This document shows, piece by piece, positions 1 through 64,000 of a DNA stretch of 64,000 bases. The position numbers and the translations under genes were made by a program. Origin of the DNA: Streptacidiphilus albus JL83 (GTDB lineage: Bacteria; Actinomycetota; Actinomycetes; Streptomycetales; Streptomycetaceae); NCBI RefSeq assembly GCF_000744705.1, contig NZ_JQML01000001.1:5962017-6026016 (forward strand), written 5' to 3'. Position 1 is the stretch's first letter, and each line of letters starts with the position of its first letter. The notes under the pieces were generated by a model, which was not told the origin of the DNA, searched no databases, and saw only the letters and a program-made list of their open reading frames with translations.

Positions 1-901
1 GGCGGTGACCGAGCGGATCCAGATCCGGGCGGGCAGTGTGGTCACCCCGCTGCACCCCGCCGTCCGGGTGGTCGAGGACTTCGCCATGGTCGACGGCCTC
101 TCCGGGGGCCGGGTGGCGATCTCGGTCGGCTCCGGCTGGAACGTCAACGACTTCGTGATCGCGCCCGAGCAGTTCGCGGGACGGCGGGAGCGGCTGACCG
201 CCGATGTGACGGCGATCCGGGAGGCCTGGCGGAGCGGCGCCTGGACCGGGCCGGACCCGCTCGGCAAGGAGGTCACCGTGTCGGTGTACCCCCGCCCGGT
301 CCAGGAGGAGCTGGAGATCTGGATCACCGCCTCGCGCAGCGAGGGCACCTTCCGCGAGGCCGGCCGGCTCGGCTGCAACATCCTCACCCACCTGGAGAAC
401 CAGGACCCGGAGTCGCTCGCCGACAAGGTCCGGATCTACCGCGAGGCCCGGGCCGAGTTCGGGCACGCCGGCCCCGGCCGGATCACCGTGATGATGCACA
501 CCTACCTGGCGGCGGACTCCGCCGAGGCCCGGCGCACGGGCGGCGGCTGGCTCAAGCAGTACCTGCTGACCGCGATCGACCTGGAGGCCCGCGCGGTCGA
601 CGCCGGCGGCCGGATGAGCGGCGGCAAGGAGGGCCGCGAGGTCCTCGCCGCGGCATCCGCCCAGTCCAAGCTCGCCGACCTCGGCGTCAACCGCTACCTG
701 GCCGGCAACTCGCTGATCGGCACCGTGGACGAGTGCGTCGCCACCGCCGAACGGCTGCGCGCGGCCGGGGCCGACGAGATCGCCTGCCTGGTCGACTTCG
801 TCGGCGACCCCGGGCAGGTACTGGAGTCGCTGGAGCACCTGGGCGCGGTCCGCAAGCACTTCGCCGGCGGCTCCGACGTCCGTCGGACCGACCCGAACTG
901 A
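1..901 (+). CDS. Luciferase-like (LLM class) flavin-dependent monooxygenase, 5'-truncated by the window edge
   Basis: The reading frame is open to the first base, and 299 codons are visible against about 350 for the family, so the N-terminus is missing. The residues after the GTG at position 5 (TERIQIRAGSVVTPLHP) are an internal strand of a TIM-barrel luciferase-like protein, not a natural start. The GGRVAISVGSGW and ITASRSEGTFREAGRLG segments resemble MupA/Atu3671-type FMN-dependent monooxygenases, which use FMNH2 and O2 to oxidise a carrier-bound or late-stage substrate. A flavin reductase follows after 35 bases, which fits a two-component monooxygenase like LanZ5/LanZ4 of landomycin. The family call is firm; the substrate is unknown. 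Confidence 0.72.
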   Translation, partial: AVTERIQIRAGSVVTPLHPAVRVVEDFAMVDGLSGGRVAISVGSGWNVNDFVIAPEQFAGRRERLTADVTAIREAWRSGAWTGPDPLGKEVTVSVYPRPVQEELEIWITASRSEGTFREAGRLGCNILTHLENQDPESLADKVRIYREARAEFGHAGPGRITVMMHTYLAADSAEARRTGGGWLKQYLLTAIDLEARAVDAGGRMSGGKEGREVLAAASAQSKLADLGVNRYLAGNSLIGTVDECVATAERLRAAGADEIACLVDFVGDPGQVLESLEHLGAVRKHFAGGSDVRRTDPN

Positions 902-936
902 CGACCACTGCCCGGAAGCCTGGAGGACCACACACC

Positions 937-1551
937 GTGCCGACGATCCTGGCTGTCTCCGGCAGCCCCTCGCTCCCCTCGTTCACCCATGAGGTGCTGG
1001 CCCTGGCCTGCGCCCCGCTCACGGCGCGCGGCCTGCGCGTCGACACCCTCGCCCTCCGCGAGCTCCCGGCGCAGGCGCTGCTGGCCGCCGACGGCGGAGA
1101 CCCGGCCGTCGCCGACGCCGTGGCCCGACTGGAGGCGGCGGACGCCGTCGTGCTGGCGACGCCCGTCTACAAGGCCGCGTACTCGGGCCTGCTGAAGACC
1201 TTCCTCGACCTGCTGCCGCAGCACGCGCTGGCCGGCAAGGTCGTGCTGCCGCTGGCCACCGGCGGGTCCATGGCCCACGCCCTGGCGCTGGACTACGGGC
1301 TCCGGCCGGTACTGATGTCGATGGCGCCGGCGGCGGTCGCCAACGCCGTCTTCGTCCACGCCGAGTCCGCGCTGCGCGGCCCGGAGGGGCTGCGCGGGCT
1401 GGAGCCGGACACCCGCACCCGCCTGGACCAGGCGGCCGAGGGCTTCGCCGACCTGCTCGACGCGCTCGCCCTGCACGCCCTGCTGAACGAGGCGGTGACG
1501 GACGACCTGGTGACGGCCGAGCGGTTGGCCGGCCTCCGTCAGGCAGCCTGA
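937..1551 (+). CDS. NADPH-dependent FMN reductase (SsuE-like)
   Basis: This 204-residue flavodoxin-fold protein starts at GTG 937, ten bases after a GGAGGA ribosome binding site; the longer open frame from 733 lies inside the preceding gene and is rejected. The N-terminal ILAVSGSPSLPSFT is the phosphate-binding loop of the NADPH-dependent FMN reductase family. The VVLATPVYKAAYSGLLKTFLDLLP segment is the second flavin-contacting stretch, very close to SsuE. It should reduce free FMN and hand FMNH2 to a partner oxygenase, most simply the luciferase-like monooxygenase directly upstream in the same transcript. Confidence 0.85.
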   Translation: MPTILAVSGSPSLPSFTHEVLALACAPLTARGLRVDTLALRELPAQALLAADGGDPAVADAVARLEAADAVVLATPVYKAAYSGLLKTFLDLLPQHALAGKVVLPLATGGSMAHALALDYGLRPVLMSMAPAAVANAVFVHAESALRGPEGLRGLEPDTRTRLDQAAEGFADLLDALALHALLNEAVTDDLVTAERLAGLRQAA

Positions 1552-1574
1552 ACGACCCCGGAGCACCGGCGGAA

Positions 1575-1591
1575 ATCGAGGAATCCTCGAT
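1575..1591. promoter_or_regulatory. 17-bp perfect palindrome upstream of rmlA, candidate operator
   Basis: The sequence reads ATCGAGGA-A-TCCTCGAT, a perfect 8+1+8 palindrome. It sits 73 bases before the rmlA start in the 112-base gap that separates the monooxygenase pair from the deoxysugar genes. The position suits an operator or transcription-factor site. It is too short to be a convincing terminator and no T-run follows. Confidence 0.4.
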
Positions 1592-1663
1592 CGGCCGCCC
1601 CCATGGTCACCCTGGTCCCGCAGAGCGCGGGGCGCATCCCTGACACAGAGAAGAGGAGTCCCG

Positions 1664-2731
1664 ATGAAGGCTCTTGTCCTGTCCGGCGGACTGGGAACCC
1701 GCCTCCGACCCTTCAGCTACTCGATGCCCAAACAGCTGATACCCATCGCCAACCGGCCGGTCCTGGAGCACGTCCTGGAGAACATCCGGGAGACCGGGGT
1801 CACCGACATCGGCATCATCGTCGGCGACCGCGAGGCGGAGATCTTCGCCGCCCTCGGCGACGGCTCCCAGCTGGGCGTGCGGATCACCTACTTCCGCCAG
1901 GACGCGCCGCTCGGGCTCGCCCACTGCGTGTCCATCGCCCGGACCTTCCTCGGCGAGGACGACTTCCTGATGTACCTCGGCGACAACATGCTCACCGCCG
2001 GCGTCACCGAGGCCGCCGAGCAGTTCCGCGACCGGCGCCCCGCCGCACAGGTCGTGGTCCAGAAGGTCGCCGACCCGCGCGCCTTCGGCGTCGCCGAGGT
2101 CGACGCGGACGGCGTGGTGCAGCGCCTGGTCGAGAAGCCGCAGTACCCGGCCGGCGACCTCGCGCTGATCGGCGTCTACTTCTTCACCCCGGCGATCCAC
2201 CGCGCGGTGGCCGCGATCGTCCCCAGCGCCCGCGGCGAACTGGAGATCACCGACGCCATCCAGTGGCTGGTCGACGCCGGGGCGGAGGTCAGGGCCCACG
2301 AGTACACCGGCTACTGGAAGGACACCGGCCGGGTCGAGGACGTCCTCGACTGCAACCGGGAGCTGCTGGACCAGCTGGTCCGCTCCATCGACGGCGCGGT
2401 CGACGACGAGAGCCTGCTCATCGGCCCGGTCGTGGTCGAGGCCGGGGCCAAGGTGGTCAGGTCCACGATCGAGGGCCCGGCGATCGTCGGGGCGGACAGC
2501 GTCATCGAGGACAGCTGCATCGGTCCGCACACCTCCATCGGCGACGAGTGCGTGCTGCGCGGCAGCAGCGTCTCCTACTCCATCGTCCTGGACCGGGCCT
2601 CGCTGTCCGGCGTCGAGGGCCTCCACGGCTCCGTCGTCGGCCGGTCCGCCGCCGTCAGCGGCAACGACTCCGGTCAGCGGACGCTCAAGCTCGTGGTCGG
2701 CGACCACACCCAGGTCGAGGTGGCGGCATGA
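1664..2731 (+). CDS. rmlA: Glucose-1-phosphate thymidylyltransferase, long form
   Basis: The 355-residue enzyme makes dTDP-D-glucose from dTTP and glucose-1-phosphate, the first step of deoxysugar biosynthesis. The nucleotide-binding signature GGLGTRLRP lies at residues 8-16 and PKQLIPIANRP follows at about 22. The extra 60 or so C-terminal residues form a hexapeptide-like beta-helix with repeated I/V-x-G-x units, placing it in the longer StrD-type group found in antibiotic clusters rather than the 290-residue housekeeping form. A GAAGAGGAG ribosome binding site precedes the ATG. The stop overlaps the start of rmlB (ATGA), so the two are translationally coupled. Confidence 0.95.
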   Translation: MKALVLSGGLGTRLRPFSYSMPKQLIPIANRPVLEHVLENIRETGVTDIGIIVGDREAEIFAALGDGSQLGVRITYFRQDAPLGLAHCVSIARTFLGEDDFLMYLGDNMLTAGVTEAAEQFRDRRPAAQVVVQKVADPRAFGVAEVDADGVVQRLVEKPQYPAGDLALIGVYFFTPAIHRAVAAIVPSARGELEITDAIQWLVDAGAEVRAHEYTGYWKDTGRVEDVLDCNRELLDQLVRSIDGAVDDESLLIGPVVVEAGAKVVRSTIEGPAIVGADSVIEDSCIGPHTSIGDECVLRGSSVSYSIVLDRASLSGVEGLHGSVVGRSAAVSGNDSGQRTLKLVVGDHTQVEVAA

Positions 2732-3711
2732 GAGTCCTGGTCACCGGCGGCGCCGGCTTCATCGGCTCCCACTACGTCCGCACCATGCTCGACGGCGGAT
2801 ACCCCGGCTACGAGGACGCCCGGATCACCGTCCTGGACGCGCTCACCTACGCCGGCAACCGCGACAACCTGCCGGCCCACCACCCCCGGCTGGAGTTCGT
2901 CCGGGGCGACATCTGCGATCTGCCGCTGCTGCTGCAACTCCTGCCGGGACACGACGCGGTGGTGCACTTCGCCGCCGAGTCCCATGTGGACCGCTCGCTG
3001 CTCTCGGCGGCCGAGTTCGTCCGCACCAACGTCGGCGGCACCCAGAACCTGCTCGACGCCTGTCTGCAGACCGGCGTCCGCAGGATCGTCCACGTCTCCA
3101 CCGACGAGGTCTACGGCTCGATCGCCGAGGGCTCCTGGACGGAGGAGTGGCCGCTGCTGCCGAACTCCCCCTACGCCGCCTCCAAGGCCGGCTCCGACCT
3201 GGTCGCCCGCGCCTACTGGCGGACCCACGGCCTGGACATCTCGATCACCCGCTGCTCCAACAACTACGGCCCCTACCAGCACCCCGAGAAGCTGATCCCG
3301 CTGTTCGTCACCTCGCTGCTGGAGGGCGGGACGGTGCCGCTCTACGGCGACGGGGCCAACGTCCGCGAGTGGCTCCACGTCGACGACCACTGCCGGGCGA
3401 TCCAGCTGGTCCTGACGGCCGGCCGCTCCGGCGAGATCTACAACGTCGGCGGCGGCAACGAGATGACCAACCTGCAGATGACCGAGGACCTGCTGGCCCT
3501 CTGCGGGGCCGACTGGAGCAGCGTCCGCCGGGTCGCCGACCGCAAGGGCCACGACCTGCGCTACTCGCTGGACGAGAGCAAGATCCGCGACGAGCTCGGC
3601 TACCGGCCGCAGATCCCCTTCGCCCGGGGGTTGGCCGAGACGGTCGAGTGGTACCGGTCCAACCCCAACTGGTGGAAGAGCATCAGGACGACCCACAGGG
3701 AGCAGGCATGA
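2728..3711 (+). CDS. rmlB: dTDP-glucose 4,6-dehydratase
   Basis: The 327-residue extended SDR converts dTDP-glucose to dTDP-4-keto-6-deoxyglucose, the branch point for all 6-deoxysugars. It shows the NAD-binding GGAGFIGS at residues 7-14, the family catalytic triad segment STDEVYG at about 123-129, and YAASK at about 150. The length is typical. It overlaps rmlA by four bases upstream and the flavin hydroxylase by four bases downstream, so this is one operon. The longer open frame from 1603 reads antisense or shifted sequence through rmlA and is rejected. Confidence 0.95.
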   Translation: MRVLVTGGAGFIGSHYVRTMLDGGYPGYEDARITVLDALTYAGNRDNLPAHHPRLEFVRGDICDLPLLLQLLPGHDAVVHFAAESHVDRSLLSAAEFVRTNVGGTQNLLDACLQTGVRRIVHVSTDEVYGSIAEGSWTEEWPLLPNSPYAASKAGSDLVARAYWRTHGLDISITRCSNNYGPYQHPEKLIPLFVTSLLEGGTVPLYGDGANVREWLHVDDHCRAIQLVLTAGRSGEIYNVGGGNEMTNLQMTEDLLALCGADWSSVRRVADRKGHDLRYSLDESKIRDELGYRPQIPFARGLAETVEWYRSNPNWWKSIRTTHREQA

Positions 3712-5384
3712 CCGTCGATCACTGGACGCCGGAAGCCCTGCCGCAGGTCCTGGTGGCCGGGGCCGGACCGGTCGGACTGACCATCGCCCACGAACTCGCC
3801 CGCCACGGCGTGCGGGTCCGCCTGGTGGACGCCGCCAAGGGGCCCGCCAGCACCAGCCGCGCCCTGGCCACCCATGCCCGGACCCTGGAGACGTACGACC
3901 AGATGGGCGTCCTGCAGGACCTGCTCCCGCGGGGGCAGCGGGTCGAGCACTTCACGCTGCACCAGAACGGCGGACGCCTGATCCGCTTCGACACCGACTA
4001 CACCCACCTGCCCACCCGTTTCCCCTTCACCCTGATGGTCGACCAGGTGGTGACCGAGCGGGTGCTCCGCGAGGCCGCCGCCCGGCGCGGGGTGCGGGTC
4101 GAATGGGGCGTCGAGCTGGGCGAGTTCGAGCAGGTCGAGGGCGGGGTCAGGGCCGTGCTGCGACACCCGGACGGGCGGACCGAGACGGTCGGGTCCGACT
4201 GGCTGATCGGAGCCGACGGCGGCCACAGCACCGTCCGCAAGCAGCTCGGCCTGCAGCTCGTCGGCGACAGCAACGAGACCTGGCTGATCGCCGACGCGGT
4301 CGTCGACTGCGACCTGCCGAGGGACAGCATCCACTGGATCCGCACCCCGCGCGGCACGGTGATGATGGTGCCCTTCCCCGACCCCGGCAAGTGGCGGCTG
4401 CTGGACACCGCCGAGGTCTCCTACGACGGCGACGACACCCTGGTCGCCCGTCGGTTCGCGGAGAAGATCAGCTCCGGCATCGGCGCCCGGGCCCTGGTCG
4501 AGCCGCCGACCTGGGTGTCGGTGTTCACCATCCAGCAGCGCATGATCCCCTCGATGCGGGTCGGCCGCTGCTTCGTCGCCGGCGACGCCGCCCACGTCCA
4601 CAGCCCCGCCTCCGGCCAGGGCATGAACACCGGCGTCCAGGACGCCTACAACCTGTCCTGGAAGCTCGCCGCGGTGATCCACGACCGGGCGGACGAGGAA
4701 CTGCTGGACACCTACTCCGCCGAGCGGGTGCCGGTGGGGGCCGAGCTGCTGGCCTCCACCCGGATGGCGACCGTGCTGGTGCAGCTGCGCAACCGCTACG
4801 CGGCGGCGGCGCTGCGGGTCCTGCTGACCTTCGTCCGCTCGGTGCCGCCGCTCAAGTCGAAGATCCAGCGGAAGATCATGGGCGGGATGTCCGCCCTCGA
4901 CCTCCGCTACACCGAGAGCCCGCTCACCCTCCCCGACGACCCCGGCGGCGCGCTCGTCGCCGGCGCCAGGGCGGCCCGGGTCACCGCGGAGGACTTCGCC
5001 GGCTCCACCGGATGGCGCGAGTTCATCGCCGAACTCCGCACCGGCGAGTGGACGCTGCTGGCCTTCGCCGGCCCCCGGGAGTACCCGGAGCTGCACCGGA
5101 TCGCCGAGAACCTCGGCGGCACCCTCTCGGTCCGCACGGTCTACCCCGGACCGGACGACGCCGGCCCCTGCGCCGCCCCCGGACCCCTGTCCGACCCCGG
5201 CGACCTGCTGCGGGACGGCCTCGCGGCCGAGCCCGGCAGCTGGCTGCTGATCCGCCCGGACGGCTACCTCGCCGCCCGCGGCACGGACCTGCGCACCAAC
5301 CCGCCCGAGCGGGCCCTGGCCGACCTGGGAATCCGGGTCGGGTCGCGGCGGCCCGAGCACGTCGGCTCGGACCCGCTCGGTTGA
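3708..5384 (+). CDS. FAD-dependent aromatic hydroxylase (PHBH fold)
   Basis: The 558-residue flavoprotein has GAGPVG (dinucleotide-binding GxGxxG) at residues 18-23, the GADGGHSTVR motif near 168 and the FAD ribityl-binding GDAAHVHSP at about 288. The PASGQGMNTGVQDAYNLSWKLA segment that follows is typical of the group A monooxygenases that hydroxylate aromatic polyketides (RdmE, PgaE and UrdE-like). A C-terminal thioredoxin-like extension follows after residue 400. The start overlaps the rmlB stop (ATGA). It most likely hydroxylates or oxidatively rearranges the polyketide aglycone; the exact site cannot be read from sequence. Confidence 0.88.
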   Translation: MTVDHWTPEALPQVLVAGAGPVGLTIAHELARHGVRVRLVDAAKGPASTSRALATHARTLETYDQMGVLQDLLPRGQRVEHFTLHQNGGRLIRFDTDYTHLPTRFPFTLMVDQVVTERVLREAAARRGVRVEWGVELGEFEQVEGGVRAVLRHPDGRTETVGSDWLIGADGGHSTVRKQLGLQLVGDSNETWLIADAVVDCDLPRDSIHWIRTPRGTVMMVPFPDPGKWRLLDTAEVSYDGDDTLVARRFAEKISSGIGARALVEPPTWVSVFTIQQRMIPSMRVGRCFVAGDAAHVHSPASGQGMNTGVQDAYNLSWKLAAVIHDRADEELLDTYSAERVPVGAELLASTRMATVLVQLRNRYAAAALRVLLTFVRSVPPLKSKIQRKIMGGMSALDLRYTESPLTLPDDPGGALVAGARAARVTAEDFAGSTGWREFIAELRTGEWTLLAFAGPREYPELHRIAENLGGTLSVRTVYPGPDDAGPCAAPGPLSDPGDLLRDGLAAEPGSWLLIRPDGYLAARGTDLRTNPPERALADLGIRVGSRRPEHVGSDPLG

Positions 5385-5462
5385 GAGCGATCGTCGGTCC
5401 GAGCCCTCGCCCTGCTGTCGCACTCGATCCTCCGCTCCCTCCCAACCGATCAGGACTCAGCC

Positions 5463-6251
5463 ATGGACATAGTGGGAAACGGCTTTCTCGCCCGGAGCCT
5501 CCTTCCGATCGCCGATCGTCACCCGGACACCGTGGCACTCGCCGCCGGGGTCTCCTGGGCGGACGGAACCTCGGAAGCGGACTTCGCCCGGGAGTCCGAC
5601 CTCCTCCGCAGCGTCGCGCGGAACTGCGTCGAAACCGGTCGCCGCCTGCTGTTCTTCTCGACCGCGTCCAGCGGCATGTACGGGCTGGGCGCCGGCCCGG
5701 CCCGTGAGGACGACCCAGCCGCCCCGCCGACCCCCTACGGCCGCCACAAGCTGGCCATGGAAGAGCAGTTGGCCGAGTCCGGGGCGGACCACCTGATCAT
5801 CAGGCTCAGCCACATGGTCGGCCCCGGCCAGCCCTCGCACCAGCTGATCCCGGTGCTGGTCCGGCAGATCGGCTCGGGCACGGTGCACATCCACCGCGGC
5901 GCGACGCGCGACCTGATCAGGGCCGACGACGCAGTGCTGCTGATCGACCGACTGCTGTCCCTGGGCCTGCGCCGGGACACGGTGAACGTCGCCTGCGGCC
6001 ACGCCGCGAGCGTCGAGCTGATCATCAACCAGCTGGAGCGGATGCTCGGGGTCCGGGCGCACCGGGAGTACCGGACCTCGGGCGCCTCGACGGAGGTCTG
6101 CGTCGACCGGCTCCGCTCCCTGGTCCCCGAGGTGGAGGGGCTCGGCTTCGGCGCCGACTACTACCGACGCGCCCTCCTGGCCTTCCCGCTGGAGGTCGCC
6201 AGGTCGGGAGCCACGACTCGACCGGCGCTCAAGTCGGCGCTGCCAGTGTGA
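5463..6251 (+). CDS. NAD-dependent epimerase/dehydratase-like protein (short, divergent SDR)
   Basis: The 262-residue product begins MDIVGNGFLARSL, a reduced form of the GxxGxxG nucleotide-binding loop. It keeps the STASSGMYG catalytic strand and YGRHK (the YxxxK pair) at about residues 97-101. It is about 50 residues shorter than typical extended SDRs. In a deoxysugar operon this class usually acts as a dTDP-4-keto-6-deoxyhexose 4-ketoreductase or a C-4/C-5 modifying enzyme. Because a second such protein lies at 7210, which of the two performs the 4-keto reduction is open. A GATCAGGA ribosome binding region precedes the ATG. Confidence 0.7.
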   Translation: MDIVGNGFLARSLLPIADRHPDTVALAAGVSWADGTSEADFARESDLLRSVARNCVETGRRLLFFSTASSGMYGLGAGPAREDDPAAPPTPYGRHKLAMEEQLAESGADHLIIRLSHMVGPGQPSHQLIPVLVRQIGSGTVHIHRGATRDLIRADDAVLLIDRLLSLGLRRDTVNVACGHAASVELIINQLERMLGVRAHREYRTSGASTEVCVDRLRSLVPEVEGLGFGADYYRRALLAFPLEVARSGATTRPALKSALPV

Positions 6252-6292
6252 AGCAGAGAGCTTCCGTCACCGGAACGAAGAAGGAGAACCTC

Positions 6293-7015
6293 ATGAGGAA
6301 AGCCGTCACGGGCGGCCCGACCGCGCAGCCGGTGCGGGAGCAGAGCCAGCTCGGGTCTGCCCTCCGCCCCCTGCTCATCGATGTCGCGATCCCGCTGGTG
6401 CTGTACTACGTCCTGCACGGCGGAGCGAAGCTCGGCACGGTCGAGTCGCTGTTCATCAGCAGCGTCGTGCCCGGACTGCGGACGGTCGTCGCACTGGTGC
6501 GTGAACGTTCGATCAACGGGCTGGCCCTGCTGATGTTCGTGGTCACCCTGGCCGGCGCGGCCATCAGCGTGATCACCGGCGACGCCCGGCTGATGCTGGC
6601 CAAGGAGTCGCTGGGGACCGGCGTGATCGGGCTGTCCATCGGATGGTCCGCGTTCACCAGCCAGCCGCTGATGAACAACGCCATCCGCCCCTTCATGACG
6701 AAGGGCGCGGCCGCCAAGGAGGCCGCCTGGCAGGCGCTGAACGAGACCTCGCCCGAGTTCCGCCGCTCGCTGTCGCGGGTGAGCCTGCTCTGGGGCGTCG
6801 GCCTGCTGAGCGACTGCGTGCTGCGGGTCGTCGGTGCGTTCACCCTCCCGGTGAGCACCATGGTCTGGATGTCCACGGTGATCCTGGTCGCGGCCATCGG
6901 CGTCCTGGTCGCCGGGACCGGCGTGGTGTCCGACCGCGCCGAGAAGCTGCTGGAGGCGCAGAGCGCGGAGAAGGTGGAGGACGGGCTCCCGGCCGCGGTC
7001 AGGACCGCGGCCTGA
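6293..7015 (+). CDS. VC0807-like integral membrane protein
   Basis: The 240-residue protein has about five to six hydrophobic segments (LLIDVAIPLVLYYVL, LALLMFVVTLAGAAISV, VSLLWGVGLLSDCVL, MVWMSTVILVAAIGVLVAG). It resembles the VC0807 family, whose function is unknown. The ATG at 6293 is chosen because AAGGAG lies six bases upstream; the in-frame GTG at 6248 overlaps the previous stop but lacks such a site. Its placement inside the tailoring operon suggests a cluster-linked role, for example in export or membrane tethering, but nothing in the sequence proves this. Confidence 0.65.
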   Translation: MRKAVTGGPTAQPVREQSQLGSALRPLLIDVAIPLVLYYVLHGGAKLGTVESLFISSVVPGLRTVVALVRERSINGLALLMFVVTLAGAAISVITGDARLMLAKESLGTGVIGLSIGWSAFTSQPLMNNAIRPFMTKGAAAKEAAWQALNETSPEFRRSLSRVSLLWGVGLLSDCVLRVVGAFTLPVSTMVWMSTVILVAAIGVLVAGTGVVSDRAEKLLEAQSAEKVEDGLPAAVRTAA

Positions 7016-7092
7016 CCGACCCGACCGGCAGAGCCGGACGAGCACCGACGAGCAGCGCGCGAGAGCAGCGCGGAAGAGCAGTACGGATACAG

Positions 7093-7133
7093 CGCCGACC
7101 GGTCCCGCAGTCACTGCGGCGAGCCGGTCGGCG
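7093..7133. terminator. Strong two-part hairpin, probable terminator
   Basis: A perfect 10-bp outer stem (CGCCGACCGG with CCGGTCGGCG) encloses a perfect 6-bp inner stem (CCGCAG-TCA-CTGCGG). The sequence GCGTTTCGTC follows the hairpin. It lies 78 bases after the membrane protein gene and before the next ribosome binding site, so it probably ends or attenuates the upstream transcript. Confidence 0.6.
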
Positions 7134-7143
7134 GCGTTTCGTC

Positions 7144-7175
7144 AGTCATCAAGTCATCGAGTCATCGAGTTCGAG
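7144..7175 (+). repeat. Short direct repeats (AGTCATCR x3, overlapping three TCGAG)
   Basis: Three adjacent 8-mers (AGTCATCA, AGTCATCG, AGTCATCG) run from 7144 to 7167. Three TCGAG pentamers occur at 7157, 7165 and 7171. The array lies 35-66 bases upstream of the ATG at 7210, where a promoter or activator site would be. SARP activators bind TCGAG-type heptamers, but usually at 11-base spacing, which is not seen here. Confidence 0.45.
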
Positions 7176-7209
7176 TCGTCGCGTCACGGCGCACGAGAGG
7201 AGCAGTGAC

Positions 7210-8343
7210 ATGGCCGTCAACGGCCCGACCGCCCACCCCGGTCACCCCGTCCGAACGGTGGCGGTGCTCGGCAGCACCGGATTCCTCGGCGCACAGGTCT
7301 GCACGACCCTGGAGGCAGCCGGCCTCACCGTCCACCGGATCACCCGCGACCGGCTGGACCTGGCCGAGGCCACTCCCGAGCGGCTGGCGGAGGTCCTGGC
7401 CCGCTGCGCGCCCGAGGTCGTGGTCAACGCCGCCGGCGCGGTCTGGGGAGTGACGGACCAGCAGATGAGACTCCTCAACGAGGAGGTGCCCCGGGCCCTG
7501 GCCGGGGCCGCCGGCCTGCTGCCGCGCCCGTTCCGGATCGTCCACCCGGGTTCCGTCCACGAGTACGGCCCCACGCCGCCCGGCGGGCCGGTGACCGAGG
7601 ACCGGCGGCCCGAGCCCGTCGGCTTCTACGGGCGGACCAAGGCGCGGGGCAGCCGGGCGGTGGTCGCCGCCGGCGGGGTGGTGCTGCGGCTGTCCAATGT
7701 GATCGGCCCGGGGGCCCCCGCCGACAGCCTGCCGGGGGTGGTGGCCCGCCAGCTCGCCCTGGCCGCGGCGGAGGCCGCCGCCGGACGTCCGGTCCCGGAG
7801 CTCCGGCTGGCGCCGCTGGTGTCCTACCGGGACTTCGTGGACGTCAGAGACGCGGCCGACGCGGTGTCCGCGGCGGCGCTGGCGACCTGTACCGGGCGGG
7901 TGTTCAACATCGCCGCCGGGGAGCCGGTCCCGGTGCGGCTGCTGGTCCGGCGGATGGTCGAGCTGTCCGGGCTGCCGGTACGGATCGTGGAGGAGGGCGT
8001 GGCGGGCAACCCGCGCGGCGGCGCCGACCGGCAGCTCCTGGACGTCTCGGCGGCCGGCCGGGACCTGGGCTGGCGTCCGCGCCGTTCGCTCGACCGCTCG
8101 CTGCGGGACCTGCTCGCCCCCATCGGACTTCCAGGGGCGTTCGAGCCCACCGGTGCAAGGTCAAGGGACAGCGGGCCGCGGCCGGAGTGCCGAACCGAAC
8201 AGAGAGGCAGCGAAGATGACCGATCAGAAGGCTCTAGTGCTCGACGAGGTGCGGAAGTACCACGAGGAGCAGCGGAACAATCGCCCGTTCGAGCCCGGCG
8301 TCACCGAGATCTGGCCGTCGGGGGCGGTGCTGGAGGCAGATGA
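7210..8343 (+). CDS. NAD-dependent epimerase/dehydratase, probable dTDP-4-keto-6-deoxyhexose 4-ketoreductase
   Basis: The extended SDR has GSTGFLG near residues 20-26, a PGSVHEYG catalytic strand near 115 and YGRTK near 138. It is related to the 4-ketoreductases of trideoxysugar pathways. The ATG follows AGGAGCAGTGAC. The recognisable domain ends near residue 310 (LRDLLAPIG), but the frame stays open to 8343. This adds about 65 arginine- and serine-rich residues and overlaps the next gene by 128 bases. The overlap is unusual in this operon, where 4-base overlaps are the rule, so a late frameshift or an artefactual extension is possible. Confidence 0.75.
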   Translation: MAVNGPTAHPGHPVRTVAVLGSTGFLGAQVCTTLEAAGLTVHRITRDRLDLAEATPERLAEVLARCAPEVVVNAAGAVWGVTDQQMRLLNEEVPRALAGAAGLLPRPFRIVHPGSVHEYGPTPPGGPVTEDRRPEPVGFYGRTKARGSRAVVAAGGVVLRLSNVIGPGAPADSLPGVVARQLALAAAEAAAGRPVPELRLAPLVSYRDFVDVRDAADAVSAAALATCTGRVFNIAAGEPVPVRLLVRRMVELSGLPVRIVEEGVAGNPRGGADRQLLDVSAAGRDLGWRPRRSLDRSLRDLLAPIGLPGAFEPTGARSRDSGPRPECRTEQRGSEDDRSEGSSARRGAEVPRGAAEQSPVRARRHRDLAVGGGAGGR

Positions 8344-9520
8344 CCGGATTGCGCTGGTGGAGGCCGCGCTGGACCTGCGGATCGCGGCGGGCCACAGCTC
8401 GCGGAAGTTCGAGTCGGCGTTCGCGCGCCGGCTGAAGCTCCGCAAGGCGCACCTGACCAACTCGGGCTCCTCGGCCAACCTCCTGGCGATCACCGCCCTC
8501 ACCTCGCACCACCTGGGCGACCAGCGCCTGGTCCCCGGCGATGAGGTGATCACGGTGGCGGCGGGCTTCCCGACCACGGTCAACCCGATCCTGCAGAACG
8601 GTCTGATCCCGGTCTTCGTCGACGTGGACCTGCGGACCTACAACACCACGGCGGAGCGCATCGAGGCCGCCATCGGCCCGCGCACCAGGGCGATCATCGT
8701 GGCCCACGCCCTGGGCAACCCGTTCCCGGTGGCCGAGGTGGCGCAGCTGGCCGAGGACCACGGGCTGTTCCTGATCGAGGACAACTGCGACGCGGTGGGC
8801 GCCACCTACGACGGCAAGCTCACCGGTACCTTCGGTGACATATCCACCGTCAGCTTCTACCCGGCGCACCACCTGACGATGGGTGAGGGCGGCTGCGTCC
8901 TCACCGGGAACCTGGCGCTGGCCCGGATCGTGGAGTCGCTGCGCGACTGGGGCCGGGACTGCTGGTGCGAGCCGGGCGAGAGCAACAAGTGCCTCAAGCG
9001 CTTCAACTACCAGATGGGGACCCTGCCGGCCGGCTACGACCACAAGTACATCTTCTCCCACGTCGGCTACAACCTGAAGGCGACCGACCTGCAGGCCGCG
9101 CTGGGGCTGACCCAGCTGGCCAAGCTGGACTCGTTCATCGCCGCCCGCCGCAGCAACTGGCAGCGGCTGCGGGAGAGCCTGGACGGCGTGCCGTGGCTGA
9201 TCCTGCCGGAGGCCACGCCGCGCAGCGACCCGAGTTGGTTCGGGTTCGTGGTCACGGTGGACCCGGAGGCCCCGTTCCACCGGGCCGCGCTGGTGGACTT
9301 CCTGGAGAGCCGGAAGATCGGCACCCGTCGGCTCTTCGCCGGCAACCTCACCCGGCAGCCGGCCTACGTCGACCAGCCGCACCGGGTGTCCGGCAGCCTG
9401 GAGAACAGCGACCTGGTCACCGAGCACACCTTCTGGGTGGGGGTCTACCCCGGGCTCACCGAGGAGATGATCGACTACATCGCCTCCTCCATGAAGGAGT
9501 TCGTGGGGGCCCACGGATGA
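8216..9520 (+). CDS. NDP-4-keto-6-deoxyhexose 3-dehydratase, PMP- and [2Fe-2S]-dependent (RfbH/SpnQ/LanQ type)
   Basis: The 434-residue DegT/DnrJ/EryC1-fold protein carries both marks of the E1 dehydratase subgroup. The PLP lysine is replaced by histidine in SFYPAHHLTMGEGG. The iron-sulfur cysteines follow the exact spacing C-x57-C-x1-C-x7-C: the first in EDNCDAVG, the rest in RDCWCEPGESNKC. It removes the C-3 hydroxyl as a dehydratase and needs reducing electrons to finish the deoxygenation. No dedicated E3-type reductase lies nearby, so it probably uses cellular ferredoxin or flavodoxin reductases, as SpnQ does. It indicates a 2,3,6-trideoxy- or 3,6-dideoxyhexose. Confidence 0.93.
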   Translation: MTDQKALVLDEVRKYHEEQRNNRPFEPGVTEIWPSGAVLEADDRIALVEAALDLRIAAGHSSRKFESAFARRLKLRKAHLTNSGSSANLLAITALTSHHLGDQRLVPGDEVITVAAGFPTTVNPILQNGLIPVFVDVDLRTYNTTAERIEAAIGPRTRAIIVAHALGNPFPVAEVAQLAEDHGLFLIEDNCDAVGATYDGKLTGTFGDISTVSFYPAHHLTMGEGGCVLTGNLALARIVESLRDWGRDCWCEPGESNKCLKRFNYQMGTLPAGYDHKYIFSHVGYNLKATDLQAALGLTQLAKLDSFIAARRSNWQRLRESLDGVPWLILPEATPRSDPSWFGFVVTVDPEAPFHRAALVDFLESRKIGTRRLFAGNLTRQPAYVDQPHRVSGSLENSDLVTEHTFWVGVYPGLTEEMIDYIASSMKEFVGAHG

Positions 9521-9563
9521 CCGGCGGATCCCGTACACCGACTCCGGACCGGAAGGAGCCGTC

Positions 9564-10343
9564 GTGGACCTGGGCCTGAACGGGCGGACGGTGCTGGTGA
9601 CCGGCGCGACCGGCGGCATCGGCAGCGAGATCGCCCGGGCTTTCGCGGCCGAGGGGGCCCGGGTGGCGGTGACCTACCGCTCCGACCACGAGGCCGCCGA
9701 GAAGCTCGTCGCCGAACTGCGCGGGGGCGGCGACCCGGCCGCCGACCCGGACCGCGCCTTCGCCCTGCGCTACGCCCTGGACGAGCCCGGCTCCGCGCAG
9801 CGCGCGGTGGCGGCGGTCGAGGACCGCTGGGGCTCCCTGGACGTCCTGGTGGTGAACGCGGTGCACCGGGGCGCCCGCCGGGTGCCGGGCACCCGCTTCG
9901 AGGACGTACCCGAGGAGGCCTGGCGCCCGGTCGTCGACGACAACCTGGCCCCTGCCATCAGCACGGTCCAGTGCGCGGTGGGCGGGATGCGCCGCCGGGG
10001 CTGGGGCCGGATCGTCCTGATCTCCTCCCACAACGCGCTCGGCGGCAACCAGGGCCAGGAGTTCTACGGCGCCGCCAAGGCCGGTCTGCACGGACTGGCC
10101 CGCAGCCTGATGTGGGACCTGGGCGACTCCGGGGTGCTGGTCAACGTGGTCTGCCCGGGGCTGACCGCGACCGAGCAGGTCGTCGCCGCCCTGCCCGGCG
10201 CGGTGCGTGACCGGGAGGCGCAGGCCACGCCGACCGGCCGGTTGACCGCCCCCGCCGAGGTGGCCCGGAGCGTGGTCTTCCTGTGCTCGGAGGCCAACGG
10301 CAACATCACCGGCGAATCGCTGACGGTGGCCGGCGGCCGCTAG
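9564..10343 (+). CDS. SDR-family ketoreductase
   Basis: The 259-residue classical SDR has TGATGGIG at residues 13-20, a catalytic serine in VLISSHNA near 157 and YGAAKAG with Tyr168 and Lys172. The C-terminal ITGESLTVAGGR is typical of FabG-like enzymes. GTG 9564 follows AAGGAG by seven bases. In angucycline clusters this position is often taken by a polyketide ketoreductase such as LanV/UrdM-type C-6 reductases, so reduction of the aglycone is the favoured role. A sugar ketoreductase or a general 3-oxoacyl-ACP reductase cannot be excluded. Confidence 0.8.
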   Translation: MDLGLNGRTVLVTGATGGIGSEIARAFAAEGARVAVTYRSDHEAAEKLVAELRGGGDPAADPDRAFALRYALDEPGSAQRAVAAVEDRWGSLDVLVVNAVHRGARRVPGTRFEDVPEEAWRPVVDDNLAPAISTVQCAVGGMRRRGWGRIVLISSHNALGGNQGQEFYGAAKAGLHGLARSLMWDLGDSGVLVNVVCPGLTATEQVVAALPGAVRDREAQATPTGRLTAPAEVARSVVFLCSEANGNITGESLTVAGGR

Positions 10344-10400
10344 CCGCACTCATCCGTACCTTTCAACCGCACCTGTCCGATCCCGATCGAAGGGGAAACC

Positions 10401-11882
10401 GTGTCGCCTGAAATAGCAACCGAAATGACCCTGCCGGCACTGCTGCGGTCCCGTATGGACCCGGACCTGCCGGCCCGAATCGCCCGCTCGGCAGCCACCA
10501 CCCGGGGCTCCGTGATGCGGACCGAGGACTTCCCCGCCTGGCTGGACGAACGCCGTCGGGCCAACGACTTCCGGGTGGACCGGATCCCCTTCGCGGAGCT
10601 GGACGGCTGGTCCTTCCAGGAGGGCACCTGCAACCTGGTGCACCGCAGCGGGAGGTTCTTCGCCGTCGAGGGGCTGCACGTCACCTGCGACACCGGGCTC
10701 TTCCGCGACTGGTACCAGCCGATCATCAAGCAGCCCGAGGTGGGCATCCTCGGCATCCTGGTGAAGGAGTTCGACGGGGTCCTGCACTGCCTGATGCAGG
10801 CCAAGATGGAGCCGGGCAACCCGAACCTGCTGCAGCTGTCGCCCACCGTCCAGGCCACCCGCAGCAACTACACCAAGGTGCACCACGGCGCGGACGTGAA
10901 GTACCTGGAGTACTTCACCCAGCCGAGGTCCGGCCGGGTGCTCTCCGACATGCTGCAGTCCGAGCACGGCTCGTGGTTCTACCACAAGAGCAACCGGAAC
11001 ATGATCGTGGAGGCCATCGGCGAGGTGCCGGTGCACGAGGACTTCGTCTGGCTGACCTTCGGTCAGCTCGCCGAGCTGCTGCACCGGGACAACGTGGTCA
11101 ACATGGACTCCCGGACGGTGCTGGCCACCGCGCCGATGGCCGCGACCGGCACCTGGGCGGAGGAGGAGGTGACCTTCGCGGCGGCCCTGGACCGCTCCCG
11201 CGACCAGAGCGCGGGCGCCCTCCACTCCGACACCGAGCTCCGCTCCTGGTTCACCGCCGAGCGCTCCCGGCACGACGTCGACGCCGAACGCATTCCGCTG
11301 ACCGGGCTGCCCGGCTGGAAGCGCGGCGAGTCGTCGATCGAGCGGGAGGACGGCCGGTACTTCCGGGTGGTGGCGCTCTCCGTCACCGCCGGCAACCGCG
11401 AGGTGACCGGCTGGACCCAGCCGATGATCGAGCCCTGCGGCCGCGGCGTCTCCGCCTTCCTCGCCTGCATCATCGAGGGCGTGCTGCACGTCCTGGTGCA
11501 CGCCAGGGTCGAGGGCGGCTTCCTGGACACCATCGAGCTGGGCCCGACGGTCCAGTACACCCCGGGCAACTACGACCACCTGGCGGAGGAGGAGCGCCCG
11601 CCGTTCCTGGACCTGGTGCTCTCCGCCAACCCCGCCCGGGTCCGCTACGAGGCGGTTCACGCCGAGGAGGGCGGCCGCTTCCTCAATGCCGAGAGCCGCT
11701 ACCTGGTCGTAGAGGTGTTCGAGGGCGAAGCAGCTGCCGCGCTCGAACCGGTGGAAGGATACCGATGGGTTACGCCGGGGCAGTTGAGCAGCCTCGTGCG
11801 GCACAGTCACTATGTGAACGTACAAGCACGGACTCTTCTGGCTTGCCTGAATGCGATGGGTGGTACCGAGCAGAATGAATGA
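10401..11882 (+). CDS. NDP-4-keto-6-deoxyhexose 2,3-dehydratase
   Basis: The 493-residue protein is an internal duplication: two Hexose_dehydrat (NDP-hexose 2,3-dehydratase) repeats at about 40-245 and 265-480. Each has the same landmarks, WSFQEGTCNLVHRSGRFF and WKRGESSIEREDGRYF early and SPTVQATRSNY and GPTVQYTPGNY late. This is the UrdS/LanS/TylX3/EryBVI family, which eliminates water across C-2/C-3 to begin 2-deoxygenation. GTG 10401 follows AAGGGGAAACC. Its stop overlaps the next start region by eight bases, consistent with a coupled 2,3-dehydratase/3-ketoreductase pair that handles the unstable 3,4-diketo intermediate. Confidence 0.95.
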   Translation: MSPEIATEMTLPALLRSRMDPDLPARIARSAATTRGSVMRTEDFPAWLDERRRANDFRVDRIPFAELDGWSFQEGTCNLVHRSGRFFAVEGLHVTCDTGLFRDWYQPIIKQPEVGILGILVKEFDGVLHCLMQAKMEPGNPNLLQLSPTVQATRSNYTKVHHGADVKYLEYFTQPRSGRVLSDMLQSEHGSWFYHKSNRNMIVEAIGEVPVHEDFVWLTFGQLAELLHRDNVVNMDSRTVLATAPMAATGTWAEEEVTFAAALDRSRDQSAGALHSDTELRSWFTAERSRHDVDAERIPLTGLPGWKRGESSIEREDGRYFRVVALSVTAGNREVTGWTQPMIEPCGRGVSAFLACIIEGVLHVLVHARVEGGFLDTIELGPTVQYTPGNYDHLAEEERPPFLDLVLSANPARVRYEAVHAEEGGRFLNAESRYLVVEVFEGEAAAALEPVEGYRWVTPGQLSSLVRHSHYVNVQARTLLACLNAMGGTEQNE

Positions 11883-12918
11883 GGAGATAGTCGAAGGGCC
11901 GGGGACGGCGGATCCCCGGCCCGCTCTGCGGGTCGGTGTCCTCGGCAGTGCCGACATCGCCCGACGCCGGATGCTGCCCGCCCTGGCGGCGGAGCCCGGC
12001 ATCGAGATCGTGGCGGTCGCCGGCCGTGCGCCCGGGCGGGCCGACGAGCTCGCCGCCGCCTACGGCTGCGCGTCGGTCACCGGCTACGCGAACCTGCTGG
12101 CCATGGACGAGGTGGACGCGGTCTACGTGCCGCTGCCGGTGGCCCTCCACGCCGACTGGGCCGAGCGCGCGCTGCGCGCCGGCAAGCACGTGCTGGCCGA
12201 GAAGCCGCTGGCGATGGACCCGGTCACGGCCCGGCGGCTGCTGGACCTGGCCGAGGAACGCGGCCTGGTGCTGCTGGAGAACGTGATGTTCGTCCACCAC
12301 GGCCAGCACGCCGCCGTCCGCAAGCTGGTCGCCGACGGCACCATCGGTGAACTCAGGTCCTTCCGGGCCGACTTCGCCATTCCCGAGCTTCCGCCGGAGG
12401 ACATCCGCTACCAGTCGGAGCTCGGCGGCGGCGCCCTGCTGGACGTCGGCCTGTACCCGGTCCGGGGGGCGCTGCAGATGCTGGGCGGCGGCCTGCGGGT
12501 GGTCGGCGCCGCCCTGTACAGCTCGCCGGGCAAGTCCGTGGAGACCGCCGGGGCGGCCCTGCTGACCACGCCCGACGGGGTGTTCGCCCAGCTCACCTTC
12601 GGCATCGGTCTGGCCTACCGGTCCGCCTACGAACTGTGGGGCAGCCGGGGTCGAATCCGGGTCGAGCGGGTGTTCACGCCCGGCGGGGACCATGCGCCGG
12701 TCGTGCAGGTCGAACTTCCCGGCTCCGTGCGGCCGGTGGTGCTCGCCCCGGAGGACCAGGTGGCGGCGACGGTGCGGGCCTTCGTGGAGGCGGTCCGCAG
12801 CGGTGTCGCAGGCGCTCCGGACGCCGAGGAGTGCCTGGAACAGGCGGCGCTGCTCGACGCGATCCGGCAGCACGCCCGCACCGGCGGCACTCCAGTCTCC
12901 CCCGAGCCGTCGAGCTGA
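11875..12918 (+). CDS. NDP-hexose 3-ketoreductase, Gfo/Idh/MocA family
   Basis: The roughly 347-residue oxidoreductase has the Rossmann loop GVLGSADIARRRMLPAL near residue 22 and the AEKPLAMD motif (catalytic-lysine EKP) near 105. It belongs with UrdT, LanT, SpnN and KijD10, which reduce the C-3 keto group formed by the 2,3-dehydratase and yield dTDP-4-keto-2,6-dideoxyglucose. ATG 11875 is preferred because the family starts shortly before the Rossmann strand; an in-frame ATG at 11851 would add eight residues inside the upstream gene. It is the last gene of the sugar block. Confidence 0.9.
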   Translation: MNEEIVEGPGTADPRPALRVGVLGSADIARRRMLPALAAEPGIEIVAVAGRAPGRADELAAAYGCASVTGYANLLAMDEVDAVYVPLPVALHADWAERALRAGKHVLAEKPLAMDPVTARRLLDLAEERGLVLLENVMFVHHGQHAAVRKLVADGTIGELRSFRADFAIPELPPEDIRYQSELGGGALLDVGLYPVRGALQMLGGGLRVVGAALYSSPGKSVETAGAALLTTPDGVFAQLTFGIGLAYRSAYELWGSRGRIRVERVFTPGGDHAPVVQVELPGSVRPVVLAPEDQVAATVRAFVEAVRSGVAGAPDAEECLEQAALLDAIRQHARTGGTPVSPEPSS

Positions 12919-12925
12919 CCTTGTA

Positions 12926-12949
12926 GCCGGCTGCCGGGCGGCAGCCGGC
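12926..12949. terminator. 10-bp perfect hairpin between sugar genes and carboxylase
   Basis: GCCGGCTGCC pairs perfectly with GGCAGCCGGC around a 4-base GGGC loop. It sits eight bases after the 3-ketoreductase stop and ends 23 bases before the carboxylase start, so it can act as an intercistronic terminator or attenuator. No T-run follows, which is common in high-GC actinomycetes. Confidence 0.5.
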
Positions 12950-12972
12950 CCCCACAGGAGGAATGGAAGCCG

Positions 12973-14700
12973 ATGAGCATAGTTGACGACCGGCCACAGC
13001 TGCGGATCGAGACCCCGGCCTCGCTCCGTCGCACCGGACCAGTTCCGACCGCACCCCCGTCCAGGCCCCGGCCGGCTCCGGCCGGCCCCCCGGCCGCCCG
13101 CCCGGAGCCGGCTGCGGAGCCGGCTGCGGAGCCGGCGCCCACCGCGCCGCTGAGCGCCCGGGAGCGGGCGGCGGAACTGGCGGAGAAGCGCGCCGAGGTC
13201 CTGCGCGGACCGAGTGACCAGGCCACCGAGGCCCAGCACGCCAAGGGCAAGCTCACCGCCAGGGAGCGGCTCGACCTGCTCTTCGACCCGGGGAGCTTCA
13301 CCGAGGTCGAGGGGTTGCGCCGGCACCGGGCCACCGGCTTCGGACTGGAGGCCAAGAAGCCCCACACCGACGGGGTGGTCATCGGCTGGGGACAGGTGGA
13401 CGGCCGGCAGGTGTTCGCCTACGCCCACGACTTCCGGATCTTCGGCGGCGCGCTCGGCGAGGCCCACGCCCAGAAGATCCACAAGATCATGGACCTGGCG
13501 GCGGCCGCCGGAGCGCCCGTCATCGGCCTCTGCGACGGCGCCGGGGCCCGGATCCAGGAGGGCGTCACCGCGCTCGCCGGCTACGGCGGCATCTTCCAGC
13601 GCAATGTCCGCAACTCCGGGGTGATCCCGCAGATCAGCGTGATGCTCGGGCCGTGCGCCGGCGGCGCCGCCTACTCGCCCGCGCTCACCGACTTCGTGTT
13701 CATGGTCCGCGGCACCTCGCAGATGTTCATCACCGGGCCCGACGTGGTCCAGGCGGTCACCGGCGAGAAGATCAGCCAGAACGGCCTCGGCGGCGCGGAC
13801 GTCCACGCGGAGACCACCGGAGTGGCGGCCTTCGTCAGCGACGACGAGGAGAGCTGCCTCGCCGACGTCCGGCACCTGCTCTCGCTGCTGCCGGCCAACA
13901 ACCGTGAACTTCCGCCGCGGGAGCTGGAGTCGGACCCGGTGGACCGGCGCACCGACGCCCTGCTCGACCTGGTTCCGGCGGACCCCAACCGCTCCTACGA
14001 CATGCGCGCGGTGATCGCCGAGATCGTCGACGACGGCGAGTTCTTCGAGGTGCACGAGCGCTGGGCGCCCAACATCGTCTGCGCGCTGACCCGGCTCGGC
14101 GGGGACGTGGTCGGCATCGTCGCCAATCAACCCCAGTCGCTCGCGGGCGTGCTGGACATCCACTCGTCGGAGAAGGCGGCCCGCTTCGTCCAGCTGTGCG
14201 ACGCCTTCAACATCCCGCTGGTGACCCTGGTCGACGTGCCGGGCTTCCTGCCGGGCGTCGCCCAGGAGCACGGCGGGGTCATCCGCCACGGCGCCAAGCT
14301 GCTGTACGCGTACTGCAACGCCACCGTGCCGCGCATCCAGCTGATCCTGCGCAAGGCCTACGGCGGCGCCTACATCGTCATGGACTCGCGCTCCATCGGG
14401 ACCGACCTCTCGCTCGCCTGGCCGACCAACGAGATCGCCGTGATGGGCGCGGAGGGGGCCGCCAACGTGGTCTTCCGCCGCGAGATCGCCGCCTCCGAGG
14501 ATCCCGATCGGACCCGGGCCGAACGCATCCAGGAGTACCGCACGGAGCTGATGCACCCCTACTACGCCGCCGAACGCGGACTGGTGGACGATGTGATAGA
14601 CCCGGGCGAGACCCGGAGCCGGCTCATCGGCGGTCTCGCGATGCTGCGCGCCAAGCATGTGCCGCTGCCCAGCCGCAAGCATGGGAACCAGCCCCAGTGA
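12973..14700 (+). CDS. Acyl-CoA carboxylase carboxyltransferase (beta) subunit
   Basis: The 575-residue protein is a propionyl/acetyl-CoA carboxylase beta subunit with both crotonase-fold halves. The acyl-CoA oxyanion loops GAGARIQEG and PCAGGAAYSPA lie in the first half, and FLPGVAQEHGGVIRHGAKLLYA and AYGGAYIVMDS in the second. It transfers a carboxyl group from carboxybiotin to acetyl- or propionyl-CoA and would supply malonyl-CoA for the polyketide. About 55 N-terminal Pro/Ala-rich residues (AAEPAAEPAAEP, from 12-base DNA repeats near 13104-13138) precede the conserved domain. An AGGAGGAATGG site precedes the ATG. No biotin-carrier subunit is in the window, so a housekeeping alpha subunit is probably shared. 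Confidence 0.93.
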   Translation: MSIVDDRPQLRIETPASLRRTGPVPTAPPSRPRPAPAGPPAARPEPAAEPAAEPAPTAPLSARERAAELAEKRAEVLRGPSDQATEAQHAKGKLTARERLDLLFDPGSFTEVEGLRRHRATGFGLEAKKPHTDGVVIGWGQVDGRQVFAYAHDFRIFGGALGEAHAQKIHKIMDLAAAAGAPVIGLCDGAGARIQEGVTALAGYGGIFQRNVRNSGVIPQISVMLGPCAGGAAYSPALTDFVFMVRGTSQMFITGPDVVQAVTGEKISQNGLGGADVHAETTGVAAFVSDDEESCLADVRHLLSLLPANNRELPPRELESDPVDRRTDALLDLVPADPNRSYDMRAVIAEIVDDGEFFEVHERWAPNIVCALTRLGGDVVGIVANQPQSLAGVLDIHSSEKAARFVQLCDAFNIPLVTLVDVPGFLPGVAQEHGGVIRHGAKLLYAYCNATVPRIQLILRKAYGGAYIVMDSRSIGTDLSLAWPTNEIAVMGAEGAANVVFRREIAASEDPDRTRAERIQEYRTELMHPYYAAERGLVDDVIDPGETRSRLIGGLAMLRAKHVPLPSRKHGNQPQ

Positions 14701-14939
14701 GCGCCGGGGCATCGGCGCCACCGGCGCCGCAGCCGCTGTTCAGCATCGTCCGGGGCGAGGTCGCCCCGGAGGAGCTGGCGGCGCTGACCGCCGTGCTGCT
14801 GACCCGGGCGCGGACCGCGGAGGCGCTCCCCCCGCAGCGCTCGGGCCCGGCCCGCTGGTCCCGCGAACTGGCGGGGCACCGGACGGCGGGAGCCTGGGCC
14901 GCTCCCGACCTTCCGGACTGGAGTTCGCCCAGGAACTGA
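14697..14939 (+). CDS. Acyl-CoA carboxylase epsilon subunit-like small protein
   Basis: The 80-residue protein starts at GTG 14697, overlapping the beta-subunit stop (GTGA). The SIVRGEVAPEELAALTAVLLTR stretch and the C-terminal SRELAGHRTAGAWA followed by a tryptophan match the short epsilon subunits that stabilise actinobacterial acyl-CoA carboxylases (AccE/PccE). Its only plausible partner is the overlapping beta subunit. The longer open frame through the beta-subunit gene is a shifted reading and is rejected. Confidence 0.82.
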   Translation: MSAGASAPPAPQPLFSIVRGEVAPEELAALTAVLLTRARTAEALPPQRSGPARWSRELAGHRTAGAWAAPDLPDWSSPRN

Positions 14940-15004
14940 CGCCAGGTCACGATGATCCCGGTCCCATTTCCGAGGTATTCCACAAAGCGGTCGCGCCCCC
15001 TGCC

Positions 15005-15010
15005 TAGAGT
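15005..15010 (+). promoter_or_regulatory. -10 like hexamer TAGAGT, candidate leaderless promoter
   Basis: TAGAGT ends six bases before the ATG at 15017 and no ribosome binding site is visible, so the mRNA may begin at or near the start codon. A weak -35 candidate TTCCAC at 14978 has a long 21-base spacer. The same TANNNT-to-ATG spacing recurs at 20259, 21531 and 34585. Confidence 0.4.
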
Positions 15011-15016
15011 GAACCC

Positions 15017-16537
15017 ATGGACACTGAGGTGATCGTGGCCGGGGGCGGACCCGTGGGACTGCTGCTCGCCTGCGAGTTGCGGCTGGCGGGGGTCGACGTC
15101 CTGGTTCTCGAACGTCGGCGTGAACCGGACCTGACCATCAAGGCCGGCTCCGTCAACGCCCCCACGATGGAGGCGTTCCACCGGCGGGGACTGCTGCCGG
15201 CGCTGACCCGGGCCCAGCGGGAGAACCTGGAGCGGATGCGGCAGTTCCTCCGGCAGCAGCCGGCGGACGCGCCGACGGCGGTGCCGCCCAGGCCGCTCGG
15301 CCACTTCGCCGGGATGATGCTCAGCGCGGACCTGCTGGACCCGGACGACCCGGAGTTCGCCGGTCTCGGCCCGGTCGAGGCCGTCGGTCTGATCCCGCAG
15401 CGCGACATCGAGCGGATCCTGGCCGAGCGCGCGGCGGAGCTGGGGGTGCGACTGCTGACCGGCACCGAGGTGACCGGGCTGGCGGCGGACGACGAGGGCG
15501 TGACCGTACAGGCCGGCGACAGCTCCTTCCGCGCCCCGTGGCTGGTCGGCTGCGACGGCGGACGCAGCGCGGTGCGAAAGCTGAGCGGATTCGCCTTTCC
15601 CGGAACCGAGGGCGAGATCACCGGCCATCAGGCCGTGGTCGAACTGAGCCGCACGGACGGCCTGCGAGCCGGTTGGAACCTCACCGACACCGGCGTCTAC
15701 GTCCACGGCCCGCTGCCCGGGCGGATCCTCACGGTGGAGTTCGACGGACCGCCGGTGGACCGCGAGGGGCCGGTCACCGCCGAGGAGCTGCAGGGCAGCC
15801 TGCGCCGGGTCTCCGGGCTGCCGGTCGTGGTCGACCGGGTCGCCAGCGGCACCCGCTTCACCGACAACGCCCGTCAGGCGTCCACCTACCGGCTCGGCCG
15901 GGTGCTGCTGGCCGGCGACGCCGCCCATGTCCACGCGCCCTTCGGGGCGCAGGGGCTGAACCTCGGCATCGGCGACGCGATGAACCTCGGCTGGAAGCTG
16001 GCCGCGGTGGTCCGCGACCCGAAGGCGGAGCGACTGCTCGACACCTACACCGCCGAACGGCACCCCATCGGAGCCAGGGTGCTGGACTGGACCCGCGCCC
16101 AGGTGCTGCTGATGCGTCCCGAACCGGCCAGCCGGGCGTTGCGCACGGTCGTCGGCGACCTGATGAACACCGGGACCGGGACCGGCTACTTCGTCCGGAT
16201 GATCTCCGGGGTCCAGCAGCGCTACGAGCTGCCCGGCGACCATCCGCTCGTCGGCCGCAGCGCTCCCGACCTGCTGCTGGCCGACGGCAGCCGGCTCGCC
16301 GACCACCTCCACGACGGCCGGGGGCTGCTGCTCGACCTCCTGGACGACCCCGAGCTGCGGGCCGGTGCGGAGGGCTACCGGGAGCGGGTGCGGACGGTGA
16401 CCCTGAGCAGCGCCGAGCGGCCGGGCACGGCCGCACTGCTGGTGCGCCCGGACGGCTGCGTCGCCTGGGCGGCGGACAGCGGCGCGCCGTCGGCCGACGT
16501 GCCGCTCGAAGCGGCACTGGCCACCTGGTTCGGCTGA
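15017..16537 (+). CDS. FAD-dependent monooxygenase (PHBH fold), second copy
   Basis: The 506-residue flavoprotein has GGGPVG at residues 9-14, GCDGGRSAVRK near 176 and GDAAHVHAPFGAQGLNLGIGDAMNLGWKLA from about 300. A thioredoxin-like C-terminal domain ends in LVRPDGCVAWAA. It resembles aromatic polyketide hydroxylases and the rifampicin monooxygenase group. It is only distantly similar to the hydroxylase at 3708 and is transcribed from its own promoter, probably leaderless. It is the last gene that clearly belongs to the polyketide/deoxysugar cluster in this window. Confidence 0.88.
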   Translation: MDTEVIVAGGGPVGLLLACELRLAGVDVLVLERRREPDLTIKAGSVNAPTMEAFHRRGLLPALTRAQRENLERMRQFLRQQPADAPTAVPPRPLGHFAGMMLSADLLDPDDPEFAGLGPVEAVGLIPQRDIERILAERAAELGVRLLTGTEVTGLAADDEGVTVQAGDSSFRAPWLVGCDGGRSAVRKLSGFAFPGTEGEITGHQAVVELSRTDGLRAGWNLTDTGVYVHGPLPGRILTVEFDGPPVDREGPVTAEELQGSLRRVSGLPVVVDRVASGTRFTDNARQASTYRLGRVLLAGDAAHVHAPFGAQGLNLGIGDAMNLGWKLAAVVRDPKAERLLDTYTAERHPIGARVLDWTRAQVLLMRPEPASRALRTVVGDLMNTGTGTGYFVRMISGVQQRYELPGDHPLVGRSAPDLLLADGSRLADHLHDGRGLLLDLLDDPELRAGAEGYRERVRTVTLSSAERPGTAALLVRPDGCVAWAADSGAPSADVPLEAALATWFG

Positions 16538-16553
16538 GGTCACGTCACGGCGG

Positions 16554-16847
16554 CTACCACCCCTCCAGATGGGACGTCCCGTAGGGGAACTCCAGCTCCC
16601 ACATGAGCATCATCTCCTGGGCGGTGAGCGGGACGTCCCGGCACAGCCGCTCCGGGTGCCCGGGCGGCGGCCCGTCCTCGTCGCCCGGCATCAGCATCAG
16701 GTAGCGACGGTCGATCGTCCGGAGCCGTCCGCGATTGCGCTGGGTCTGCCTGCGCCTGCTGAGGCCGCCGATGACGGTGAGGGCGTCACCCACAGGTCGG
16801 CCGCAACGCTTCAGCAGCCGACGCATCCATCCTGTTCGAGCAGCCAT
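16554..16847 (-). CDS. Small basic protein, possibly DUF6059-like
   Basis: The 97-residue protein starts at ATG 16847, five bases after a strong GGGGAGGA site on the minus strand; the longer open frame to 17018 is not supported. The N-terminal half is highly basic (RRLLKRCGRP, GGLSRRRQTQRNRGR). The C-terminal half has GHPERLCRDVPLTAQEMMLMWEL, a pattern I associate with short actinobacterial DUF6059 proteins of unknown function, which often lie beside natural-product clusters. I assign no biochemical role. It converges on the flavin monooxygenase with a 16-base gap. Confidence 0.6.
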   Translation of the reverse strand: MAARTGWMRRLLKRCGRPVGDALTVIGGLSRRRQTQRNRGRLRTIDRRYLMLMPGDEDGPPPGHPERLCRDVPLTAQEMMLMWELEFPYGTSHLEGW

Positions 16848-17097
16848 GCCTGTCCTCCCCTTCTTCCCGGGCAAGCGCCGGGGAGAAAGGGAGGATGCAT
16901 GCCGCTGCTGGAATCGCGGTCGACACCGCGTCGGGTGGCGGCCGAGTGCCGCCCGTGCCGAGCGCCGGTTTGTCGAGAGCGGTTCGACCGGCGTGCGAAC
17001 GCTCCGGGGCAGAGTCACGGGGTGTGCGCAACGGGCGCAGCCGGAACAGGTCGGTGCAGGACGGGTGGAGGTCTCGGGTCACGTGCTTGTCGAATCG

Positions 17098-18984
17098 ATG
17101 GAAAGCGCTGTGGACGCCAACGGCGCAGTACCCAAGCAGATCAGCAAGCTGAACCAGGTGGTGATCCGGTTCGCGGGGGACTCCGGGGACGGGATGCAGT
17201 TGACGGGGGACCGGTTCACGACGGAGACCGCCGGGTTCGGCAACGACCTGTCGACCCTGCCGAACTTCCCGGCCGAGATCCGGGCTCCCGCAGGGACGCT
17301 GCCGGGAGTCTCCTCGTTCCAGCTGCACTTCGCCGACCACGACATCCTGACTCCGGGTGACGCCCCGGACGTGCTGGTGGCGATGAACCCGGCGGCGCTG
17401 AAGGCGAATCTCGGGGACGTTCCGCGTGGTGCGGAGGTCATCGTGAACACCGACGAGTTCACCAAGCGGGCGCTGGCGAAGGCCGGCTATGCGGCCGATC
17501 CGTTGGCCGACGGCAGTCTGGAGGCCTATGCGCTGCACCGGGTGCCGCTGACGACGCTGACGGTGGAGGCGCTGAAGGACTCCGGACTGGCCCGCAAGGA
17601 CGCGGAGCGGGCGAAGAACATGTTCGCGCTCGGGCTGCTGAGCTGGATGTACCACCGCCCGACGGAGGGCACGGAGGGGTTCCTGCGGACCAAGTTCGCC
17701 AAGCGGCCGGAGATCGCCGAGGCCAATATCCGGGCCTTCAGGGCTGGTTGGAACTACGGCGAGACGACGGAGGAGTTCGCCACCTCGTACGAGGTGGCCC
17801 CGGCGTCGTCGGCGTTCGCACCGGGGCGGTACCGGAGCATGTCGGGGAACCTGGCCCTGTCCTACGGGCTGGTGGCGGCCGCGGAGCTCTCGGGGCTGCC
17901 GCTGTTCCTGGGCTCCTACCCGATCACGCCGGCGTCGGACATCCTGCACGAGCTGAGCAAGCACAAGAACTTCGGGGTGCGCACCTTCCAGGCGGAGGAC
18001 GAGATCGCCGGGATCGGCGCGGCGCTGGGGGCGGCGTTCGGCGGGGCCCTGGGGGTGACGACCACCTCGGGGCCGGGAGTGGCGCTGAAGTCGGAGACCA
18101 TCGGGCTGGCGGTGTCCCTGGAACTGCCGTTGGTGATCATCGACATCCAGCGGGGCGGGCCCAGCACCGGCCTGCCGACCAAGACGGAGCAGGCGGATCT
18201 GCTGCAGGCGATGTACGGCCGCAACGGCGAGGCCCCCGTGCCGATCGTCGCGCCGGCGACGGCGGGTGACTGCTTCCCGGCGGTGCTGGAGGCGGCGCGG
18301 ATCGCGTTGACCTACCGGACGCCGGTGTTCCTGCTGTCCGACGGGTACCTGGCGAACGGCTCGGAGCCGTGGCGGATCCCGGAGCGGGACGAACTGCCGG
18401 ACCTGCGGGTGGAGTTCACCCGGGAGCCGAACCGACCGGACGGGAGCTTCTGGCCGTACCAGCGGGACCCGGAGACCTTGGCGCGCCCGTGGGCCGTTCC
18501 GGGGACGCCGGGGCTGGAGCACCGGATCGGCGGGATCGAGAAGCAGGACGGCACGGGCAACATCTCCTACGACCCGGCCAACCACGACCACATGGTCCGC
18601 ACCCGGCAGGCGAAGATCGACGGGATCACGGTGCCGGACGTCGAGGTCGACGACCCCTCGGGCGCGGCCCGGGTGCTGGTGCTGGGGTGGGGCTCGACCT
18701 ACGGGCCGATCGCGGCCGGGGTGCGGCGGGTCCGGGCGGCCGGCGGGCGGGTGGCGCAGGCGCACCTGCGGCATCTGAATCCGTTCCCGGCCAACCTCGG
18801 CGAGGTGCTGGCGTCCTACGACCGGGTGCTGGTGCCGGAGATGAACCTGGGGCAGCTCGCCCACCTGATCCGGGCCAAGTACCTGGTGGACGCCCAGTCC
18901 TTCACCCAGGTCACCGGCCTGCCCTTCAAGTCCGACCAGCTCGCCGACGCCATCACCGCCTACTCGGAGAACGACCATGCCTGA
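17098..18984 (+). CDS. korA: 2-oxoacid:ferredoxin oxidoreductase, alpha subunit
   Basis: The 628-residue subunit fuses the gamma domain (VIRFAGDSGDGMQLTGDRF) at about 15-200 to the pyrimidine-binding alpha domain (GSYPITPASDILHELSKH) from about 265. It also has the long GNISYDPANHDHMVRTRQAKID segment typical of actinobacterial KorA. With KorB it oxidises a 2-oxoacid, probably 2-oxoglutarate, to acyl-CoA while reducing ferredoxin. ATG 17098 is used; GTG 17083, with GGAGG 11 bases upstream, is an alternative that adds five residues. It overlaps korB by eight bases. Confidence 0.93.
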   Translation: MESAVDANGAVPKQISKLNQVVIRFAGDSGDGMQLTGDRFTTETAGFGNDLSTLPNFPAEIRAPAGTLPGVSSFQLHFADHDILTPGDAPDVLVAMNPAALKANLGDVPRGAEVIVNTDEFTKRALAKAGYAADPLADGSLEAYALHRVPLTTLTVEALKDSGLARKDAERAKNMFALGLLSWMYHRPTEGTEGFLRTKFAKRPEIAEANIRAFRAGWNYGETTEEFATSYEVAPASSAFAPGRYRSMSGNLALSYGLVAAAELSGLPLFLGSYPITPASDILHELSKHKNFGVRTFQAEDEIAGIGAALGAAFGGALGVTTTSGPGVALKSETIGLAVSLELPLVIIDIQRGGPSTGLPTKTEQADLLQAMYGRNGEAPVPIVAPATAGDCFPAVLEAARIALTYRTPVFLLSDGYLANGSEPWRIPERDELPDLRVEFTREPNRPDGSFWPYQRDPETLARPWAVPGTPGLEHRIGGIEKQDGTGNISYDPANHDHMVRTRQAKIDGITVPDVEVDDPSGAARVLVLGWGSTYGPIAAGVRRVRAAGGRVAQAHLRHLNPFPANLGEVLASYDRVLVPEMNLGQLAHLIRAKYLVDAQSFTQVTGLPFKSDQLADAITAYSENDHA

Positions 18985-20041
18985 GCGCACAGGTACCTAC
19001 CCCTCGCTGACCCTGGTCCCCAAGAGCACCACGCCGCTGGGCACCAGGGACTTCAAGTCGGACCAGGAGGTGCGGTGGTGCCCGGGGTGCGGGGACTACG
19101 CGATCCTGGCGGCGGTCCAGTCGTTCCTGCCGGAGCTGGGGCTGGCCCGGGAGAACATCTGCTTCATCTCGGGCATCGGCTGCTCCTCGCGGTTCCCGTA
19201 CTACCTGAACACCTACGGCATGCACTCCATCCACGGCCGGGCGCCGGCGATCGCGACCGGGCTGGCCACCTCGCGGACGGACCTGTCGGTGTGGGTGGTG
19301 ACCGGTGACGGTGACGCGCTGTCGATCGGCGGGAACCACCTGATCCACGCGCTGCGGCGGAACGTGAACCTGAAGATCCTGCTGTTCAACAACCGGATCT
19401 ACGGGCTGACCAAGGGGCAGTACTCGCCGACCAGCGAGGTCGGGAAGATCACGAAGTCGACGCCGATGGGCTCGCTGGACGCCCCCTTCAACCCGCTCTC
19501 GCTGGCGATCGGGGCGGAGGCGACGTTCGTGGCCCGGACGATCGACTCGGACCGCCAGCACCTGCAGTCCGTGCTGCGGGCGGCGGCCGAGCACGAGGGC
19601 ACCGCGCTGGTGGAGATCTACCAGAACTGCAACATCTTCAACGACGGTGCGTTCGACGCCCTGAAGGAGCCGGAGACGCGCGAGCACGCGCTGATCCGGC
19701 TGGAGCACGGCCGGCCGATCCGCTTCGGTCCGGGCGACGCGATGGGGGTGTTCCGCGACCGGGTCACCGGGCAGCTGGGCACCGGCCCGGTGACCGAGGC
19801 GAACGCGGCCGAGGTCCTGGTCCACGACGCCCACGCAACGGATCCGGGCACCGCCTTCGCGCTGACCCGGCTGGCGGACCCGGACACCCTGCACCACACC
19901 CCGATCGGTGTGCTGCGAAGCGTCCGGCGACCGGTCTACGACACCCTCATGGCCCAGCAGCTCGACACCGCGGTCGCCCAGCGCGGCGTGGGCGAGCTGG
20001 ACTCCCTCCTCACCGGCGCCGACACCTGGACGGTGGGCTGA
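18977..20041 (+). CDS. korB: 2-oxoacid:ferredoxin oxidoreductase, beta subunit
   Basis: The 354-residue subunit binds thiamine pyrophosphate: WCPGCGDYAIL starts at residue 34 and GDGDALSIGGNHLIHALRRN lies at about 113-132, followed by NNRIYGLTKGQYSPTS. This is the standard KorB/PorB arrangement with one cysteine pair near the N-terminus. The pair yields reduced ferredoxin, which could feed P450s and Fe-S enzymes in the strain. The long GC-rich gap after the gene (20042-20271) shows no further gene. Confidence 0.93.
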   Translation: MPERTGTYPSLTLVPKSTTPLGTRDFKSDQEVRWCPGCGDYAILAAVQSFLPELGLARENICFISGIGCSSRFPYYLNTYGMHSIHGRAPAIATGLATSRTDLSVWVVTGDGDALSIGGNHLIHALRRNVNLKILLFNNRIYGLTKGQYSPTSEVGKITKSTPMGSLDAPFNPLSLAIGAEATFVARTIDSDRQHLQSVLRAAAEHEGTALVEIYQNCNIFNDGAFDALKEPETREHALIRLEHGRPIRFGPGDAMGVFRDRVTGQLGTGPVTEANAAEVLVHDAHATDPGTAFALTRLADPDTLHHTPIGVLRSVRRPVYDTLMAQQLDTAVAQRGVGELDSLLTGADTWTVG

Positions 20042-20258
20042 GCGCGGGCAGCCCCGGGCTCCAACGGCCGGCGGGCCAGGTTCCGGGTCGGAGTGACGCG
20101 GCCACCCACCGGTGCAGCTCCACCCGTGGGCAGGTGTACGCCGCCGCGGGCCGGGCACCCGTGGCGGCGACGCTGCGGCGCATCGGGGACGGCCTGGGCT
20201 GACGCCGGTTCCGGGGCCGGTCGCCGACCGGGCCCGGACCGCCGGCGGGGGGCTCCCC

Positions 20259-20264
20259 TAGGCT
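20259..20264 (+). promoter_or_regulatory. -10 like hexamer TAGGCT, candidate leaderless promoter
   Basis: TAGGCT ends seven bases before ATG 20272 and there is no Shine-Dalgarno sequence between them. The arrangement matches common actinomycete leaderless promoters. No clear -35 hexamer is visible in the GC-rich upstream stretch. Confidence 0.4.
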
Positions 20265-20271
20265 GCACGCC

Positions 20272-21528
20272 ATGATGCTGCGCACCATGGTGCTGGACAC
20301 CTGGCAGAGGAGAGGCGGCCGGAGCCGGCGGTTCTGGGGCGCGGGCGTCACCTTGCTGGTGACCGGGTGCGCCATCGTCCTGCTCGTCTCCTTCGGGTCG
20401 GGTCCGGGCAGCAGCAAGGGCGCAGCCCTGGGCTCCGGCACCCCGGCCAGTCTGCAGCCGTTGCAGCGGCTCGCCTTCGGGATGTCCTACGGGGACACCC
20501 TCACCTTCGACACCGGCCAACAGCTGGACCGGGCGCTGGACGACGCGGTGGCCCTCGGCGTGACCTGGGTGCGCACCGACCTGTCCTGGGAGGACATCCA
20601 GCCGGACAGCTCGGACAAGTTCCAGTGGCAGCGGTTCGACCGGGTGTTGGCGGCGGCGCGGGCACGGGGGCTGAACGTGCTGCCGACGATCTCCTACACC
20701 CCGCCGTGGGAGCGCCGGCCCGGCTGCACCGGCGGCCAGTCCTGCGCGCCGGTGGATCCCGCCGCCTTCGCCGCCTTCGCCCGGGAGGCGGCGGCCCGGT
20801 ACGCGCCGATGGGCGTGCATGTCTGGGAGATCTGGAACGAGCCCAACATCGGCTTCTGGGCGCCGCAGCCGGACCCGGTGGCCTACACCGCGCTGCTGCG
20901 CGACACGTCCGCGGCGATCCGTTCGGCGGACCCGAAGGCGTACCTGGTGATGGGCGGTCTGGCCGCGGTGCCGACCGATCCGGCGCGGGGCTACCTCTCG
21001 CAGACCGACTTCCTGGCCGCGGTCTCGAAGCTCGGCGCCAACCGGATGGTGAACGCGATCGGCTACCACCCCTACAACTACCCCAACCTGCCCAGCGCGA
21101 CCACCTCCTTCGGGACCCCCTTCCAGCGGATCAGCGACTTCGGCGGCAGCAGTCTGGAAGCGGTGCTGGCCGAGTACGGAACTCCGGACATGCCGATCTG
21201 GATCACCGAGACCGGGGCGCCCACCGACGGGCCGGGGGCGGCGGCCGACGGCCGGAGCACCCCGCCGAACAGCACCCATGTGACGGAGGCCTTCCAGGCC
21301 GCGATCGCGACCGACACCGTGCGGGCGGCCGCCGCCAACCCCTTCGTCTACACCCTGTTCTGGTACACCGACCAGGACTCGGCGCCGCCCACGGATCCCT
21401 CCGACCGTTCGCAGTTCTACGGGCTGCGGCGCTACGACGGCACCCGGAAGCCCGCCTTCGCCGCCCTCAAGGACGCCATCGCCGCCTACCAGCGGTCGAG
21501 GGCGGCCGCCACGCCGGACAGCGGCTGA
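20272..21528 (+). CDS. Secreted or membrane-anchored glycoside hydrolase, clan GH-A (GH5/GH39-like), copy 1
   Basis: The 418-residue protein has a basic N-terminus and one hydrophobic segment (FWGAGVTLLVTGCAIVLLVSF, about 25-43), so it is exported or anchored. The TIM-barrel domain carries the clan GH-A acid/base in VWEIWNEPN and the nucleophile in IWITETGAP. The WVRTDLSWEDIQPD and RGLNVLPTISYTPPWER stretches are typical of cellulase-family or GH39-like hydrolases. It probably trims an extracellular polysaccharide. It is a tandem paralogue of the next gene and sits beside the polysaccharide operon, which suggests processing or turnover of that polymer. Confidence 0.8.
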   Translation: MMLRTMVLDTWQRRGGRSRRFWGAGVTLLVTGCAIVLLVSFGSGPGSSKGAALGSGTPASLQPLQRLAFGMSYGDTLTFDTGQQLDRALDDAVALGVTWVRTDLSWEDIQPDSSDKFQWQRFDRVLAAARARGLNVLPTISYTPPWERRPGCTGGQSCAPVDPAAFAAFAREAAARYAPMGVHVWEIWNEPNIGFWAPQPDPVAYTALLRDTSAAIRSADPKAYLVMGGLAAVPTDPARGYLSQTDFLAAVSKLGANRMVNAIGYHPYNYPNLPSATTSFGTPFQRISDFGGSSLEAVLAEYGTPDMPIWITETGAPTDGPGAAADGRSTPPNSTHVTEAFQAAIATDTVRAAAANPFVYTLFWYTDQDSAPPTDPSDRSQFYGLRRYDGTRKPAFAALKDAIAAYQRSRAAATPDSG

Positions 21529-21530
21529 CC

Positions 21531-21536
21531 TAAGCT
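21531..21536 (+). promoter_or_regulatory. -10 like hexamer TAAGCT, candidate leaderless promoter
   Basis: TAAGCT ends seven bases before ATG 21544, the same spacing as in front of the preceding paralogue (TAGGCT at 20259). The hexamer overlaps the two bases after the stop codon of copy 1. The duplication seems to have carried its own promoter and start context. Confidence 0.45.
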
Positions 21537-21543
21537 GTGCCGC

Positions 21544-22785
21544 ATGGCTGAGCGAACGGATGAACGGCAGCGGCTGCGGCTGCGGACCGGCCTCGTCTCG
21601 TTGGTCTTCGTCCTGGTGGCCACAGCCCTCGGGGTCCACGCGTCCTCCTCGGACGCGCCGACGGCCCCGGGCGCCAAGGCCGCCGCCTCGGCCCCGGCCG
21701 GCCTGGTGGGCACGGGCGGCGCCCGGAGCATTCCGCTGGACTTCGGCGTCGCCTACGGGGACACCCTCCCGTTCGACTCGGACCAGAAGCTGGACAGCGC
21801 GCTGAACGACGCGGTGACCCTCGGTGCCACCTGGGTGCGCGCCGACCTGTCCTGGGAGGACATCCAGCCGGACGGTCCGGGGACCTACGACTGGCAGCGC
21901 TTCGACCGGGTGGTCGAGGCGGCGCGGGCGCGCGGGCTGAGCGTGCTGCCGACGATCTCCTACACCCCGCCGTGGGAGCGCTCGCCGGACTGCGCCAACG
22001 GCCAGTCCTGCGCACCGGTGGACCCGAACGCCTTCGCCACGTTCGCGCGGACGGCGGCGGCCCGGTACGCGCCGATGGGCGTGCACACCTGGGAGATCTG
22101 GAACGAGCCCAACATCCCGTTCTGGGGGCCCAAGCCGGACCCGGCGGCCTACACCGCGCTGCTCAGGGTGACCGCCAAGGCGATCCGCTCGGTGGACCCC
22201 AAGGCGTTCCTGCTGATGGGCGGTCTCGCCGCGGTCTCCACCGACCCGAAGATCAACTACGTCTCGGCGACCGACTTCCTGGCCGCCGTCTCGAAGCTCG
22301 GCGCCAACCGGCTGGTGAACGCCATCAGCTACCACCCCTACACCTATCCGTACCTGCCCACCGCCACCACCTCCTTCGGCACCGCGTTCCAGCGGATCAG
22401 CAGCTACGGCAGCGTCAACCTGGAGGCGGTGCTGACCAAGTACGGGACCCCGAACCTGCCGGTCTGGGTCACCGAGACCGGTGCGCCCACCAACGGCCCG
22501 GGGGCGGCGGCCGACGGCACCACCATCCCGCCGAACGCCACGGACGTCACCGAGGGGTTCCAGGCCGAGATCGCCACCGCCACGGTGAAGGCCGCCGCCG
22601 CCAACCCCTATGTGGGCGCGGTGTTCTGGTTCAGCGACCAGGACACCGGCACGCCGGCGCAGAAGAACTACCGCTCGCTCTTCTACGGCCTGCGGCGCTA
22701 CGACGGGAGCGAGAAGCCGGCCTTCACGGCGTTCAAGAACGCCATCGCCGCCTACGAGAAGTCGCTGCAGCCCCCGACGCCGTAG
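21544..22785 (+). CDS. Secreted glycoside hydrolase, clan GH-A (GH5/GH39-like), copy 2
   Basis: The 413-residue paralogue of the preceding gene is near identical in motif order: WVRADLSWEDIQPD, TISYTPPWER, TWEIWNEPN (acid/base) and VWVTETGAP (nucleophile). The N-terminus (LVSLVFVLVATALGVHA, about 18-34) acts as a signal or anchor, followed by an Ala/Pro linker. The main differences lie in the N-terminal 60 residues and in substrate-side loops such as GFWAPQPD versus PFWGPKPD. The two copies may split substrate or chain-end preference. A 17-base direct repeat (GACGCCGTAGCCGGYCC) spans the stop codon. Confidence 0.8.
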   Translation: MAERTDERQRLRLRTGLVSLVFVLVATALGVHASSSDAPTAPGAKAAASAPAGLVGTGGARSIPLDFGVAYGDTLPFDSDQKLDSALNDAVTLGATWVRADLSWEDIQPDGPGTYDWQRFDRVVEAARARGLSVLPTISYTPPWERSPDCANGQSCAPVDPNAFATFARTAAARYAPMGVHTWEIWNEPNIPFWGPKPDPAAYTALLRVTAKAIRSVDPKAFLLMGGLAAVSTDPKINYVSATDFLAAVSKLGANRLVNAISYHPYTYPYLPTATTSFGTAFQRISSYGSVNLEAVLTKYGTPNLPVWVTETGAPTNGPGAAADGTTIPPNATDVTEGFQAEIATATVKAAAANPYVGAVFWFSDQDTGTPAQKNYRSLFYGLRRYDGSEKPAFTAFKNAIAAYEKSLQPPTP

Positions 22786-22821
22786 CCGGCCCGACGCCGT
22801 AGCCGGTCCGGAGCCTCGGCC

Positions 22822-22837
22822 GGCCCGGAGCCGGGCC
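22822..22837. terminator. Short hairpin between convergent genes
   Basis: GGCCCG pairs with CGGGCC around a GAGC loop in the 60-base gap between the second hydrolase and the polysaccharide operon that runs toward it. The stem is only 6 bp in very GC-rich sequence, so this is a weak bidirectional terminator candidate. Confidence 0.3.
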
Positions 22838-22845
22838 AACGGCGG

Positions 22846-24018
22846 CTAGACGGACCGCAGCAGCTCCAGGTAGCGCCGCATCAGGTCGGGCCAGGCGTAG
22901 TGCTGTTCGGCCCGCAGCCGTCCCGCCGTGCCGAGGCGGTCGGCCAGGGCGCCGTCCGCCAGCAGTCGGCGGCAGGCCGCCGCCAGCGCCTCGGGGTCGG
23001 CCGGCGGTACCAGCAGCCCGCACTCCTCGTCCACCACGACGTGCGGGATGCCGCCCACGGCGGAGCCCACCACCGGGGTGGCGCAGGCCATGGCCTCGAC
23101 CAGGCTCATCCCGAAGGACTCCGACTCGGTGCGCGAGGGCAGCACCAGCACGGCCGCCGTCCGCACGGCCTGCACCAGGTCCGCGCCGGTGAGCTCGCCG
23201 ACCGCGTCGACCCGGTCGGCGACGCCCAGGCGCTCGGCCAGCCGCAGGTGGTCCGCGAGCGCGTCCCCGCCGCCGACCAGTCGCAACCGGACCCCGGAGA
23301 GCCCGGGGGCGTCGGGGGAGTCCGCGGCGTCCGGGGAGTCCGCGCCGGTGACCAGGGCGAAGGCCCGGAGCAGCACGTCGACGCCCTTCCAGGCGGAGCT
23401 GCGGTCCATCCGTCCGACGTAGAGGAGGGTGCGGGGCCGCCGGGAGGCGGGCTCCCCGGGGGTGAAGCGCTCGGTGTCGACGCCGGGGGTGATCCGGACC
23501 GCGTGGTCGTGGCCGGCCGCCAGCGACACGGGTGAGACCGCGACCAGGGCCCGGGCGCGGGCGAAGACCCGGGGCAGCACCCGTCGTTCGTAGACCGAGA
23601 TCAGCCGGTCGGCCGCGCCGCTGCCGGGCTCGCCCTTGAGCATCGACCCGGCGTGGTAGGTCAGCACGGTCGGCCGCCGTCCGGCCACGGCGACCGCGAG
23701 GTCGCCCAGCCCCGGCACCGGGGCGTGGGCGTTGACCACCTCGGCGCCGGTCCGCCGCAGCCAGTACCGCAGTTGCAGCGGCCACAGCGGACTGAGCGGC
23801 GTGTTCGACAGCCGCAGCCAGGCGCCCAGCCGGACGACCGTGACGCCGTCCTCCTCGGCGACCGCCGTCCGCAGCCCGGAGGGCCGGGTGGTGATCACCA
23901 CCGGGCGCAGCGCGTCGTCGGCGGCGACGGCGGCGGCGACCCGGGCGGCGTAGTGCTCCACCCCGCCGACCTTGGGCGGGTAGTAGGGCGAGACGATCGC
24001 CACGGTGCGCCGGCTCAT
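22846..24018 (-). CDS. Glycosyltransferase, GT4 family
   Basis: The 390-residue GT-B enzyme opens with IVSPYYPPKVGGVEHYAARV, the acceptor-side glycine-rich loop of GT4 enzymes. It has the LLYVGRMDRSSAWKGVDVLLRAF donor strand near residue 200 and the ESFGMSLVEAMACATPVVGSAVGGIP nucleotide-sugar signature (E-x7-E) near 310. It adds a sugar to a growing lipid-linked glycan on the cytoplasmic side. Its ATG overlaps the pyruvyl transferase stop (ATGA). It is the last gene of the operon. Confidence 0.88.
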   Translation of the reverse strand: MSRRTVAIVSPYYPPKVGGVEHYAARVAAAVAADDALRPVVITTRPSGLRTAVAEEDGVTVVRLGAWLRLSNTPLSPLWPLQLRYWLRRTGAEVVNAHAPVPGLGDLAVAVAGRRPTVLTYHAGSMLKGEPGSGAADRLISVYERRVLPRVFARARALVAVSPVSLAAGHDHAVRITPGVDTERFTPGEPASRRPRTLLYVGRMDRSSAWKGVDVLLRAFALVTGADSPDAADSPDAPGLSGVRLRLVGGGDALADHLRLAERLGVADRVDAVGELTGADLVQAVRTAAVLVLPSRTESESFGMSLVEAMACATPVVGSAVGGIPHVVVDEECGLLVPPADPEALAAACRRLLADGALADRLGTAGRLRAEQHYAWPDLMRRYLELLRSV

Positions 24019-25289
24019 CGGACGGTCGGCGCCGACAGGTCGGCCTGCAGCTCGGCGACGAACCCGGCGGCGCGGGCCGAGTAGCCGGGGATCACTCGGC
24101 GCAGGTGCTCACGGTAGGCGTCGCCGTCGACCAATAGCTTGTCGACGAGGGCGATGAGCGAGTCGGCACGGGCCTCGGTCATCGGCACCACCCAGTGGCC
24201 CAGGTCGAGGTCCTCCATGATCCCCCGGGTCTTGTGGTCGTACTCGACGGCCGCGCAGGGGACCCCGGCCAGCAGGCCGAAGATCACCGAGTGGAACCGG
24301 GTGCCGAGGATGAAGTCGGCGGTGCCGTAGAGCGCGAAGACGTCGTGGTGGTCGACCCGGTCGTCGTCGAGCACGTGCAGCCGGGGGCTGCCGACGCGGT
24401 CGGCGATCCGGGAGTTGACGATCCGGTCGTCGTCGGCCTGGAAGCTGCAGGTGACCTGGGGCACGAGCACGACCTGGCAGTCCTCCCGTTCGAGCAGGTG
24501 CCGGACGGTGGCCGCCATGGCCGCCTCGTAGCCGGACTGGGCCTCGCTGCCCAGGTACTGACGTGCCGTCATCAGCACCAGGACGGCGTCCTCGGGGATG
24601 CCGAGCTGCTGCCGCCAGGGCCGGTCCGAGGCGCCGTGGAAGGCGAAGGCGCTGTCGACGCCGCGGACCAGATTGGCCGGGGGCACCCCGGCCTCGTCGA
24701 GCCGCTGCAGGCTGATCTCCTCGCGGACCACCACCCGTCGGCAGGTCGCCAGCACCCGGCGGACCATCAGCCGCTGCACCCCGGTGGGGAAGGGCCCGTA
24801 GGACTGCGGGCCCAGCACCGTGGGGACCGCGAACCGGTGGGCCAGCCACAGCGGCAGCAGCAGGAAGCCGATGCTCAGGTCGGAGGCGAAGTCGGCCTTG
24901 CCGTTGAGCCGCCCGCCGCCCAGGGAGAAGACCAGGTCGGCCTCGGCCAGGGCCCGCAGCTCCGCGCGCATCTCCCCCGGCAGCAGCCAGGAGACCGCCC
25001 TGAGCAGCGGTGCGCTGCCGGGGACGGCGGCCAGCAGGGCGAGCCCGAGCGCCAGCAGCTTGCGGCTGATCCGGACCAGTCGGCCGACCGTCTCGTCGCC
25101 CACGTACCGGCGGATCGAGCCCAGGTTCGGCACGCCGTCGAACTCGGGCCGCTGCTGCGGCTGTTCGAAACCGGCGATGTGCAGCTCCGCCCCCGGAAAG
25201 GCCAGTTGGAGCTGCTCGACGGCGACGCTCAGCAGGGCCGCGTCGCCGCGGTTCTCCCGCAGGTACGCGTCGACGATCACGATCTTCAC
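24015..25289 (-). CDS. Polysaccharide pyruvyl transferase family protein
   Basis: The 424-residue protein begins VKIVIVDAYLRENRGDAALL (N-R-G-D-A-A-L nucleotide/PEP loop). It carries SLGGGRLNGK near residue 135, GPQSYGP near 175 and the late ILGTRFHSVIFGLLAGVPC motif (the G-T-R-x-H core of CsaB/WcaK-type ketal pyruvyl transferases). It would place a pyruvyl ketal from PEP on a sugar, giving an acidic polymer and often a site for S-layer-type binding. The GTG start overlaps the upstream gene's stop (GTGA), which rejects the longer open frame. Confidence 0.85.
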   Translation of the reverse strand: MKIVIVDAYLRENRGDAALLSVAVEQLQLAFPGAELHIAGFEQPQQRPEFDGVPNLGSIRRYVGDETVGRLVRISRKLLALGLALLAAVPGSAPLLRAVSWLLPGEMRAELRALAEADLVFSLGGGRLNGKADFASDLSIGFLLLPLWLAHRFAVPTVLGPQSYGPFPTGVQRLMVRRVLATCRRVVVREEISLQRLDEAGVPPANLVRGVDSAFAFHGASDRPWRQQLGIPEDAVLVLMTARQYLGSEAQSGYEAAMAATVRHLLEREDCQVVLVPQVTCSFQADDDRIVNSRIADRVGSPRLHVLDDDRVDHHDVFALYGTADFILGTRFHSVIFGLLAGVPCAAVEYDHKTRGIMEDLDLGHWVVPMTEARADSLIALVDKLLVDGDAYREHLRRVIPGYSARAAGFVAELQADLSAPTVR

Positions 25290-26479
25290 AGGGCGACGAC
25301 CTCCAGGTAGTGGTGTTCCAGGGCGTCGAGGAACTCCGCGACGCCGTACCGCTCCGCCCGCAGCGCCGAGGCGGCGCCCATCCGTTCCAGCGCCCCCGGG
25401 TCGGCCAGCAGCCGGCCCAGTGCCGCCGCGAGTTCGGCCGCGCTGCCCGCCGTCACCAGTGCGCCGTTGTCCGGACCGACCAGCTCCGGCAGTCCGCCGA
25501 CCCGGGAGGCCACCATGGGCCGCCCCAGCTGCAGCGCCTCCAGCGCGACGGTGGGGAAGTTCTCCGGCCACAGCGAGGGCAGCACCACCACGGCCGAGGC
25601 CCGCAGCCGCCCGGCCACGCCCTCCGGCGACAGCCGGCCGTGGAAGCGTACGCTCCCCCCGGCGGTGAGGTCGGCCGCGGCGGCCTCCAACCGGGCCCGG
25701 TCGGTCCCGTCCCCGACGATGTCCAGCCGCGCGCCGGGGCGTTCCGGCAGCAGCAGCCGGAACGCGTCCAGCAGCACCTGGACGCCCTTCACCGGTTCCA
25801 GCCGCCCGACGAAGAGCAGCTGTTCGGTCCCGGTCGGCGGCTCCGGGGCGGCGGTCCGCTCGATCCCGTTCGGCAGCACGAACACCGGGACCCGCCCCAC
25901 GTCCCGGCGGACCGCCTCGGCGAAGTAGGCGCTGGGGGCCAGCACCCGGTCCAGCCGCCGGATCCGCGGCAGGTAGCCGGGACGCTGGAGGAACCGCAGG
26001 TAGAGGTAGCGGGCCCGGTCGCCGGCCGACAGCCGCCCAGCGCCGGTACCGGCGCTGGCGAGGTTCCAGCGGAGCAGCGACAGCGTCCAGTCCTCGGGGC
26101 CGTGCACGGTCAGCAGCCGGGGGCGGCCCCGGGTCGCGGCCAGCACCGCCGGGCTGAACTCGCCGATGGTGTGCAGGTGCACGCAGTCCGGACGGAACCC
26201 GGCGAGCTCCCGGCGCAGGATCCGGTGGGCCGGCCGGTGCCAGAAGTAGCCGAGCAGCCGCCGGGCGGGACCGCCGGCGACGGCCGGCACCAGCACGTCC
26301 GCGAACAGCTCCGGCGCCGCACCGGAGCGGTCGGCCGAGGACGGGTCGCCGGCCAGCAGGTCGGTGGCGACCACCCGGACCTCGTGCCCGCGCGCCCGCA
26401 GCCCCTCGGCGATCAGCCGGACGCTCTTCTCCGCGCCGCCGGCCTCGAAGCCGATGTTGACGATCTGCAGGATTCTCAC
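25286..26479 (-). CDS. Glycosyltransferase, GT4 family
   Basis: The 397-residue GT-B protein starts at GTG 26479 after GGAGG on the minus strand and overlaps the flippase stop by four bases. It shows ILQIVNIGFEAGGAEKSVRLIA at the N-terminus and LLFVGRLEPVKGVQVLLDAF near residue 215. WPENFPTVALEALQLGRPMVASRVGGLPEL (the E-x7-E donor signature) lies near 300. It most likely builds the repeat unit of the exported polysaccharide, together with the neighbouring transferases. Donor sugar and linkage cannot be inferred. Confidence 0.87.
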   Translation of the reverse strand: MRILQIVNIGFEAGGAEKSVRLIAEGLRARGHEVRVVATDLLAGDPSSADRSGAAPELFADVLVPAVAGGPARRLLGYFWHRPAHRILRRELAGFRPDCVHLHTIGEFSPAVLAATRGRPRLLTVHGPEDWTLSLLRWNLASAGTGAGRLSAGDRARYLYLRFLQRPGYLPRIRRLDRVLAPSAYFAEAVRRDVGRVPVFVLPNGIERTAAPEPPTGTEQLLFVGRLEPVKGVQVLLDAFRLLLPERPGARLDIVGDGTDRARLEAAAADLTAGGSVRFHGRLSPEGVAGRLRASAVVVLPSLWPENFPTVALEALQLGRPMVASRVGGLPELVGPDNGALVTAGSAAELAAALGRLLADPGALERMGAASALRAERYGVAEFLDALEHHYLEVVAL

Positions 26480-27879
26480 GGATGTGCCTCCAGGGCTCGG
26501 GACAGCCGCTGCGCCCAGGGCTGCTCCGGGTCGGACGAGTCCCAGGTCAGCGTCGGCCGAACGGCCGACCGCTCCGGCTCGGGCTGCGCCGGGTCCGACG
26601 CGGCGTCCGCGCCGTCCGGCAGCGCCGCGTCGCGCCGCGCGCGGCGGCCGACCAGCGCGGCCAGCGCCACCAGCCCGGACGCCAGGTTGCCCGCGGCCCA
26701 GGCCCAGCCCAGCCAGACCAGTCCGCGCGGGGCCCAGAGCAGGGCCAGGCCGATGACCACCACCGCGTAGACGATGTTGCTGACGATCATCGCCCGCATC
26801 TGCTTGACCAGCTTGAGGGCGAAGCTGGACCAGCTGTTCAGCGCGACCGGGAGCGCGCCGACGGCGAACACCTGCAGCAGGCCGTGCACATGGGTGGCGT
26901 AGGCGCCGCCGAAGACCCGCAGCAGCAGTCCGCTGCCGAGGCCGACCACGGCGGCGGCCGGGACCTGGACGGCGAGGATGATGCCGACCGAGCGCCGCAG
27001 CAGCACCCCGAAGCGCGAGGGGTCGTAGGAGACCTCGGCGAAGACCGCCTCGCCGACGGAGTAGGACACCGAGTTGAGCAGCCCGGCTATCTGGAAGGCG
27101 ACGAAGTAGTACCCGGCCGCGGCGGCGCCCAACTGCTGGAGCACGACCAGCGGGACGACCATCAGCGGGGCGAGGTTGAGCAGGCTGGAGACGTAGCTGG
27201 CCATCGAGAACCGCAGCTGCTCGCGCAGCCGGGTGCCCCGGGAGAGCAGGTCGAAGCGCCAGCCGAGCTTGGAGCGCATCAGCAGCAGCGAGGCGGCGAC
27301 CGCCACCACGTAGCCGCCGCCGGTCGACCCGACGATCCCGGCGGTGCCGTAGCCGACCAGCAGCGCGGGCAGCGCCAGCTTGGCCAGGCCCTGGATCAGT
27401 CCGTCGACGATCACGTTGTACTGCGGCACCCGGGCGCCGATGAAGACCGAGTCGGTCAGCAGGTTCAACCCGGAGCAGGCGCAGAACACCACGAAGGCCG
27501 CGGCCAGCATCGGGGAGTCGCGGACGAACAGCAGCTTCTGGCCGTAGAGCGGCAGCCCGAGCAGATAGCCGGCGCCCACCAGCACCGAGGTGATCCCGAC
27601 CACGACCAGCGACTGGGTGATCTGCCCGTTGCGGGAGACGCCGGCCGCCGGGAACCGGATCAGCGTGCTGTTCAGCCCGAACAGGCTGAGATAGGCGATC
27701 AGCGAGGTCGCCGACACCAGCGAGGTGGCCAGGCCGACCTCGGCGGGGGAGTAGTAGCGGGCGACGACCACCCAGAAGAGGAAGCCGAGGGCGGCGGTGA
27801 CCACGGTCGAGGCGAGCAGGAAGAAGGAGCTCCGGTAGACCTGGTCCGGCTGCCGGGCGTGTTTGCCGCGTGCGTTCAT
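26476..27879 (-). CDS. Polysaccharide flippase, Wzx/MATE-like
   Basis: The 467-residue protein has about 12-14 hydrophobic segments in the oligosaccharide flippase pattern. It starts with SSFFLLASTVVTAALGFLFWVVVARYYSPAEVGLA, the conserved first helix pair of Wzx proteins. The C-terminal 45 residues are a cytoplasmic acidic tail. It would move the lipid-linked glycan made by the adjacent transferases to the outer face. ATG 27879 overlaps the upstream stop. Its presence argues that the operon makes a complete exported polymer or repeat unit. Confidence 0.88.
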   Translation of the reverse strand: MNARGKHARQPDQVYRSSFFLLASTVVTAALGFLFWVVVARYYSPAEVGLATSLVSATSLIAYLSLFGLNSTLIRFPAAGVSRNGQITQSLVVVGITSVLVGAGYLLGLPLYGQKLLFVRDSPMLAAAFVVFCACSGLNLLTDSVFIGARVPQYNVIVDGLIQGLAKLALPALLVGYGTAGIVGSTGGGYVVAVAASLLLMRSKLGWRFDLLSRGTRLREQLRFSMASYVSSLLNLAPLMVVPLVVLQQLGAAAAGYYFVAFQIAGLLNSVSYSVGEAVFAEVSYDPSRFGVLLRRSVGIILAVQVPAAAVVGLGSGLLLRVFGGAYATHVHGLLQVFAVGALPVALNSWSSFALKLVKQMRAMIVSNIVYAVVVIGLALLWAPRGLVWLGWAWAAGNLASGLVALAALVGRRARRDAALPDGADAASDPAQPEPERSAVRPTLTWDSSDPEQPWAQRLSRALEAHP

Positions 27880-29075
27880 GGGCGCGGCGGGCGAGGGGAC
27901 GGGTGGTGCGGCGAGCGGTCGGGCAGCGCTTCGGCGTAGTGCCGCAGCAGCGCCTCCGCGTGCTGCGGCCAGGAGAAGCCGGTCTCGGCGTAGTGGCGCG
28001 CGTAGTCGCCCATCCGGCCGCGCAGCTCCGGGTCCCCGGCCAGCGAGGCCAGCGCGGTCCGCAGCGCCGGGACCTGACGCGGGACCAGCGCCACCAGCCC
28101 GGGGTCCAGCCGGTAGGGCGCATAGCCGGGATCGTCGCTGGTCAGCACCGCCAGCCCGGAGGCCATGGCCTCCTGCACGGTCAGCGGGAATCCCTCCGCC
28201 GCCGAGGGCAGGGCGAATATCTCGCAGGCCCGGTAGAGCTCGGCCAGCCGCTCGGCCGACAGGGTGCCGAGATGGTGCACCCCGGTGCGGCCGGCCAGCG
28301 CCCGGCTGTCGCCGTCCCCGGCGAAGACCAGCTCGTAGCCGGGCTCCGGCTCGGCCGCGTGCGCGGCGAGCAGCAGGTCGTAGCCCTTCTTCGGCACCAG
28401 CCGGCCGGCGAACAGCACCAGCGGGACGTCGTCCGGGAGGCCGAAGCTCCGGCGGGCGTCCCGGCGTTCCCCGGCCGAGGCGGCCGGCCGGAACAGCACC
28501 GGGTCCACTCCGTTGGCCAGGTGGTGGCTGCGCGCCGGACGCGCGCCGTACCGGCCGACGAAGGCGGCGACGCCGGCGTTGAGGGTGAGCACCGCCCGGG
28601 CCCGGCGCAGCAGCGAGCGCCCGGCCGTCGCGTACACGGCCCGCTGCACCCCGCGCACCAGCGCCGAGGGGTGCTCCACCAGGGCGACGTGCTGGGTGAC
28701 CAGGTGCGGGGTGCGGGTCAGCGCGGCCGCCAGTCCGGCCGCCCAGGAGGTCGGGTAGAGGCAGTCGTGCACGTGCACCACGTCGGCCCGGCGGACCAGC
28801 CGGAGCGCGGTCGGCAGCAGCCGCGGCGACAGCACCGGGAAGGGCACCCCGGCCCGTCGCTCCACCCCGTTCCAGGCCCGGACCCGGACCACCCGCACGC
28901 CCGCCTCGTCGACGGCGCCGCTCCGCTCCCCGCTGGTGAGCACGGTGACGTCGACGCCCAGGGCGGCCAGCTGGACCGCCTCGTTCCGGACCACGTTCTC
29001 GATCCCGCCGAGGTGCGGCGGGTAGTAGTGGCTCACCAGGAGGACCCGGAGCGGCTGGGTGCGGGGCGCGGTCAT
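27876..29075 (-). CDS. Glycosyltransferase, GT4 family
   Basis: The 399-residue enzyme begins VLLVSHYYPPHLGGIENVVRNEA, the same loop as the other GT4 members. It has LVLFAGRLVPKKGYDLLLAAH near residue 205 and AEGFPLTVQEAMASGLAVLTSDDPG (E-x7-E) near 295. The last 12 residues are Pro/Arg/His-rich and probably disordered. It overlaps its neighbours on both sides by four bases. It is assigned to assembly of the exported glycan. Confidence 0.88.
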   Translation of the reverse strand: MTAPRTQPLRVLLVSHYYPPHLGGIENVVRNEAVQLAALGVDVTVLTSGERSGAVDEAGVRVVRVRAWNGVERRAGVPFPVLSPRLLPTALRLVRRADVVHVHDCLYPTSWAAGLAAALTRTPHLVTQHVALVEHPSALVRGVQRAVYATAGRSLLRRARAVLTLNAGVAAFVGRYGARPARSHHLANGVDPVLFRPAASAGERRDARRSFGLPDDVPLVLFAGRLVPKKGYDLLLAAHAAEPEPGYELVFAGDGDSRALAGRTGVHHLGTLSAERLAELYRACEIFALPSAAEGFPLTVQEAMASGLAVLTSDDPGYAPYRLDPGLVALVPRQVPALRTALASLAGDPELRGRMGDYARHYAETGFSWPQHAEALLRHYAEALPDRSPHHPSPRPPRP

Positions 29076-31462
29076 CGGTAGATCTCAGCCCCTTCATTGC
29101 TGTAGATCTCGTCCTTGGTGCTCTGGAGGAGACCCATAGGGTAGCGGTAGGTCACCAGGTCGCCCTGGTAGTAGATGGTCACCGTGTCCTGCACCACGGT
29201 GGTCGTGCCGAGCAGCACGTAGGCGTTCCGGTCGAGCACGGTGGGGAAGATGTCGCCCATCACCGGCCCGGTGAACAGGGTCTGCTCGCGGCTGAAGGTG
29301 AAGGAGTCGGTCTGCACCACCGGCTCGGGCCTCCCCTGCGGGGTGGCGTCGATCTGCCGGCTCAGCCAGTAGGAGGCCATCCGCTCCTGCGTGGTGGGGT
29401 AGTAGACGTCGTAGTACTGGCCGGAGTTGCTGAGCTGCAGCTGGGCCGGGTAGCCGCCGAGGACCTTCGGCACCACGCCGGTCAGGTCCAGGAACAGCCC
29501 GATCACCAGCACGCAGACCACCGGGACGGACCGCCGGCCGAACCAGCGGGCCAACCGCAGCGCCCCGGCGGCGATGAACGGGGCGAAGCAGAACAGCCCC
29601 TGCTGGAAGGCGCGCTGGACGCTGTAGTCGACCGCGAGCTGGGGCAGCACGGTGAGCAGCGCGACCATCCCGACCGACCCCACGGTCAGGGTGACCTGGT
29701 CCCGTGCGGGCCGGAAGCACTTGCGGCGGCCCCGCAGCGTCACCACCAGCCCGAGCAGCAGCAGTGCCTCGAACCCGAGCGCGGCGGCCTCCCGCAGCAG
29801 CCCGTTGACCGTGACCGTGGAGACGCCGGTCGCCTGCAGCGCCCGCCCGGCGGCGGTGAGCGGCAGGTTCGGGGTCGGCACGGCGGTGACCGGGTAGGCG
29901 TTGACGGTGGACAGCGGGAGGTAGCTGCCGCCGGCGCGCTTGCCGGCCGTCTGGATCAGGGTCTGGGCGCGGTAGTCGGCCAGCTGCTGCTGCGGGGTGC
30001 CGGTCGCCTGGCCGTGGCCGAGGTGGGCGATGCCCTGGTAGACGTTGCCGAGAGTGGTCTGCAACTGCCCGCTGGTGTGGGTGATCGGGGCGGCCCAGAC
30101 CACCGCCAGCACCGCCGGGACGAGCACCATCCACCAGCTGACGAAGGCGTGTGAGCTGGTCAGCGGGTCGCGTCGGCGCAGCCGCCGGCGCTTGCCGCGG
30201 GTGACCAGCCGCCAGAGCAGGTCGGTGGCGAAGCCGATGCCGAGGACACCGACCACCACGTAGGTGGTCGAGTAGTGCGAGAGCACGATGCCGGCCAGCA
30301 GCACCGTGAAGGCCGTCCGGCGGGCGCGCAGCGGGCGCCCGGTGTCGGTCACCACCACCATCGCGCAGCCGAGCAGCACGAAGGCGATCTCCTGCCGGCC
30401 GAGGTAGGTCATGTCCGTGTAGAAGGTCGGGAACACCAGGAAGAAGACGGCCGAGAGCAGCGAGACCAGTTGCGGGGCCACGTTCCGGACGGTGCGGTGG
30501 ACCAGCAGCGGGGTCAGCGCGAACAGCAGCGGCAGGACGATCTTGAAGACGTAGACGCCGGGGATCGCGGTGAGGCGGACCAGCGAGACCGGCAGCAGGG
30601 TGATGCTGAGGCAGGCGTTGTAGGGGTTGGGGTAGGCGGCGACGTTCCACCGCGATCCGCCCAGGGTCAGCTGGAAGTACTCGTACTCGCGCTGGATGTC
30701 GTGGCCGGTGATGTACCAGCCGCGCAGTGAGACCAGCAGCAGCAGCGAGAGCGAGGCGGCGTACAGGCCGCAGCCGAGCACGGCGGCCGGGTAGCGCCCG
30801 CGTCGCACCAGCACCAGCAGCAGCAGGGCGGCGACGGCGACCAGGGCGACGGTGCTGACGCCGCCGCCCAGGCCGTTGTTGAGCCGGATCGGCCCGGCCA
30901 CCGACAGCAGCAGGGCGACCGCGCCCAGCGCCCCGACCGGCAGGGCGCCCCGGGGCAGCCCCGGCCGCGCCCCGGTCGTCCGGGCCGCTCGGGCCGCTCG
31001 GGCCTCCTCGGGGAGGAACATCCCGAGGACGATCACGGTGAGCGCGGCGGCGGCGGCGAGCACGGTCCGGGTCAGTGGCCGGGCGTCACCCACCAGCGGC
31101 AGCAGGGTGTTCACGCCGAGGGCGACCACCATGTCGGTGATCAGTGTCAGGCCCACGGCCAGCAGCAGGCTGCCGTCCCGGGTGGAGACCGCCCGGGCGG
31201 CGGTCCCGCGCCAGACCAGGGTCGGGGCGAGCAGCAGCAGCCAGAGCCCGGCCAGGGTGAGCGGCAGCCCGGGCAGGCCCGGCACCATCTCGACGGCGCA
31301 GCCGAGCGCGGTCGCGGCCATGACCCCGGAGCGCCCCCGGGCCCAGCCGGGCAGGCGCGACCCCGCCGGACTCGTACCGGCGGGACCCGTACCGGCCGGA
31401 CGCGCGCCGGTCGCAGCCGCTCCGGTCGCAGCCGCGCCGGTCGTGCTCGCGGCGCGGCTCAT
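29072..31462 (-). CDS. Large polytopic membrane protein, DUF2206-like
   Basis: The 796-residue protein has around 14-16 predicted membrane spans followed by a C-terminal extracellular part of about 120 residues (YYDVYYPTTQERMASYWLSRQID). HDIQREYEYFQLTLGGSRWNVAAYPNPYNACLSITLLP near residue 250 and FPTFYTDMTYLGRQEIAF near 345 recall lipid-sugar-dependent GT-C transferases and DUF2206 proteins. It may be a GT-C glycosyltransferase or polymerase for the locus; this is inference. The N-terminal 40 residues come from short GC-rich DNA repeats at 31365-31440 and are Ala/Gly/Thr-rich. Confidence 0.68.
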   Translation of the reverse strand: MSRAASTTGAAATGAAATGARPAGTGPAGTSPAGSRLPGWARGRSGVMAATALGCAVEMVPGLPGLPLTLAGLWLLLLAPTLVWRGTAARAVSTRDGSLLLAVGLTLITDMVVALGVNTLLPLVGDARPLTRTVLAAAAALTVIVLGMFLPEEARAARAARTTGARPGLPRGALPVGALGAVALLLSVAGPIRLNNGLGGGVSTVALVAVAALLLLVLVRRGRYPAAVLGCGLYAASLSLLLLVSLRGWYITGHDIQREYEYFQLTLGGSRWNVAAYPNPYNACLSITLLPVSLVRLTAIPGVYVFKIVLPLLFALTPLLVHRTVRNVAPQLVSLLSAVFFLVFPTFYTDMTYLGRQEIAFVLLGCAMVVVTDTGRPLRARRTAFTVLLAGIVLSHYSTTYVVVGVLGIGFATDLLWRLVTRGKRRRLRRRDPLTSSHAFVSWWMVLVPAVLAVVWAAPITHTSGQLQTTLGNVYQGIAHLGHGQATGTPQQQLADYRAQTLIQTAGKRAGGSYLPLSTVNAYPVTAVPTPNLPLTAAGRALQATGVSTVTVNGLLREAAALGFEALLLLGLVVTLRGRRKCFRPARDQVTLTVGSVGMVALLTVLPQLAVDYSVQRAFQQGLFCFAPFIAAGALRLARWFGRRSVPVVCVLVIGLFLDLTGVVPKVLGGYPAQLQLSNSGQYYDVYYPTTQERMASYWLSRQIDATPQGRPEPVVQTDSFTFSREQTLFTGPVMGDIFPTVLDRNAYVLLGTTTVVQDTVTIYYQGDLVTYRYPMGLLQSTKDEIYSNEGAEIYR

Positions 31463-32589
31463 CCGAAGACCTTCGTGTAGACCTGTTCGACCTGCTCGGC
31501 CACCGCGGCCCAGGAGTGGCCGCGGGCGGCGGCCGCGCTGCGCCCGGCGAGCTGCCGGCGCAGCTCCGGATCGGCCGCGACCCGGTCGATCGCGGCCGCC
31601 AGCTCCGCCGCGTCGGGGGCCACCAGCAGTCCGACCCCGCGCAGCAGTTCGGCGTTGCCGGGGACGTCGGTGGCCACCACCGGCAGGGAAGCCGCCATGG
31701 CCTCCAGTGCCACCAGCGGCATGCCCTCCTTCTCGGAGGGCAGCACGAAGACGTCGGCCCGGGCGTAGGCGTCGAGCAGGTCCCGGCCGTGCAGGGCGCC
31801 GGAGAAGCTGACGTCCTCCAGCCCGAGCTCGCGGGCCCGCGCCTCCAGCGGCCCGCGCAGCTCGCCGTCGCCGACGATGCGCAGCCGCACCGGCCGAGCG
31901 GTCCGGCTCAGCGCGTCCAGCAGCCGGTCGACGCCCTTCTGCGGATTCAGCCGGCCGACGAACAGCAGCTCCAGCGGCCGGTCCTCCGGCTCGCGCGGCG
32001 GCCGGAAGAACTCCTCGCCGACCCCGTTGGGCACCACGAAGATCCGGTCGGCGGGCACCCGGTAGGCCTCCCGGACGAAGTCGGCCTGAGCCCCGGTCAG
32101 CACCACGACCCCGGCGGCGGCCCGGGCGACCCGGCCGAAGACGTGCTTCTTGTAGGCCGGCAGCAGCACCCCCAGCGGTCCGGAGCCGTCCACGTCCAGG
32201 TGGAAGTGGAGCAGGAAGCGCTGCCCCCGGAGCCGGGCGGTCAGCGCGACCAGTTCCGGGATCAGCGCGTGCGCGCTGTGCAGGTGCAGGACCGAGGAGC
32301 GCGGGGCACGCAGCAGCGACAGCGGCAGCCCGGGGGAGACCGCGGTGTGCGCCCATTCGACGGCGCGGTGCCGGTGCACGGTCAGGCTCCCCTGCTGGTA
32401 GCGGTGGAGCGCGCCCTCGGCGCCGATGCCGGTGGTGACCACCCGCACCTCGTGCCGCTTGGCCTGCTCCTGGGAGAGCCGTTGCACCACGCGTTCCAGG
32501 CCGCCCAGGTGCGGCGGGTAGTAGGGGGTGATCTGCACGATGGTGCGGGGCCGTGCCGGACCGGGTGCGGTGTCTCGGGTGCTGTCCAT
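31459..32589 (-). CDS. Glycosyltransferase, GT4 family
   Basis: The 376-residue enzyme starts at ATG 32589, preceded by AAGGG; the upstream extension to 32673 is rejected because it covers the intergenic region. It has IVQITPYYPPHLGGLERVVQRLS, LLFVGRLNPQKGVDRLLDAL near residue 200 and KEGMPLVALEAMAASLPVVATDVPGN (E-x7-E) near 290. The start lies 31 bases after the single-span protein's stop, the only real gap in the operon. The role is sugar transfer in polymer assembly. Confidence 0.88.
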   Translation of the reverse strand: MDSTRDTAPGPARPRTIVQITPYYPPHLGGLERVVQRLSQEQAKRHEVRVVTTGIGAEGALHRYQQGSLTVHRHRAVEWAHTAVSPGLPLSLLRAPRSSVLHLHSAHALIPELVALTARLRGQRFLLHFHLDVDGSGPLGVLLPAYKKHVFGRVARAAAGVVVLTGAQADFVREAYRVPADRIFVVPNGVGEEFFRPPREPEDRPLELLFVGRLNPQKGVDRLLDALSRTARPVRLRIVGDGELRGPLEARARELGLEDVSFSGALHGRDLLDAYARADVFVLPSEKEGMPLVALEAMAASLPVVATDVPGNAELLRGVGLLVAPDAAELAAAIDRVAADPELRRQLAGRSAAAARGHSWAAVAEQVEQVYTKVFG

Positions 32590-32620
32590 GGTGTTGCCCT
32601 TGCGGTCGGTGTCCGGCTGG

Positions 32621-33211
32621 CTAGTTCCCGAAGGCGTAGTGCAGTCGCTGCGGATGGCCGACCAGGATGACATCCACCTCGCTGACCGCCACCGTCAGGG
32701 TGGTGGGCAGCACCGGGCGGGCGACCACGCTCACCGGGGTGCCGTCGCGCGGGACCAGGGCCACCGTGGCCGTCGAGACGACGGCGCCGCTGTCCGTCTC
32801 CAGCTGCACCTTCAGCGTGAACGAGCCGACGTCCGTGCCGTGGGTGTCGATGGTGATCGGCACGACCACGGTGGCCCCGTCGAAGGCCGGTGCGGCGGTG
32901 AAGTACAGCTCGGTGTAGGGGCTCTGCTGCTCGGTGAACGACTGGAGCAGGACCGTCCGCACCGGACCGACCGACCAGAGGCCGACCGCCAGCGCGACCG
33001 CGACGAGGCCGCCCAGCAGCGCCGACGCCGCCCGCTTCGGCGTGCTCGGCCTCCGGCCGCGTCGGCGGCGGCGGGATCGGGGACGGCCCTCCTCCGCCGG
33101 TGCCGACGCCTCGTCCGGCACTGCTTCCTGCTCCGGCACTCCCTCCGGCTCCGGCACTGCTTCCGGCTCCGGTTCCGTCTCCGCTGCCGGTTCTGTCGGT
33201 CCGGGGCTCAT
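32621..33211 (-). CDS. Single-span membrane protein with acidic N-terminal tail, unrecognised
   Basis: The 196-residue protein has a Glu/Pro-rich cytoplasmic tail (1-45), a basic patch RSRRRRRGRRP (46-56) and one membrane segment (ALLGGLVAVALAVGLWSVG, about 62-80). An extracellular beta-rich domain of about 110 residues (VVVPITIDTHGTDVGSFTLKV) follows. I do not recognise the family. ATG 33211 overlaps the GT2 stop (ATGA), so it is translated with the polysaccharide genes. It may be a chain-length, scaffold or copolymerase-like accessory, but no motif proves this. Confidence 0.65.
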   Translation of the reverse strand: MSPGPTEPAAETEPEPEAVPEPEGVPEQEAVPDEASAPAEEGRPRSRRRRRGRRPSTPKRAASALLGGLVAVALAVGLWSVGPVRTVLLQSFTEQQSPYTELYFTAAPAFDGATVVVPITIDTHGTDVGSFTLKVQLETDSGAVVSTATVALVPRDGTPVSVVARPVLPTTLTVAVSEVDVILVGHPQRLHYAFGN

Positions 33212-33984
33212 GCGACTTCGTATTCCTCGGTGTGCCGCCGCTGGGCCGGGACGCCCGCGCTCGTGCTGTCCGCCGGGTCCAGGACCGGCTCCCCGGACCT
33301 GGTCCGGCGGAAGCGGTGCTCGAAGAGCTGCCGCAGGTTGGCCATGCCGTCGGGCAGTGCGTTCAGCTTCACCTCGCCGGCGCGCTTGCGGTACTCGATC
33401 GGCACCTCCAGGAAGCGGTAACCGGCGACCGTGGCGGCGTTCTTGATCTCCTGCGAGAAGGCCATGCCCTCCGAGCGGACGTCGATCCCGTGCCAGACAT
33501 AGCGTCGGAATATCCACATGCCGGACTGGGAGTCGCGCAGCCCGTTGTGGAAGAGCCGGCGGCTGAGCGCGCTCAGCGCGTGGTTGGCGATGGAGTGGGT
33601 CGGCTTCATGGCCGGGCGGTTGGCGCGCTGCAGCCGATCCGTCGTCATGAACTCCACGTCCCGCTCCACCAGCGTGCGCAGCAGCTCCGGCAGGGCGTCG
33701 AAGGGGTAGGTGCAGTCGGCGTCGCCGGTGGCGATCACGGTGCCGGTGGCGGCCTCGAAGCCGGCCAGGTAGGCGTTGCCGTAGCCGCGCTTGGGCTGGA
33801 GCACGACGCGTGCCCCGAGCGAGCGGGCGACCTCGGCGGTGCCGTCGGTCGAGCCGTTGTCGACCACCACCACCTCGGTGCCCCAGCCTCCGGCCGCCAG
33901 TTCGTCCACCGGCACCGAGGCGAGCACCGAGGGCAGGTTGGACGCCTCGTTGAGGGCCGGTATGACGATAGACAGGCTGTCCAT
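33208..33984 (-). CDS. Glycosyltransferase, GT2 family (polyprenyl-phosphate sugar transferase-like)
   Basis: The 258-residue GT-A enzyme has SIVIPALNEASNLPSVLASVP at the start, VVVDNGSTDGTAEVAR near residue 40 and the metal-binding ATGDADCTYPFDALPELL near 85, resembling dolichyl/polyprenyl-phosphate mannosyl- or glucosyltransferases. It lacks the C-terminal membrane helices of the larger members. It could make the polyprenyl-phosphate sugar used by a GT-C enzyme in this operon, such as the polytopic protein at 29072. It is the first gene of the operon and starts at ATG 33984. Confidence 0.85.
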   Translation of the reverse strand: MDSLSIVIPALNEASNLPSVLASVPVDELAAGGWGTEVVVVDNGSTDGTAEVARSLGARVVLQPKRGYGNAYLAGFEAATGTVIATGDADCTYPFDALPELLRTLVERDVEFMTTDRLQRANRPAMKPTHSIANHALSALSRRLFHNGLRDSQSGMWIFRRYVWHGIDVRSEGMAFSQEIKNAATVAGYRFLEVPIEYRKRAGEVKLNALPDGMANLRQLFEHRFRRTRSGEPVLDPADSTSAGVPAQRRHTEEYEVA

Positions 33985-34240
33985 GCTGGTGAGTCCCCTG
34001 GTCGCTGCAGACGAGCGGCAGACCATGCCCTCGGAGCGGCACCCGGAGGGGCGCCGGTTCCCGGCCTGCCGTGACGGACGGGTGGCTGCGCCCGGGAGGG
34101 GCGCGTCCCGTGGTCGGGGCACCCGGCGTCGACGCCCAGAATCCCCCGGTTGCCAGTGCGCACGTTCGCCGACCATTTGCTTCGTGCGATTCTTGATTGC
34201 AACGGGACAATAGTGGATTCGCGGGAGCGAAGAGCGGTGG

Positions 34241-34258
34241 GGTGACCATATGGTTACC
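34241..34258. promoter_or_regulatory. 18-bp near-perfect palindrome, candidate operator
   Basis: GGTGACCATATGGTTACC is symmetric at 8 of 9 base pairs around the central AT (only the fourth pair mismatches). It lies 257 bases upstream of the operon's first start and 341 bases before the LamG-type gene, in the relatively AT-rich part of the divergent region. This is a good position for a shared repressor or activator. Confidence 0.45.
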
Positions 34259-34584
34259 GACCGGTTGGCCTCCGGCGGCAAAAGCCACGGTGCCGGGCCC
34301 GAGTTGGGACGGCATCGTGACGCAGATCACGTCCCCGGCATGCAACGTCCCCGGCGGACGGAGACTCTGCCACCCCTGCCGTCGTCGGCCGCCGGGAGTC
34401 CGGGGGAATGGTTCAGCCGACGCCCTGGGAGCGGTCGTTGGCGCCGAAACCCGCGCGCCGTCGGGGCCGGCTGGAAATCCGCTGGGAATCGGCTGGGAAT
34501 TCCGCGCCGGAACCGGCCGTCACCGGCCCGGAGCAGCGCCGGGATTGACGGTGACGCAGGGGTCCACCGGCAACACTGATGTTC

Positions 34585-34590
34585 TAGCAT
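34585..34590 (+). promoter_or_regulatory. -10 like hexamer TAGCAT, candidate leaderless promoter
   Basis: TAGCAT ends eight bases before ATG 34599, with no Shine-Dalgarno sequence in between. TTGACG at 34545 is too far upstream (34 bases) to be its -35. This is the fourth instance of a TANNNT element right in front of a start codon in the window. Confidence 0.35.
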
Positions 34591-34598
34591 TGCTGTCC

Positions 34599-36053
34599 AT
34601 GACCGACGGCAGGGAAGACCGGGACGAGTCCGTCCCCTCGGAGCGGGACCCCCGAGCGGGTCGGCAGGCGCCTTCCGCGCTGCCCGACCCCCGGATATCG
34701 GCCCCGGCGGCGGACGACTCCACCCGACTCCTCGGTTACGGCTACCCGCCCGCGTCACCGCCGCCGCGCGACGAGCCCACCCAACTGCTCAGCCCCGTCG
34801 TCGGCTACGGCTACCCGCAGCCCGCGCCGGCGCCCGCGCCCGCGCCGACGTCGGCCGATGAGCCCGGCCGGGTCCCCGGCTACGGCTACCCGCCGCAGCA
34901 GCCGGCGCGGCCGGTGCAGCCGGAGCCGTTCCGCCCCGCGCCGCCCAGGCCGCAGCAGCCCTACCCGCCGCAGCAGGTCAATCCGCAGCAGGCCGCCCCG
35001 CAGCAGGGCTTCGCCGCGCAGCAGGGCTTCGCCCCGCAGCAGGCCGGCCCGCAGCAGGGCTTCCCGCCGCCGCGGGCCAATCCGCCGCAGCAGGGCTTCC
35101 CGCCGTCACCTCCGCTGCCCGGGCTTCCCGTTCCCCCCTCCAACGAGCCGGACTGGTCCTCGCTGGCCGACCAGCACGACGCCCGGGCCCGGCGCACCCG
35201 CCGACTGCGGATCGGCGGCATCGCGCTCGCCGTCTGCGTGGTCGTGGCCGGCGGCGTCGTGGCCCTGCAGAGCCGGGGCGGGAAGCCGACGCCGCACGCC
35301 GGACCCACCGCCAGCGCCACCGCCACCGGGCCCTCGGCCTCGGCCTCGGGGCCGACCACCGCTCCGAGCGCGTCCTCGACCTCGCCCACCGTCCCCGGGC
35401 AGCCCGGGGTCCTCGCCGACCAGTCCGGGCAGTCCGACCTCGCGCTGGGCCCGGGCGCCACCGTCAGCTCGGTCCAGAACGGCTTTGTGGCCTCCTTCGA
35501 TAACGCCTCCAACTCCTATGCGCAGTCGGCCGATCCGGTGGTCGACACGACCAAGGGCTTCAGCGTCTCGGCCTGGGTCTACAACCAGGCGCACACCCTG
35601 ACCCGGGCCGCCATCAGCCAGGGCGACGGCGTGTCCTACTCCTTCATGCTGGGCCGCGACATCGTCAACGGCCGCTCCGGCTGGACGTTCAGCGTCCAGA
35701 CCGGGGGCAACGGCGCGGACAGCACCGTCTACGAGGCGCGGGTCAACAGCGCCTCCACGGTCGGCGACTGGGCCCTGCTCACGGGGGTCTACAGCGCGTC
35801 GAAGCACACCATCCAGCTCTATGTGAACGCCGTTCCGGGCGCCACCGTCACCGTCCCCGGGATCTGGACCGGGACGGGCCCGCTGCAACTCGGCCGGGAC
35901 CGCCACCACGGCCTGTGGGACGACTCCTGGGACGGCGTCATCGGCCACATCCAGATCTGGAACCAGCCGCTGGACCAGGCCGAGGTCACCAATGTGAAGA
36001 ACGGCGGCTCCGGGCTCTCCGCCCATCCCGTCGCCTCCTGGCTGGTCGGCTGA
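34599..36053 (+). CDS. Membrane-anchored LamG/concanavalin-like lectin protein with Pro/Gln-rich cytoplasmic repeats
   Basis: The 484-residue protein has three parts. Residues 1-190 are disordered and low-complexity, with three GYGYPP-type repeats and at least four QQGF repeats. A single membrane span follows at about 205-225 (IGGIALAVCVVVAGGVVAL). A Ser/Thr/Pro linker leads to an extracellular LamG-like jelly-roll domain from about 275 (GFSVSAWVYNQAHTLTRAAISQGDG, WALLTGVYSASKHTIQLYVNA, GHIQIWNQPLDQAEVTNV). The domain probably binds a cell-surface carbohydrate. Being divergent from the polysaccharide operon, it may recognise that polymer. Confidence 0.78.
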   Translation: MTDGREDRDESVPSERDPRAGRQAPSALPDPRISAPAADDSTRLLGYGYPPASPPPRDEPTQLLSPVVGYGYPQPAPAPAPAPTSADEPGRVPGYGYPPQQPARPVQPEPFRPAPPRPQQPYPPQQVNPQQAAPQQGFAAQQGFAPQQAGPQQGFPPPRANPPQQGFPPSPPLPGLPVPPSNEPDWSSLADQHDARARRTRRLRIGGIALAVCVVVAGGVVALQSRGGKPTPHAGPTASATATGPSASASGPTTAPSASSTSPTVPGQPGVLADQSGQSDLALGPGATVSSVQNGFVASFDNASNSYAQSADPVVDTTKGFSVSAWVYNQAHTLTRAAISQGDGVSYSFMLGRDIVNGRSGWTFSVQTGGNGADSTVYEARVNSASTVGDWALLTGVYSASKHTIQLYVNAVPGATVTVPGIWTGTGPLQLGRDRHHGLWDDSWDGVIGHIQIWNQPLDQAEVTNVKNGGSGLSAHPVASWLVG

Positions 36054-36068
36054 GGGACGGACGGACGG

Positions 36069-36458
36069 TCAGAGCTGCGGCTCTGGGCGGTCGCGCGGCG
36101 CGCCCGGCCGGTCCAGGGTCAGCCGCTCGGCGCGCGGGAGCCCGGCGGCGACCAGGTCGTAGGAGTCCTCGATCATCTCGCGGACCAGCCGGTCGGGCAC
36201 CGAGGCGTCGAGCAGCACGGTGTTCCAGTGCCGCTTGTTGAGGTGCCAGCCGCCGGTGATCGCCGGATACGCGGCCCGCAGCCGCAGCGCGAGCTCGGGC
36301 TCGCACTTCAGGCTGACCCGCAGCGGCTCGGCGTCCAGCGCCGAGAGGGCGAAGATCTTGCCGCCCACCTTGAAGACCGAGGTCTCCGCGTTGAACGGGA
36401 AGGTCTCCACCGCTCCGTTCAGCTCCAGGCAGGCGGCCTTCAGCGCGTCAGGTGTCAT
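36069..36458 (-). CDS. MmcQ/YjbR family DNA-binding-fold protein
   Basis: The 129-residue protein matches the MmcQ/YjbR (CyaY-like fold) family: N-terminal TPDALKAACLELNGAVETFPFN, then SVFKVGGKIFALSALDAEPLRVSLKCEPE and the conserved GGWHLNKRHWNTVLLD with its invariant tryptophans and histidines. The fold can bind double-stranded DNA, but its cellular role is unclear. It converges on the LamG-type gene with a 15-base gap. Length and motif order are normal for the family. Confidence 0.88.
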   Translation of the reverse strand: MTPDALKAACLELNGAVETFPFNAETSVFKVGGKIFALSALDAEPLRVSLKCEPELALRLRAAYPAITGGWHLNKRHWNTVLLDASVPDRLVREMIEDSYDLVAAGLPRAERLTLDRPGAPRDRPEPQL

Positions 36459-36486
36459 GGGGAGATCCTGCCGCGTCGGCGGCGGC

Positions 36487-36819
36487 TCACTTGCGCTTGC
36501 GGATCGCCGGGAGCCGGCGCTCGACGTCCTCCACGAACCAGTCCGGCACCTGGCCGGTGGTCCGCAGGTGCAGCCGCTCGTCGTGACTGAGCCGGTCGGC
36601 GGCCTGGTCCACGGCCAGGGCGTAGTCGATCCTGATGCCGGAGGTCTGCTCGCGGCGCAGGTCGCTGCCGTGGCGCGTGCCGCCCCGGCGTCCGCTGCCG
36701 AGGTAGGTGAAGAGGCGGAAGAGCCCGACCTTCCGGCTCTTCTCGTCGACGTAGTCCCGCATGGCGAGCCAGCAGAGCCGTTCGTCGGTCGTTCTCGGTA
36801 CTGCGTTGCTCGTCGGCAT
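36487..36819 (-). CDS. Small conserved-looking hypothetical protein
   Basis: The 110-residue protein starts at ATG 36819 after GGGGGAGA on the minus strand. It has no membrane segment or signal peptide. Recognisable stretches are RLCWLAMRDYVDEKSRKVGLFRLFTYLGSG and VPDWFVEDVERRLPAIRKRK at the basic C-terminus. I do not recognise a family. The strong ribosome binding site and the balanced amino-acid composition argue that it is a real gene. Confidence 0.55.
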   Translation of the reverse strand: MPTSNAVPRTTDERLCWLAMRDYVDEKSRKVGLFRLFTYLGSGRRGGTRHGSDLRREQTSGIRIDYALAVDQAADRLSHDERLHLRTTGQVPDWFVEDVERRLPAIRKRK

Positions 36820-36867
36820 CGGTCGTTCTCCCCCAGGTCGGTCGTGGTGGGGGGAGGTTAGCAAGAG

Positions 36868-37532
36868 CTACCGACATCGGCGCGGGACTTCGGCGGCGGC
36901 CCCGGCGAGCAGCCGGGTGGCCAGCTGGTGCCAGCCGTCCTCCAGTCGGGCCCGCGGGTAGCCGCGCTGCACATGGAGGTGGTGCAGCAGGACCGGGTCG
37001 AGATAGCCGTTGAGGGCCTGGGCGAGCAGCTCGGTGTCGCCCCCGGCTCCGGCCTGCCGGAGCAGCGTGGCCATGTGGTGCACCCGCAGCATCTCGGCGG
37101 GGACCAGCAGCCGCCGTTCGGCGCAGGGGTCGGCGGCCAGGTAGAGGTCGAGGTGGTCCAGGTGGTGGCGGATCGTGCTGCGCCCGAACGCCTCCAGCCG
37201 CTCGCAGGCCGGTGCGCCCGGTCCGAGCGGCGGCGGGCCGGTCAGGAAGCCGCGCTGGTACTCCGTCTCCGCGTGGTCCAGCAGCGCCCGCATCAACCCC
37301 TCCCGGTCGCCGAAGCGCCGGAACAGCGTGCCCTTGCCCACCTGGGCGGCGGTGGCGACGGCGTCCATGGTCACGTGCTGCGCGCCGAGCTCGCGCACCA
37401 GCTGCGCGGCGGCGTCCAGCAGCCGCGACCGGTTGCGCGCGGCGTCGGCGCGTTCGTGCGGGGGCTGCCCCAGCAGGGTGAGCTCGCGCGCGGGGCCGAC
37501 GCGGGGCCGGAGGGGGTGGTCGGCGCGTTCAT
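36868..37532 (-). CDS. TetR-family regulator with a disrupted or non-standard N-terminus
   Basis: The frame ending at 36868 encodes a clear TetR DNA-binding domain: RADAARNRSRLLDAAAQLVRE, then VTMDAVATAAQVGKGTLFRRFGDREGLM. A ligand domain of about 130 residues follows. The helix-turn-helix needs sequence upstream of the first standard start (GTG 37398). The frame is open back to about 37535 without any ATG or GTG, whereas a good ATG at 37532 is in a different frame. So either the start is CTG, or one or two bases are inserted or lost between 37398 and 37532, for example in C-runs. It probably represses the divergent flavin reductase. Confidence 0.78.
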
Positions 37533-37560
37533 GTCGTCAACCATAACCTTCCGTGGACAG

Positions 37561-37580
37561 AACTGGACTGCGGTCCGTTT
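37561..37580. promoter_or_regulatory. TetR-type operator, site 1
   Basis: AACTGGACTGCGGTCCGTTT contains the palindromic core GGAC-N4-GTCC and lies between the divergent TetR and flavin reductase genes. It matches site 2, read on the opposite strand, at 17 of 20 bases. Confidence 0.65.
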
Positions 37581-37596
37581 GGCGTGTTACACCTTT

Positions 37597-37616
37597 AACC
37601 GGACCACAGTCCACTT
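37597..37616. promoter_or_regulatory. TetR-type operator, site 2
   Basis: AACCGGACCACAGTCCACTT carries the same GGAC-N4-GTCC core in the opposite orientation to site 1, with the core centres 36 bases apart. The relatively AT-rich stretch between the sites (GTTACACCTTTAA) probably contains the promoter(s), so occupancy would block both directions. Confidence 0.65.
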
Positions 37617-37652
37617 CTGTGGGGCCGCCATCCGAGCATCCAGGAGTTCGAC

Positions 37653-38210
37653 ATGTCCGTACGCGTTCTCGCCCTCGTCGGCAGCCTGCGCGCAGGCTCG
37701 CACAACCGCCAGCTCGCCGAGGCCGCTGTGAAGCACGCCCCCGAGGGCGTCGAGGTCGTGCTGTACGAGGGCCTCGCCGAGATCCCCTTCTACAACGAGG
37801 ACATCGACGTCGAGGGCACCGTCCCCGCCGCGGCCGCCGCGCTGCGCGAGGCCGCCGGCCAGGCCGACGCCTTCCTCCTGTTCTCGCCCGAGTACAACGG
37901 CACCATCACCGCCGTGCTGAAGAACGCCGTGGACTGGCTCTCCCGTCCCTACGGCGCGGGCGCGCTGGCCGGCAAGCCGGCCGCCGTCGTCGGCACCGCC
38001 TACGGCCAGTTCGGCGGCCTGTGGGCGCAGGACGAGACCCGCAAGACCCTGGGCGTGGCCGGCGCCAACGTGCTGACCGAGGCCGCGCTGTCGCTGCCCG
38101 GCTCCGTGGTCCGCTTCGCCGAGCTGCACCCGCAGGACGACGCCGAGGTCGCCGAGAAGCTTCCCACCGTGGTCGCCCAGCTCGCCGCCGCCGTGACGGC
38201 CTCCGCCTGA
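37653..38210 (+). CDS. NADPH-dependent FMN reductase / quinone reductase family protein
   Basis: The 185-residue flavodoxin-fold protein has VLALVGSLRAGSHNRQLAEAA at the N-terminus (phosphate loop G-S-x-R-x-x-S), AFLLFSPEYNGTITAVLKNAVDWLSRP at about 72-98 and GTAYGQFGG near 115. This is the NADPH:FMN reductase/ArsH-ChrR-like family that reduces quinones, azo dyes or free flavin. Its own divergent TetR suggests induction by a quinone-like or aromatic stress compound. AGGAG precedes the ATG. Confidence 0.9.
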   Translation: MSVRVLALVGSLRAGSHNRQLAEAAVKHAPEGVEVVLYEGLAEIPFYNEDIDVEGTVPAAAAALREAAGQADAFLLFSPEYNGTITAVLKNAVDWLSRPYGAGALAGKPAAVVGTAYGQFGGLWAQDETRKTLGVAGANVLTEAALSLPGSVVRFAELHPQDDAEVAEKLPTVVAQLAAAVTASA

Positions 38211-38233
38211 CCACCCGCGTCCTGCCGGACGGC

Positions 38234-38280
38234 CATGCAGTCGGCCCCACCGCCCTGAGGGCGGTGGGGCCGACTGCATG
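38234..38280. terminator. 22-bp perfect hairpin, bidirectional terminator
   Basis: A perfect 22-bp stem with a 3-base TGA loop spans the gap between the convergent flavin reductase (ends 38210) and amidohydrolase (ends 38304). No mismatch occurs in the stem, so it is by far the strongest hairpin in the window. It would stop transcription arriving from both sides. Confidence 0.8.
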
Positions 38281-38303
38281 CGCGGCGCCGGGGGCGGGCG
38301 GGC

Positions 38304-39908
38304 TCAGTCCTCGCGGTGGGTCGCCGTTCCGTCGAGCATGGTGAGCCGGATGGGGGCCTCGGCCAGCTCGTCCGGCGCGGCGGTGGCCGGGTCGACGGCG
38401 AAGGCGGTCAGGTCGGCGCGGTAGCCCGGGGCGATCCGGCCCGCGTGCCGCTCCTGGCCGGTGGCGTACGCGGCGTGACTGGTCATCCCCTCCAGCGCCA
38501 TCAGCCCGGTCAGGGCCTGCTCGGGGAGGACCGGCGCGGCATCCGTGCCGGGGAGCCGGCGCAGCTGGGCCGTGGCCAGCACCTGGCGCGGATCGAAGTG
38601 GGCGATCGGCCAGTCCGAGCCGAGGACCAGGGTGGCGCCGCTGTCGCGCAGGTCCCGGCAGCACCAGGCGCGCGCCGCGCGCTCCGCGCCGACCCGGAGC
38701 GACCACTCGTCGCTGTGGTCGGCCTTGGTGTAGGCGGTGTGGGTGGGCTGCATCGAGGCGGCGACGCCGAGCTCCGCGAAACGCCTGATCTGCTCGTACG
38801 GCAGCGTCTCGATGTGCTCGATCCGGTGCCGGACCGCGTCCGTCCGGCCGCGGCCCGGGGCGCCGGCGACGGTGTCCAGGGCGTACCGGACACCGGCGTC
38901 GCCGATGGCGTGGGTCGCGGTCTGGATCCCGGCCGCGTCCAGCCGGTGGACCGCCCGGGTGTACTGGGCGGGGTCGCGCCAGAAGGAGTCCGTGCTCCGG
39001 CCGTGGCAGTCGGCGTGCTCCAGCCAGGCGGTGCCGCCCTCCACCGTGCCGTCGATGAAGAACTTCACCGCGTCGATGCTCCAGCGGTGGCCCGCCGTGC
39101 CGTGGCGGTCGATCAGCTCGTCGATCTGGTCGTCGATCTCGCCCGGCATCGCCCAGGGGGCGAAGCGCAGCCGGAGCGGCAGCTCTTCCAGGCCGGAGAC
39201 CAGCTCCAGCGAGTCGCCGTTGAGGTCCATCACATGGCCGCCGGTCAGCCCGGTGGCGGCCATCGCCTGCAGCACCCCCAGGACCTTGGTCCGGCGCTCC
39301 GCCAGGTCCGGGATCGGCGTGACCTGCTGCACCAGGCGGACGGCGCCGTCCTCCAGCAGCAGGCCGGTCGGCCGTCCCTCCGGGTCGCAGACGATCTCCG
39401 AGCGGCTGGCGAAGTCGCGCGGCCCGTCGATCCCGGCGGCGCGCAGCGCGGCCTCGCTGGCCAGTGCGGAGTGGCCGTCGTAGAGGACCAGTACGGCGGG
39501 GATGCCGTCGAGGACGTCCTCGATCAGGGAGTTGGTGATCGGCTGTCCGGCGAAGGTGTTGTGGTCGAGCGCGAAGCCGGTGATCCACTCGCCGCGTCCG
39601 GTGGTCCGGACCGCCTCGGCCAGCGCGGCGCGCAGCTGGTCGACGTCGTGGCAGCCGGAGAGGTCGATTCCGGTGAAGCTGGTGGAGCCGAGCACCGGGT
39701 GCATGTGGCCGTCGACCAGACCGGGCGTCAGGGTGGCGCCCGCCAGGTCGTGGACGGCGGTGGCCGGGCCGCGCCAGTCGGCGGAGTCCGCGCCGACGGC
39801 GACGATGGTCCCGTCCTTGACCGCGACGTCGGCCGTCTCGGTGGCCGGCCGGGCCGGGTCGAGGGTGCGGAGCACGGCTCCGGTGATCAGGGCGTCAGCT
39901 GTGGGCAT
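38304..39908 (-). CDS. Amidohydrolase, YtcJ-like (imidazolone/N-substituted amide deacetylase superfamily)
   Basis: The 534-residue protein has the amidohydrolase metal loop LTPGLVDGHMHPVLG near residue 65. AVKFFIDGTVEGGTAWL near 280, THAIGDAGVRYALD near 335, HRIEHIE near 365 and VLGSDWPIAHFDPR near 445 are the ordered metal-ligand motifs of YtcJ-type enzymes. It should hydrolyse an amide or related bond in a small molecule. The start overlaps the permease gene by 14 bases, so the two form an uptake-and-hydrolysis unit, probably under the TetR at 41479. The substrate is unknown. Confidence 0.88.
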   Translation of the reverse strand: MPTADALITGAVLRTLDPARPATETADVAVKDGTIVAVGADSADWRGPATAVHDLAGATLTPGLVDGHMHPVLGSTSFTGIDLSGCHDVDQLRAALAEAVRTTGRGEWITGFALDHNTFAGQPITNSLIEDVLDGIPAVLVLYDGHSALASEAALRAAGIDGPRDFASRSEIVCDPEGRPTGLLLEDGAVRLVQQVTPIPDLAERRTKVLGVLQAMAATGLTGGHVMDLNGDSLELVSGLEELPLRLRFAPWAMPGEIDDQIDELIDRHGTAGHRWSIDAVKFFIDGTVEGGTAWLEHADCHGRSTDSFWRDPAQYTRAVHRLDAAGIQTATHAIGDAGVRYALDTVAGAPGRGRTDAVRHRIEHIETLPYEQIRRFAELGVAASMQPTHTAYTKADHSDEWSLRVGAERAARAWCCRDLRDSGATLVLGSDWPIAHFDPRQVLATAQLRRLPGTDAAPVLPEQALTGLMALEGMTSHAAYATGQERHAGRIAPGYRADLTAFAVDPATAAPDELAEAPIRLTMLDGTATHRED

Positions 39909-41340
39909 GTTCCGGTTCCTTCTCGACGGACGGCGCCTCCGCGCCGATGTTGGCGTAGACCGAGGGTCGCGCGGACCTCAGCCACAGGGCGAGCAGCACG
40001 CCGACCACGATCACCACGGGCACGATCCCGACCAGGACCACATTGACGAAGCCGGTGGTCCCGGACAGCAGCGCGATCTTCGAGACCATCAGGTAGAGCG
40101 CGGTGGCCATCCCGACCGCCGCCGCGATCGGCGCGACCACCGTCCGCCACCTGCCCTCGTCGTGGCGGAAGCCGCGGAAGAACACCGGCACCGCGACCGC
40201 GACCGCCACCTGCAGCAGCACCAGCCCGATCACGCCGGGGGTGTTCACCCAGATCATCAGCTTGAGGTAGGGGTCGAGCCCGGCGACGGCGAAGCCGGCC
40301 ACGATCACCACCGAGAGCGCCGTCTGCAGCCCGCCGGCGACGAAGGGGGAGCCGGTCCTCGGGTGGATCGCCGCGAGCCGGCGCGGCAGCATGCCCTCGT
40401 CGGCGACGGCCTTGGTGTAGCGGTTGATGGCGTTGTGGAAGGCCAGCAGCGAGGCGAGGGTGCTGCTGAGGATCAGCAGGTGCATCACGTCGGTGGCCCA
40501 GGCGCCCACATAGGTGGTCATCTCGGCGAAGACCAGCCCGGCGGTGTCCTGCGCGGCGGCGGCCTGGACCTCGGCCGAGCCGTAGCCCTGGATGATCGTC
40601 CAGGCGATGAAGCTGTAGAAGATGCCGAGGAAGGCCACGGCTATGTAGGTGGCGCGCGGGATGGTCCGGCGCGGGTCGCGCGCCTCCGAGCGGTAGATCG
40701 CGGTGGACTCGAAGCCCATGAAGGCGGCGAAGGCGAAGACCATCAACGAGCTGGTGCTGCCGTTGAAGACGTGCTTCGGCGCGTAGGACTGCAGGTCCAG
40801 GCCGTGGGCGCCGCCCTTGAGCAGGATGGCCGCGGCGAGCACCACCAGGATCCCCGACTCGGCGACCATCAGCACGGCCAGCAGCTTGGCGCCGAACTCG
40901 ATGCTCCGGTAGCCGGCGAACCAGACCAGGGCGACCCCGGTCAGGGCGTACCAGGGCCAGGCGATGTTCACGCCGAACAGCGAGTCCACCGTGGACTGGG
41001 CCACGCTGCCGAGCAGGCCGTACATGCCGATCTGCACCGCGTTGTAGGACACCAGCGCGAGGATGGCGGCGGCCACGCCGGCCGGACGGCCGAGGCCGCG
41101 GGTGATGTAGGCGTAGAACGCCCCGGCGTTGGTCACGTAGCGGGACATCGTGGTGAACCCGACGGCGAAGACGGTCAGCACGATGCCGGCGATCAGGTAC
41201 GCGGACGGTGCGCCGATGCCGCCGACCAGGATCGCGTAGGGGGCGACGCCGGCCAGGATCATCAGTGGTGCGGCGGCGGAGATGACGAAGAACGCGATGT
41301 CACCGGTCCCGAGCGTCCCGCGGTGCAGCTTTCGCTCCAT
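39895..41340 (-). CDS. APC-family amino acid/amine permease
   Basis: The 481-residue protein has 12 hydrophobic segments with the family start GTGDIAFFVISAAAPLMILAG (first helix with unwound G-rich turn) and FAFAAFMGFESTAIYRSEARDPRRTIPRA at helix 6 and the following loop. The C-terminus is an acidic cytoplasmic tail. It probably imports the amide or amine substrate of the adjacent amidohydrolase. It is transcribed divergently from the TetR gene, with a palindromic operator between them. Confidence 0.9.
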   Translation of the reverse strand: MERKLHRGTLGTGDIAFFVISAAAPLMILAGVAPYAILVGGIGAPSAYLIAGIVLTVFAVGFTTMSRYVTNAGAFYAYITRGLGRPAGVAAAILALVSYNAVQIGMYGLLGSVAQSTVDSLFGVNIAWPWYALTGVALVWFAGYRSIEFGAKLLAVLMVAESGILVVLAAAILLKGGAHGLDLQSYAPKHVFNGSTSSLMVFAFAAFMGFESTAIYRSEARDPRRTIPRATYIAVAFLGIFYSFIAWTIIQGYGSAEVQAAAAQDTAGLVFAEMTTYVGAWATDVMHLLILSSTLASLLAFHNAINRYTKAVADEGMLPRRLAAIHPRTGSPFVAGGLQTALSVVIVAGFAVAGLDPYLKLMIWVNTPGVIGLVLLQVAVAVAVPVFFRGFRHDEGRWRTVVAPIAAAVGMATALYLMVSKIALLSGTTGFVNVVLVGIVPVVIVVGVLLALWLRSARPSVYANIGAEAPSVEKEPEHAHS

Positions 41341-41367
41341 GGGGGCCTTCCGTGGGGGAGGGTTAAT

Positions 41368-41386
41368 CTAAACCGATTAGGTTTAG
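41368..41386. promoter_or_regulatory. Palindromic operator between permease and TetR genes
   Basis: CTAAACC-GATTA-GGTTTAG is a perfect 7+5+7 inverted repeat in an AT-rich island 28 bases upstream of the permease start and 93 bases before the TetR start. Such a site in a TetR-divergent promoter region is the likely binding site of the adjacent repressor. Confidence 0.7.
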
Positions 41387-41478
41387 GTTTCGGGCAATAT
41401 ATCCTCAGCGGGGACGATCAGAAAAGTGACGTGCGTCACACTCATGGGTCCGCGTGGTGAACCAGGAGGAGAACACAG

Positions 41479-42108
41479 GTGGCACGACCGCGAACGGCAC
41501 TGCTGGACCTTGAGCGGATCGCGACCGCCGCGATGGACCTGGTCGACGAGACGGGCGACTTCACCATGCCCGCGCTGGCCGCACGCCTCGGCGTGCAGAC
41601 CGCCTCGCTCTACCACCACGTCGACGGCCGCTCCGGCGTCGTCGAACTGCTGCGCACCCGGATCGGCAGCGAGATCGTCTCCGCGCCCCGTCCGGACCAG
41701 TCCTGGGAGCCCGCGCTGCGCTCCTACGCGTACTCCTACCGGGCCGCGTTCGCCGCGCACCCGCATGTGGTGCCGATGCTGACCACCGAGCCCATCCGCT
41801 CGCCCGAGGTGCTGGCCGGCTACGAGCGGGTGGTGGCGCTGATGGAGAAGTCCGGCTTCCCGCTCCCGGCGGTGATGACCGCGCTCACCGCGCTGGAGAA
41901 CTTCGTCCTCGGCGCGGCGCTGGACCTCGCCGCACCCGAGGTGATGTGGGCGGTCCCGCCCGGCATCGACGCCGACCGCCTCAACGCCGCGCTGGCCGCG
42001 CAGCCGGCCGAGCCCACCCGCGCCGACCGCGCCTTCGACTTCGGCATAACCGTCCTCCTCCGCGGCTGCGCGGACCTGCTGGCAGCGACGACGGCCGAAC
42101 CCGAGTGA
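41479..42108 (+). CDS. TetR-family transcriptional regulator
   Basis: The 209-residue protein starts at GTG 41479 after AGGAGGA. The helix-turn-helix is LERIATAAMDLVDETGDFTMPALAARLGVQTASLYHHVDGRSGVVELL (about 10-58). The C-terminal domain resembles the TetR C-terminal group of tetracycline-repressor-like proteins. It is divergent from the APC permease and the amidohydrolase and most likely controls both through the palindrome at 41368, responding to the imported substrate or its product. Confidence 0.9.
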   Translation: MARPRTALLDLERIATAAMDLVDETGDFTMPALAARLGVQTASLYHHVDGRSGVVELLRTRIGSEIVSAPRPDQSWEPALRSYAYSYRAAFAAHPHVVPMLTTEPIRSPEVLAGYERVVALMEKSGFPLPAVMTALTALENFVLGAALDLAAPEVMWAVPPGIDADRLNAALAAQPAEPTRADRAFDFGITVLLRGCADLLAATTAEPE

Positions 42109-42306
42109 CGTTGCCGTCGGTCCGACCGGGCAACCACCTGCGGGGACTCGTTCTATTCTCGACTGTGGCCCGGAAACTATTCTCGACTGTGGCCCGGAAA
42201 CGAAGCCGTCGATGCTGAGATCGACCACGTCGAATCGCCACGTCCCGAAACCGCCATCGACGAGCAGTGGGACAACTTCTTCCGGGACGACTCCGATAGT
42301 CGGTAG
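42109..42306 (+). pseudogene. Start-less C-terminal gene remnant containing a tandem duplication
   Basis: From the TetR stop, frame 1 is open to TAG 42304-42306 but has no start codon. It encodes a protein-like acidic tail (RLWPGNEAVDAEIDHV, then AIDEQWDNFFRDDSDSR) after a duplicated YSRLWPGN. The composition looks like the end of a small regulatory or antitoxin-type protein, but I cannot name the family. I read it as the remnant of a gene whose 5' part was lost. Confidence 0.4.
42153..42200 (+). repeat. Perfect 24-bp tandem duplication
   Basis: Bases 42153-42176 and 42177-42200 are identical and adjacent. The unit begins CTATTCTCGACTG and ends CCCGGAAA. The length is a multiple of three, so the reading frame is kept across the duplication. 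This is a recent slippage or unequal-exchange event. Confidence 0.9.
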
Positions 42307-42403
42307 TGCAGGGCCCGAGCGTCCGCGAGTCCGGCAGGGGCGGCTCCCTTCGCTCGGAACTCCCCTGCGGACGTCGCCCGTTGGGTCTGGCGGAGGTGGG
42401 GGG

Positions 42404-42916
42404 ATGCGGACGCGTCAGCGGGACCGGGATCTGCCGGGGCCGGGGGAGCCCTGGAGCGAGATCCGTCGCGGGTTGTGGATGGGCGGTCACTACTGGACCG
42501 ATCCGGCGGGGGAGTGGCGGCCGGTGGTGGTGCGGGAGGAGTTCGATCTGGTGGTCAGCCTGTTCACGCGCAGCGGGCACGGTCCCGGGCCCCGGACCGA
42601 GCACCTGGTGGCGGAGGTGCCGGACGGCCCGCTGGCACCGGGCCAGCTCGACCTGGTCCAGCGAGCGGCGCGGACGGTCGCGACGGCGGTGCGCGAGGGC
42701 CGGTCCACGCTGGTGCGCTGCCACTCCGGGTACAACCGCTCCGGACTGGTCGTCGGCCAGGCGCTGATCGAACTGGGTCACGATGCCGACGAGGCCATCG
42801 GCCTGGTCCGGCGGGGCCGCTCCCCCTGGGCGCTGAACAACGAGGTGTTCGTCGACTACCTGACCGCCGGCCTCGACCTCGCCCGCCTGCTCACCGGTCT
42901 GGAGCCGTCCGGCTGA
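42404..42916 (+). CDS. Small protein-tyrosine/dual-specificity phosphatase-like protein
   Basis: The 170-residue protein starts at ATG 42404 after GGAGGTGGGGGG. The phosphatase loop is VRCHSGYNRSGLVVGQALIELG near residues 105-125 (C-x5-R-S, with His before Cys). EVPDGPLAPGQLDLVQRAARTVATAVREG precedes it, as in dual-specificity phosphatases. A general-acid aspartate is not obvious; the nearest candidate is in EVPDGPL. It probably removes phosphate from protein tyrosine/serine or a small phosphate ester in the cytoplasm. It is transcribed alone. Confidence 0.75.
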   Translation: MRTRQRDRDLPGPGEPWSEIRRGLWMGGHYWTDPAGEWRPVVVREEFDLVVSLFTRSGHGPGPRTEHLVAEVPDGPLAPGQLDLVQRAARTVATAVREGRSTLVRCHSGYNRSGLVVGQALIELGHDADEAIGLVRRGRSPWALNNEVFVDYLTAGLDLARLLTGLEPSG

Positions 42917-42958
42917 GGCCGTTCGGCGCGGACCGGCTCCGGGCGTCGGCAGCCGCGC

Positions 42959-43258
42959 CTACTGCCAGAACAGCTCGTAGACGACGATCTGGGGATCGAC
43001 GGCACGGCGTACGAAGGTGAATTCGAACCACCCGCGCGCACCGTCGAACTCGGCGTAGTGCGGCCCCAACGGGCGACTGGAGCGCATCGGCAGGGCAACG
43101 TCGTTGACGTAGGGATTGCGGGCGGTGATGATCTCGAACAGTACGTCGTCGTACATCGCCTGCACATGCGGGGGCAGACCCTCGCGGGCCTCGCGGGCCA
43201 GCAGAGTGAAGTCCACGGCCCATGGCGGCCCGAGGATCGCCTCGTGGGCGTCGCTCAC
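42959..43258 (-). CDS. Small protein paired with a DUF6247-like gene, toxin-like candidate
   Basis: The 99-residue soluble protein (MSDAHEAILGPPWAVDFTLLAREAREGLPPHVQAMYDDVLFEI) overlaps the upstream 112-residue gene by four bases (ATGA). The ending FEFTFVRRAVDPQIVVYELFWQ has the alternating beta pattern and aromatic tail of RelE/HigB-fold proteins. I see no definite catalytic set. The gene-pair layout (small acidic partner first, small beta-rich protein second) fits a toxin/antitoxin-like module, but this remains inference. Confidence 0.55.
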   Translation of the reverse strand: MSDAHEAILGPPWAVDFTLLAREAREGLPPHVQAMYDDVLFEIITARNPYVNDVALPMRSSRPLGPHYAEFDGARGWFEFTFVRRAVDPQIVVYELFWQ

Positions 43259-43593
43259 TCGCCCGGCTCCAGTGCCCGCACGCTGTACTTGATGCGCGAG
43301 ACATCCTCCAGCAACTCCCTGGCCCGAGCCGAGTCGCTCTCCTCGGCGGCCCTGTCTTCCAGGGTGTGCAGGTGTGCGGCCAAATCAGGGTCCCGCTCGA
43401 TGGCGAACGTCTCCCACCACCGGGTGGTGAACGCTGGTGCCGCAGCCAGGTTGTATGTCTCGGCGATGGTCCGCTTCCAGTCCGCCTCGAAATCGGCCAG
43501 CAGTTGCGGAGTCCAGCGTGCGATCGCCTCGCGCAGCCCACGGGGTGTGCGCCCAGGCATCGGCGGCGGCTGTCGCACCGGCATCGTGCTCAT
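43255..43593 (-). CDS. DUF6247-like small protein, antitoxin-like partner
   Basis: The 112-residue protein starts at ATG 43593, preceded by GGAAGGG. TPRGLREAIARWTPQLLADFEADWKRTIAETYNLAAAPAFTTRWWETFAIERDPDL matches my memory of the actinobacterial DUF6247 pattern (F-x3-W near the start and a double-Trp segment). These proteins of unknown function usually sit directly before a small RelE-like or nuclease-like gene, exactly as here. It is acidic and helical, as antitoxins tend to be. The open frame to 43650 is an unsupported extension. Confidence 0.6.
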   Translation of the reverse strand: MSTMPVRQPPPMPGRTPRGLREAIARWTPQLLADFEADWKRTIAETYNLAAAPAFTTRWWETFAIERDPDLAAHLHTLEDRAAEESDSARARELLEDVSRIKYSVRALEPGE

Positions 43594-43754
43594 CGCACAC
43601 ACCACCCTTCCGGACCAGGTCCGTACGCCTCTTGCGCCCTGTTCGATCACTGTGTGTAGCAGGAGCCATCATATCCACCTCGCAGCATCGGCGACTGGTC
43701 TCTCCGATGACGGGCGGACACGGTGGGCCCGGCCGGCGCGAGGACCGGCTCGGG

Positions 43755-44570
43755 CTACCGCCGGGGCTTGCGGGCCACTGCGCCGTACCAGGAGATGTCC
43801 TCGGGGCGGGCGAGGCGGTCGGCCTCGGTGTCCGGGCGCCAGTCGGTGACCAGTTGGAGGCCGGGTTCGAGCAGGTCCAGGCCGTCGAAGAACGGCAGTA
43901 CCTCGGCACGGGGGCGCGGGTAGAGGCCGACGCCGTTGGCGCGGTAGGCGCGGACCAGGGCCTCACCGGCCTCGCCGGAGAAGTCCGTGCTGCCGTGGGT
44001 GAGGATCAGGTGGCTGCCCTCGGGGCAGGCCGCCAGCAGCCGGGCCACGATGCCGTACGGGTCCTCCTCGTCGGCGATGAAGTGGAGGATGGCCACCAGC
44101 ATCAGCCCGACCGGTTCGCCCAGGTCCAGGGTGTCGCGGACGGCGGGGGAGGCCAGGATCGCCTCGGGGTCGCGCAGGTCGGCGTCCAGGTAGGCGGTGC
44201 GGCCCTCGCGACCGCTGGTGAGCAGCGCGCGGGCGTGGGCCAGGACGATCGGGTCGTTGTCCGCGTAGACCACCCGGGCGGTCGGGTCGACGGCCTGGGC
44301 CACCTCGTGGGTGTTGGGCGAGGTCGGTATCCCGGTGCCTAGGTCCAGGAACTGACGCACCCCCAGCCGGGCCACGTGGTCCACCGCCCGGCGGAGGAAG
44401 CGCCGGTTGGCCTGCGCGGCGGCGACGACCTGCGGCATCCGCAGGATCGCCTGGTCCGCGGCCGTGCGGTCGGCCTCGAAGTTGTCCTTGCCGGCGAGGA
44501 AGTAGTCGTACATCCGGGCAGGGTGCGCGATCGAGGTGTCGATGCCGCCCGGCCTCCAGTCGTCGGCCAT
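43755..44570 (-). CDS. SAM-dependent methyltransferase, SAV2177 family (DUF574)
   Basis: The 271-residue protein opens DTSIAHPARMYDYFLAGKDNFEADR, the hallmark of the large actinomycete SAV2177/DUF574 methyltransferase family. It has motif I FLDLGTGIPTSPNTHEVAQ near residue 73 and the acidic end of strand 2 in VVYADNDPIVLAHARALL. The target is unknown. ATG 44570 is chosen because the family starts just before the D-T-S-I-A-H-P motif; the open frame to 44615 adds residues without a better ribosome binding site. Confidence 0.9.
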   Translation of the reverse strand: MADDWRPGGIDTSIAHPARMYDYFLAGKDNFEADRTAADQAILRMPQVVAAAQANRRFLRRAVDHVARLGVRQFLDLGTGIPTSPNTHEVAQAVDPTARVVYADNDPIVLAHARALLTSGREGRTAYLDADLRDPEAILASPAVRDTLDLGEPVGLMLVAILHFIADEEDPYGIVARLLAACPEGSHLILTHGSTDFSGEAGEALVRAYRANGVGLYPRPRAEVLPFFDGLDLLEPGLQLVTDWRPDTEADRLARPEDISWYGAVARKPRR

Positions 44571-44963
44571 CTCAACGTCCCCCTGCAGCAGTGATGTTGT
44601 CAGTGTGCGGAGCAAGAGTACTCAGCGTGCGGCGGTCGCGGCGACCCCCGGTCGGCCCGGCCGGCGGCCGGCCCCGGGTCCCGGATCCGACGTTTGCGCC
44701 TGCTCGGCGGGGGTGCCGGGCCGTTCGCCCGCGCTCGATGGTGTGCTAACCAGCGTGCGGTGCGCCGGTTTTGCCGAACTCACCGGTGGCACAGGGGTGC
44801 TGTGCTCGCGTCAAGTCGGTTTCGGGGCGGGCGGGGTCTGCGGGTAGGGTGGGGTCTGATTGGTCATACGATATTTCCGTAGATGGCCATGCCCTCAGCT
44901 CTTCCCACCGGCCCCGGCATGGTGCGTCGGCGTTCGCCGCCTTGTGCCACGAGGAACTGATTG
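44571..44963. other. 393-base divergent intergenic region with repeated decamers
   Basis: There is no convincing gene here. CAGYGTGCGG occurs three times on the plus strand, at 44601, 44623 (22 bases later) and 44751. An AT-rich patch GATTGGTCATACGATATTTC at 44858-44877 is the likely promoter zone of the conservon, about 90 bases before cvnA. Confidence 0.5.
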
Positions 44964-46769
44964 ATGTCTGCTCAGATGTCCCCCAACGTGCCGGACGCCC
45001 GACGGTCGAGGGGACGGACCCTCGGCCTGCCGCTGCTCGGCATCGTCCTGGTCGGCGCCGTCTGTGCCTGGAGCACCTCCGAGGCCGCGTCCGCCGACCG
45101 GATCCCGCTGGCCTGCTACGGCGGCGCCGCCGCCCTGCTGTTCGGGGTGCTGCTGGCGGTGAACGCCGTACGCACGGACACCGTGCGTCAGCTGGTCGCG
45201 GCCCGCGCCCTCACCGCCCGCGCCGAGGCCCAGCAGGCCGAGACCGCCCGCAAGGCGGTGCTGGACGGCGAGGCCGCGCGGCACGCGCTGTGGGACGCGC
45301 AGGCCGCCCACCAGGCCGAGCGGCAGGCCGAACGCCAGGCCGCTGCCGAGAGCGAGGCCCGGCTGCGGGACGCCCTGGACACCGAGCGCGCCGACGTCGC
45401 CGCCCTGGTCGAGGAGGTCGACCGGCTCCGGGCCCACGCGGCGCAGTTCACCGCCGACGCGGAGCGGTTGGCGCTGGAGGCCATGCCGGCCGCCGTCAAG
45501 CAACTGCGCGCCGGCTCCTCCGCCGACACCGTGCTGGCCCAGCTGCCGGACCGGCTCGACCCCGCGCACCTGGGCATCCTGCGCACCCTGGTGACCGAGG
45601 TCGGCACCAGCGAGCGGATGCGCGCCTCCTCCATGGCGGCCTGCGCCAACGCCGCCGGCCGGGTCCAGGCCCTGGCCACCAGCATGCTCGCGGACCTGCG
45701 CGAGATGGAGAACCGGCACCGCGAGGAGGTCCTCGGCGACCTGCTCACCCTCGACCACAGCACCGCCCAGGCGGGGCGGCTCGCCGACAGCATCGCCGTG
45801 CTCACCGGGGCGCGCTCGGGACGCCGCTGGACCAAGCCGATCGTGATGGAGAGCGTGCTGCGCGGCGCGCTCGGCCGGATCAGCGCCTACCAGCGGGTCC
45901 GGCTGCACAGCACCTCCACCGCGGCGGTGGCCGGTTACGCGGCCGAGGGCGTCATGCACGCCCTGGCCGAGCTGATGGACAATGCGGCCACCTTCTCCCC
46001 GCCCACGGAGGAGGTGCACGTCTACGTCCAGGAGATGCACTCCGGCGTGGTGGTCACCATCGAGGACGGCGGTCTGGTGATGCCCTCCGCGACCCTGGCC
46101 CGGGCCGAACTCCTGGTGTCGGCCGAGCCGTTGGACCTGATGACGCTCTCCGGCACCCGGCTCGGCCTGGCCGTCGTCGGCTGCCTGGCCCGCAAGCACG
46201 GGCTCACCGTCTCCTTCCGGCCCTCCTCGCGCGGCGGCACCGGGGTCGTGGTGCTGATCCCGGAGCAGCTGATCACCCGCCCGCAGGAGCAGTTCGAGGA
46301 CGCGGGCCGGACGCCGGGCCGGGCGACGGAGCAGACACCCGGTCAGGCCGCCCTGGGCAGCGCCCCGGCCGCCCCGGCCGCGCCCGCCCTGCCGAGCGCG
46401 GCGGCGAGCGCGCCGAGCGCGACGCCCGCCGCGAGCCCCGCCGCCGAGCCGGAGGAGGCCGCTCCCGTCGCGAGGACCGGCCGGACCGGGCTGCCCAAGC
46501 GGCCGCCGGGGCGGACGCTGGCCGCCGCGACCCGCCCGGCCGCGCCGGTCTCCCCGCCCGCGTCGAGCGCGCCCCGCCCCGACGCCGGGGTCGGCTTCGG
46601 CGCCTTCCAGGCCGCGATCCGTGCCGACACCGGGTCGATCCCGGTGGTCCCGCCGCTCACCCGACGGGTCACCCCGCCGGCCGACCCGGAAGCCGCTCCG
46701 TCGACCAGCCTGTCGACCAACCCGTCAACCACCCCGTCAGAGCAGAACGGACAGGACACCGACCGATGA
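44964..46769 (+). CDS. cvnA: Conservon sensor histidine kinase-like ATPase (CvnA type)
   Basis: The 601-residue protein has two membrane spans (about 22-40 and 50-68), a long coiled-coil stretch (80-160) and a HATPase domain. In that domain ELMDNAATFSPPTEEVHVYV near residue 332 is the N box and TRLGLAVVGCLARKHGLTVSF the G-box region. The C-terminal 180 residues are Ala/Pro-rich and disordered. It is the membrane sensor/ATPase of a conservon, a four-gene module resembling a eukaryotic G-protein-coupled system. GAGGA precedes ATG 44964. The stop overlaps cvnB (ATGA). Confidence 0.92.
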   Translation: MSAQMSPNVPDARRSRGRTLGLPLLGIVLVGAVCAWSTSEAASADRIPLACYGGAAALLFGVLLAVNAVRTDTVRQLVAARALTARAEAQQAETARKAVLDGEAARHALWDAQAAHQAERQAERQAAAESEARLRDALDTERADVAALVEEVDRLRAHAAQFTADAERLALEAMPAAVKQLRAGSSADTVLAQLPDRLDPAHLGILRTLVTEVGTSERMRASSMAACANAAGRVQALATSMLADLREMENRHREEVLGDLLTLDHSTAQAGRLADSIAVLTGARSGRRWTKPIVMESVLRGALGRISAYQRVRLHSTSTAAVAGYAAEGVMHALAELMDNAATFSPPTEEVHVYVQEMHSGVVVTIEDGGLVMPSATLARAELLVSAEPLDLMTLSGTRLGLAVVGCLARKHGLTVSFRPSSRGGTGVVVLIPEQLITRPQEQFEDAGRTPGRATEQTPGQAALGSAPAAPAAPALPSAAASAPSATPAASPAAEPEEAAPVARTGRTGLPKRPPGRTLAAATRPAAPVSPPASSAPRPDAGVGFGAFQAAIRADTGSIPVVPPLTRRVTPPADPEAAPSTSLSTNPSTTPSEQNGQDTDR

Positions 46770-47167
46770 GCACCACAGACCGCAGCCTCGACTGGCTGCT
46801 GGAGAACCTGCTGGAGAAGACCCCCGGGGTGCGCCACGCCCTGGTGCTCTCGCGCGACGGCCTCAAGCTCTGCCTGACCTCCGGACTGACCGTGGACCAG
46901 GCCGACCAGCTGGCCGCCATCGCCTCCGGGATCCAGAGCCTGTCCCACGGCGCCTCCGTCGAGTTCGGGGACGGCAGCGGCGGCGTCCGCCAGTCGATGA
47001 CCGAGTTCCACGGCGGCATCCTGTTCATCGTCGAGGCGGGCGTCGGCGCGCACCTCGCGGTGATCACCGAGGACGGCGCCGACGCCGGGGTCGTCGGCCA
47101 CAACATGAGCGAGCTGATCGAGCAGATAGGGGACTACCTGCGGGCCGAGCCGAGGCTGCTCACATGA
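46766..47167 (+). CDS. cvnB: Roadblock/LC7-domain protein (CvnB type)
   Basis: The 133-residue protein is a single Roadblock/LC7 fold: LDWLLENLLEKTPGVRHALVLSRDGL (helix and first strand), then HGGILFIVEAGVGAHLAVITEDGADAGVVGHNM. CvnB-type proteins act as GTPase-associated regulators, similar to MglB for MglA, and probably act on the CvnD GTPase encoded two genes downstream. It is coupled by 4-base overlaps on both sides. Confidence 0.93.
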   Translation: MSTTDRSLDWLLENLLEKTPGVRHALVLSRDGLKLCLTSGLTVDQADQLAAIASGIQSLSHGASVEFGDGSGGVRQSMTEFHGGILFIVEAGVGAHLAVITEDGADAGVVGHNMSELIEQIGDYLRAEPRLLT

Positions 47168-47523
47168 TTCGCCGGCCGTTCGACAGCGGCGATCCGGACC
47201 GGCTGTACACCGTCACCGGAGGCCGCAGCCAGGCCCACGAGACCTCGTTCGACCTGGTCACGCTGATCGTGCGGGAGTGCCTGCCCACCCGGGGGATGCA
47301 GTCCGAGCACGCCCGGATCCTGCGGCTGTGCGAGCGCCCGGTCGCGGTGGTGGAGCTGGCCTCGCTGCTCGACCTGCCGGTCGGCGTGGTGAAGATCCTG
47401 CTGTGCGACCTGCTCGACTCGGGGAAGGTCACCGCCCGCCATCCGCAGTCGTCCGTACGGGGATCCCAACTGCCGCCGCCCGAAACCTTGAAGAAGGTGC
47501 TCGTTGCCCTCCGCAACCTCTGA
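47164..47523 (+). CDS. cvnC: DUF742 protein (CvnC type)
   Basis: The 119-residue protein has RPFDSGDPDRLYTVTGGRSQ, then a winged-helix-like region HARILRLCERPVAVVELASLLDLPVGVVKILLCDLLDSGKV, the hallmark of DUF742 proteins of conservons. The function is unknown; in the module it is thought to work with the Roadblock protein and the GTPase. It overlaps cvnB by four bases and cvnD by 20 bases. Confidence 0.93.
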   Translation: MIRRPFDSGDPDRLYTVTGGRSQAHETSFDLVTLIVRECLPTRGMQSEHARILRLCERPVAVVELASLLDLPVGVVKILLCDLLDSGKVTARHPQSSVRGSQLPPPETLKKVLVALRNL

Positions 47524-48115
47524 CCCGACCGCCTCCGCCCTCCCGCTGCGGGACTCGGCCCGGGACGGGCTCAAGATCGTCGTCGTCGGCGGCTTCGGCG
47601 TGGGCAAGACCACGATGGTGGGCTCCGTCAGCGAGATCCGTCCGCTGAGCACGGAGGAGGTGATGACCACGGCCGGTGTCGGCATCGACGACAGCAAGGC
47701 CGTGACCGCGAAGACCACCACCACCGTCGCCTTCGACTTCGGCCGGATCACCCTCACCGACGAGATGGTGCTCTACCTCTTCGGCGCCCCGGGCCAGGAG
47801 CGGTTCTGGTTCCTCTGGGACCGGCTGTTCGCCGGCACCCTGGGCGCGGTCGTGCTGGTCGACACCCGGCGGCTGGCGGACTCCTGGTACGCCATCGACC
47901 GGCTGGAACACCACGGACTGCCGTTCGTGGTCGCCCGCAACAACTTCGACGAGCCCGAGTTCACCCTGGACGAGGTGCGCGAGGCGCTCTCGCTCCGGCC
48001 GGAGGTCCCGCTGCTCGACTGCGACGCGCGCAAGCGGGACTCCAGTCGGGACGTGCTGATCGCCCTGGTCAACCATCTGCATTCCCTTTCCTACGCCCAG
48101 GAGTCGACCCCGTGA
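47504..48115 (+). CDS. cvnD: Conservon small GTPase (CvnD type)
   Basis: The 203-residue GTP-binding protein starts at TTG 47504 inside cvnC, the usual arrangement for this gene; AAGGTG lies four bases upstream. Walker A GGFGVGKTT lies at residues 29-37, followed by MTTAGVGIDD (switch I), LYLFGAPGQERFWFLWD (switch II, G3) and VARNNFDEP in place of NKxD (G4). It is related to MglA/Arf-like bacterial GTPases. With CvnA-C it forms a signalling complex at the membrane that controls differentiation or secondary metabolism in studied streptomycetes. Confidence 0.93.
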   Translation: MPSATSDPTASALPLRDSARDGLKIVVVGGFGVGKTTMVGSVSEIRPLSTEEVMTTAGVGIDDSKAVTAKTTTTVAFDFGRITLTDEMVLYLFGAPGQERFWFLWDRLFAGTLGAVVLVDTRRLADSWYAIDRLEHHGLPFVVARNNFDEPEFTLDEVREALSLRPEVPLLDCDARKRDSSRDVLIALVNHLHSLSYAQESTP

Positions 48116-49395
48116 CGACCCATCAGGACGCGGCCGTTCCGCCGCCCGGATGCCCCGCGCACGCCCCCGAGGGCTCTCCCTTCGGCGACGAGAGCATCGG
48201 TCCCGGCGGCGCGGTCCGGATGCACTCGCCCCGGTTCCAGCGCGACCCCGCCGAGCTCTACCGCGCGCTGCGCCGGGAGCACGGCCCGGTCGCGCCGATC
48301 CTGCTGGACAACGACGTCCCGGCCTGGCTGGTCCTGGGCTACCGCGAGGTCCACTACGTCACCAGCAACTCCGAGCTGTTCGCCCGGGACTCGCGCCGCT
48401 GGCACGCCTGGGACGACATCCCGGCCGACTGGCCGCTGCTGCCCTATGTGGTGCACACCCCCTCGGTGCTGTTCACCGAGGGCGCGGAGCACCAGCGCCG
48501 GGCCGGCGCGATCACCGAGGTGCTGTCCGCGGTCGACCTGTTCGAGCTGCGCGCGGACAGCGAGCGGGTCGCCGACGAGCTGGTGGACGGCTTCTCCGGC
48601 AGCGGCCGGGCCGAGCTGATGGTCGACTACGCCTCGCAGGTCCCGCTGCGGGTGGTGGCCGGGCTGTTCGGCCTGGACCGGGCCGCCATCTTCGACCTGG
48701 AGCGGGACATGGCCGCCTCCCTGGACGACGGCCCCGGCGCGATCGACGCCTACATGCGGATCCACGCCACCATGACCGGGCTGGTCGAGCGCGGGCGCGA
48801 GCGTCCGGGACCGGACGTGGCCTCGCGGATGCTGGCGCACCCGGCGGGGCTGGCGGACGAGGAGATCGTCCAGGACATGATCTCGATCATCGCGGCGGGC
48901 CAGCAGCCGACCTCCAACTGGATCGGCAACACCCTGCGGCTGATGCTCACCGACGACCGGTTCGCGGTGACCCTGTCCGGCGGTCGGCGCAGCGTCAGCC
49001 AGGCGCTCAACGAGGTGCTGTGGGCGGACACCCCGACCCAGAACTTCGTCGGCCGCTGGGCGGCCCGGGACACCCTGCTGGCGGGCCGGAAGATCCGCAA
49101 GGGCGACTGCCTGGTGCTCGGGCTGGCGGCGGCCAACACCGACCCCGAGGTGCAGCCGGACTTCGGCGCCGGATCGGTCGGCAACCAGGCGCACCTGTCG
49201 TTCAGCCACGGCGAGCACCGCTGTCCGGTGCCCGCCCCGGAGATGGCCGAGGTGATCGCCCGGGCGGCGGTCGAGGTGCTGCTCGACCGCCTTCCGGACG
49301 TGGTGCTGTCGGTGCCGACCCGGGAGCTGGAGTGGCGCCCGTCGATCTGGATGCGCGGCCCCTCGGCACTGCCGGTCGACTTCACCGCGACCTGA
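48112..49395 (+). CDS. Cytochrome P450, conservon-associated
   Basis: The 427-residue P450 starts at GTG 48112, overlapping cvnD (GTGA). The heme-binding loop is FSHGEHRCP with Cys371. The I-helix carries IIAAGQQPTSNW instead of the usual A/G-G-x-D/E-T-T, so the acid-alcohol pair is altered. The E-x-x-R of the K-helix is atypical too (ALNEVLWADTP). P450s of this type close several conservons, and changes in the oxygen-activation residues are common in them. The substrate is unknown. Confidence 0.92.
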   Translation: MTTHQDAAVPPPGCPAHAPEGSPFGDESIGPGGAVRMHSPRFQRDPAELYRALRREHGPVAPILLDNDVPAWLVLGYREVHYVTSNSELFARDSRRWHAWDDIPADWPLLPYVVHTPSVLFTEGAEHQRRAGAITEVLSAVDLFELRADSERVADELVDGFSGSGRAELMVDYASQVPLRVVAGLFGLDRAAIFDLERDMAASLDDGPGAIDAYMRIHATMTGLVERGRERPGPDVASRMLAHPAGLADEEIVQDMISIIAAGQQPTSNWIGNTLRLMLTDDRFAVTLSGGRRSVSQALNEVLWADTPTQNFVGRWAARDTLLAGRKIRKGDCLVLGLAAANTDPEVQPDFGAGSVGNQAHLSFSHGEHRCPVPAPEMAEVIARAAVEVLLDRLPDVVLSVPTRELEWRPSIWMRGPSALPVDFTAT

Positions 49396-49414
49396 CCGGC
49401 GAGCGGACGGCGGT

Positions 49415-50632
49415 TCAGCCCGCGACGGGGGTGAACCGCACCCGGAGCGAGTCCGGGCCGCGGGTGAACAGGCCCTGCTCCGCCGGCAGTTCCTCGGCCA
49501 GGGCCAGGTCGGGCAGGGCGTCCAGCAGCTGGTTGACGCCCACCTCGATCTCGGCCTTGGCCAGCAGCGCGCCCACGCAGAAGTGCCGGCCGAGGGCGAA
49601 GGCCAGGTGGTCGGCGGCGGCGGTGAAGGCGTTGGCCGTGGTCAGGTCGGCCCGGAAGATGTCGAAGGAGTCGGGGGCGGCGTAGCGACCACCGTCCCGG
49701 TTGGCGGCGGCGATCAGGCAGGTGACGGTCTTCCCGGCCTCGACCGTGCCGCCGCTGAGCACCACGTCCTCGGCCGGCTGACGCATGATCATGTGCACCG
49801 GCGGGGTGAACCGCAGGGTCTCCGCGAAGGCGGCGGCGATCAGGTCGCGGTCGGCGCGGACGGCGGCCAGCTGCTCCGGGTGGGCGAGCAGGTTGCGGAA
49901 GACCCCGGCTATCGCCTTGTCGGTGGTCTCGCCGCCGGCCGCGAGCAGCAGGCTGACGAACGCCTTGATGTCCTCGTCGCTCATGCTGGTGCCGTCGATC
50001 TCGGCGGTGCAGAGGGTCGACAGCAGGTCGTCGCCGGGGTTGGCGCGGCGCTCCTGGATGATCGGGATCATGTAGGCGGCGAGCTCCTCGCGGGTGCGCA
50101 GCCCGGCGGCGGTGACCTCGGGGTCCTGGGTGAGGTTGCCGAGGAAGCCGATGATCGAGGTGTACCAGCCGTGGAAGCGGGCGTGGTCCTCGCGCGGGAG
50201 GCCGAGCATGTCGACGATGACGTTGATCGGGAACCAGGTCGCGAACTGGGAGACCAGGTCGGCGCTGCCGTCGGCGCGGAAGGCGTCGATCAGCTCGCGC
50301 GCGTTGCGCTCGATCACCGGCAGGAACTTCTCCTGCAGCTCCTTGCCCCGGAAGGCCGGCGCGACCAGGGCCCGGCGGACCGAGTGCTCGCGGCCCTTGA
50401 GCTGGAGGATGGTCCGGCCGTGCACCGGCTCCAGCTGCCAGTCGTAGTTGTCGCTGGTGAACACCGGCTCCTTGAAGGCGCGTTCGACGTCCTCGTAGCG
50501 GGAGACGAGGTAGCTCTGCATTCCCTCGTGCCAGATCAGCGGGAACTGCTCGCGCATGGTGCGGTAGGCGGCGTACGGGTCGGCGGCGAACTCGGGGGAG
50601 AGGATGTCCGGTGCCTGCGGAGCGGTGGTCAC
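49415..50632 (-). CDS. Cytochrome P450
   Basis: The 405-residue P450 starts at GTG, with AAGGAG six bases upstream on the minus strand; an in-frame ATG at 50650 adds six residues but lacks such a site. LLLAAGGETTDKAIAGVF is the standard oxygen-binding I-helix, FAETLRFTPPVHMIMR carries the K-helix E-x-x-R, and FALGRHFCVGALLAKAE is the heme loop (Cys at about 352). All catalytic motifs are intact, unlike the convergent conservon P450. It may hydroxylate a small hydrophobic metabolite. Genes around it do not reveal the substrate. Confidence 0.92.
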   Translation of the reverse strand: MTTAPQAPDILSPEFAADPYAAYRTMREQFPLIWHEGMQSYLVSRYEDVERAFKEPVFTSDNYDWQLEPVHGRTILQLKGREHSVRRALVAPAFRGKELQEKFLPVIERNARELIDAFRADGSADLVSQFATWFPINVIVDMLGLPREDHARFHGWYTSIIGFLGNLTQDPEVTAAGLRTREELAAYMIPIIQERRANPGDDLLSTLCTAEIDGTSMSDEDIKAFVSLLLAAGGETTDKAIAGVFRNLLAHPEQLAAVRADRDLIAAAFAETLRFTPPVHMIMRQPAEDVVLSGGTVEAGKTVTCLIAAANRDGGRYAAPDSFDIFRADLTTANAFTAAADHLAFALGRHFCVGALLAKAEIEVGVNQLLDALPDLALAEELPAEQGLFTRGPDSLRVRFTPVAG

Positions 50633-50732
50633 GGCGTACTCCTTGATCATTTGTCGGCTGCGCGCACACCCTACTGTCACTGAACTGCCGTGCGAAGGTG
50701 CGGGGGTGCCCCACTTTCCGCCGTCGGCGGGA

Positions 50733-52442
50733 CTAGCCGGCCGTCGGCCCGGCGTGCTCGGGCCGGATCCGGGCGGCGAGGACGGCGACGTCGTCCTCGA
50801 CGTCCGTGCCGCCCGCGCCCATGCCCGCCAGCAGCCGGTCCAGCAGGAGGTCCAGCGAGGCGTTCCGGGGCAGCCGCAACCGGGCCAGCCGGAGCAGGGA
50901 GTGGTCGATGTCCTCGCCGCGCCGCTCCACCAGGCCGTCGGTGTAGAGCAGCAGGGTGTCCCCGCCGAGGCAGGGGCGGGTCCAGGAGACGTAGCCGCCG
51001 AAGCCGGTGCCCAGCGGTGGACCGGTGGGCACGTTCAGCAGGTGGGTGCGGTGGTCGATGTCGATCACGGCGGGCGGCAGGTGTCCGGCGCCGGCGTAGG
51101 TGCAGACGCCGCGCCGGGTGTCGACCAGCGCCAGCAGGCAGGTCGCCGGGCGCTCGCCGGAGACCCGCGCCATCAGCGCGTCCATCCGGTCCAGCACGAG
51201 GTGCGGCGCCATCCCGTCCTCGGCGACGACCCGCACCATGGCGCTGTAGTGGCTCATGTCGACGGCGGCCTCGACCCCGTGGCCCATCACGTCCCCGATG
51301 ACCAGCAGGGTTCGGTGCGGCGAGAGTTGGACGCTGTCGAACCAGTCGCCACCGACCAGGGCGCTGGTGCCGGAGGGCAGGTAGCGGGAGGCCACCTCCA
51401 GCGCCGGATGCGGGCTACTCGGGCCGGACAGCAGGGCGCGCTGCAGCTCCAGCGCGATGTGGTGCTCGCGGGTGTAGCGGCGGGCGTTGTCCAGGCTGAT
51501 CGCGGCCCGTCCGGCGAGGTCCTGGGCGGTGACCACGTCGTGGTCGGTGAACGCGGGGGAGTCGCCGGCCCGGACCAGGGTGAGGGTGCCGACCGGTTCG
51601 CCCCGGGCGAGCAGCGGGACCAGCAGCCCGGAGTGGTAGCCGAGCTCCCGGTAGGCGGCGAGCCGGCCCGGGGTCGGCGCGGAGCGGAGCAGCGCCTCGT
51701 CGTCGAGCAGGTTCTCCAGCACCGGCTCCCCGGCCGCCAGGCAGCGGCGCACCGCCGATCCGGGCTGGTGGTCGAGGTACTCGCCGGGTCTGCCGAACGA
51801 GCGAACCCGCGCCTCCAGATCGGGCACCGCCGCCACCGCCGTCCGGCGCAGCCGCAGCACCCCGCGCGAGGGCGGCCGCATCCGCAGGCCCACGTCGGAG
51901 GGGACGACGTCGACGGTGGCGATGTCGGCCAGGTAGGGGACCAGGAAGCCGGCCAGCTCGTTGCAGGTGGTGTCCATGTCCAGGGTGGTGCCGACCACGG
52001 TGGCGGCGCGGTCCAGCACCGAGAGCCGTGCCTGCGCCCGCTCCAGCTCCCGCTCGTGCTCCCGGGCGTCGGTGACCTCCAGCACGATCCCGAAGATGCC
52101 GATGACCTGCCCGTTCTCCTCCAGCCGGTGGTAGGCCCCGTGCCAGTAGCGGCGCTCGCGCTCCGATCCGGCCCGGGTGTGCCCGCTGGAGGTCACCTCG
52201 CGCGGGACGCCGTCGGCGAGGACCTGCCGCAGCACGTCCTCGCGGGCGTCGATGTCCGGCACCACCTCGGCGATGGTGCGTCCGGTGTGCTGCTCGGCCG
52301 GGACGCCGTTCATCCGGGCCAGGGTGCGGTTGACGTAGGTGTAGCGCAGCTCCGGGTCGAGCATGGCGACACCGGCGTTGGTCCCGTCGAGGATCTGCCG
52401 CAGCAGGGCCTGGACCTGTGGCGAGGAGGCGTCGCTCAGCAC
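50733..52442 (-). CDS. PAS-GAF-SpoIIE (PP2C-type) protein phosphatase
   Basis: The 569-residue protein starts at GTG 52442, six bases after AAGGAGG. Domain order is PAS (about 15-130, ILDGTNAGVAMLDPELRYTYVNRTLARMNG), GAF (about 150-315) and SpoIIE/PP2C (about 350-565). The phosphatase metal ligands are in GGDWFDSVQLSPHRTLLVIGDVMGHGVEAA, TYAGAGHLPP and LLLYTDGLVERR. It would dephosphorylate an anti-sigma-factor antagonist in response to a small-molecule or redox signal. It has no membrane span, so it senses cytoplasmic cues. The extension to 52628 covers a hairpin region and is rejected. Confidence 0.92.
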   Translation of the reverse strand: MLSDASSPQVQALLRQILDGTNAGVAMLDPELRYTYVNRTLARMNGVPAEQHTGRTIAEVVPDIDAREDVLRQVLADGVPREVTSSGHTRAGSERERRYWHGAYHRLEENGQVIGIFGIVLEVTDAREHERELERAQARLSVLDRAATVVGTTLDMDTTCNELAGFLVPYLADIATVDVVPSDVGLRMRPPSRGVLRLRRTAVAAVPDLEARVRSFGRPGEYLDHQPGSAVRRCLAAGEPVLENLLDDEALLRSAPTPGRLAAYRELGYHSGLLVPLLARGEPVGTLTLVRAGDSPAFTDHDVVTAQDLAGRAAISLDNARRYTREHHIALELQRALLSGPSSPHPALEVASRYLPSGTSALVGGDWFDSVQLSPHRTLLVIGDVMGHGVEAAVDMSHYSAMVRVVAEDGMAPHLVLDRMDALMARVSGERPATCLLALVDTRRGVCTYAGAGHLPPAVIDIDHRTHLLNVPTGPPLGTGFGGYVSWTRPCLGGDTLLLYTDGLVERRGEDIDHSLLRLARLRLPRNASLDLLLDRLLAGMGAGGTDVEDDVAVLAARIRPEHAGPTAG

Positions 52443-52524
52443 CCGCGTCCTCCTTCGCAGCGGCCGGGTCACCGGTCCCGGTCCCGCCCCCCGATCCCAG
52501 GCTACGCGCGCGCACATGACAGCG

Positions 52525-52563
52525 CCGCCGTCCCCGCCCTCTGAGGAAGGGCGGGGACGGCGG
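52525..52563. terminator. 16-bp perfect hairpin in a divergent promoter region
   Basis: CCGCCGTCCCCGCCCT pairs perfectly with AGGGCGGGGACGGCGG around a 7-base loop. It lies 83 bases upstream of the SpoIIE-type start, so on the minus strand it would sit in the 5' untranslated region or in the promoter. Terminator-grade stability is unusual between divergent genes; it may attenuate phosphatase expression or block read-through. Confidence 0.5.
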
Positions 52564-52593
52564 TGGTCCGGCGCCGACAGCACACGTCGGGCC

Positions 52594-52636
52594 GACCACA
52601 GGTGGTGCCCCGGGGCGGGCGGCAGCACCTGTGGTC
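52594..52636. other. 16-bp hairpin with one mismatch, second of a pair
   Basis: GACCACAGGTGGTGCC pairs with GGCAGCACCTGTGGTC (one mismatch) around an 11-base loop, 30 bases after the first hairpin. The two together could form a structured RNA if transcription from the AT-rich palindrome at 52683 runs leftward into the phosphatase gene. Confidence 0.45.
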
Positions 52637-52682
52637 CAGGGGGACGGCGCCGGAAGGAGGAGCCCCGACCCTGCCACCGACT

Positions 52683-52701
52683 CTAGTAATGAGAGCTTAC
52701 T
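52683..52701. promoter_or_regulatory. AT-rich palindrome, candidate operator/promoter
   Basis: TAGTAA-TGAGAGC-TTACTA is a perfect 6+7+6 inverted repeat within TCTAGTAATGAGAGCTTACT, an island of low GC in a very GC-rich region. It is followed by ATTTGCAAGC. The site is a good candidate for a MarR/TetR-type regulator acting on one or both divergent genes. Confidence 0.5.
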
Positions 52702-52750
52702 ATTTGCAAGCCCCTGGACCGGGTCGGCCCGGCTCGGCCCGGAAAACCCT

Positions 52751-52780
52751 TTGCCCGCTCCCCGCGCCGCCGCCTAGCCT
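52751..52780 (+). promoter_or_regulatory. Candidate promoter of the ABC-F leader transcript
   Basis: TTGCCC at 52751-52756 and TAGCCT at 52775-52780 are separated by 18 bases, a reasonable housekeeping-type pair. Transcription would begin near 52787 and give a leader of about 295 bases before the ABC-F start codon. Confidence 0.45.
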
Positions 52781-52793
52781 GGACGACGACCCA

Positions 52794-52829
52794 ATGCCGT
52801 CCGTCAGGAGTAGGCCGTTGCTCGTCTGA
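52794..52829 (+). CDS. 11-codon upstream ORF, candidate regulatory leader peptide
   Basis: ATG 52794 to TGA 52829 encodes MPSVRSRPLLV. It lies about 14 bases after the candidate -10 hexamer and 254 bases before the ABC-F start. Short arginine-, leucine- and valine-containing leader peptides occur before ABC-F and erm-type resistance genes, where ribosome stalling on the leader prevents termination further on. There is no strong ribosome binding site, so translation could be leaderless or the ORF could be chance. Confidence 0.35.
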   Translation: MPSVRSRPLLV

Positions 52830-52948
52830 GCCCGGAGACACCGCTGCCACAGTCTCGTGCTGTGCCCGTGCGCGCCCCGGCCCCGGCGACCGAACCCGCC
52901 CTCCTGCTCAGCGATCCGCTGTCGGACGATCCACCGTGATCCGCCCGC

Positions 52949-52964
52949 GGCCGAGTGATCGGCC
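52949..52964. other. Small hairpin in the ABC-F leader
   Basis: GGCCGA-GTGA-TCGGCC is a perfect 6-bp stem with a 4-base loop, in a stretch with four GTGATC repeats (52936-52984). It could be part of an attenuator/anti-attenuator, but no U-run follows. Confidence 0.35.
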
Positions 52965-53082
52965 CGGTGATCCGCCCTGTGATCACGCCCGCCGATCCGC
53001 CGCTGACGGCCGTTCCCCCGCGCTCCCGCCGTGTCTCCCTCCGTGTTGTCGCTGGATCACCACCAACACCGGGAGCTACCCC

Positions 53083-54738
53083 ATGTCACAGTCCTTCACC
53101 GCGCCCCGCGACCCCGCCGCGACCCCCGCCGCCATCGGCTGCACCGGGCTCGACTACTCCTGGCCCGACGGACAGCCGCTGTTCCAGGGCCTCGACCTGG
53201 CCTTCGGCCCCGGCCGGACCGGACTGGTCGGCCGCAACGGCTCCGGCAAGTCCACCCTGCTGCGGCTGCTGGCCGGAGAGCTCCGCCCCGACGGCGGGAC
53301 GGTCACGGCGGCCGGCCGCGTCGGCCACCTGCCCCAGGACCTCGCCCTGGACGCCGGACTGCCGGTCGCCGAGGCCCTCGGCATCGCCCCGGTCAGGGAC
53401 GCCCTGCTCGCCATCGAGCGCGGCGACACCGGCGAGCAGAACTTCGCCCTCGTCGGCGACGACTGGGACGTCGAGGAGCGCGCCCGCGCCGCCCTGGACC
53501 GGATCGGCCTCGGCGCCGTCCCACTGGACGGCCGGGTCGGCCGGCTCTCCGGCGGCGAGACGGTGCTGCTCGGCCTGGCCGGGCTGCTGCTGCGCCGCCC
53601 CGAGGTGCTGCTGCTGGACGAGCCCACCAACAACCTCGACCGGGACGCCCGGCGGCGGCTGGGCGAGGCGGTGGCGGGCTGGCGCGGCGTCCTCGTCCTG
53701 GTCAGCCACGACCGGGAGCTGCTGGAGCAGGTCGACCGCACCGCCGACCTCAGGGACGGCGAAGTCCACTGGTACGGCGGCAACTTCAGCTCCTACCGGG
53801 CCGCGCTCGCGGTCGAGCAGGAGGCCGCCGGGCGGATGGTGCGGGTCGCCGAGGCCGACCTCCGCCGCCAGCAGCGCGAGCTGGCCGACACCCAGACCGT
53901 GCTGAACCACCGCAAGCGCTACGGCCAGAAGATGTCCGACAACAAGCGCGAGCCGGGCATCGTCATGGGCCAGCGCAAACGCCAGGCCCAGGTCTCCGCC
54001 GGAAAGCTGCGCAACCAGCAGCAGGAGAAGGTGGACGGGGCCAGGGAGCGGCTGGCCGCGGCCGAGGCGGCGGTCCGCGAGGACGCCGCGATCCGGGTCG
54101 ACCTCGCGGCCGGCCAGGTCCCGGCCGGCCGCACCGTGCTCGCCCTCACCGGGGTGAGGCCGGTCCGCTTCGCCGAGGGCGTCCGGATCGACCTGGAGCT
54201 GCGCGGCCCCGAACGGATCGCGCTCACCGGCGGCAACGGCACCGGCAAGACGACGCTGCTGCGCACCATCGCCGGGGAGCTCGACCCGCTGGAGGGCGGG
54301 GTGTTCCAGGCCGTCCCGCTGCGGATGCTGCCGCAACGGCTGGACATCCTGGACGACCGCCTCAGCGTCGCCGGCAATGTGGCCCGGTTCGCGCCCTCCG
54401 CCACCGACAACGAGATCAGGGCGCGGCTCGCCCGCTTCCTCTTCCGCGGCGGCCGGGCCGACCAGCAGGTCGCCACGCTCTCCGGCGGCGAGCGCTTCCG
54501 GGCCTCGCTGGCGGCGCTGATGCTGGCCGAACCCGCCCCGCAACTGCTGATCCTGGACGAGCCCACCAACAACCTGGACCTGGCCGGCGTGGCGCAGCTC
54601 TCCGCCGCCCTGGCCGGCTACCCCGGCGCGCTGCTGGTGGTCAGCCACGACGAGCCCTTCCTCGCCGGTATCGGCCTCACCCGCCGACTGCGGCTGGACC
54701 CGGCCGTCGGCCTGGTCCCGGACCGGGTGGAGGAGTGA
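53083..54738 (+). CDS. ABC-F family ATPase (ribosome-associated, antibiotic-resistance type)
   Basis: The 551-residue protein has two ATPase domains and no membrane span. Walker A GRNGSGKST lies near residues 50-58 and GGNGTGKTT near 384-392; signatures LSGGET and LSGGER and Walker B LLLDEPTNNLD and LILDEPTNNLD follow. The inter-domain linker (RKRYGQKMSDNKREPGIVMGQRKRQAQ) is basic, as in ARE ABC-F proteins that displace ribosome-bound drugs. The N-terminal domain has a YGGNF segment before the linker, typical of the family. It could protect against a ribosome-targeting antibiotic; the class is not readable. The long leader suggests regulated expression. Confidence 0.88.
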   Translation: MSQSFTAPRDPAATPAAIGCTGLDYSWPDGQPLFQGLDLAFGPGRTGLVGRNGSGKSTLLRLLAGELRPDGGTVTAAGRVGHLPQDLALDAGLPVAEALGIAPVRDALLAIERGDTGEQNFALVGDDWDVEERARAALDRIGLGAVPLDGRVGRLSGGETVLLGLAGLLLRRPEVLLLDEPTNNLDRDARRRLGEAVAGWRGVLVLVSHDRELLEQVDRTADLRDGEVHWYGGNFSSYRAALAVEQEAAGRMVRVAEADLRRQQRELADTQTVLNHRKRYGQKMSDNKREPGIVMGQRKRQAQVSAGKLRNQQQEKVDGARERLAAAEAAVREDAAIRVDLAAGQVPAGRTVLALTGVRPVRFAEGVRIDLELRGPERIALTGGNGTGKTTLLRTIAGELDPLEGGVFQAVPLRMLPQRLDILDDRLSVAGNVARFAPSATDNEIRARLARFLFRGGRADQQVATLSGGERFRASLAALMLAEPAPQLLILDEPTNNLDLAGVAQLSAALAGYPGALLVVSHDEPFLAGIGLTRRLRLDPAVGLVPDRVEE

Positions 54739-54895
54739 CCGCCGAACGCGGAAGAGCCGGGGCGGCATCGGTCAGGCGTCCATCTGGCATGGTCAAATAG
54801 CCACTGGTGGACAGGAGATGACGGATTGTCAGCGTCCCGGCCAACTCTGTCGCCAATGCCTCGACAGGGCCGGGTCCGCTGGCGAACCTGGCTGC

Positions 54896-56050
54896 GTGGG
54901 AAACGACTTCTTGCTGGTCCTGGTGGTCGTCACGGCCCTGGCCTTCGACTTCACCAACGGTTTTCACGACACCGGTAACGCGATGGCGACGTCCATCGCA
55001 ACGGGCGCACTCGGCCCACGAGTTGCCGTGGCCCTCTCAGGTCTGCTGAACCTGGTCGGAGCCTTCCTCTCGCTCAGCGTTGCCGCGACCATCGCCAGCG
55101 GCCTGGTGGACACCAACCTGGTCACCCTGACCGTGGTGTTCGCCGGCCTGGCCGGCGGCATCACCTGGAACCTGCTGACCTGGTTCCTCGGCATCCCGTC
55201 CAGTTCCTCGCACGCCCTGATCGGCGGCGTCGTCGGCGCCACGCTGGCGGCCGCCGGCGGGCACGCGGTGAAGTGGCACGGGCTCTTCCAGAAGGTCATC
55301 ATCCCGGCCGGGCTCTCCCCGGTCATCGCCGGGCTGATCGCCGCCATCGGCACCTACCTCGTCTACCTGATCAGCCGCCGGGTCTCCGAGGGCGCGCGCG
55401 GCCACGGCTTCCGGATCGGCCAGATCGGCTCCGCCTCCATGGTCTCGCTCGCGCACGGGACCAACGACGCACAGAAGACCATGGGCGTGATCACTCTCGC
55501 CCTGATCGCCAACGGCACCCTGCACTCAGGGGCGAAGGCCCCGTTCTGGGTCATCCTCTCCTGCGCGCTGGCGATCAGCATCGGTACCTATACGGGTGGC
55601 TGGCGGGTGATCCGCACCCTTGGCAAGGGGCTGGTCGAGATCGAGGCGCCGCAGGGCATGGCCGCCGAGTCCTCGTCCGCCGCCGTCATCCTGCTCTCCA
55701 GCCACTTCGGCTACTCCCTGTCCACCACCCACGTCGCCACCGGTTCGATCCTGGGCACCGGCGTCGGCAAGAAGGGCGCCACGGTCCGCTGGTCCGTCGC
55801 CGGGCGGATGGCCACGGCGTGGCTGCTCACCCTGCCCGCCGCCGGCGCGGTCGGCGCGGCCGGCTACGGCCTCGCCCATGTCGTCGGCGGGACCGCCGGG
55901 GTCCTGGTCGACCTGGCGATCCTGCTCGCGGTGGCCGGCCTCATCTATGCGAAGTCCCGCGCCACCGCCGTCAGCCACAGCAACGTCAACTCCGAATGGA
56001 CCGGCTCGGTCGCCCCGTCGGCCCCGGTCAAGGAGGTCGCCGCCGTATGA
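54896..56050 (+). CDS. pit: PiT-family inorganic phosphate transporter
   Basis: The protein has about 10-11 membrane spans. ALAFDFTNGFHDTGNAMATSIATGAL near the start is the PiT N-terminal signature (PD001131-type GFHDTxNA), and SLAHGTNDAQKTMG in the second half is its repeat. The duplicated TNGFHD/HGTND motif marks a low-affinity phosphate:cation symporter. GTG 54896 is chosen because the family starts right before the first helix; an ATG at 54818 directly after AGGAG would add 26 cysteine-containing residues unlike the family. The stop overlaps the next small gene (ATGA). Confidence 0.88.
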   Translation: MGNDFLLVLVVVTALAFDFTNGFHDTGNAMATSIATGALGPRVAVALSGLLNLVGAFLSLSVAATIASGLVDTNLVTLTVVFAGLAGGITWNLLTWFLGIPSSSSHALIGGVVGATLAAAGGHAVKWHGLFQKVIIPAGLSPVIAGLIAAIGTYLVYLISRRVSEGARGHGFRIGQIGSASMVSLAHGTNDAQKTMGVITLALIANGTLHSGAKAPFWVILSCALAISIGTYTGGWRVIRTLGKGLVEIEAPQGMAAESSSAAVILLSSHFGYSLSTTHVATGSILGTGVGKKGATVRWSVAGRMATAWLLTLPAAGAVGAAGYGLAHVVGGTAGVLVDLAILLAVAGLIYAKSRATAVSHSNVNSEWTGSVAPSAPVKEVAAV

Positions 56051-56313
56051 ACTCCTGGATCAACCTGCACGCCCTGTGGGAGATCGTGGTCGTCGGCCTG
56101 CTGGCCGGGGCCGGTCTGCCGGCCCTGTTCGCCGTCGGCCTGCGCGCCCTCAGCCTGCCCGGCAGCCGGGGCCAGGCCGGCAACGGGGGCCAGGCCGGGG
56201 AGGAGCGGATCGTCGGCGGCAGCGTCCCCGGGATGGTCGCCGCCGGGCTCTGCTTCGCGGTGGTGCTGGCCGGCCTCGGCTGGGGCATCTACTACATCGT
56301 CGCCGGAAGCTGA
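56047..56313 (+). CDS. Small two-span membrane protein following the PiT gene
   Basis: The 88-residue protein has two hydrophobic segments (LWEIVVVGLLAGAGLPALFAVGLRA and GMVAAGLCFAVVLAGLGWGIYYIV) joined by a Gly/Gln-rich hydrophilic loop. The start overlaps the phosphate transporter stop. Small membrane proteins of this layout follow PiT genes in many actinomycetes and may be an accessory subunit; this is inference from context. Confidence 0.75.
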   Translation: MNSWINLHALWEIVVVGLLAGAGLPALFAVGLRALSLPGSRGQAGNGGQAGEERIVGGSVPGMVAAGLCFAVVLAGLGWGIYYIVAGS

Positions 56314-56360
56314 CGGCGGTGGCCGAGCATCCGCCGCCCCGAGGAGAGGCCCGCACCCAT

Positions 56361-56669
56361 ATGGCACTGCCACCGTTCCTGTCCGCAGTGATCACCTGGC
56401 TCCGGGCAGGGTATCCCGAAGGCGTCCCCGAGCACGACTACCTGCCCCTGTTCGCCCTGCTGTCGCGCCGGCTGCCCGACGCCGACGTGGCCGCGCTGGC
56501 CGACGAGCTGGCCGACGTCGGCGACCCGGCCTCGGCGCAGGCGATCCGCGCGGCCATCGCGACCGCCACCCGCGCCGAGCCGCTCGACGCGGACGTGGCC
56601 CGGGTCAGCTCCCGGCTGGCCGCCGCGGGTTGGCCGCTGGCCCGCCCCGACCACCTCGACCACGACTGA
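56361..56669 (+). CDS. DUF3349 small protein
   Basis: The 102-residue protein matches the DUF3349 pattern: LPPFLSAVITWLRAGYPEGVPEHDYLPLFALLSRRLPDADVAALADEL, then ARVSSRLAAAGWPLARP. The fold is a small helical bundle of unknown function, found mainly in mycobacteria and streptomycetes. GAGGAGAGG lies upstream of ATG 56361. It probably belongs to the same transcript as the phosphate transporter. Confidence 0.85.
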   Translation: MALPPFLSAVITWLRAGYPEGVPEHDYLPLFALLSRRLPDADVAALADELADVGDPASAQAIRAAIATATRAEPLDADVARVSSRLAAAGWPLARPDHLDHD

Positions 56670-56991
56670 ACCCGCCTGAACCCGACTGCTCCTCGCGCCG
56701 CCCCGGCCCGGTCGCCCGCTGCTCCCCGCTCAGGGCAGCGGCCGGCCGGGCCGACGACCACACCGCCGCCCGTCCGGCCGCGTTCGGCTGCCGCCCCGAT
56801 GTCGCTCGCTCGGGGACCCGCCGCGCAGACCCCGCCTCCCGCAGCGCGAAGTGCCCCCCGGCCTCGCCCGTCCACAGCGCGTTGACACCGGGTCCACCGG
56901 CCATTGACGCCCACCCTGCGACAGTTCATTCCGGGCCCTGAACCTCCAGGGGCCTGTGCAGGAGAACGCGACAGCCGAGGGGGTGAAGAGA
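56670..56991. other. 322-base intergenic region before the RiPP operon
   Basis: No gene is supported here; open frames on both strands lack ribosome binding sites. Two -35-like hexamers, TTGACA at 56882 and TTGACG at 56904, stand in the last 110 bases before the first precursor gene, but I see no clear -10 element. This is the likely promoter region of the RiPP operon. Confidence 0.4.
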
Positions 56992-57117
56992 ATGACGGAC
57001 GAGCCGAAGGTCTGGGTGGCCCCCAGCCTCGCCGATGAGGTCTTCGAGGCTGAGCTGCGGTGCAACTGCGGCTGTGACGCCCAGCAGGGCGCCGGCGCCG
57101 GCGCCAGCGTCATCTGA
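56992..57117 (+). CDS. RiPP precursor peptide 1 (C-x-C-x-C type)
   Basis: The 41-residue peptide starts at ATG 56992, after a GAGGGGG run. It reads a leader with W8-V-A-P and F18-E-A-E-L22, then a core with Cys at 24, 26 and 28 (CNCGC), followed by an Ala/Gly-rich tail ending S-V-I. In-frame GTGs at 56983 and 56956 could lengthen the leader by 3 or 12 residues. It shares W8, A10, P11, V17, F18, E19, A20, L22 and all three cysteines with precursor 2. Alternating single-residue-spaced cysteines next to a Gly/Ala-rich acceptor tail would suit thioether formation by the adjacent radical SAM enzyme. Too short for automated gene callers. Confidence 0.8.
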   Translation: MTDEPKVWVAPSLADEVFEAELRCNCGCDAQQGAGAGASVI

Positions 57118-57161
57118 CGTGTTCGCCGAGACAGCACCGACCTTGGGAGGAGGTGATTCCC

Positions 57162-57293
57162 ATGGAGATCGAAGAGCGGCAGTGGATTGCCCCGGCAATG
57201 AGTGCGGTGGTTTTCGAAGCCCAGCTTGAGTGCGCGTGCCGTTGCGGCGCGTCCGCGGGCAGTGGCGGCGGCTCGGGCGGCGAGGTCATCTGA
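57162..57293 (+). CDS. RiPP precursor peptide 2 (C-x-C-x-C type)
   Basis: The 43-residue peptide starts at ATG 57162, seven bases after a strong GGAGGAGGT site. The leader has W8-I-A-P and F18-E-A-Q-L22; the core has Cys24, Cys26 and Cys28 (CACRC) and a Gly/Ser-rich tail ending E-V-I. The leaders are conserved against precursor 1, while the residues between the cysteines and the tails differ, the signature of paralogous substrates of one modifying enzyme. The ribosome binding site is the best in the operon, which fits high expression of a precursor. Confidence 0.82.
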   Translation: MEIEERQWIAPAMSAVVFEAQLECACRCGASAGSGGGSGGEVI

Positions 57294-57313
57294 CGGACCC
57301 CCGGCCAGGCAAC

Positions 57314-57354
57314 GGGCGTGCCGACGAACGGCCCAGCCGTCCGTCGGCACGCCC
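57314..57354 (+). terminator. 18-bp hairpin between precursor genes and modifying enzymes
   Basis: GGGCGTGCCGACGAACGG pairs with CCGTCCGTCGGCACGCCC (one A-C mismatch) around a 5-base CCCAG loop. It starts 20 bases after the precursor 2 stop and ends 56 bases before the radical SAM start. Such partial terminators are common after RiPP precursor genes and keep precursor mRNA far above enzyme mRNA. Confidence 0.7.
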
Positions 57355-57410
57355 TCCGCAGGAGACACCCGCCCCACCGGAAACGTACAGCGCCAGGAAG
57401 AGAGCAAGCA

Positions 57411-58865
57411 GTGCTGACAGACATGCTGGAGGAACTGATAGTCCCGCCCGACCTTGTGGAGTTCCGCACAAGCGGGAGGCGGATGGTGGTCAATCCCGAA
57501 CTCTCGTCCTGGTGCACGCCCGACGAGGAGCAGTACCGGACACTGAGGGCGGTCGCCAGGCGGGAACCGCGGCTCGACCGGGACCGGACCGCTCTGGAAC
57601 GGGACCTCGGCTACTTGCTGCTGCACTACATGATCTACCGGCCCGGGGCCGTCCCGAAGCCGCAAGTGGCGCTCCCGCAGCTGAAGATGGTCTACTACGC
57701 GATCACCGACGGGTGCAATCTCCGCTGTCCCTACTGCTACGCGTCGTCCGAGAAGGCGCTGCCGGGAGAGCTCAGCACTGCCGAGTCCATGAAGCTGGTC
57801 GACGACGCGGCCGAGATGGGCGCGCCTCTGATGATCTTCACCGGTGGCGAACCGATGATGCGGCGCGATCTGTTCGACGTCGTGCGCCATGTCCGCGCCC
57901 GCGGCATGCGCGCGAACATCATCACCAACGGCACCCTGGTGCGTACGGCTGAGACGGCCGCGCAGATGGCGGAGCTCTTCGACGTGGTCACGGTGTCCAT
58001 GGACGGCGCGACCCGGGAGAAGCACGAGAAGACCCGGGGACGTGGCACCTTCGACAAGACGGTCCAGGCCCTGCGTCTGCTCAACGAACAGGGCGTCAAG
58101 CCCATCATCAACCACGTCCTGAGCAAGGACAGCGTCCAGAGCGTGCAGGAGTTCTCCGAATTCATCCGCGGCTTCGACATCGCGTTCCTGCGCTGCATGC
58201 AGCAGTCGACACTCGGCCGGGGGAAGGAGGACGACGGGACGTTCGAATGGAACAACTACATCGACATGTTCGACTTCGCCTGGACCAGCCCCGCTTCCCA
58301 GGGGGTCTTCACTGAGGGCCCGAAGGCCGCCAAGCCTTGCTCTGTCAAGGGGAACTGCGGCATGGGCGGCACCGAGATCTATGTCAACTCACTCGGCAAC
58401 GTGTATCCCTGCAAGCTGATCACCGGCGCCACCGACATCGCGGGGAACGTGCGCACACAGCGCCTCTCCGACATCTTTGCGAACCCGGTGCTGGCCGCGA
58501 TGCGGGCGTCGTCGCCCATCGCCGGCGGTGGATCGGTGCACGCGGACTGCACGAAGTGCTACATCCGGGGCGGCTGCGGCGGCGGGTGCCGTGGATACCA
58601 CCTGGCCAGGTCCGGCGACTACACGCGCAACAGCCGTACGCTCTGCCGCCAGCTGCGGCACCAGCAGGTCTCCGCGTACTGGGCCTCCACCGGCCTTCCG
58701 CCGAAGACCCTCGTCGCCGACCAGGGGGCGTACATCCCCTACCTCGTGCGTACCGGCGAGGTCCACGAGGTGTTCGAGGACTGGAAGGCGGAGCAGGTGC
58801 CCGCCTTCTCGAAACAACTGCCGCTGCTGAGCGTCGGCGGCAAGGAGAAAGGTTGTTCGGTATGA
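57411..58865 (+). CDS. Radical SAM/SPASM peptide-modifying enzyme
   Basis: The 484-residue enzyme starts at GTG 57411, after AGGAAGAGAG. Residues 10-90 (LVEFRTSGRRMVVNPELSSW, then EEQYRTLRAVARREP) look like an N-terminal peptide-recognition winged helix. The radical SAM cluster is C102-x3-C106-x2-C109 (CNLRCPYCYAS), with GGEP near 146. The C-terminal SPASM region carries many cysteines (CSVKGNCGMGG, NVYPCKL, DCTKCYIRGGCGGGC and a last C) for two auxiliary [4Fe-4S] clusters. It should make thioether or carbon-carbon bonds in the two precursors. It overlaps the PqqD-like gene by four bases. Confidence 0.92.
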   Translation: MLTDMLEELIVPPDLVEFRTSGRRMVVNPELSSWCTPDEEQYRTLRAVARREPRLDRDRTALERDLGYLLLHYMIYRPGAVPKPQVALPQLKMVYYAITDGCNLRCPYCYASSEKALPGELSTAESMKLVDDAAEMGAPLMIFTGGEPMMRRDLFDVVRHVRARGMRANIITNGTLVRTAETAAQMAELFDVVTVSMDGATREKHEKTRGRGTFDKTVQALRLLNEQGVKPIINHVLSKDSVQSVQEFSEFIRGFDIAFLRCMQQSTLGRGKEDDGTFEWNNYIDMFDFAWTSPASQGVFTEGPKAAKPCSVKGNCGMGGTEIYVNSLGNVYPCKLITGATDIAGNVRTQRLSDIFANPVLAAMRASSPIAGGGSVHADCTKCYIRGGCGGGCRGYHLARSGDYTRNSRTLCRQLRHQQVSAYWASTGLPPKTLVADQGAYIPYLVRTGEVHEVFEDWKAEQVPAFSKQLPLLSVGGKEKGCSV

Positions 58866-59143
58866 CCAAGCAGATCAGTCCGGACGTGGTGTGGACCGAG
58901 GCCGGCGACGAGGTCCGGCTCTACGACACCAACACCGGCGAGTTCCAGCGGCTGAACGAGTCGGGTGCCGTGATCTGGCGGATGCTGGCCCAACCGACCG
59001 AGGAGACCGACGTCGCGGACCGGCTCGTCGCCGAGTACGCACCCGAGGACAGCGAAGGGCAGCGGGTGATCCGCCGGGACGTCGCACGGTTCATCGACGA
59101 CATGACGAAGCGGTCGCTGCTCGTCGACGCCAATGCGGACTGA
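58862..59143 (+). CDS. PqqD-like peptide recognition (RRE) protein
   Basis: The 93-residue protein is a stand-alone PqqD-type RiPP recognition element: VVWTEAGDEVRLYDTNTGEFQRLNESGAVIWRMLAQPTEETDVADRLVAEY is the winged-helix core, where L-N-x-x-G-x-x-I/L-W is the family hallmark. It would bind the conserved leader (W-x-A-P, F-E-A-x-L) and present it to the radical SAM enzyme. It overlaps the upstream gene by four bases and the protease gene by 11 bases. The radical SAM protein seems to carry its own N-terminal RRE-like domain, so the operon may hold two. Confidence 0.9.
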   Translation: MTKQISPDVVWTEAGDEVRLYDTNTGEFQRLNESGAVIWRMLAQPTEETDVADRLVAEYAPEDSEGQRVIRRDVARFIDDMTKRSLLVDANAD

Positions 59144-59624
59144 CACGGGTGGCCGGGGCCCGGTGGCGGCGTGGGACCACTGCTCGCTGATCCGCCGGGC
59201 CGTGCAGCAGGGCAGCGGAGCGACGATGACGGCCCGGGGCGGCAGCATGGCCCCGACGATCGTCTCCGGTGACCGGGTGCGGATCGTCCGGTGCGACTTC
59301 GCGGACGTGGCACCGGGTCAGGTCATCGCCTTCGAGGTCCCCGGCCGGATCGTCACCCACCGCGTGCTCGACCGGTACGAAGGACAGCTCGTCACCGCCG
59401 GTGACGCGCACTGGTTCACCGACGCCCCGGTCACCGAGCAGTCGTACCTCGGCGTGGTGGCGGATGTCGACCCTCGTCCTCCGCTGCGGCGCTGGTCGGC
59501 GGGGCCCGCGCGGGCCGCTTCCCCGATGCCCCCGGGGGCCGGACCGACGTGGTTCCCTGGATCTTCACGGACCGTCCGGAGCAGCTCCCGGACACACTGG
59601 CAGGCGCGCGCACGGTTCCGCTGA
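59133..59624 (+). CDS. Soluble S24/S26-type signal peptidase-like protease
   Basis: The 163-residue protein shows the S26 catalytic serine in GGSMAPTIVSGDRVRI (Ser38), and in place of the bacterial lysine the V-T-H76-R-V motif of SipW/ER-type signal peptidases, followed by TAGDAHWFTDAPV. It has no membrane anchor, unlike type I signal peptidases. It may remove the leader from the modified peptides. Conservation ends near residue 110. The last 50 residues are Arg/Ser-rich and overlap the next open frame by 76 bases, so a frameshift or an artefactual tail is possible there. Confidence 0.78.
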   Translation: MRTDTGGRGPVAAWDHCSLIRRAVQQGSGATMTARGGSMAPTIVSGDRVRIVRCDFADVAPGQVIAFEVPGRIVTHRVLDRYEGQLVTAGDAHWFTDAPVTEQSYLGVVADVDPRPPLRRWSAGPARAASPMPPGAGPTWFPGSSRTVRSSSRTHWQARARFR

Positions 59625-59917
59625 GCGGTATCGGCAGCCGTCCGGACCGGCTCGCCGAGTTCAGCCGCGGCCTGGCCGCCTTCGACCTGGTCGTCCTGCT
59701 CCACTCCGGAGCCGTGCGACCGCTGGACTCGCTGCGGGAGATCGACTGGAGCCGGGTCGGCAGCGTGGCCGTCCTGGTCGGCGGCCGGATCGGCGAGGGC
59801 GCAGCGGGTACCGACGACTTCATCCCCTCCGCCTTGGCCGACGTCAAAGTCCGGGTTCGGGGCGTCGGCGAGGCGGTCCCGCCGACGAGGCAATCGCCGG
59901 CGTCCGCCAGCTCCTAG
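59549..59917 (+). CDS. Small hypothetical protein in the RiPP operon
   Basis: The 122-residue product (VPWIFTDRPEQLPDTLAGARTVPLSGIGSRPDRLAEFSRG, then AAFDLVVLLHSGAVRPLDSLREIDWSRVGSVAVLVGGRIG) has the alternating hydrophobic pattern of an alpha/beta protein. GTG 59549 has no good ribosome binding site and lies inside the protease frame. The protein-like sequence starts slightly earlier in this frame (LVGGARAGRFPD), which again suggests a frameshifted continuation of the protease gene. I do not recognise the family. Confidence 0.5.
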   Translation: MVPWIFTDRPEQLPDTLAGARTVPLSGIGSRPDRLAEFSRGLAAFDLVVLLHSGAVRPLDSLREIDWSRVGSVAVLVGGRIGEGAAGTDDFIPSALADVKVRVRGVGEAVPPTRQSPASASS

Positions 59918-59932
59918 GAAGGACCTGATGTC

Positions 59933-60894
<962 letters not shown>

Positions 60895-60898
<4 letters not shown>

Positions 60899-61686
60899 CC
60901 ACACTGGACGTGCCGGCCCGGACGGTGGGCGGCCTGGCCGCGACCCTGTACCGCGAGATGCTGCTGCTCACCCGGAACCGGGTGAACCTGATCCTCTCCA
61001 TCGCACCGTCACTGATCTATCTGGTGATCGTGTCCGGCTCCTTCAGCAGCCTGATCCCCACCGTGCAGTTCGACGGGAGGACCGTCACCTACCCCGAGTA
61101 CCTGGTCGCCACCGTCGTGATGTCGGCGGTCCTGTCCTCGGCCCTGAACGTCGGTACCGCGCTCTTCCAGGAGGACATGAGCCGGATGGCGCTGGAGATC
61201 GGGGCGTATCCGGTCCGCAGGCGGGACTACCTCCTGGGGAAGGTCGTCGCGGGCATGAGCCTGATGGTCGTGCAGTCGGCGGCCATGATGCTGCTGGCCT
61301 CAGCGGTGCTGCGCACCGACTGGGGGCCGACCGCCTGGCTGTCACTGCTGGCGGCGGGTGTGGTCACCGGAGCCGCAGTGACCTCGCTGTACCTCTTGCT
61401 GGCCACCCTGGTGAAGGAGTTCCGCCGGTACTCCATCATCGGGGGCCTCTCGCTGCAGATCCTGCTCTTCGCCAGCCCCTCGTTCTACCCGCAGCAGAGC
61501 ATGGCGGCCTTCCCCCGCTACCTGTCCTACGCCAATCCGATCACCTACTGCCTCGACAGCATGCGGCGGGCGGCCTTCCAGGGCCTGGCCTCGGCTGCTC
61601 CGCTGCTGGCCGCCATGGCCGTGGTGACCGCGGTGAGCTGCTTCGCGGTACTCAAGTGCCTCACCCGCCGCGCCGACCGGCTCTGA
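60895..61686 (+). CDS. ABC-2 type transporter permease
   Basis: The 263-residue protein has six hydrophobic segments (SLIYLVIVSGSFSSL, TVVMSAVLSSALNVG, MSLMVVQSAAMMLLASAVL, LLAAGVVTGAAVTSLYLLL, ILLFASPSFYPQ, AMAVVTAVSCFAVL) and the layout of DrrB-type ABC-2 permeases, with PRYLSYANPITYCLDSMRRAAFQ before the last helix. GTG 60895 overlaps the ATPase stop (GTGA), with GAAGGAG upstream. It is the membrane half of the RiPP exporter. Confidence 0.92.
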
Positions 61687-61727
61687 GCCGGCACCCGACC
61701 ACCTATCTGGACTGCCTGGGGGCCTCC

Positions 61728-62597
61728 GTGGATACTCTGCGCCGTTGCGTCGGCGATCCCGCATCCTTCCTGACCGACGTCTGGCAGCAGCGTCCTGCTC
61801 TGCTGTCGCCCGCCGAACCGCCGGTGGACGTCTTCCCACCTGCCGAGATGGAGCGCCTGCTCGACCACGGGCTGCCGATGTCGCCGTACATCGAGCTGGT
61901 CCAGCACAACGGGACGGTGCCACCGGAGCGCTTCTGTCGCCGTGGCGCCTTCATGGACCGGGCCGAGACGCTGTGCCCCGACGCGGCCCTGGTCCGCAGG
62001 CTCGTCCTCAGCGAGGGCGCGGGCATCCTGCTCCGCTACGTCGAACACTGGCATCCTGGCGTGCGGCAACTGACGGAGGGCCTCGCCGCCGCTCTCGGCC
62101 GCAATGTGGAGGCGTTCTACTTCTTCACCCCGCCGCAGGTGCAGTCCCGACCGGTGCACCGCGACGACGCCGACGTCCTGGCGATCCAGGTGAGCGGACG
62201 CAAGGAGTGGCGGGTCTACGAGGGCCCGACCAGCGACAGTTGGACTCCGAAGGCCGTCGAGCAGCCCGCATGCGCACCGCTGCTGCAGGTCACGACCGGC
62301 CCCGGCGACGTGCTGTACATCCCCCGGGGCTACGCCCACGCGGCCAAGGCCGTGGGCAACGTGCGCTCCGTCCACCTCTCCCTGACCATCCGGGAGGCCG
62401 GCAGCGCCGAACTCAAGGAAGCACTCGTCGACGCCCTGCTGAGCGACCTGGAGCTGCCCGTCCGCCCGCTGGGCGATCTCCAGCTCACACGGACCGCCGA
62501 GCAGTTCCTGGAGGGACTCCGGGAGCGTCTGGAGAAGCTCGACGCACAGAGCCTCCTGGAGGCGGCGCGGGCCAGGGCCCACGGGTTCGCCGGGTGA
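61728..62597 (+). CDS. JmjC/cupin-like 2-oxoglutarate-dependent oxygenase
   Basis: The 289-residue protein belongs to the ROXY-type JmjC proteins (YcfD/NO66-like): the iron triad is H144-R-D146 (VHRDDADVLAIQVSGRKEWRVY) and H204 (IPRGYAHAAKA), with a helical tail typical of the dimerisation region. YcfD hydroxylates a ribosomal protein arginine; here the substrate may be the RiPP, adding a beta-hydroxyl to a residue of the core. GTG 61728 (GGGGG upstream) is preferred over GTG 61656, which overlaps the permease. It lies in the same operon direction. Confidence 0.85.
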   Translation: MDTLRRCVGDPASFLTDVWQQRPALLSPAEPPVDVFPPAEMERLLDHGLPMSPYIELVQHNGTVPPERFCRRGAFMDRAETLCPDAALVRRLVLSEGAGILLRYVEHWHPGVRQLTEGLAAALGRNVEAFYFFTPPQVQSRPVHRDDADVLAIQVSGRKEWRVYEGPTSDSWTPKAVEQPACAPLLQVTTGPGDVLYIPRGYAHAAKAVGNVRSVHLSLTIREAGSAELKEALVDALLSDLELPVRPLGDLQLTRTAEQFLEGLRERLEKLDAQSLLEAARARAHGFAG

Positions 62598-62728
62598 TCG
62601 ACAGTTCTGCGGCGGCTGCCGCTTCCGGCATTGACACGGCGTTGACGGGCGACTGGCAGACTTCGGTCCGCCGGCCGGTCCTCCGGGGGGCCGGTTCGTG
62701 GGAAGGCTCGTCAACGAAGGGACCTCTG

Positions 62729-62953
62729 ATGTCGTCAACCTGTACCCGTACGTCGCGCCGCACGCTGAACCCGCTGGTGGCGGCGGCCCTCCTGGCCGGA
62801 GCCCTGCTGATCGGCACAGGCGTGGCCGACGGCTCGGGTCACGGCGGCAGCCACGTCCGCGCGGCTGCCGGGAACGGGTTCGACTGGAACAGCGGTATCT
62901 CCGGACACGCCGTCCCGGGGCAGGGCGTACTCGTGCCGGGCGTCCAGGGCTGA
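62729..62953 (+). CDS. Small secreted peptide downstream of the RiPP operon
   Basis: The 74-residue product starts at ATG 62729 after GAAGGGA. It has a basic N-terminus (RTSRR), one hydrophobic signal segment (PLVAAALLAGALLIGTGVA, about 15-33) and a Gly/Ser/His-rich mature part of about 40 residues ending in GQGVLVPGVQG. It has no cysteine after residue 5. It is probably exported by the Sec pathway. It may be an extra small product of the locus or an unrelated secreted peptide. Confidence 0.5.
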   Translation: MSSTCTRTSRRTLNPLVAAALLAGALLIGTGVADGSGHGGSHVRAAAGNGFDWNSGISGHAVPGQGVLVPGVQG

Positions 62954-62982
62954 ACACCGGCGCAGCATCGTGCGGGCCGCGT

Positions 62983-64000
62983 TCAGTACGCCGACAGGTC
63001 CGGCTCTCCGGCGGCGAGTTGGGCCGCCGCGGACCGGGCCTCCGGCAGGTCCAGCGCGGCGAACAGGTGGTACGCCTGCTCAAGGCGGGCCAGTGCCCCG
63101 GTCCGGTCGCCGAGCGCCCACAGGACCCGGGCCAGCACCATCAGCGACTGGGCCGATTCCCGTTCGCTGCGGCTGGTCTGCCAGGTCTGCACGGCTTCGC
63201 GGACGAGCGGCAGGGCGTCCTCGGCCCGGCCCAGCGCCCGCAGGGTGTCCGCGAGCCGGTACTGGGCGGTGGCCGCCCAGCCGCTCTGACCGAGACGGGT
63301 CCAGAGCTCCAGCGCCTCGGTCAGCCGCTCGGCCGCCTCGGTGTACCGCCGGCCGGCATGGAGGCCGAGGCCGAGGACGTAGAGGGCCTGGGCCCGGCCT
63401 GCGCCCGGTCCGTGCAGGCGCGGGTTGTCCAGTTCGCGCAGACAGGTGCGTACGGCCCGTTCCCACTCCCCACTGCGAATCCAGACCACGGAGGCGTTGA
63501 GCGCGGTGGCGCATTCCCCGGCCTCGTGTCTCAGCTCGCGGGCCAGCTGAATCGCCTCGTCGTAGCAGCGGGACGCCTCCTCGTACCGGCCCCGGAAGTA
63601 GCACAGCATGCCCAGGTCGTTCATCACCTGGCGGAGGATCACGGTGTCGCCGGTCGCCCGGCAGATCTGCGCCGCCAGTCGGGTCAGCCGCTCGCCCTCG
63701 TCCAGCTGGACGGCCTCCAGGGCAGCGTTGCCGCAGAGGAACCGGCACCGCCCCTCGGCCCACCGGTCCGCACGCCGCTCGGCCGCCCGCAGCAGGGCCC
63801 GGCCCGCGGCCCACTGGCCCTGCCAGGCCAGCAGGTTGAACGGTGTCAGCGCGATCAGCAGACTGACCGCCGTACGCAGTTCCTCGGTCGCCCGCTGGTC
63901 CTCGGCCGGCAGGTCGGCCACCTCCGCCGCCACCTGGGCGGCCAGACCCACACAGGTGTCCATCTCCGCCGTGGCCCAGGCCCGCGCGGCGTTCGCGTCG
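62983..64000 (-). CDS. TPR-rich regulator, partial (runs off the right edge)
   Basis: The visible 339 residues are C-terminal and consist of about seven helical TPR repeats (RQVMNDLGMLCYFRGRYEEASRCYDEAIQLAREL, QALYVLGLGLHAGRRYTEAAERLTEALELW, QYRLADTLRALGRAEDALPLVREAVQTW). The frame continues past 64000, so the N-terminal part is missing. This architecture is the C-terminal half of SARP/AfsR- or LuxR-type regulators. It converges on the RiPP operon and may regulate it; the DNA-binding domain is not visible, so the exact class is open. Confidence 0.75.
   Translation of the reverse strand, partial: DANAARAWATAEMDTCVGLAAQVAAEVADLPAEDQRATEELRTAVSLLIALTPFNLLAWQGQWAAGRALLRAAERRADRWAEGRCRFLCGNAALEAVQLDEGERLTRLAAQICRATGDTVILRQVMNDLGMLCYFRGRYEEASRCYDEAIQLARELRHEAGECATALNASVVWIRSGEWERAVRTCLRELDNPRLHGPGAGRAQALYVLGLGLHAGRRYTEAAERLTEALELWTRLGQSGWAATAQYRLADTLRALGRAEDALPLVREAVQTWQTSRSERESAQSLMVLARVLWALGDRTGALARLEQAYHLFAALDLPEARSAAAQLAAGEPDLSAY

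Follow-up and report, generated by a model that had tools for sequence, protein, structure and literature searches.

The nine consecutive minus-strand genes g1–g9 that fill positions 22846–33984 of the window (the 64,000-nucleotide stretch of Streptacidiphilus albus JL83 DNA that was analyzed) appear to encode a Wzy-less, repeat-unit surface glycan pathway in which the DUF2206 protein g4 would act as polymerase or block transferase, a reading that we hold to be evenly poised between right and wrong. The operon encodes one GT2 and four GT4 glycosyltransferases, a MOP flippase, a pyruvyl transferase, a single-span protein, and the 796-residue DUF2206 protein. The GT4 enzymes are the products of g3 (31459–32589, PF13692 4.2e-37), g5 (27876–29075, PF00534 9.5e-27), g7 (25286–26479, GTG start, PF00534 1.3e-35), and the last gene, g9 (22846–24018, PF13692 6.7e-35). 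An earlier note on this DNA had listed five glycosyltransferases, a flippase, a DUF2206-like protein, and a pyruvyl transferase, all of which are backed by Pfam matches, and its description of a nine-gene run with almost all junctions overlapping agrees with the coordinates: of the eight junctions, seven overlap by 4 bases (ATGA in five, GTGA in two), and the sole exception, between g2 and g3, is a gap of 31 bases. L036, the one relative tallied from verified coordinates, likewise has 4-base overlaps at six of seven junctions. Such overlaps are commonplace in genomes of this kind, and two further pairs are found within the same window.

Conservation of the Operon

A chance arrangement of the genes was rejected because the order recurs in 15 order-level loci. 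Counterparts of g2, g4, g5, and g6 are each present in all 15 of these and those of g1 and g3 in 13 each; a locus of only 5 kb (L067) was left out of the synteny counts, and locus L040 has no g1 match within its 20 kb. The recurring core comprises the GT2, the single-span protein, GT4 enzymes, the DUF2206 protein, the flippase, and a PslG-like hydrolase. Six distant loci retain DUF2206 together with GT2-like, GT4-like, and flippase matches, and in the profile search a control row places DUF2206 in Methanosarcina acetivorans as well. A further candidate, L059, was dropped as a DUF2206 locus since its protein is a better match to TMEM260-like O-mannosyltransferases (1.9e-24 versus 1.2e-5). No relative of g4 was found in a plasmid collection, from which distant DUF2206 queries retrieved a single Nonomuraea record that has no annotated features at that place. 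In seven relatives' loci, a protein of 150–162 residues with two or three predicted transmembrane segments is encoded between g5 and g6; a Pfam scan of four of these proteins gave no match, and in the window g5 and g6 overlap, with no such gene between them. A literature search, to which most subscription journals were closed, returned no paper on this operon or on DUF2206.

The pyruvyl transferase g8 (24015–25289, GTG start, PF04230 1.4e-29) is an accessory, optional component. It is the only PF04230 match in the genome, a PDB search with it gave no meaningful match, and outside the window a pyruvyl transferase is found in three of the 15 relatives' loci. Because so few of these loci contain it, pyruvylation does not define the system; of the pyruvylated, acidic repeat-unit glycan that had been suggested previously, the repeat unit is plausible and the acidic character hypothetical, but the pyruvate is not a defining feature.

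Properties of g1 and g2

The GT2 enzyme g1 (33208–33984, PF00535 3.1e-25) is by sequence nearest to the polyprenyl-phosphate hexose synthases. Its best NCBIfam match is the dolichyl-phosphate hexose transferase NF041391 (1.6e-34), followed by AglJ (2e-30), both with scores far under the equivalog cut-offs, and its best PDB match is a dolichol-P-mannose synthase (5mlz, 5e-12).

The product of g2 (32621–33211) has 196 residues. Its predicted model (pLDDT 74.5) consists of an acidic N terminus of low confidence, a helix at residues 59–93 that forms the one transmembrane segment, and eight following strands in a β-sandwich. A Pfam scan of g2 returned only a low-complexity match, and PDB sequence searches with g2 and with g4 gave no meaningful match. 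In the fold search with g2 the sole match below 0.001 was to a type IV pilus protein of an archaeon (1.1e-4, TM-score 0.34, rmsd 10.4); beyond it were mixed β-sandwich proteins, from which no function was read. Profile comparison with proteins encoded beside distant DUF2206 genes suggests that g2 is perhaps DUF1616-like. This link is weak: the g2 relative of L057 matches Prophage_tailD1 (2.3e-5, over the cut-off) better than DUF1616 (5.8e-4, under the cut-off), and that of L061 has no DUF1616 match at 0.1. A DUF1616 protein is listed among archaeal glycoproteins in one paper. Counterparts of g2 lie near DUF2206 in all 15 order-level loci and in four of the six distant loci, a conservation absent from the earlier note.

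Predicted Structure and Possible Roles of g4

The assignment of g4 (29072–31462) to DUF2206 is based on PF09971 (3e-14), with a whole-protein score of 53.1 bits against a curated cut-off of 35.6; in the genome search the best single stretch scored 33.7, just below the cut-off. The predicted model of g4, of moderate confidence (pLDDT 74.5, pTM 0.76), has a GT-C fold, the fold for which a check had been proposed in the earlier note, and two structural comparisons agree in this. With VIA-align, ranks 1–38 are all GT-C enzymes, with Z between 20.4 (over 421 residues, rmsd 5.3) and 8.7, before Z drops to 5.6 at rank 39; with Foldseek, ranks 1–13 are GT-C enzymes, of which AftA is the best. The best structural matches include STT3, AglB, PglB, and AftA, where some chains of complexes are taken by us to be STT3. 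Residues 253–260 of g4 (GHDIQxEY, 30683–30706, minus strand) are a candidate catalytic loop lying after the initial helix of the matched core; Asp255 and Glu259 are invariant in an alignment of nine diverse sequences, and the model has a pLDDT below 50 at residues 248–256. Two other motifs in the alignment may also have a role: residues 356–358 (RQE, 30389–30397, minus strand), which are invariant, and residues 396–401 (HYxTxY, 30260–30277, minus strand), in which the named letters are invariant.

Instead of polymerizing repeat units, g4 could be a decorating GT-C enzyme, GtrB/GtrC-like or AftA-like, that adds a sugar outside the membrane from a polyprenyl-phosphate monosaccharide made by g1; we regard this as possible but unlikely. 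AftA heads the Foldseek ranking, g1 is of a type that supplies such donors, and the 150–162-residue protein of the seven relatives could be a small flippase. Lipid-phosphate-monosaccharide donors are usual in the listed GT-CA families, with the exception of GT66 (PMC10920833), which counts against an en bloc role for g4. However, a decorating g4 would leave four GT4 enzymes and a MOP flippase without a polymerase at the locus, and the small transmembrane gene is missing from the window. The oligosaccharyltransferase chains, AglB, and PglB among the top structural matches, the AglJ-like g1, and the occurrence of DUF2206 in M. acetivorans would also be consistent with an oligosaccharyltransferase-type system, in which g4 would attach a completed oligosaccharide to a protein or to an acceptor in the wall and no polymer would be formed, but this is distinctly improbable, as the presence of PslG-like hydrolases at the locus points to a polysaccharide as the substrate and no obvious acceptor protein is encoded there, unless it is g2.

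Search for Polymerases and Exporters

The Wzx-type flippase at the locus is g6 (26476–27879, PF01943 1e-12). The earlier note had seen no Wzy, Wzz, or ABC-type exporter, and none was found just outside the operon. A Pfam scan of 47 window proteins, which covers called open reading frames and so not stretches such as 2732–5462, contained no Wzy or Wzz, and neither the operon nor its immediate flanks encode an ABC ATPase or an ABC-2 membrane subunit. The only ABC-2 exporter pair in the scanned set is at 59933–61686, 26 kb from the operon, and is read as part of another cluster because it adjoins radical-SAM/SPASM, S24-peptidase-like, and JmjC genes. In L040, an ABC ATPase/ABC-2 membrane pair lies 2.8–4.5 kb upstream of g2. 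These two pairs slightly lower our confidence in the Wzy-less reading.

The absence of Wzy holds for the locus but not for the whole genome, which encodes one Wzy_C protein at 2.88 Mb and another at 6.82 Mb and has two Bac_transf matches, at 2.90 and 6.82 Mb, none of them at the locus. The matched stretches of each Wzy_C and its own Bac_transf are 12 kb and 0.7 kb apart. A Wzy_C match is also found elsewhere in 15 of the 16 DUF2206-positive genomes, which leaves room for action in trans in those 15; G044, a 420-contig assembly in which the polymerase search was for Wzy_C only, has the core operon (without g3) and no Wzy_C or Bac_transf match. That a distant Wzy polymerizes the units in trans while g4 does something else is very improbable, for although two Wzy_C proteins are available in the genome, each is near a Bac_transf, as expected of separate clusters, and the core operon of G044 occurs without any Wzy_C match.

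Proposed Pathway

The Wzy-less pathway with g4 as polymerase or block transferase is based on gene content, the GT-C fold of the predicted model, and the conserved neighborhood, from which we infer the individual catalytic steps and their order, which sugars and which lipid are involved, and what role g2 plays. In this scheme g1, the proposed initiator, would transfer the first hexose to polyprenyl phosphate, and the GT4 enzymes g3, g5, g7, and g9 would lengthen it into a unit of some five sugars, to which g8 would add a pyruvate ketal. The lipid-linked unit would be flipped by g6 and transferred en bloc outside the membrane by g4, in the manner of STT3, AglB, or AftA, either onto the growing chain or onto an acceptor at the surface, with g2 as a membrane-anchored partner of g4; the polymer would then be cut or released by the hydrolases ghA and ghB. 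We suggest tentatively, and think it rather doubtful, that DUF2206 and a DUF1616-like single-span protein form a new polysaccharide polymerase complex, in which an STT3-type en bloc GT-C enzyme is combined with a β-sandwich co-polymerase that replaces Wzz, and which is scattered in the phylum and shared with archaea. To our knowledge, the recognized enzymes that join lipid-linked sugar units are Wzy, SEDS proteins, and O-antigen ligases. If the pathway is correct, a GT-C enzyme nearest to oligosaccharyltransferases at the position of Wzy, encoded in a conserved operon alongside a hydrolase and an unstudied partner protein, would extend this list, and the DUF2206 family, and possibly DUF1616, would gain a testable function.

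Comparison with Known Systems

The operon resembles two described systems, lactococcal PSP and Actinoplanes Imp, each likened to it by description only. The partly accessible account of PSP (WpsA–WpsJ) describes an initiator acting on undecaprenyl monophosphate, several cytoplasmic glycosyltransferases, a Wzx-like flippase, and GT-C enzymes proposed for polymerization and ligation (PMC10821137). The likeness, by family and fold only, is in the combination of a GT2 of the polyprenyl-phosphate-sugar-synthase type, a flippase, and a GT-C enzyme. In contrast to the operon, PSP is joined to rhamnan and WpsA has a small activator, WpsB (PMC10821137), and the accessible description mentions neither a PslG-like hydrolase nor a DUF1616-like partner. 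The imp cluster of Actinoplanes missouriensis, as far as the accessible text describes it, encodes three GT4 enzymes, one GT2, the flippase ImpC, and the 11-transmembrane ImpE with an Alg6_Alg8 domain; a gene for a GH5-annotated hydrolase is adjacent, and the cluster takes part in the synthesis of a matrix polysaccharide of repeat units that the hydrolases GimA and GimB cleave (PMC12691653; PMC13390465). It shares with the operon the GT4 and GT2 enzymes, the flippase, a polytopic protein, and an adjoining hydrolase gene. Within the same accessible text, however, ImpE is not termed DUF2206, a 5-transmembrane ImpD is present, no single-span β-sandwich protein or pyruvyl transferase is described, and the authors treat imp as Wzx/Wzy-dependent; unlike ghA and ghB, GimA and GimB carry an additional galactose-binding-like domain, and they cluster with β-mannosidases in the authors' tree. 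The operon may widen the setting of this recently described matrix polysaccharide.

Archaeal N-glycosylation (AglJ and AglB) is similar in its AglJ-like GT2 and GT-C transferase fold, but g4 is by sequence a DUF2206 protein. Canonical Wzx/Wzy systems share the MOP flippase and cytoplasmic glycosyltransferases, whereas at this locus no Wzy_C, Wzz, or Bac_transf was found and the GT-C protein is nearest to STT3 and AftA.

Flanking Genes

Two plus-strand hydrolase genes, absent from the earlier note, lie next to the operon. The PslG-like ghA (21544–22785, PF00150 1.3e-12), which has a hydrophobic N-terminal segment, is convergent with the operon, and its paralogue ghB (20272–21528, PF00150 1.4e-10) is 69% identical to it across ghA residues 40–413. 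Residues 81–412 of ghA match PslG of Pseudomonas aeruginosa (PDB 4zn2, 3.5e-22), which is likewise encoded beside polysaccharide genes, in the psl setting; the gene set for Psl synthesis is a different one. The motifs WEIWNEP and VWVTETG are present in ghA, and their NEP and TETG elements, which presumably hold the catalytic glutamates, are in both proteins; 13 of the 18 hydrolases scanned have both patterns. Among 61 related genomes, strong PslG-like matches and strong DUF2206 matches are confined to one shared set of 16, a count that excludes G034 with its marginal DUF2206 match (9.8e-4). At the other end of the operon, a LamG/concanavalin-like lectin-domain protein (34599–36053, plus strand, in-frame ATG at 34599, PF13385 1.4e-21) is encoded divergently from g1. 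Its association with the operon is uncertain, and matches to it are present in 5 of the 15 order-level loci.

Organization of the Operon

The window covers positions 5,962,017-6,026,016 of a 9.9-Mb genome in a single contig and has a G+C content of 69-75% along its length. As the earlier note had claimed, it contains a translationally coupled glycan operon of nine genes (g1-g9) on the minus strand, running from 33984 down to 22846, with a 4-base overlap at seven of the eight junctions and a 31-base gap between g2 and g3. The proposed enzymes were borne out by Pfam, which names one GT2 (g1, 258 residues) and four GT4 glycosyltransferases (g3, 376; g5, 399; g7, 397; g9, 390), a DUF2206 protein (g4, 796), a MOP flippase (g6, 467) and a pyruvyl transferase (g8, 424), and assigns no meaningful family to g2 (196 residues); lengths are those after the start codons were settled. 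The NCBIfam models nearest to g1 are dolichyl-phosphate hexose transferases and AglJ, with scores far under their equivalog cut-offs, and its nearest PDB match is dolichol-phosphate mannose synthase. The g8 protein is the sole PF04230 match in its genome.

These parts most likely fit a lipid-linked pathway, in which g1 would begin the unit on polyprenyl phosphate, the GT4 enzymes would lengthen it, g8 would optionally add pyruvate, g6 would flip it, and g4 would transfer it on the outside.

Conservation and Distribution

In a sample of 61 genomes that includes its own, a DUF2206 match is strong in 16 and marginal in one more. When the loci of the 15 other strong genomes (order-level loci) were compared by tblastn, g2, g4, g5, and g6 were each found in all 15, g1 and g3 each in 13, g7 in 11, g9 in six, and g8 in three. 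The operon is real and well conserved in the relatives that possess it, and at the level of parts it is mostly accounted for; its novelty likely lies in a DUF2206-family GT-C enzyme in the polymerase position and a conserved single-span partner. The DUF2206 family is rare. PF09971 matched 5 of 246 genomes in a phylum draw, two of them over the cut-off and one with a protein better explained as TMEM260-like, and an alignment of nine diverse DUF2206 members matched 3 of 138 in a class draw in which no more than seven candidates of each genome were scored (own genome counted in both). Among 14 controls, Methanosarcina acetivorans also gave a DUF2206 match. Six distant loci, L034 (Nocardioides), L057, L058, L060, L061 (Nonomuraea), and L066, keep DUF2206, flippase and glycosyltransferase matches.

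In seven relatives, a small protein of 150-162 residues with two to three predicted transmembrane segments is encoded between g5 and g6, the flippase gene (L038:6927-7415, L040:6844-7305, L044:11849-12301, L045:7240-7692, L046:11980-12432, L047:11031-11483, and L048:11848-12300). It is absent from the window, had no Pfam match in the four scanned, and might be a counterpart of ImpD or a small flippase. A polysaccharide-deacetylase-like protein, called from a Pfam match in L057 (13497-14219) and from a similar N terminus alone in L058 (3623-4354), lies near DUF2206 in these two distant genomes.

Predicted Structures of g4 and g2

Searching PDB with the g4 sequence gave nothing useful. A structure model built with 17 homologues as input (mean pLDDT 74.5, pTM 0.76) bore out the suggested GT-C fold in both searches. 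In Foldseek, the first 13 ranks are all GT-C glycosyltransferases (AftA, oligosaccharyltransferase-complex chains, DPY19, and AglB); an unrelated transporter comes 14th, and ArnT and PglB follow at 15-16. In VIA-align, the top 38 ranks are all GT-C enzymes, their Z running from 20.4 to 8.7, followed by a clear drop to 5.6 at rank 39; in mostly helical models a Z under about 13 may carry little meaning, and ranks 1-31 exceed this value. The first ~165 residues were hardly tested because the matched core starts near residue 220 in most rows. GT-C enzymes bear a catalytic acid after the first core helix. In the alignment of nine diverse members, Asp255, Glu259, Arg356-Gln357-Glu358, His396, Tyr397, Thr399, and Tyr401 are invariant, and Asp255 and Glu259 come after the first core helix, in a stretch predicted with pLDDT below 50. 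The model assigns g4 to the GT-C fold, which by itself does not fix the reaction catalyzed; polymerase, decorating enzyme, and oligosaccharyltransferase are three distinct possibilities.

The single-span protein g2 is predicted to comprise one transmembrane helix and a β-sandwich. It aligns with 152-residue proteins near the DUF2206 genes of L057 and L058 (hhalign probabilities of 77 and 65). With a motif that was selected post hoc, a g2-like protein was detected in four of the six distant loci (L057, L058, L060, and L061) and not in L034 or L066. A likeness to DUF1616 is a lead, because the matches of the counterparts in L057, L058, and L060 are weak and below the cut-off (5.8e-4, 1.6e-4, and 7.1e-4), Prophage_tailD1 matches the L057 protein better, and the L061 counterpart has no DUF1616 match.

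Polymerase and Exporter Candidates

The earlier note had seen no Wzy, Wzz, or ABC exporter. Neither Wzy nor Wzz is among the 47 window proteins scanned; one ABC ATPase/ABC-2 pair lies at 59933-61686, 26 kb from the operon and beside radical-SAM and JmjC genes. In a heuristic gene list of the 15 order-level loci and L034, other proteins with at least seven predicted transmembrane segments are few: MFS pumps (L038 and L034), an amino-acid permease (L045), and a weakly GT87-like protein with seven such segments, divergent from g1 (L036:4702-5928; PF09594 0.0029, below cut-off). In L040, the one relative lacking matches to both g1 and g3, an ABC ATPase and ABC-2 membrane protein (14181-15879) are encoded 2.8-4.5 kb upstream of g2 and may provide another route of export in that locus. 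Elsewhere in the S. albus genome, Wzy_C proteins are encoded at two places, 2.88 and 6.82 Mb, each close to a Bac_transf gene, and a Wzy_C match occurs somewhere in 15 of the 16 DUF2206-positive genomes. Neither Wzy_C nor Bac_transf was found in G044, a DUF2206-positive relative; coming from a single genome in 420 contigs, this is suggestive at most.

Flanking Hydrolases

Past g9, on the opposite strand, are two Cellulase/PslG-like hydrolases, ghA (21544-22785) and ghB (20272-21528), which are 69% identical to one another; ghA matches PslG at 3.5e-22. By tblastn, such a hydrolase is present in 14 of the 15 order-level loci; the remaining locus, L042, is on a 12.7-kb contig, and the same genome has a hydrolase on another contig. 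The genomes with strong hydrolase matches (E < 1e-60), 16 of 61, are precisely those with strong DUF2206 matches; weaker hydrolase matches are present in 11 further genomes (best 1.3e-46). Fisher's test on this co-occurrence (16/0/0/45) gives 5e-15, which reflects linkage rather than independent gain because the genes are neighbors, the genomes are related, and the threshold was set afterwards. Among the distant loci, L057 also has two PslG-like hydrolases, and none was found by the same scans in L034, L058, L060, L061, or L066. Divergent from the operon, a LamG-domain protein (34599-36053) has a proline-rich, repetitive N-terminal half; a LamG match lies near the glycan operon in five of the 15 order-level loci (tblastn).

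Comparison with Published Systems

The logic of the proposed pathway is that of two published systems, in lactococci and Actinoplanes. In lactococci, the first enzyme makes GlcNAc-P-undecaprenol, which is lengthened by further glycosyltransferases and exported by a Wzx-like flippase; its polymerization and attachment are proposed to be the work of GT-C enzymes (PMC10821137). The imp cluster of Actinoplanes missouriensis encodes three GT4 enzymes, one GT2, a flippase, and ImpE, which carries an Alg6_Alg8 domain, and the cluster adjoins the hydrolase gene gimB; sporangia are misshapen in imp single-gene mutants, the matrix is cleaved into oligosaccharides by GimA and GimB, and the authors suggest that ImpE may serve as Wzy (PMC12691653; PMC13390465). 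The likeness between Imp and this operon lies in their described parts, and homology of the two is a lead.

Other Gene Clusters in the Window

Genes for a sugar nucleotidyltransferase, epimerase, DegT aminotransferase, NDP-hexose 2,3-dehydratase, Gfo/Idh oxidoreductase, carboxyl transferase, and aromatic-ring FAD monooxygenase at 1664-16537 resemble a portion of a natural-product cluster whose product would be a glycosylated aromatic compound. Between these and the hydrolases, two genes encode a 2-oxoacid:ferredoxin oxidoreductase (16735-20041). Consecutive radical SAM/SPASM, S24-peptidase-like, ABC ATPase, ABC-2 membrane protein, and JmjC_2 genes (57318-62597) are possibly a modified-peptide cluster with its own exporter.
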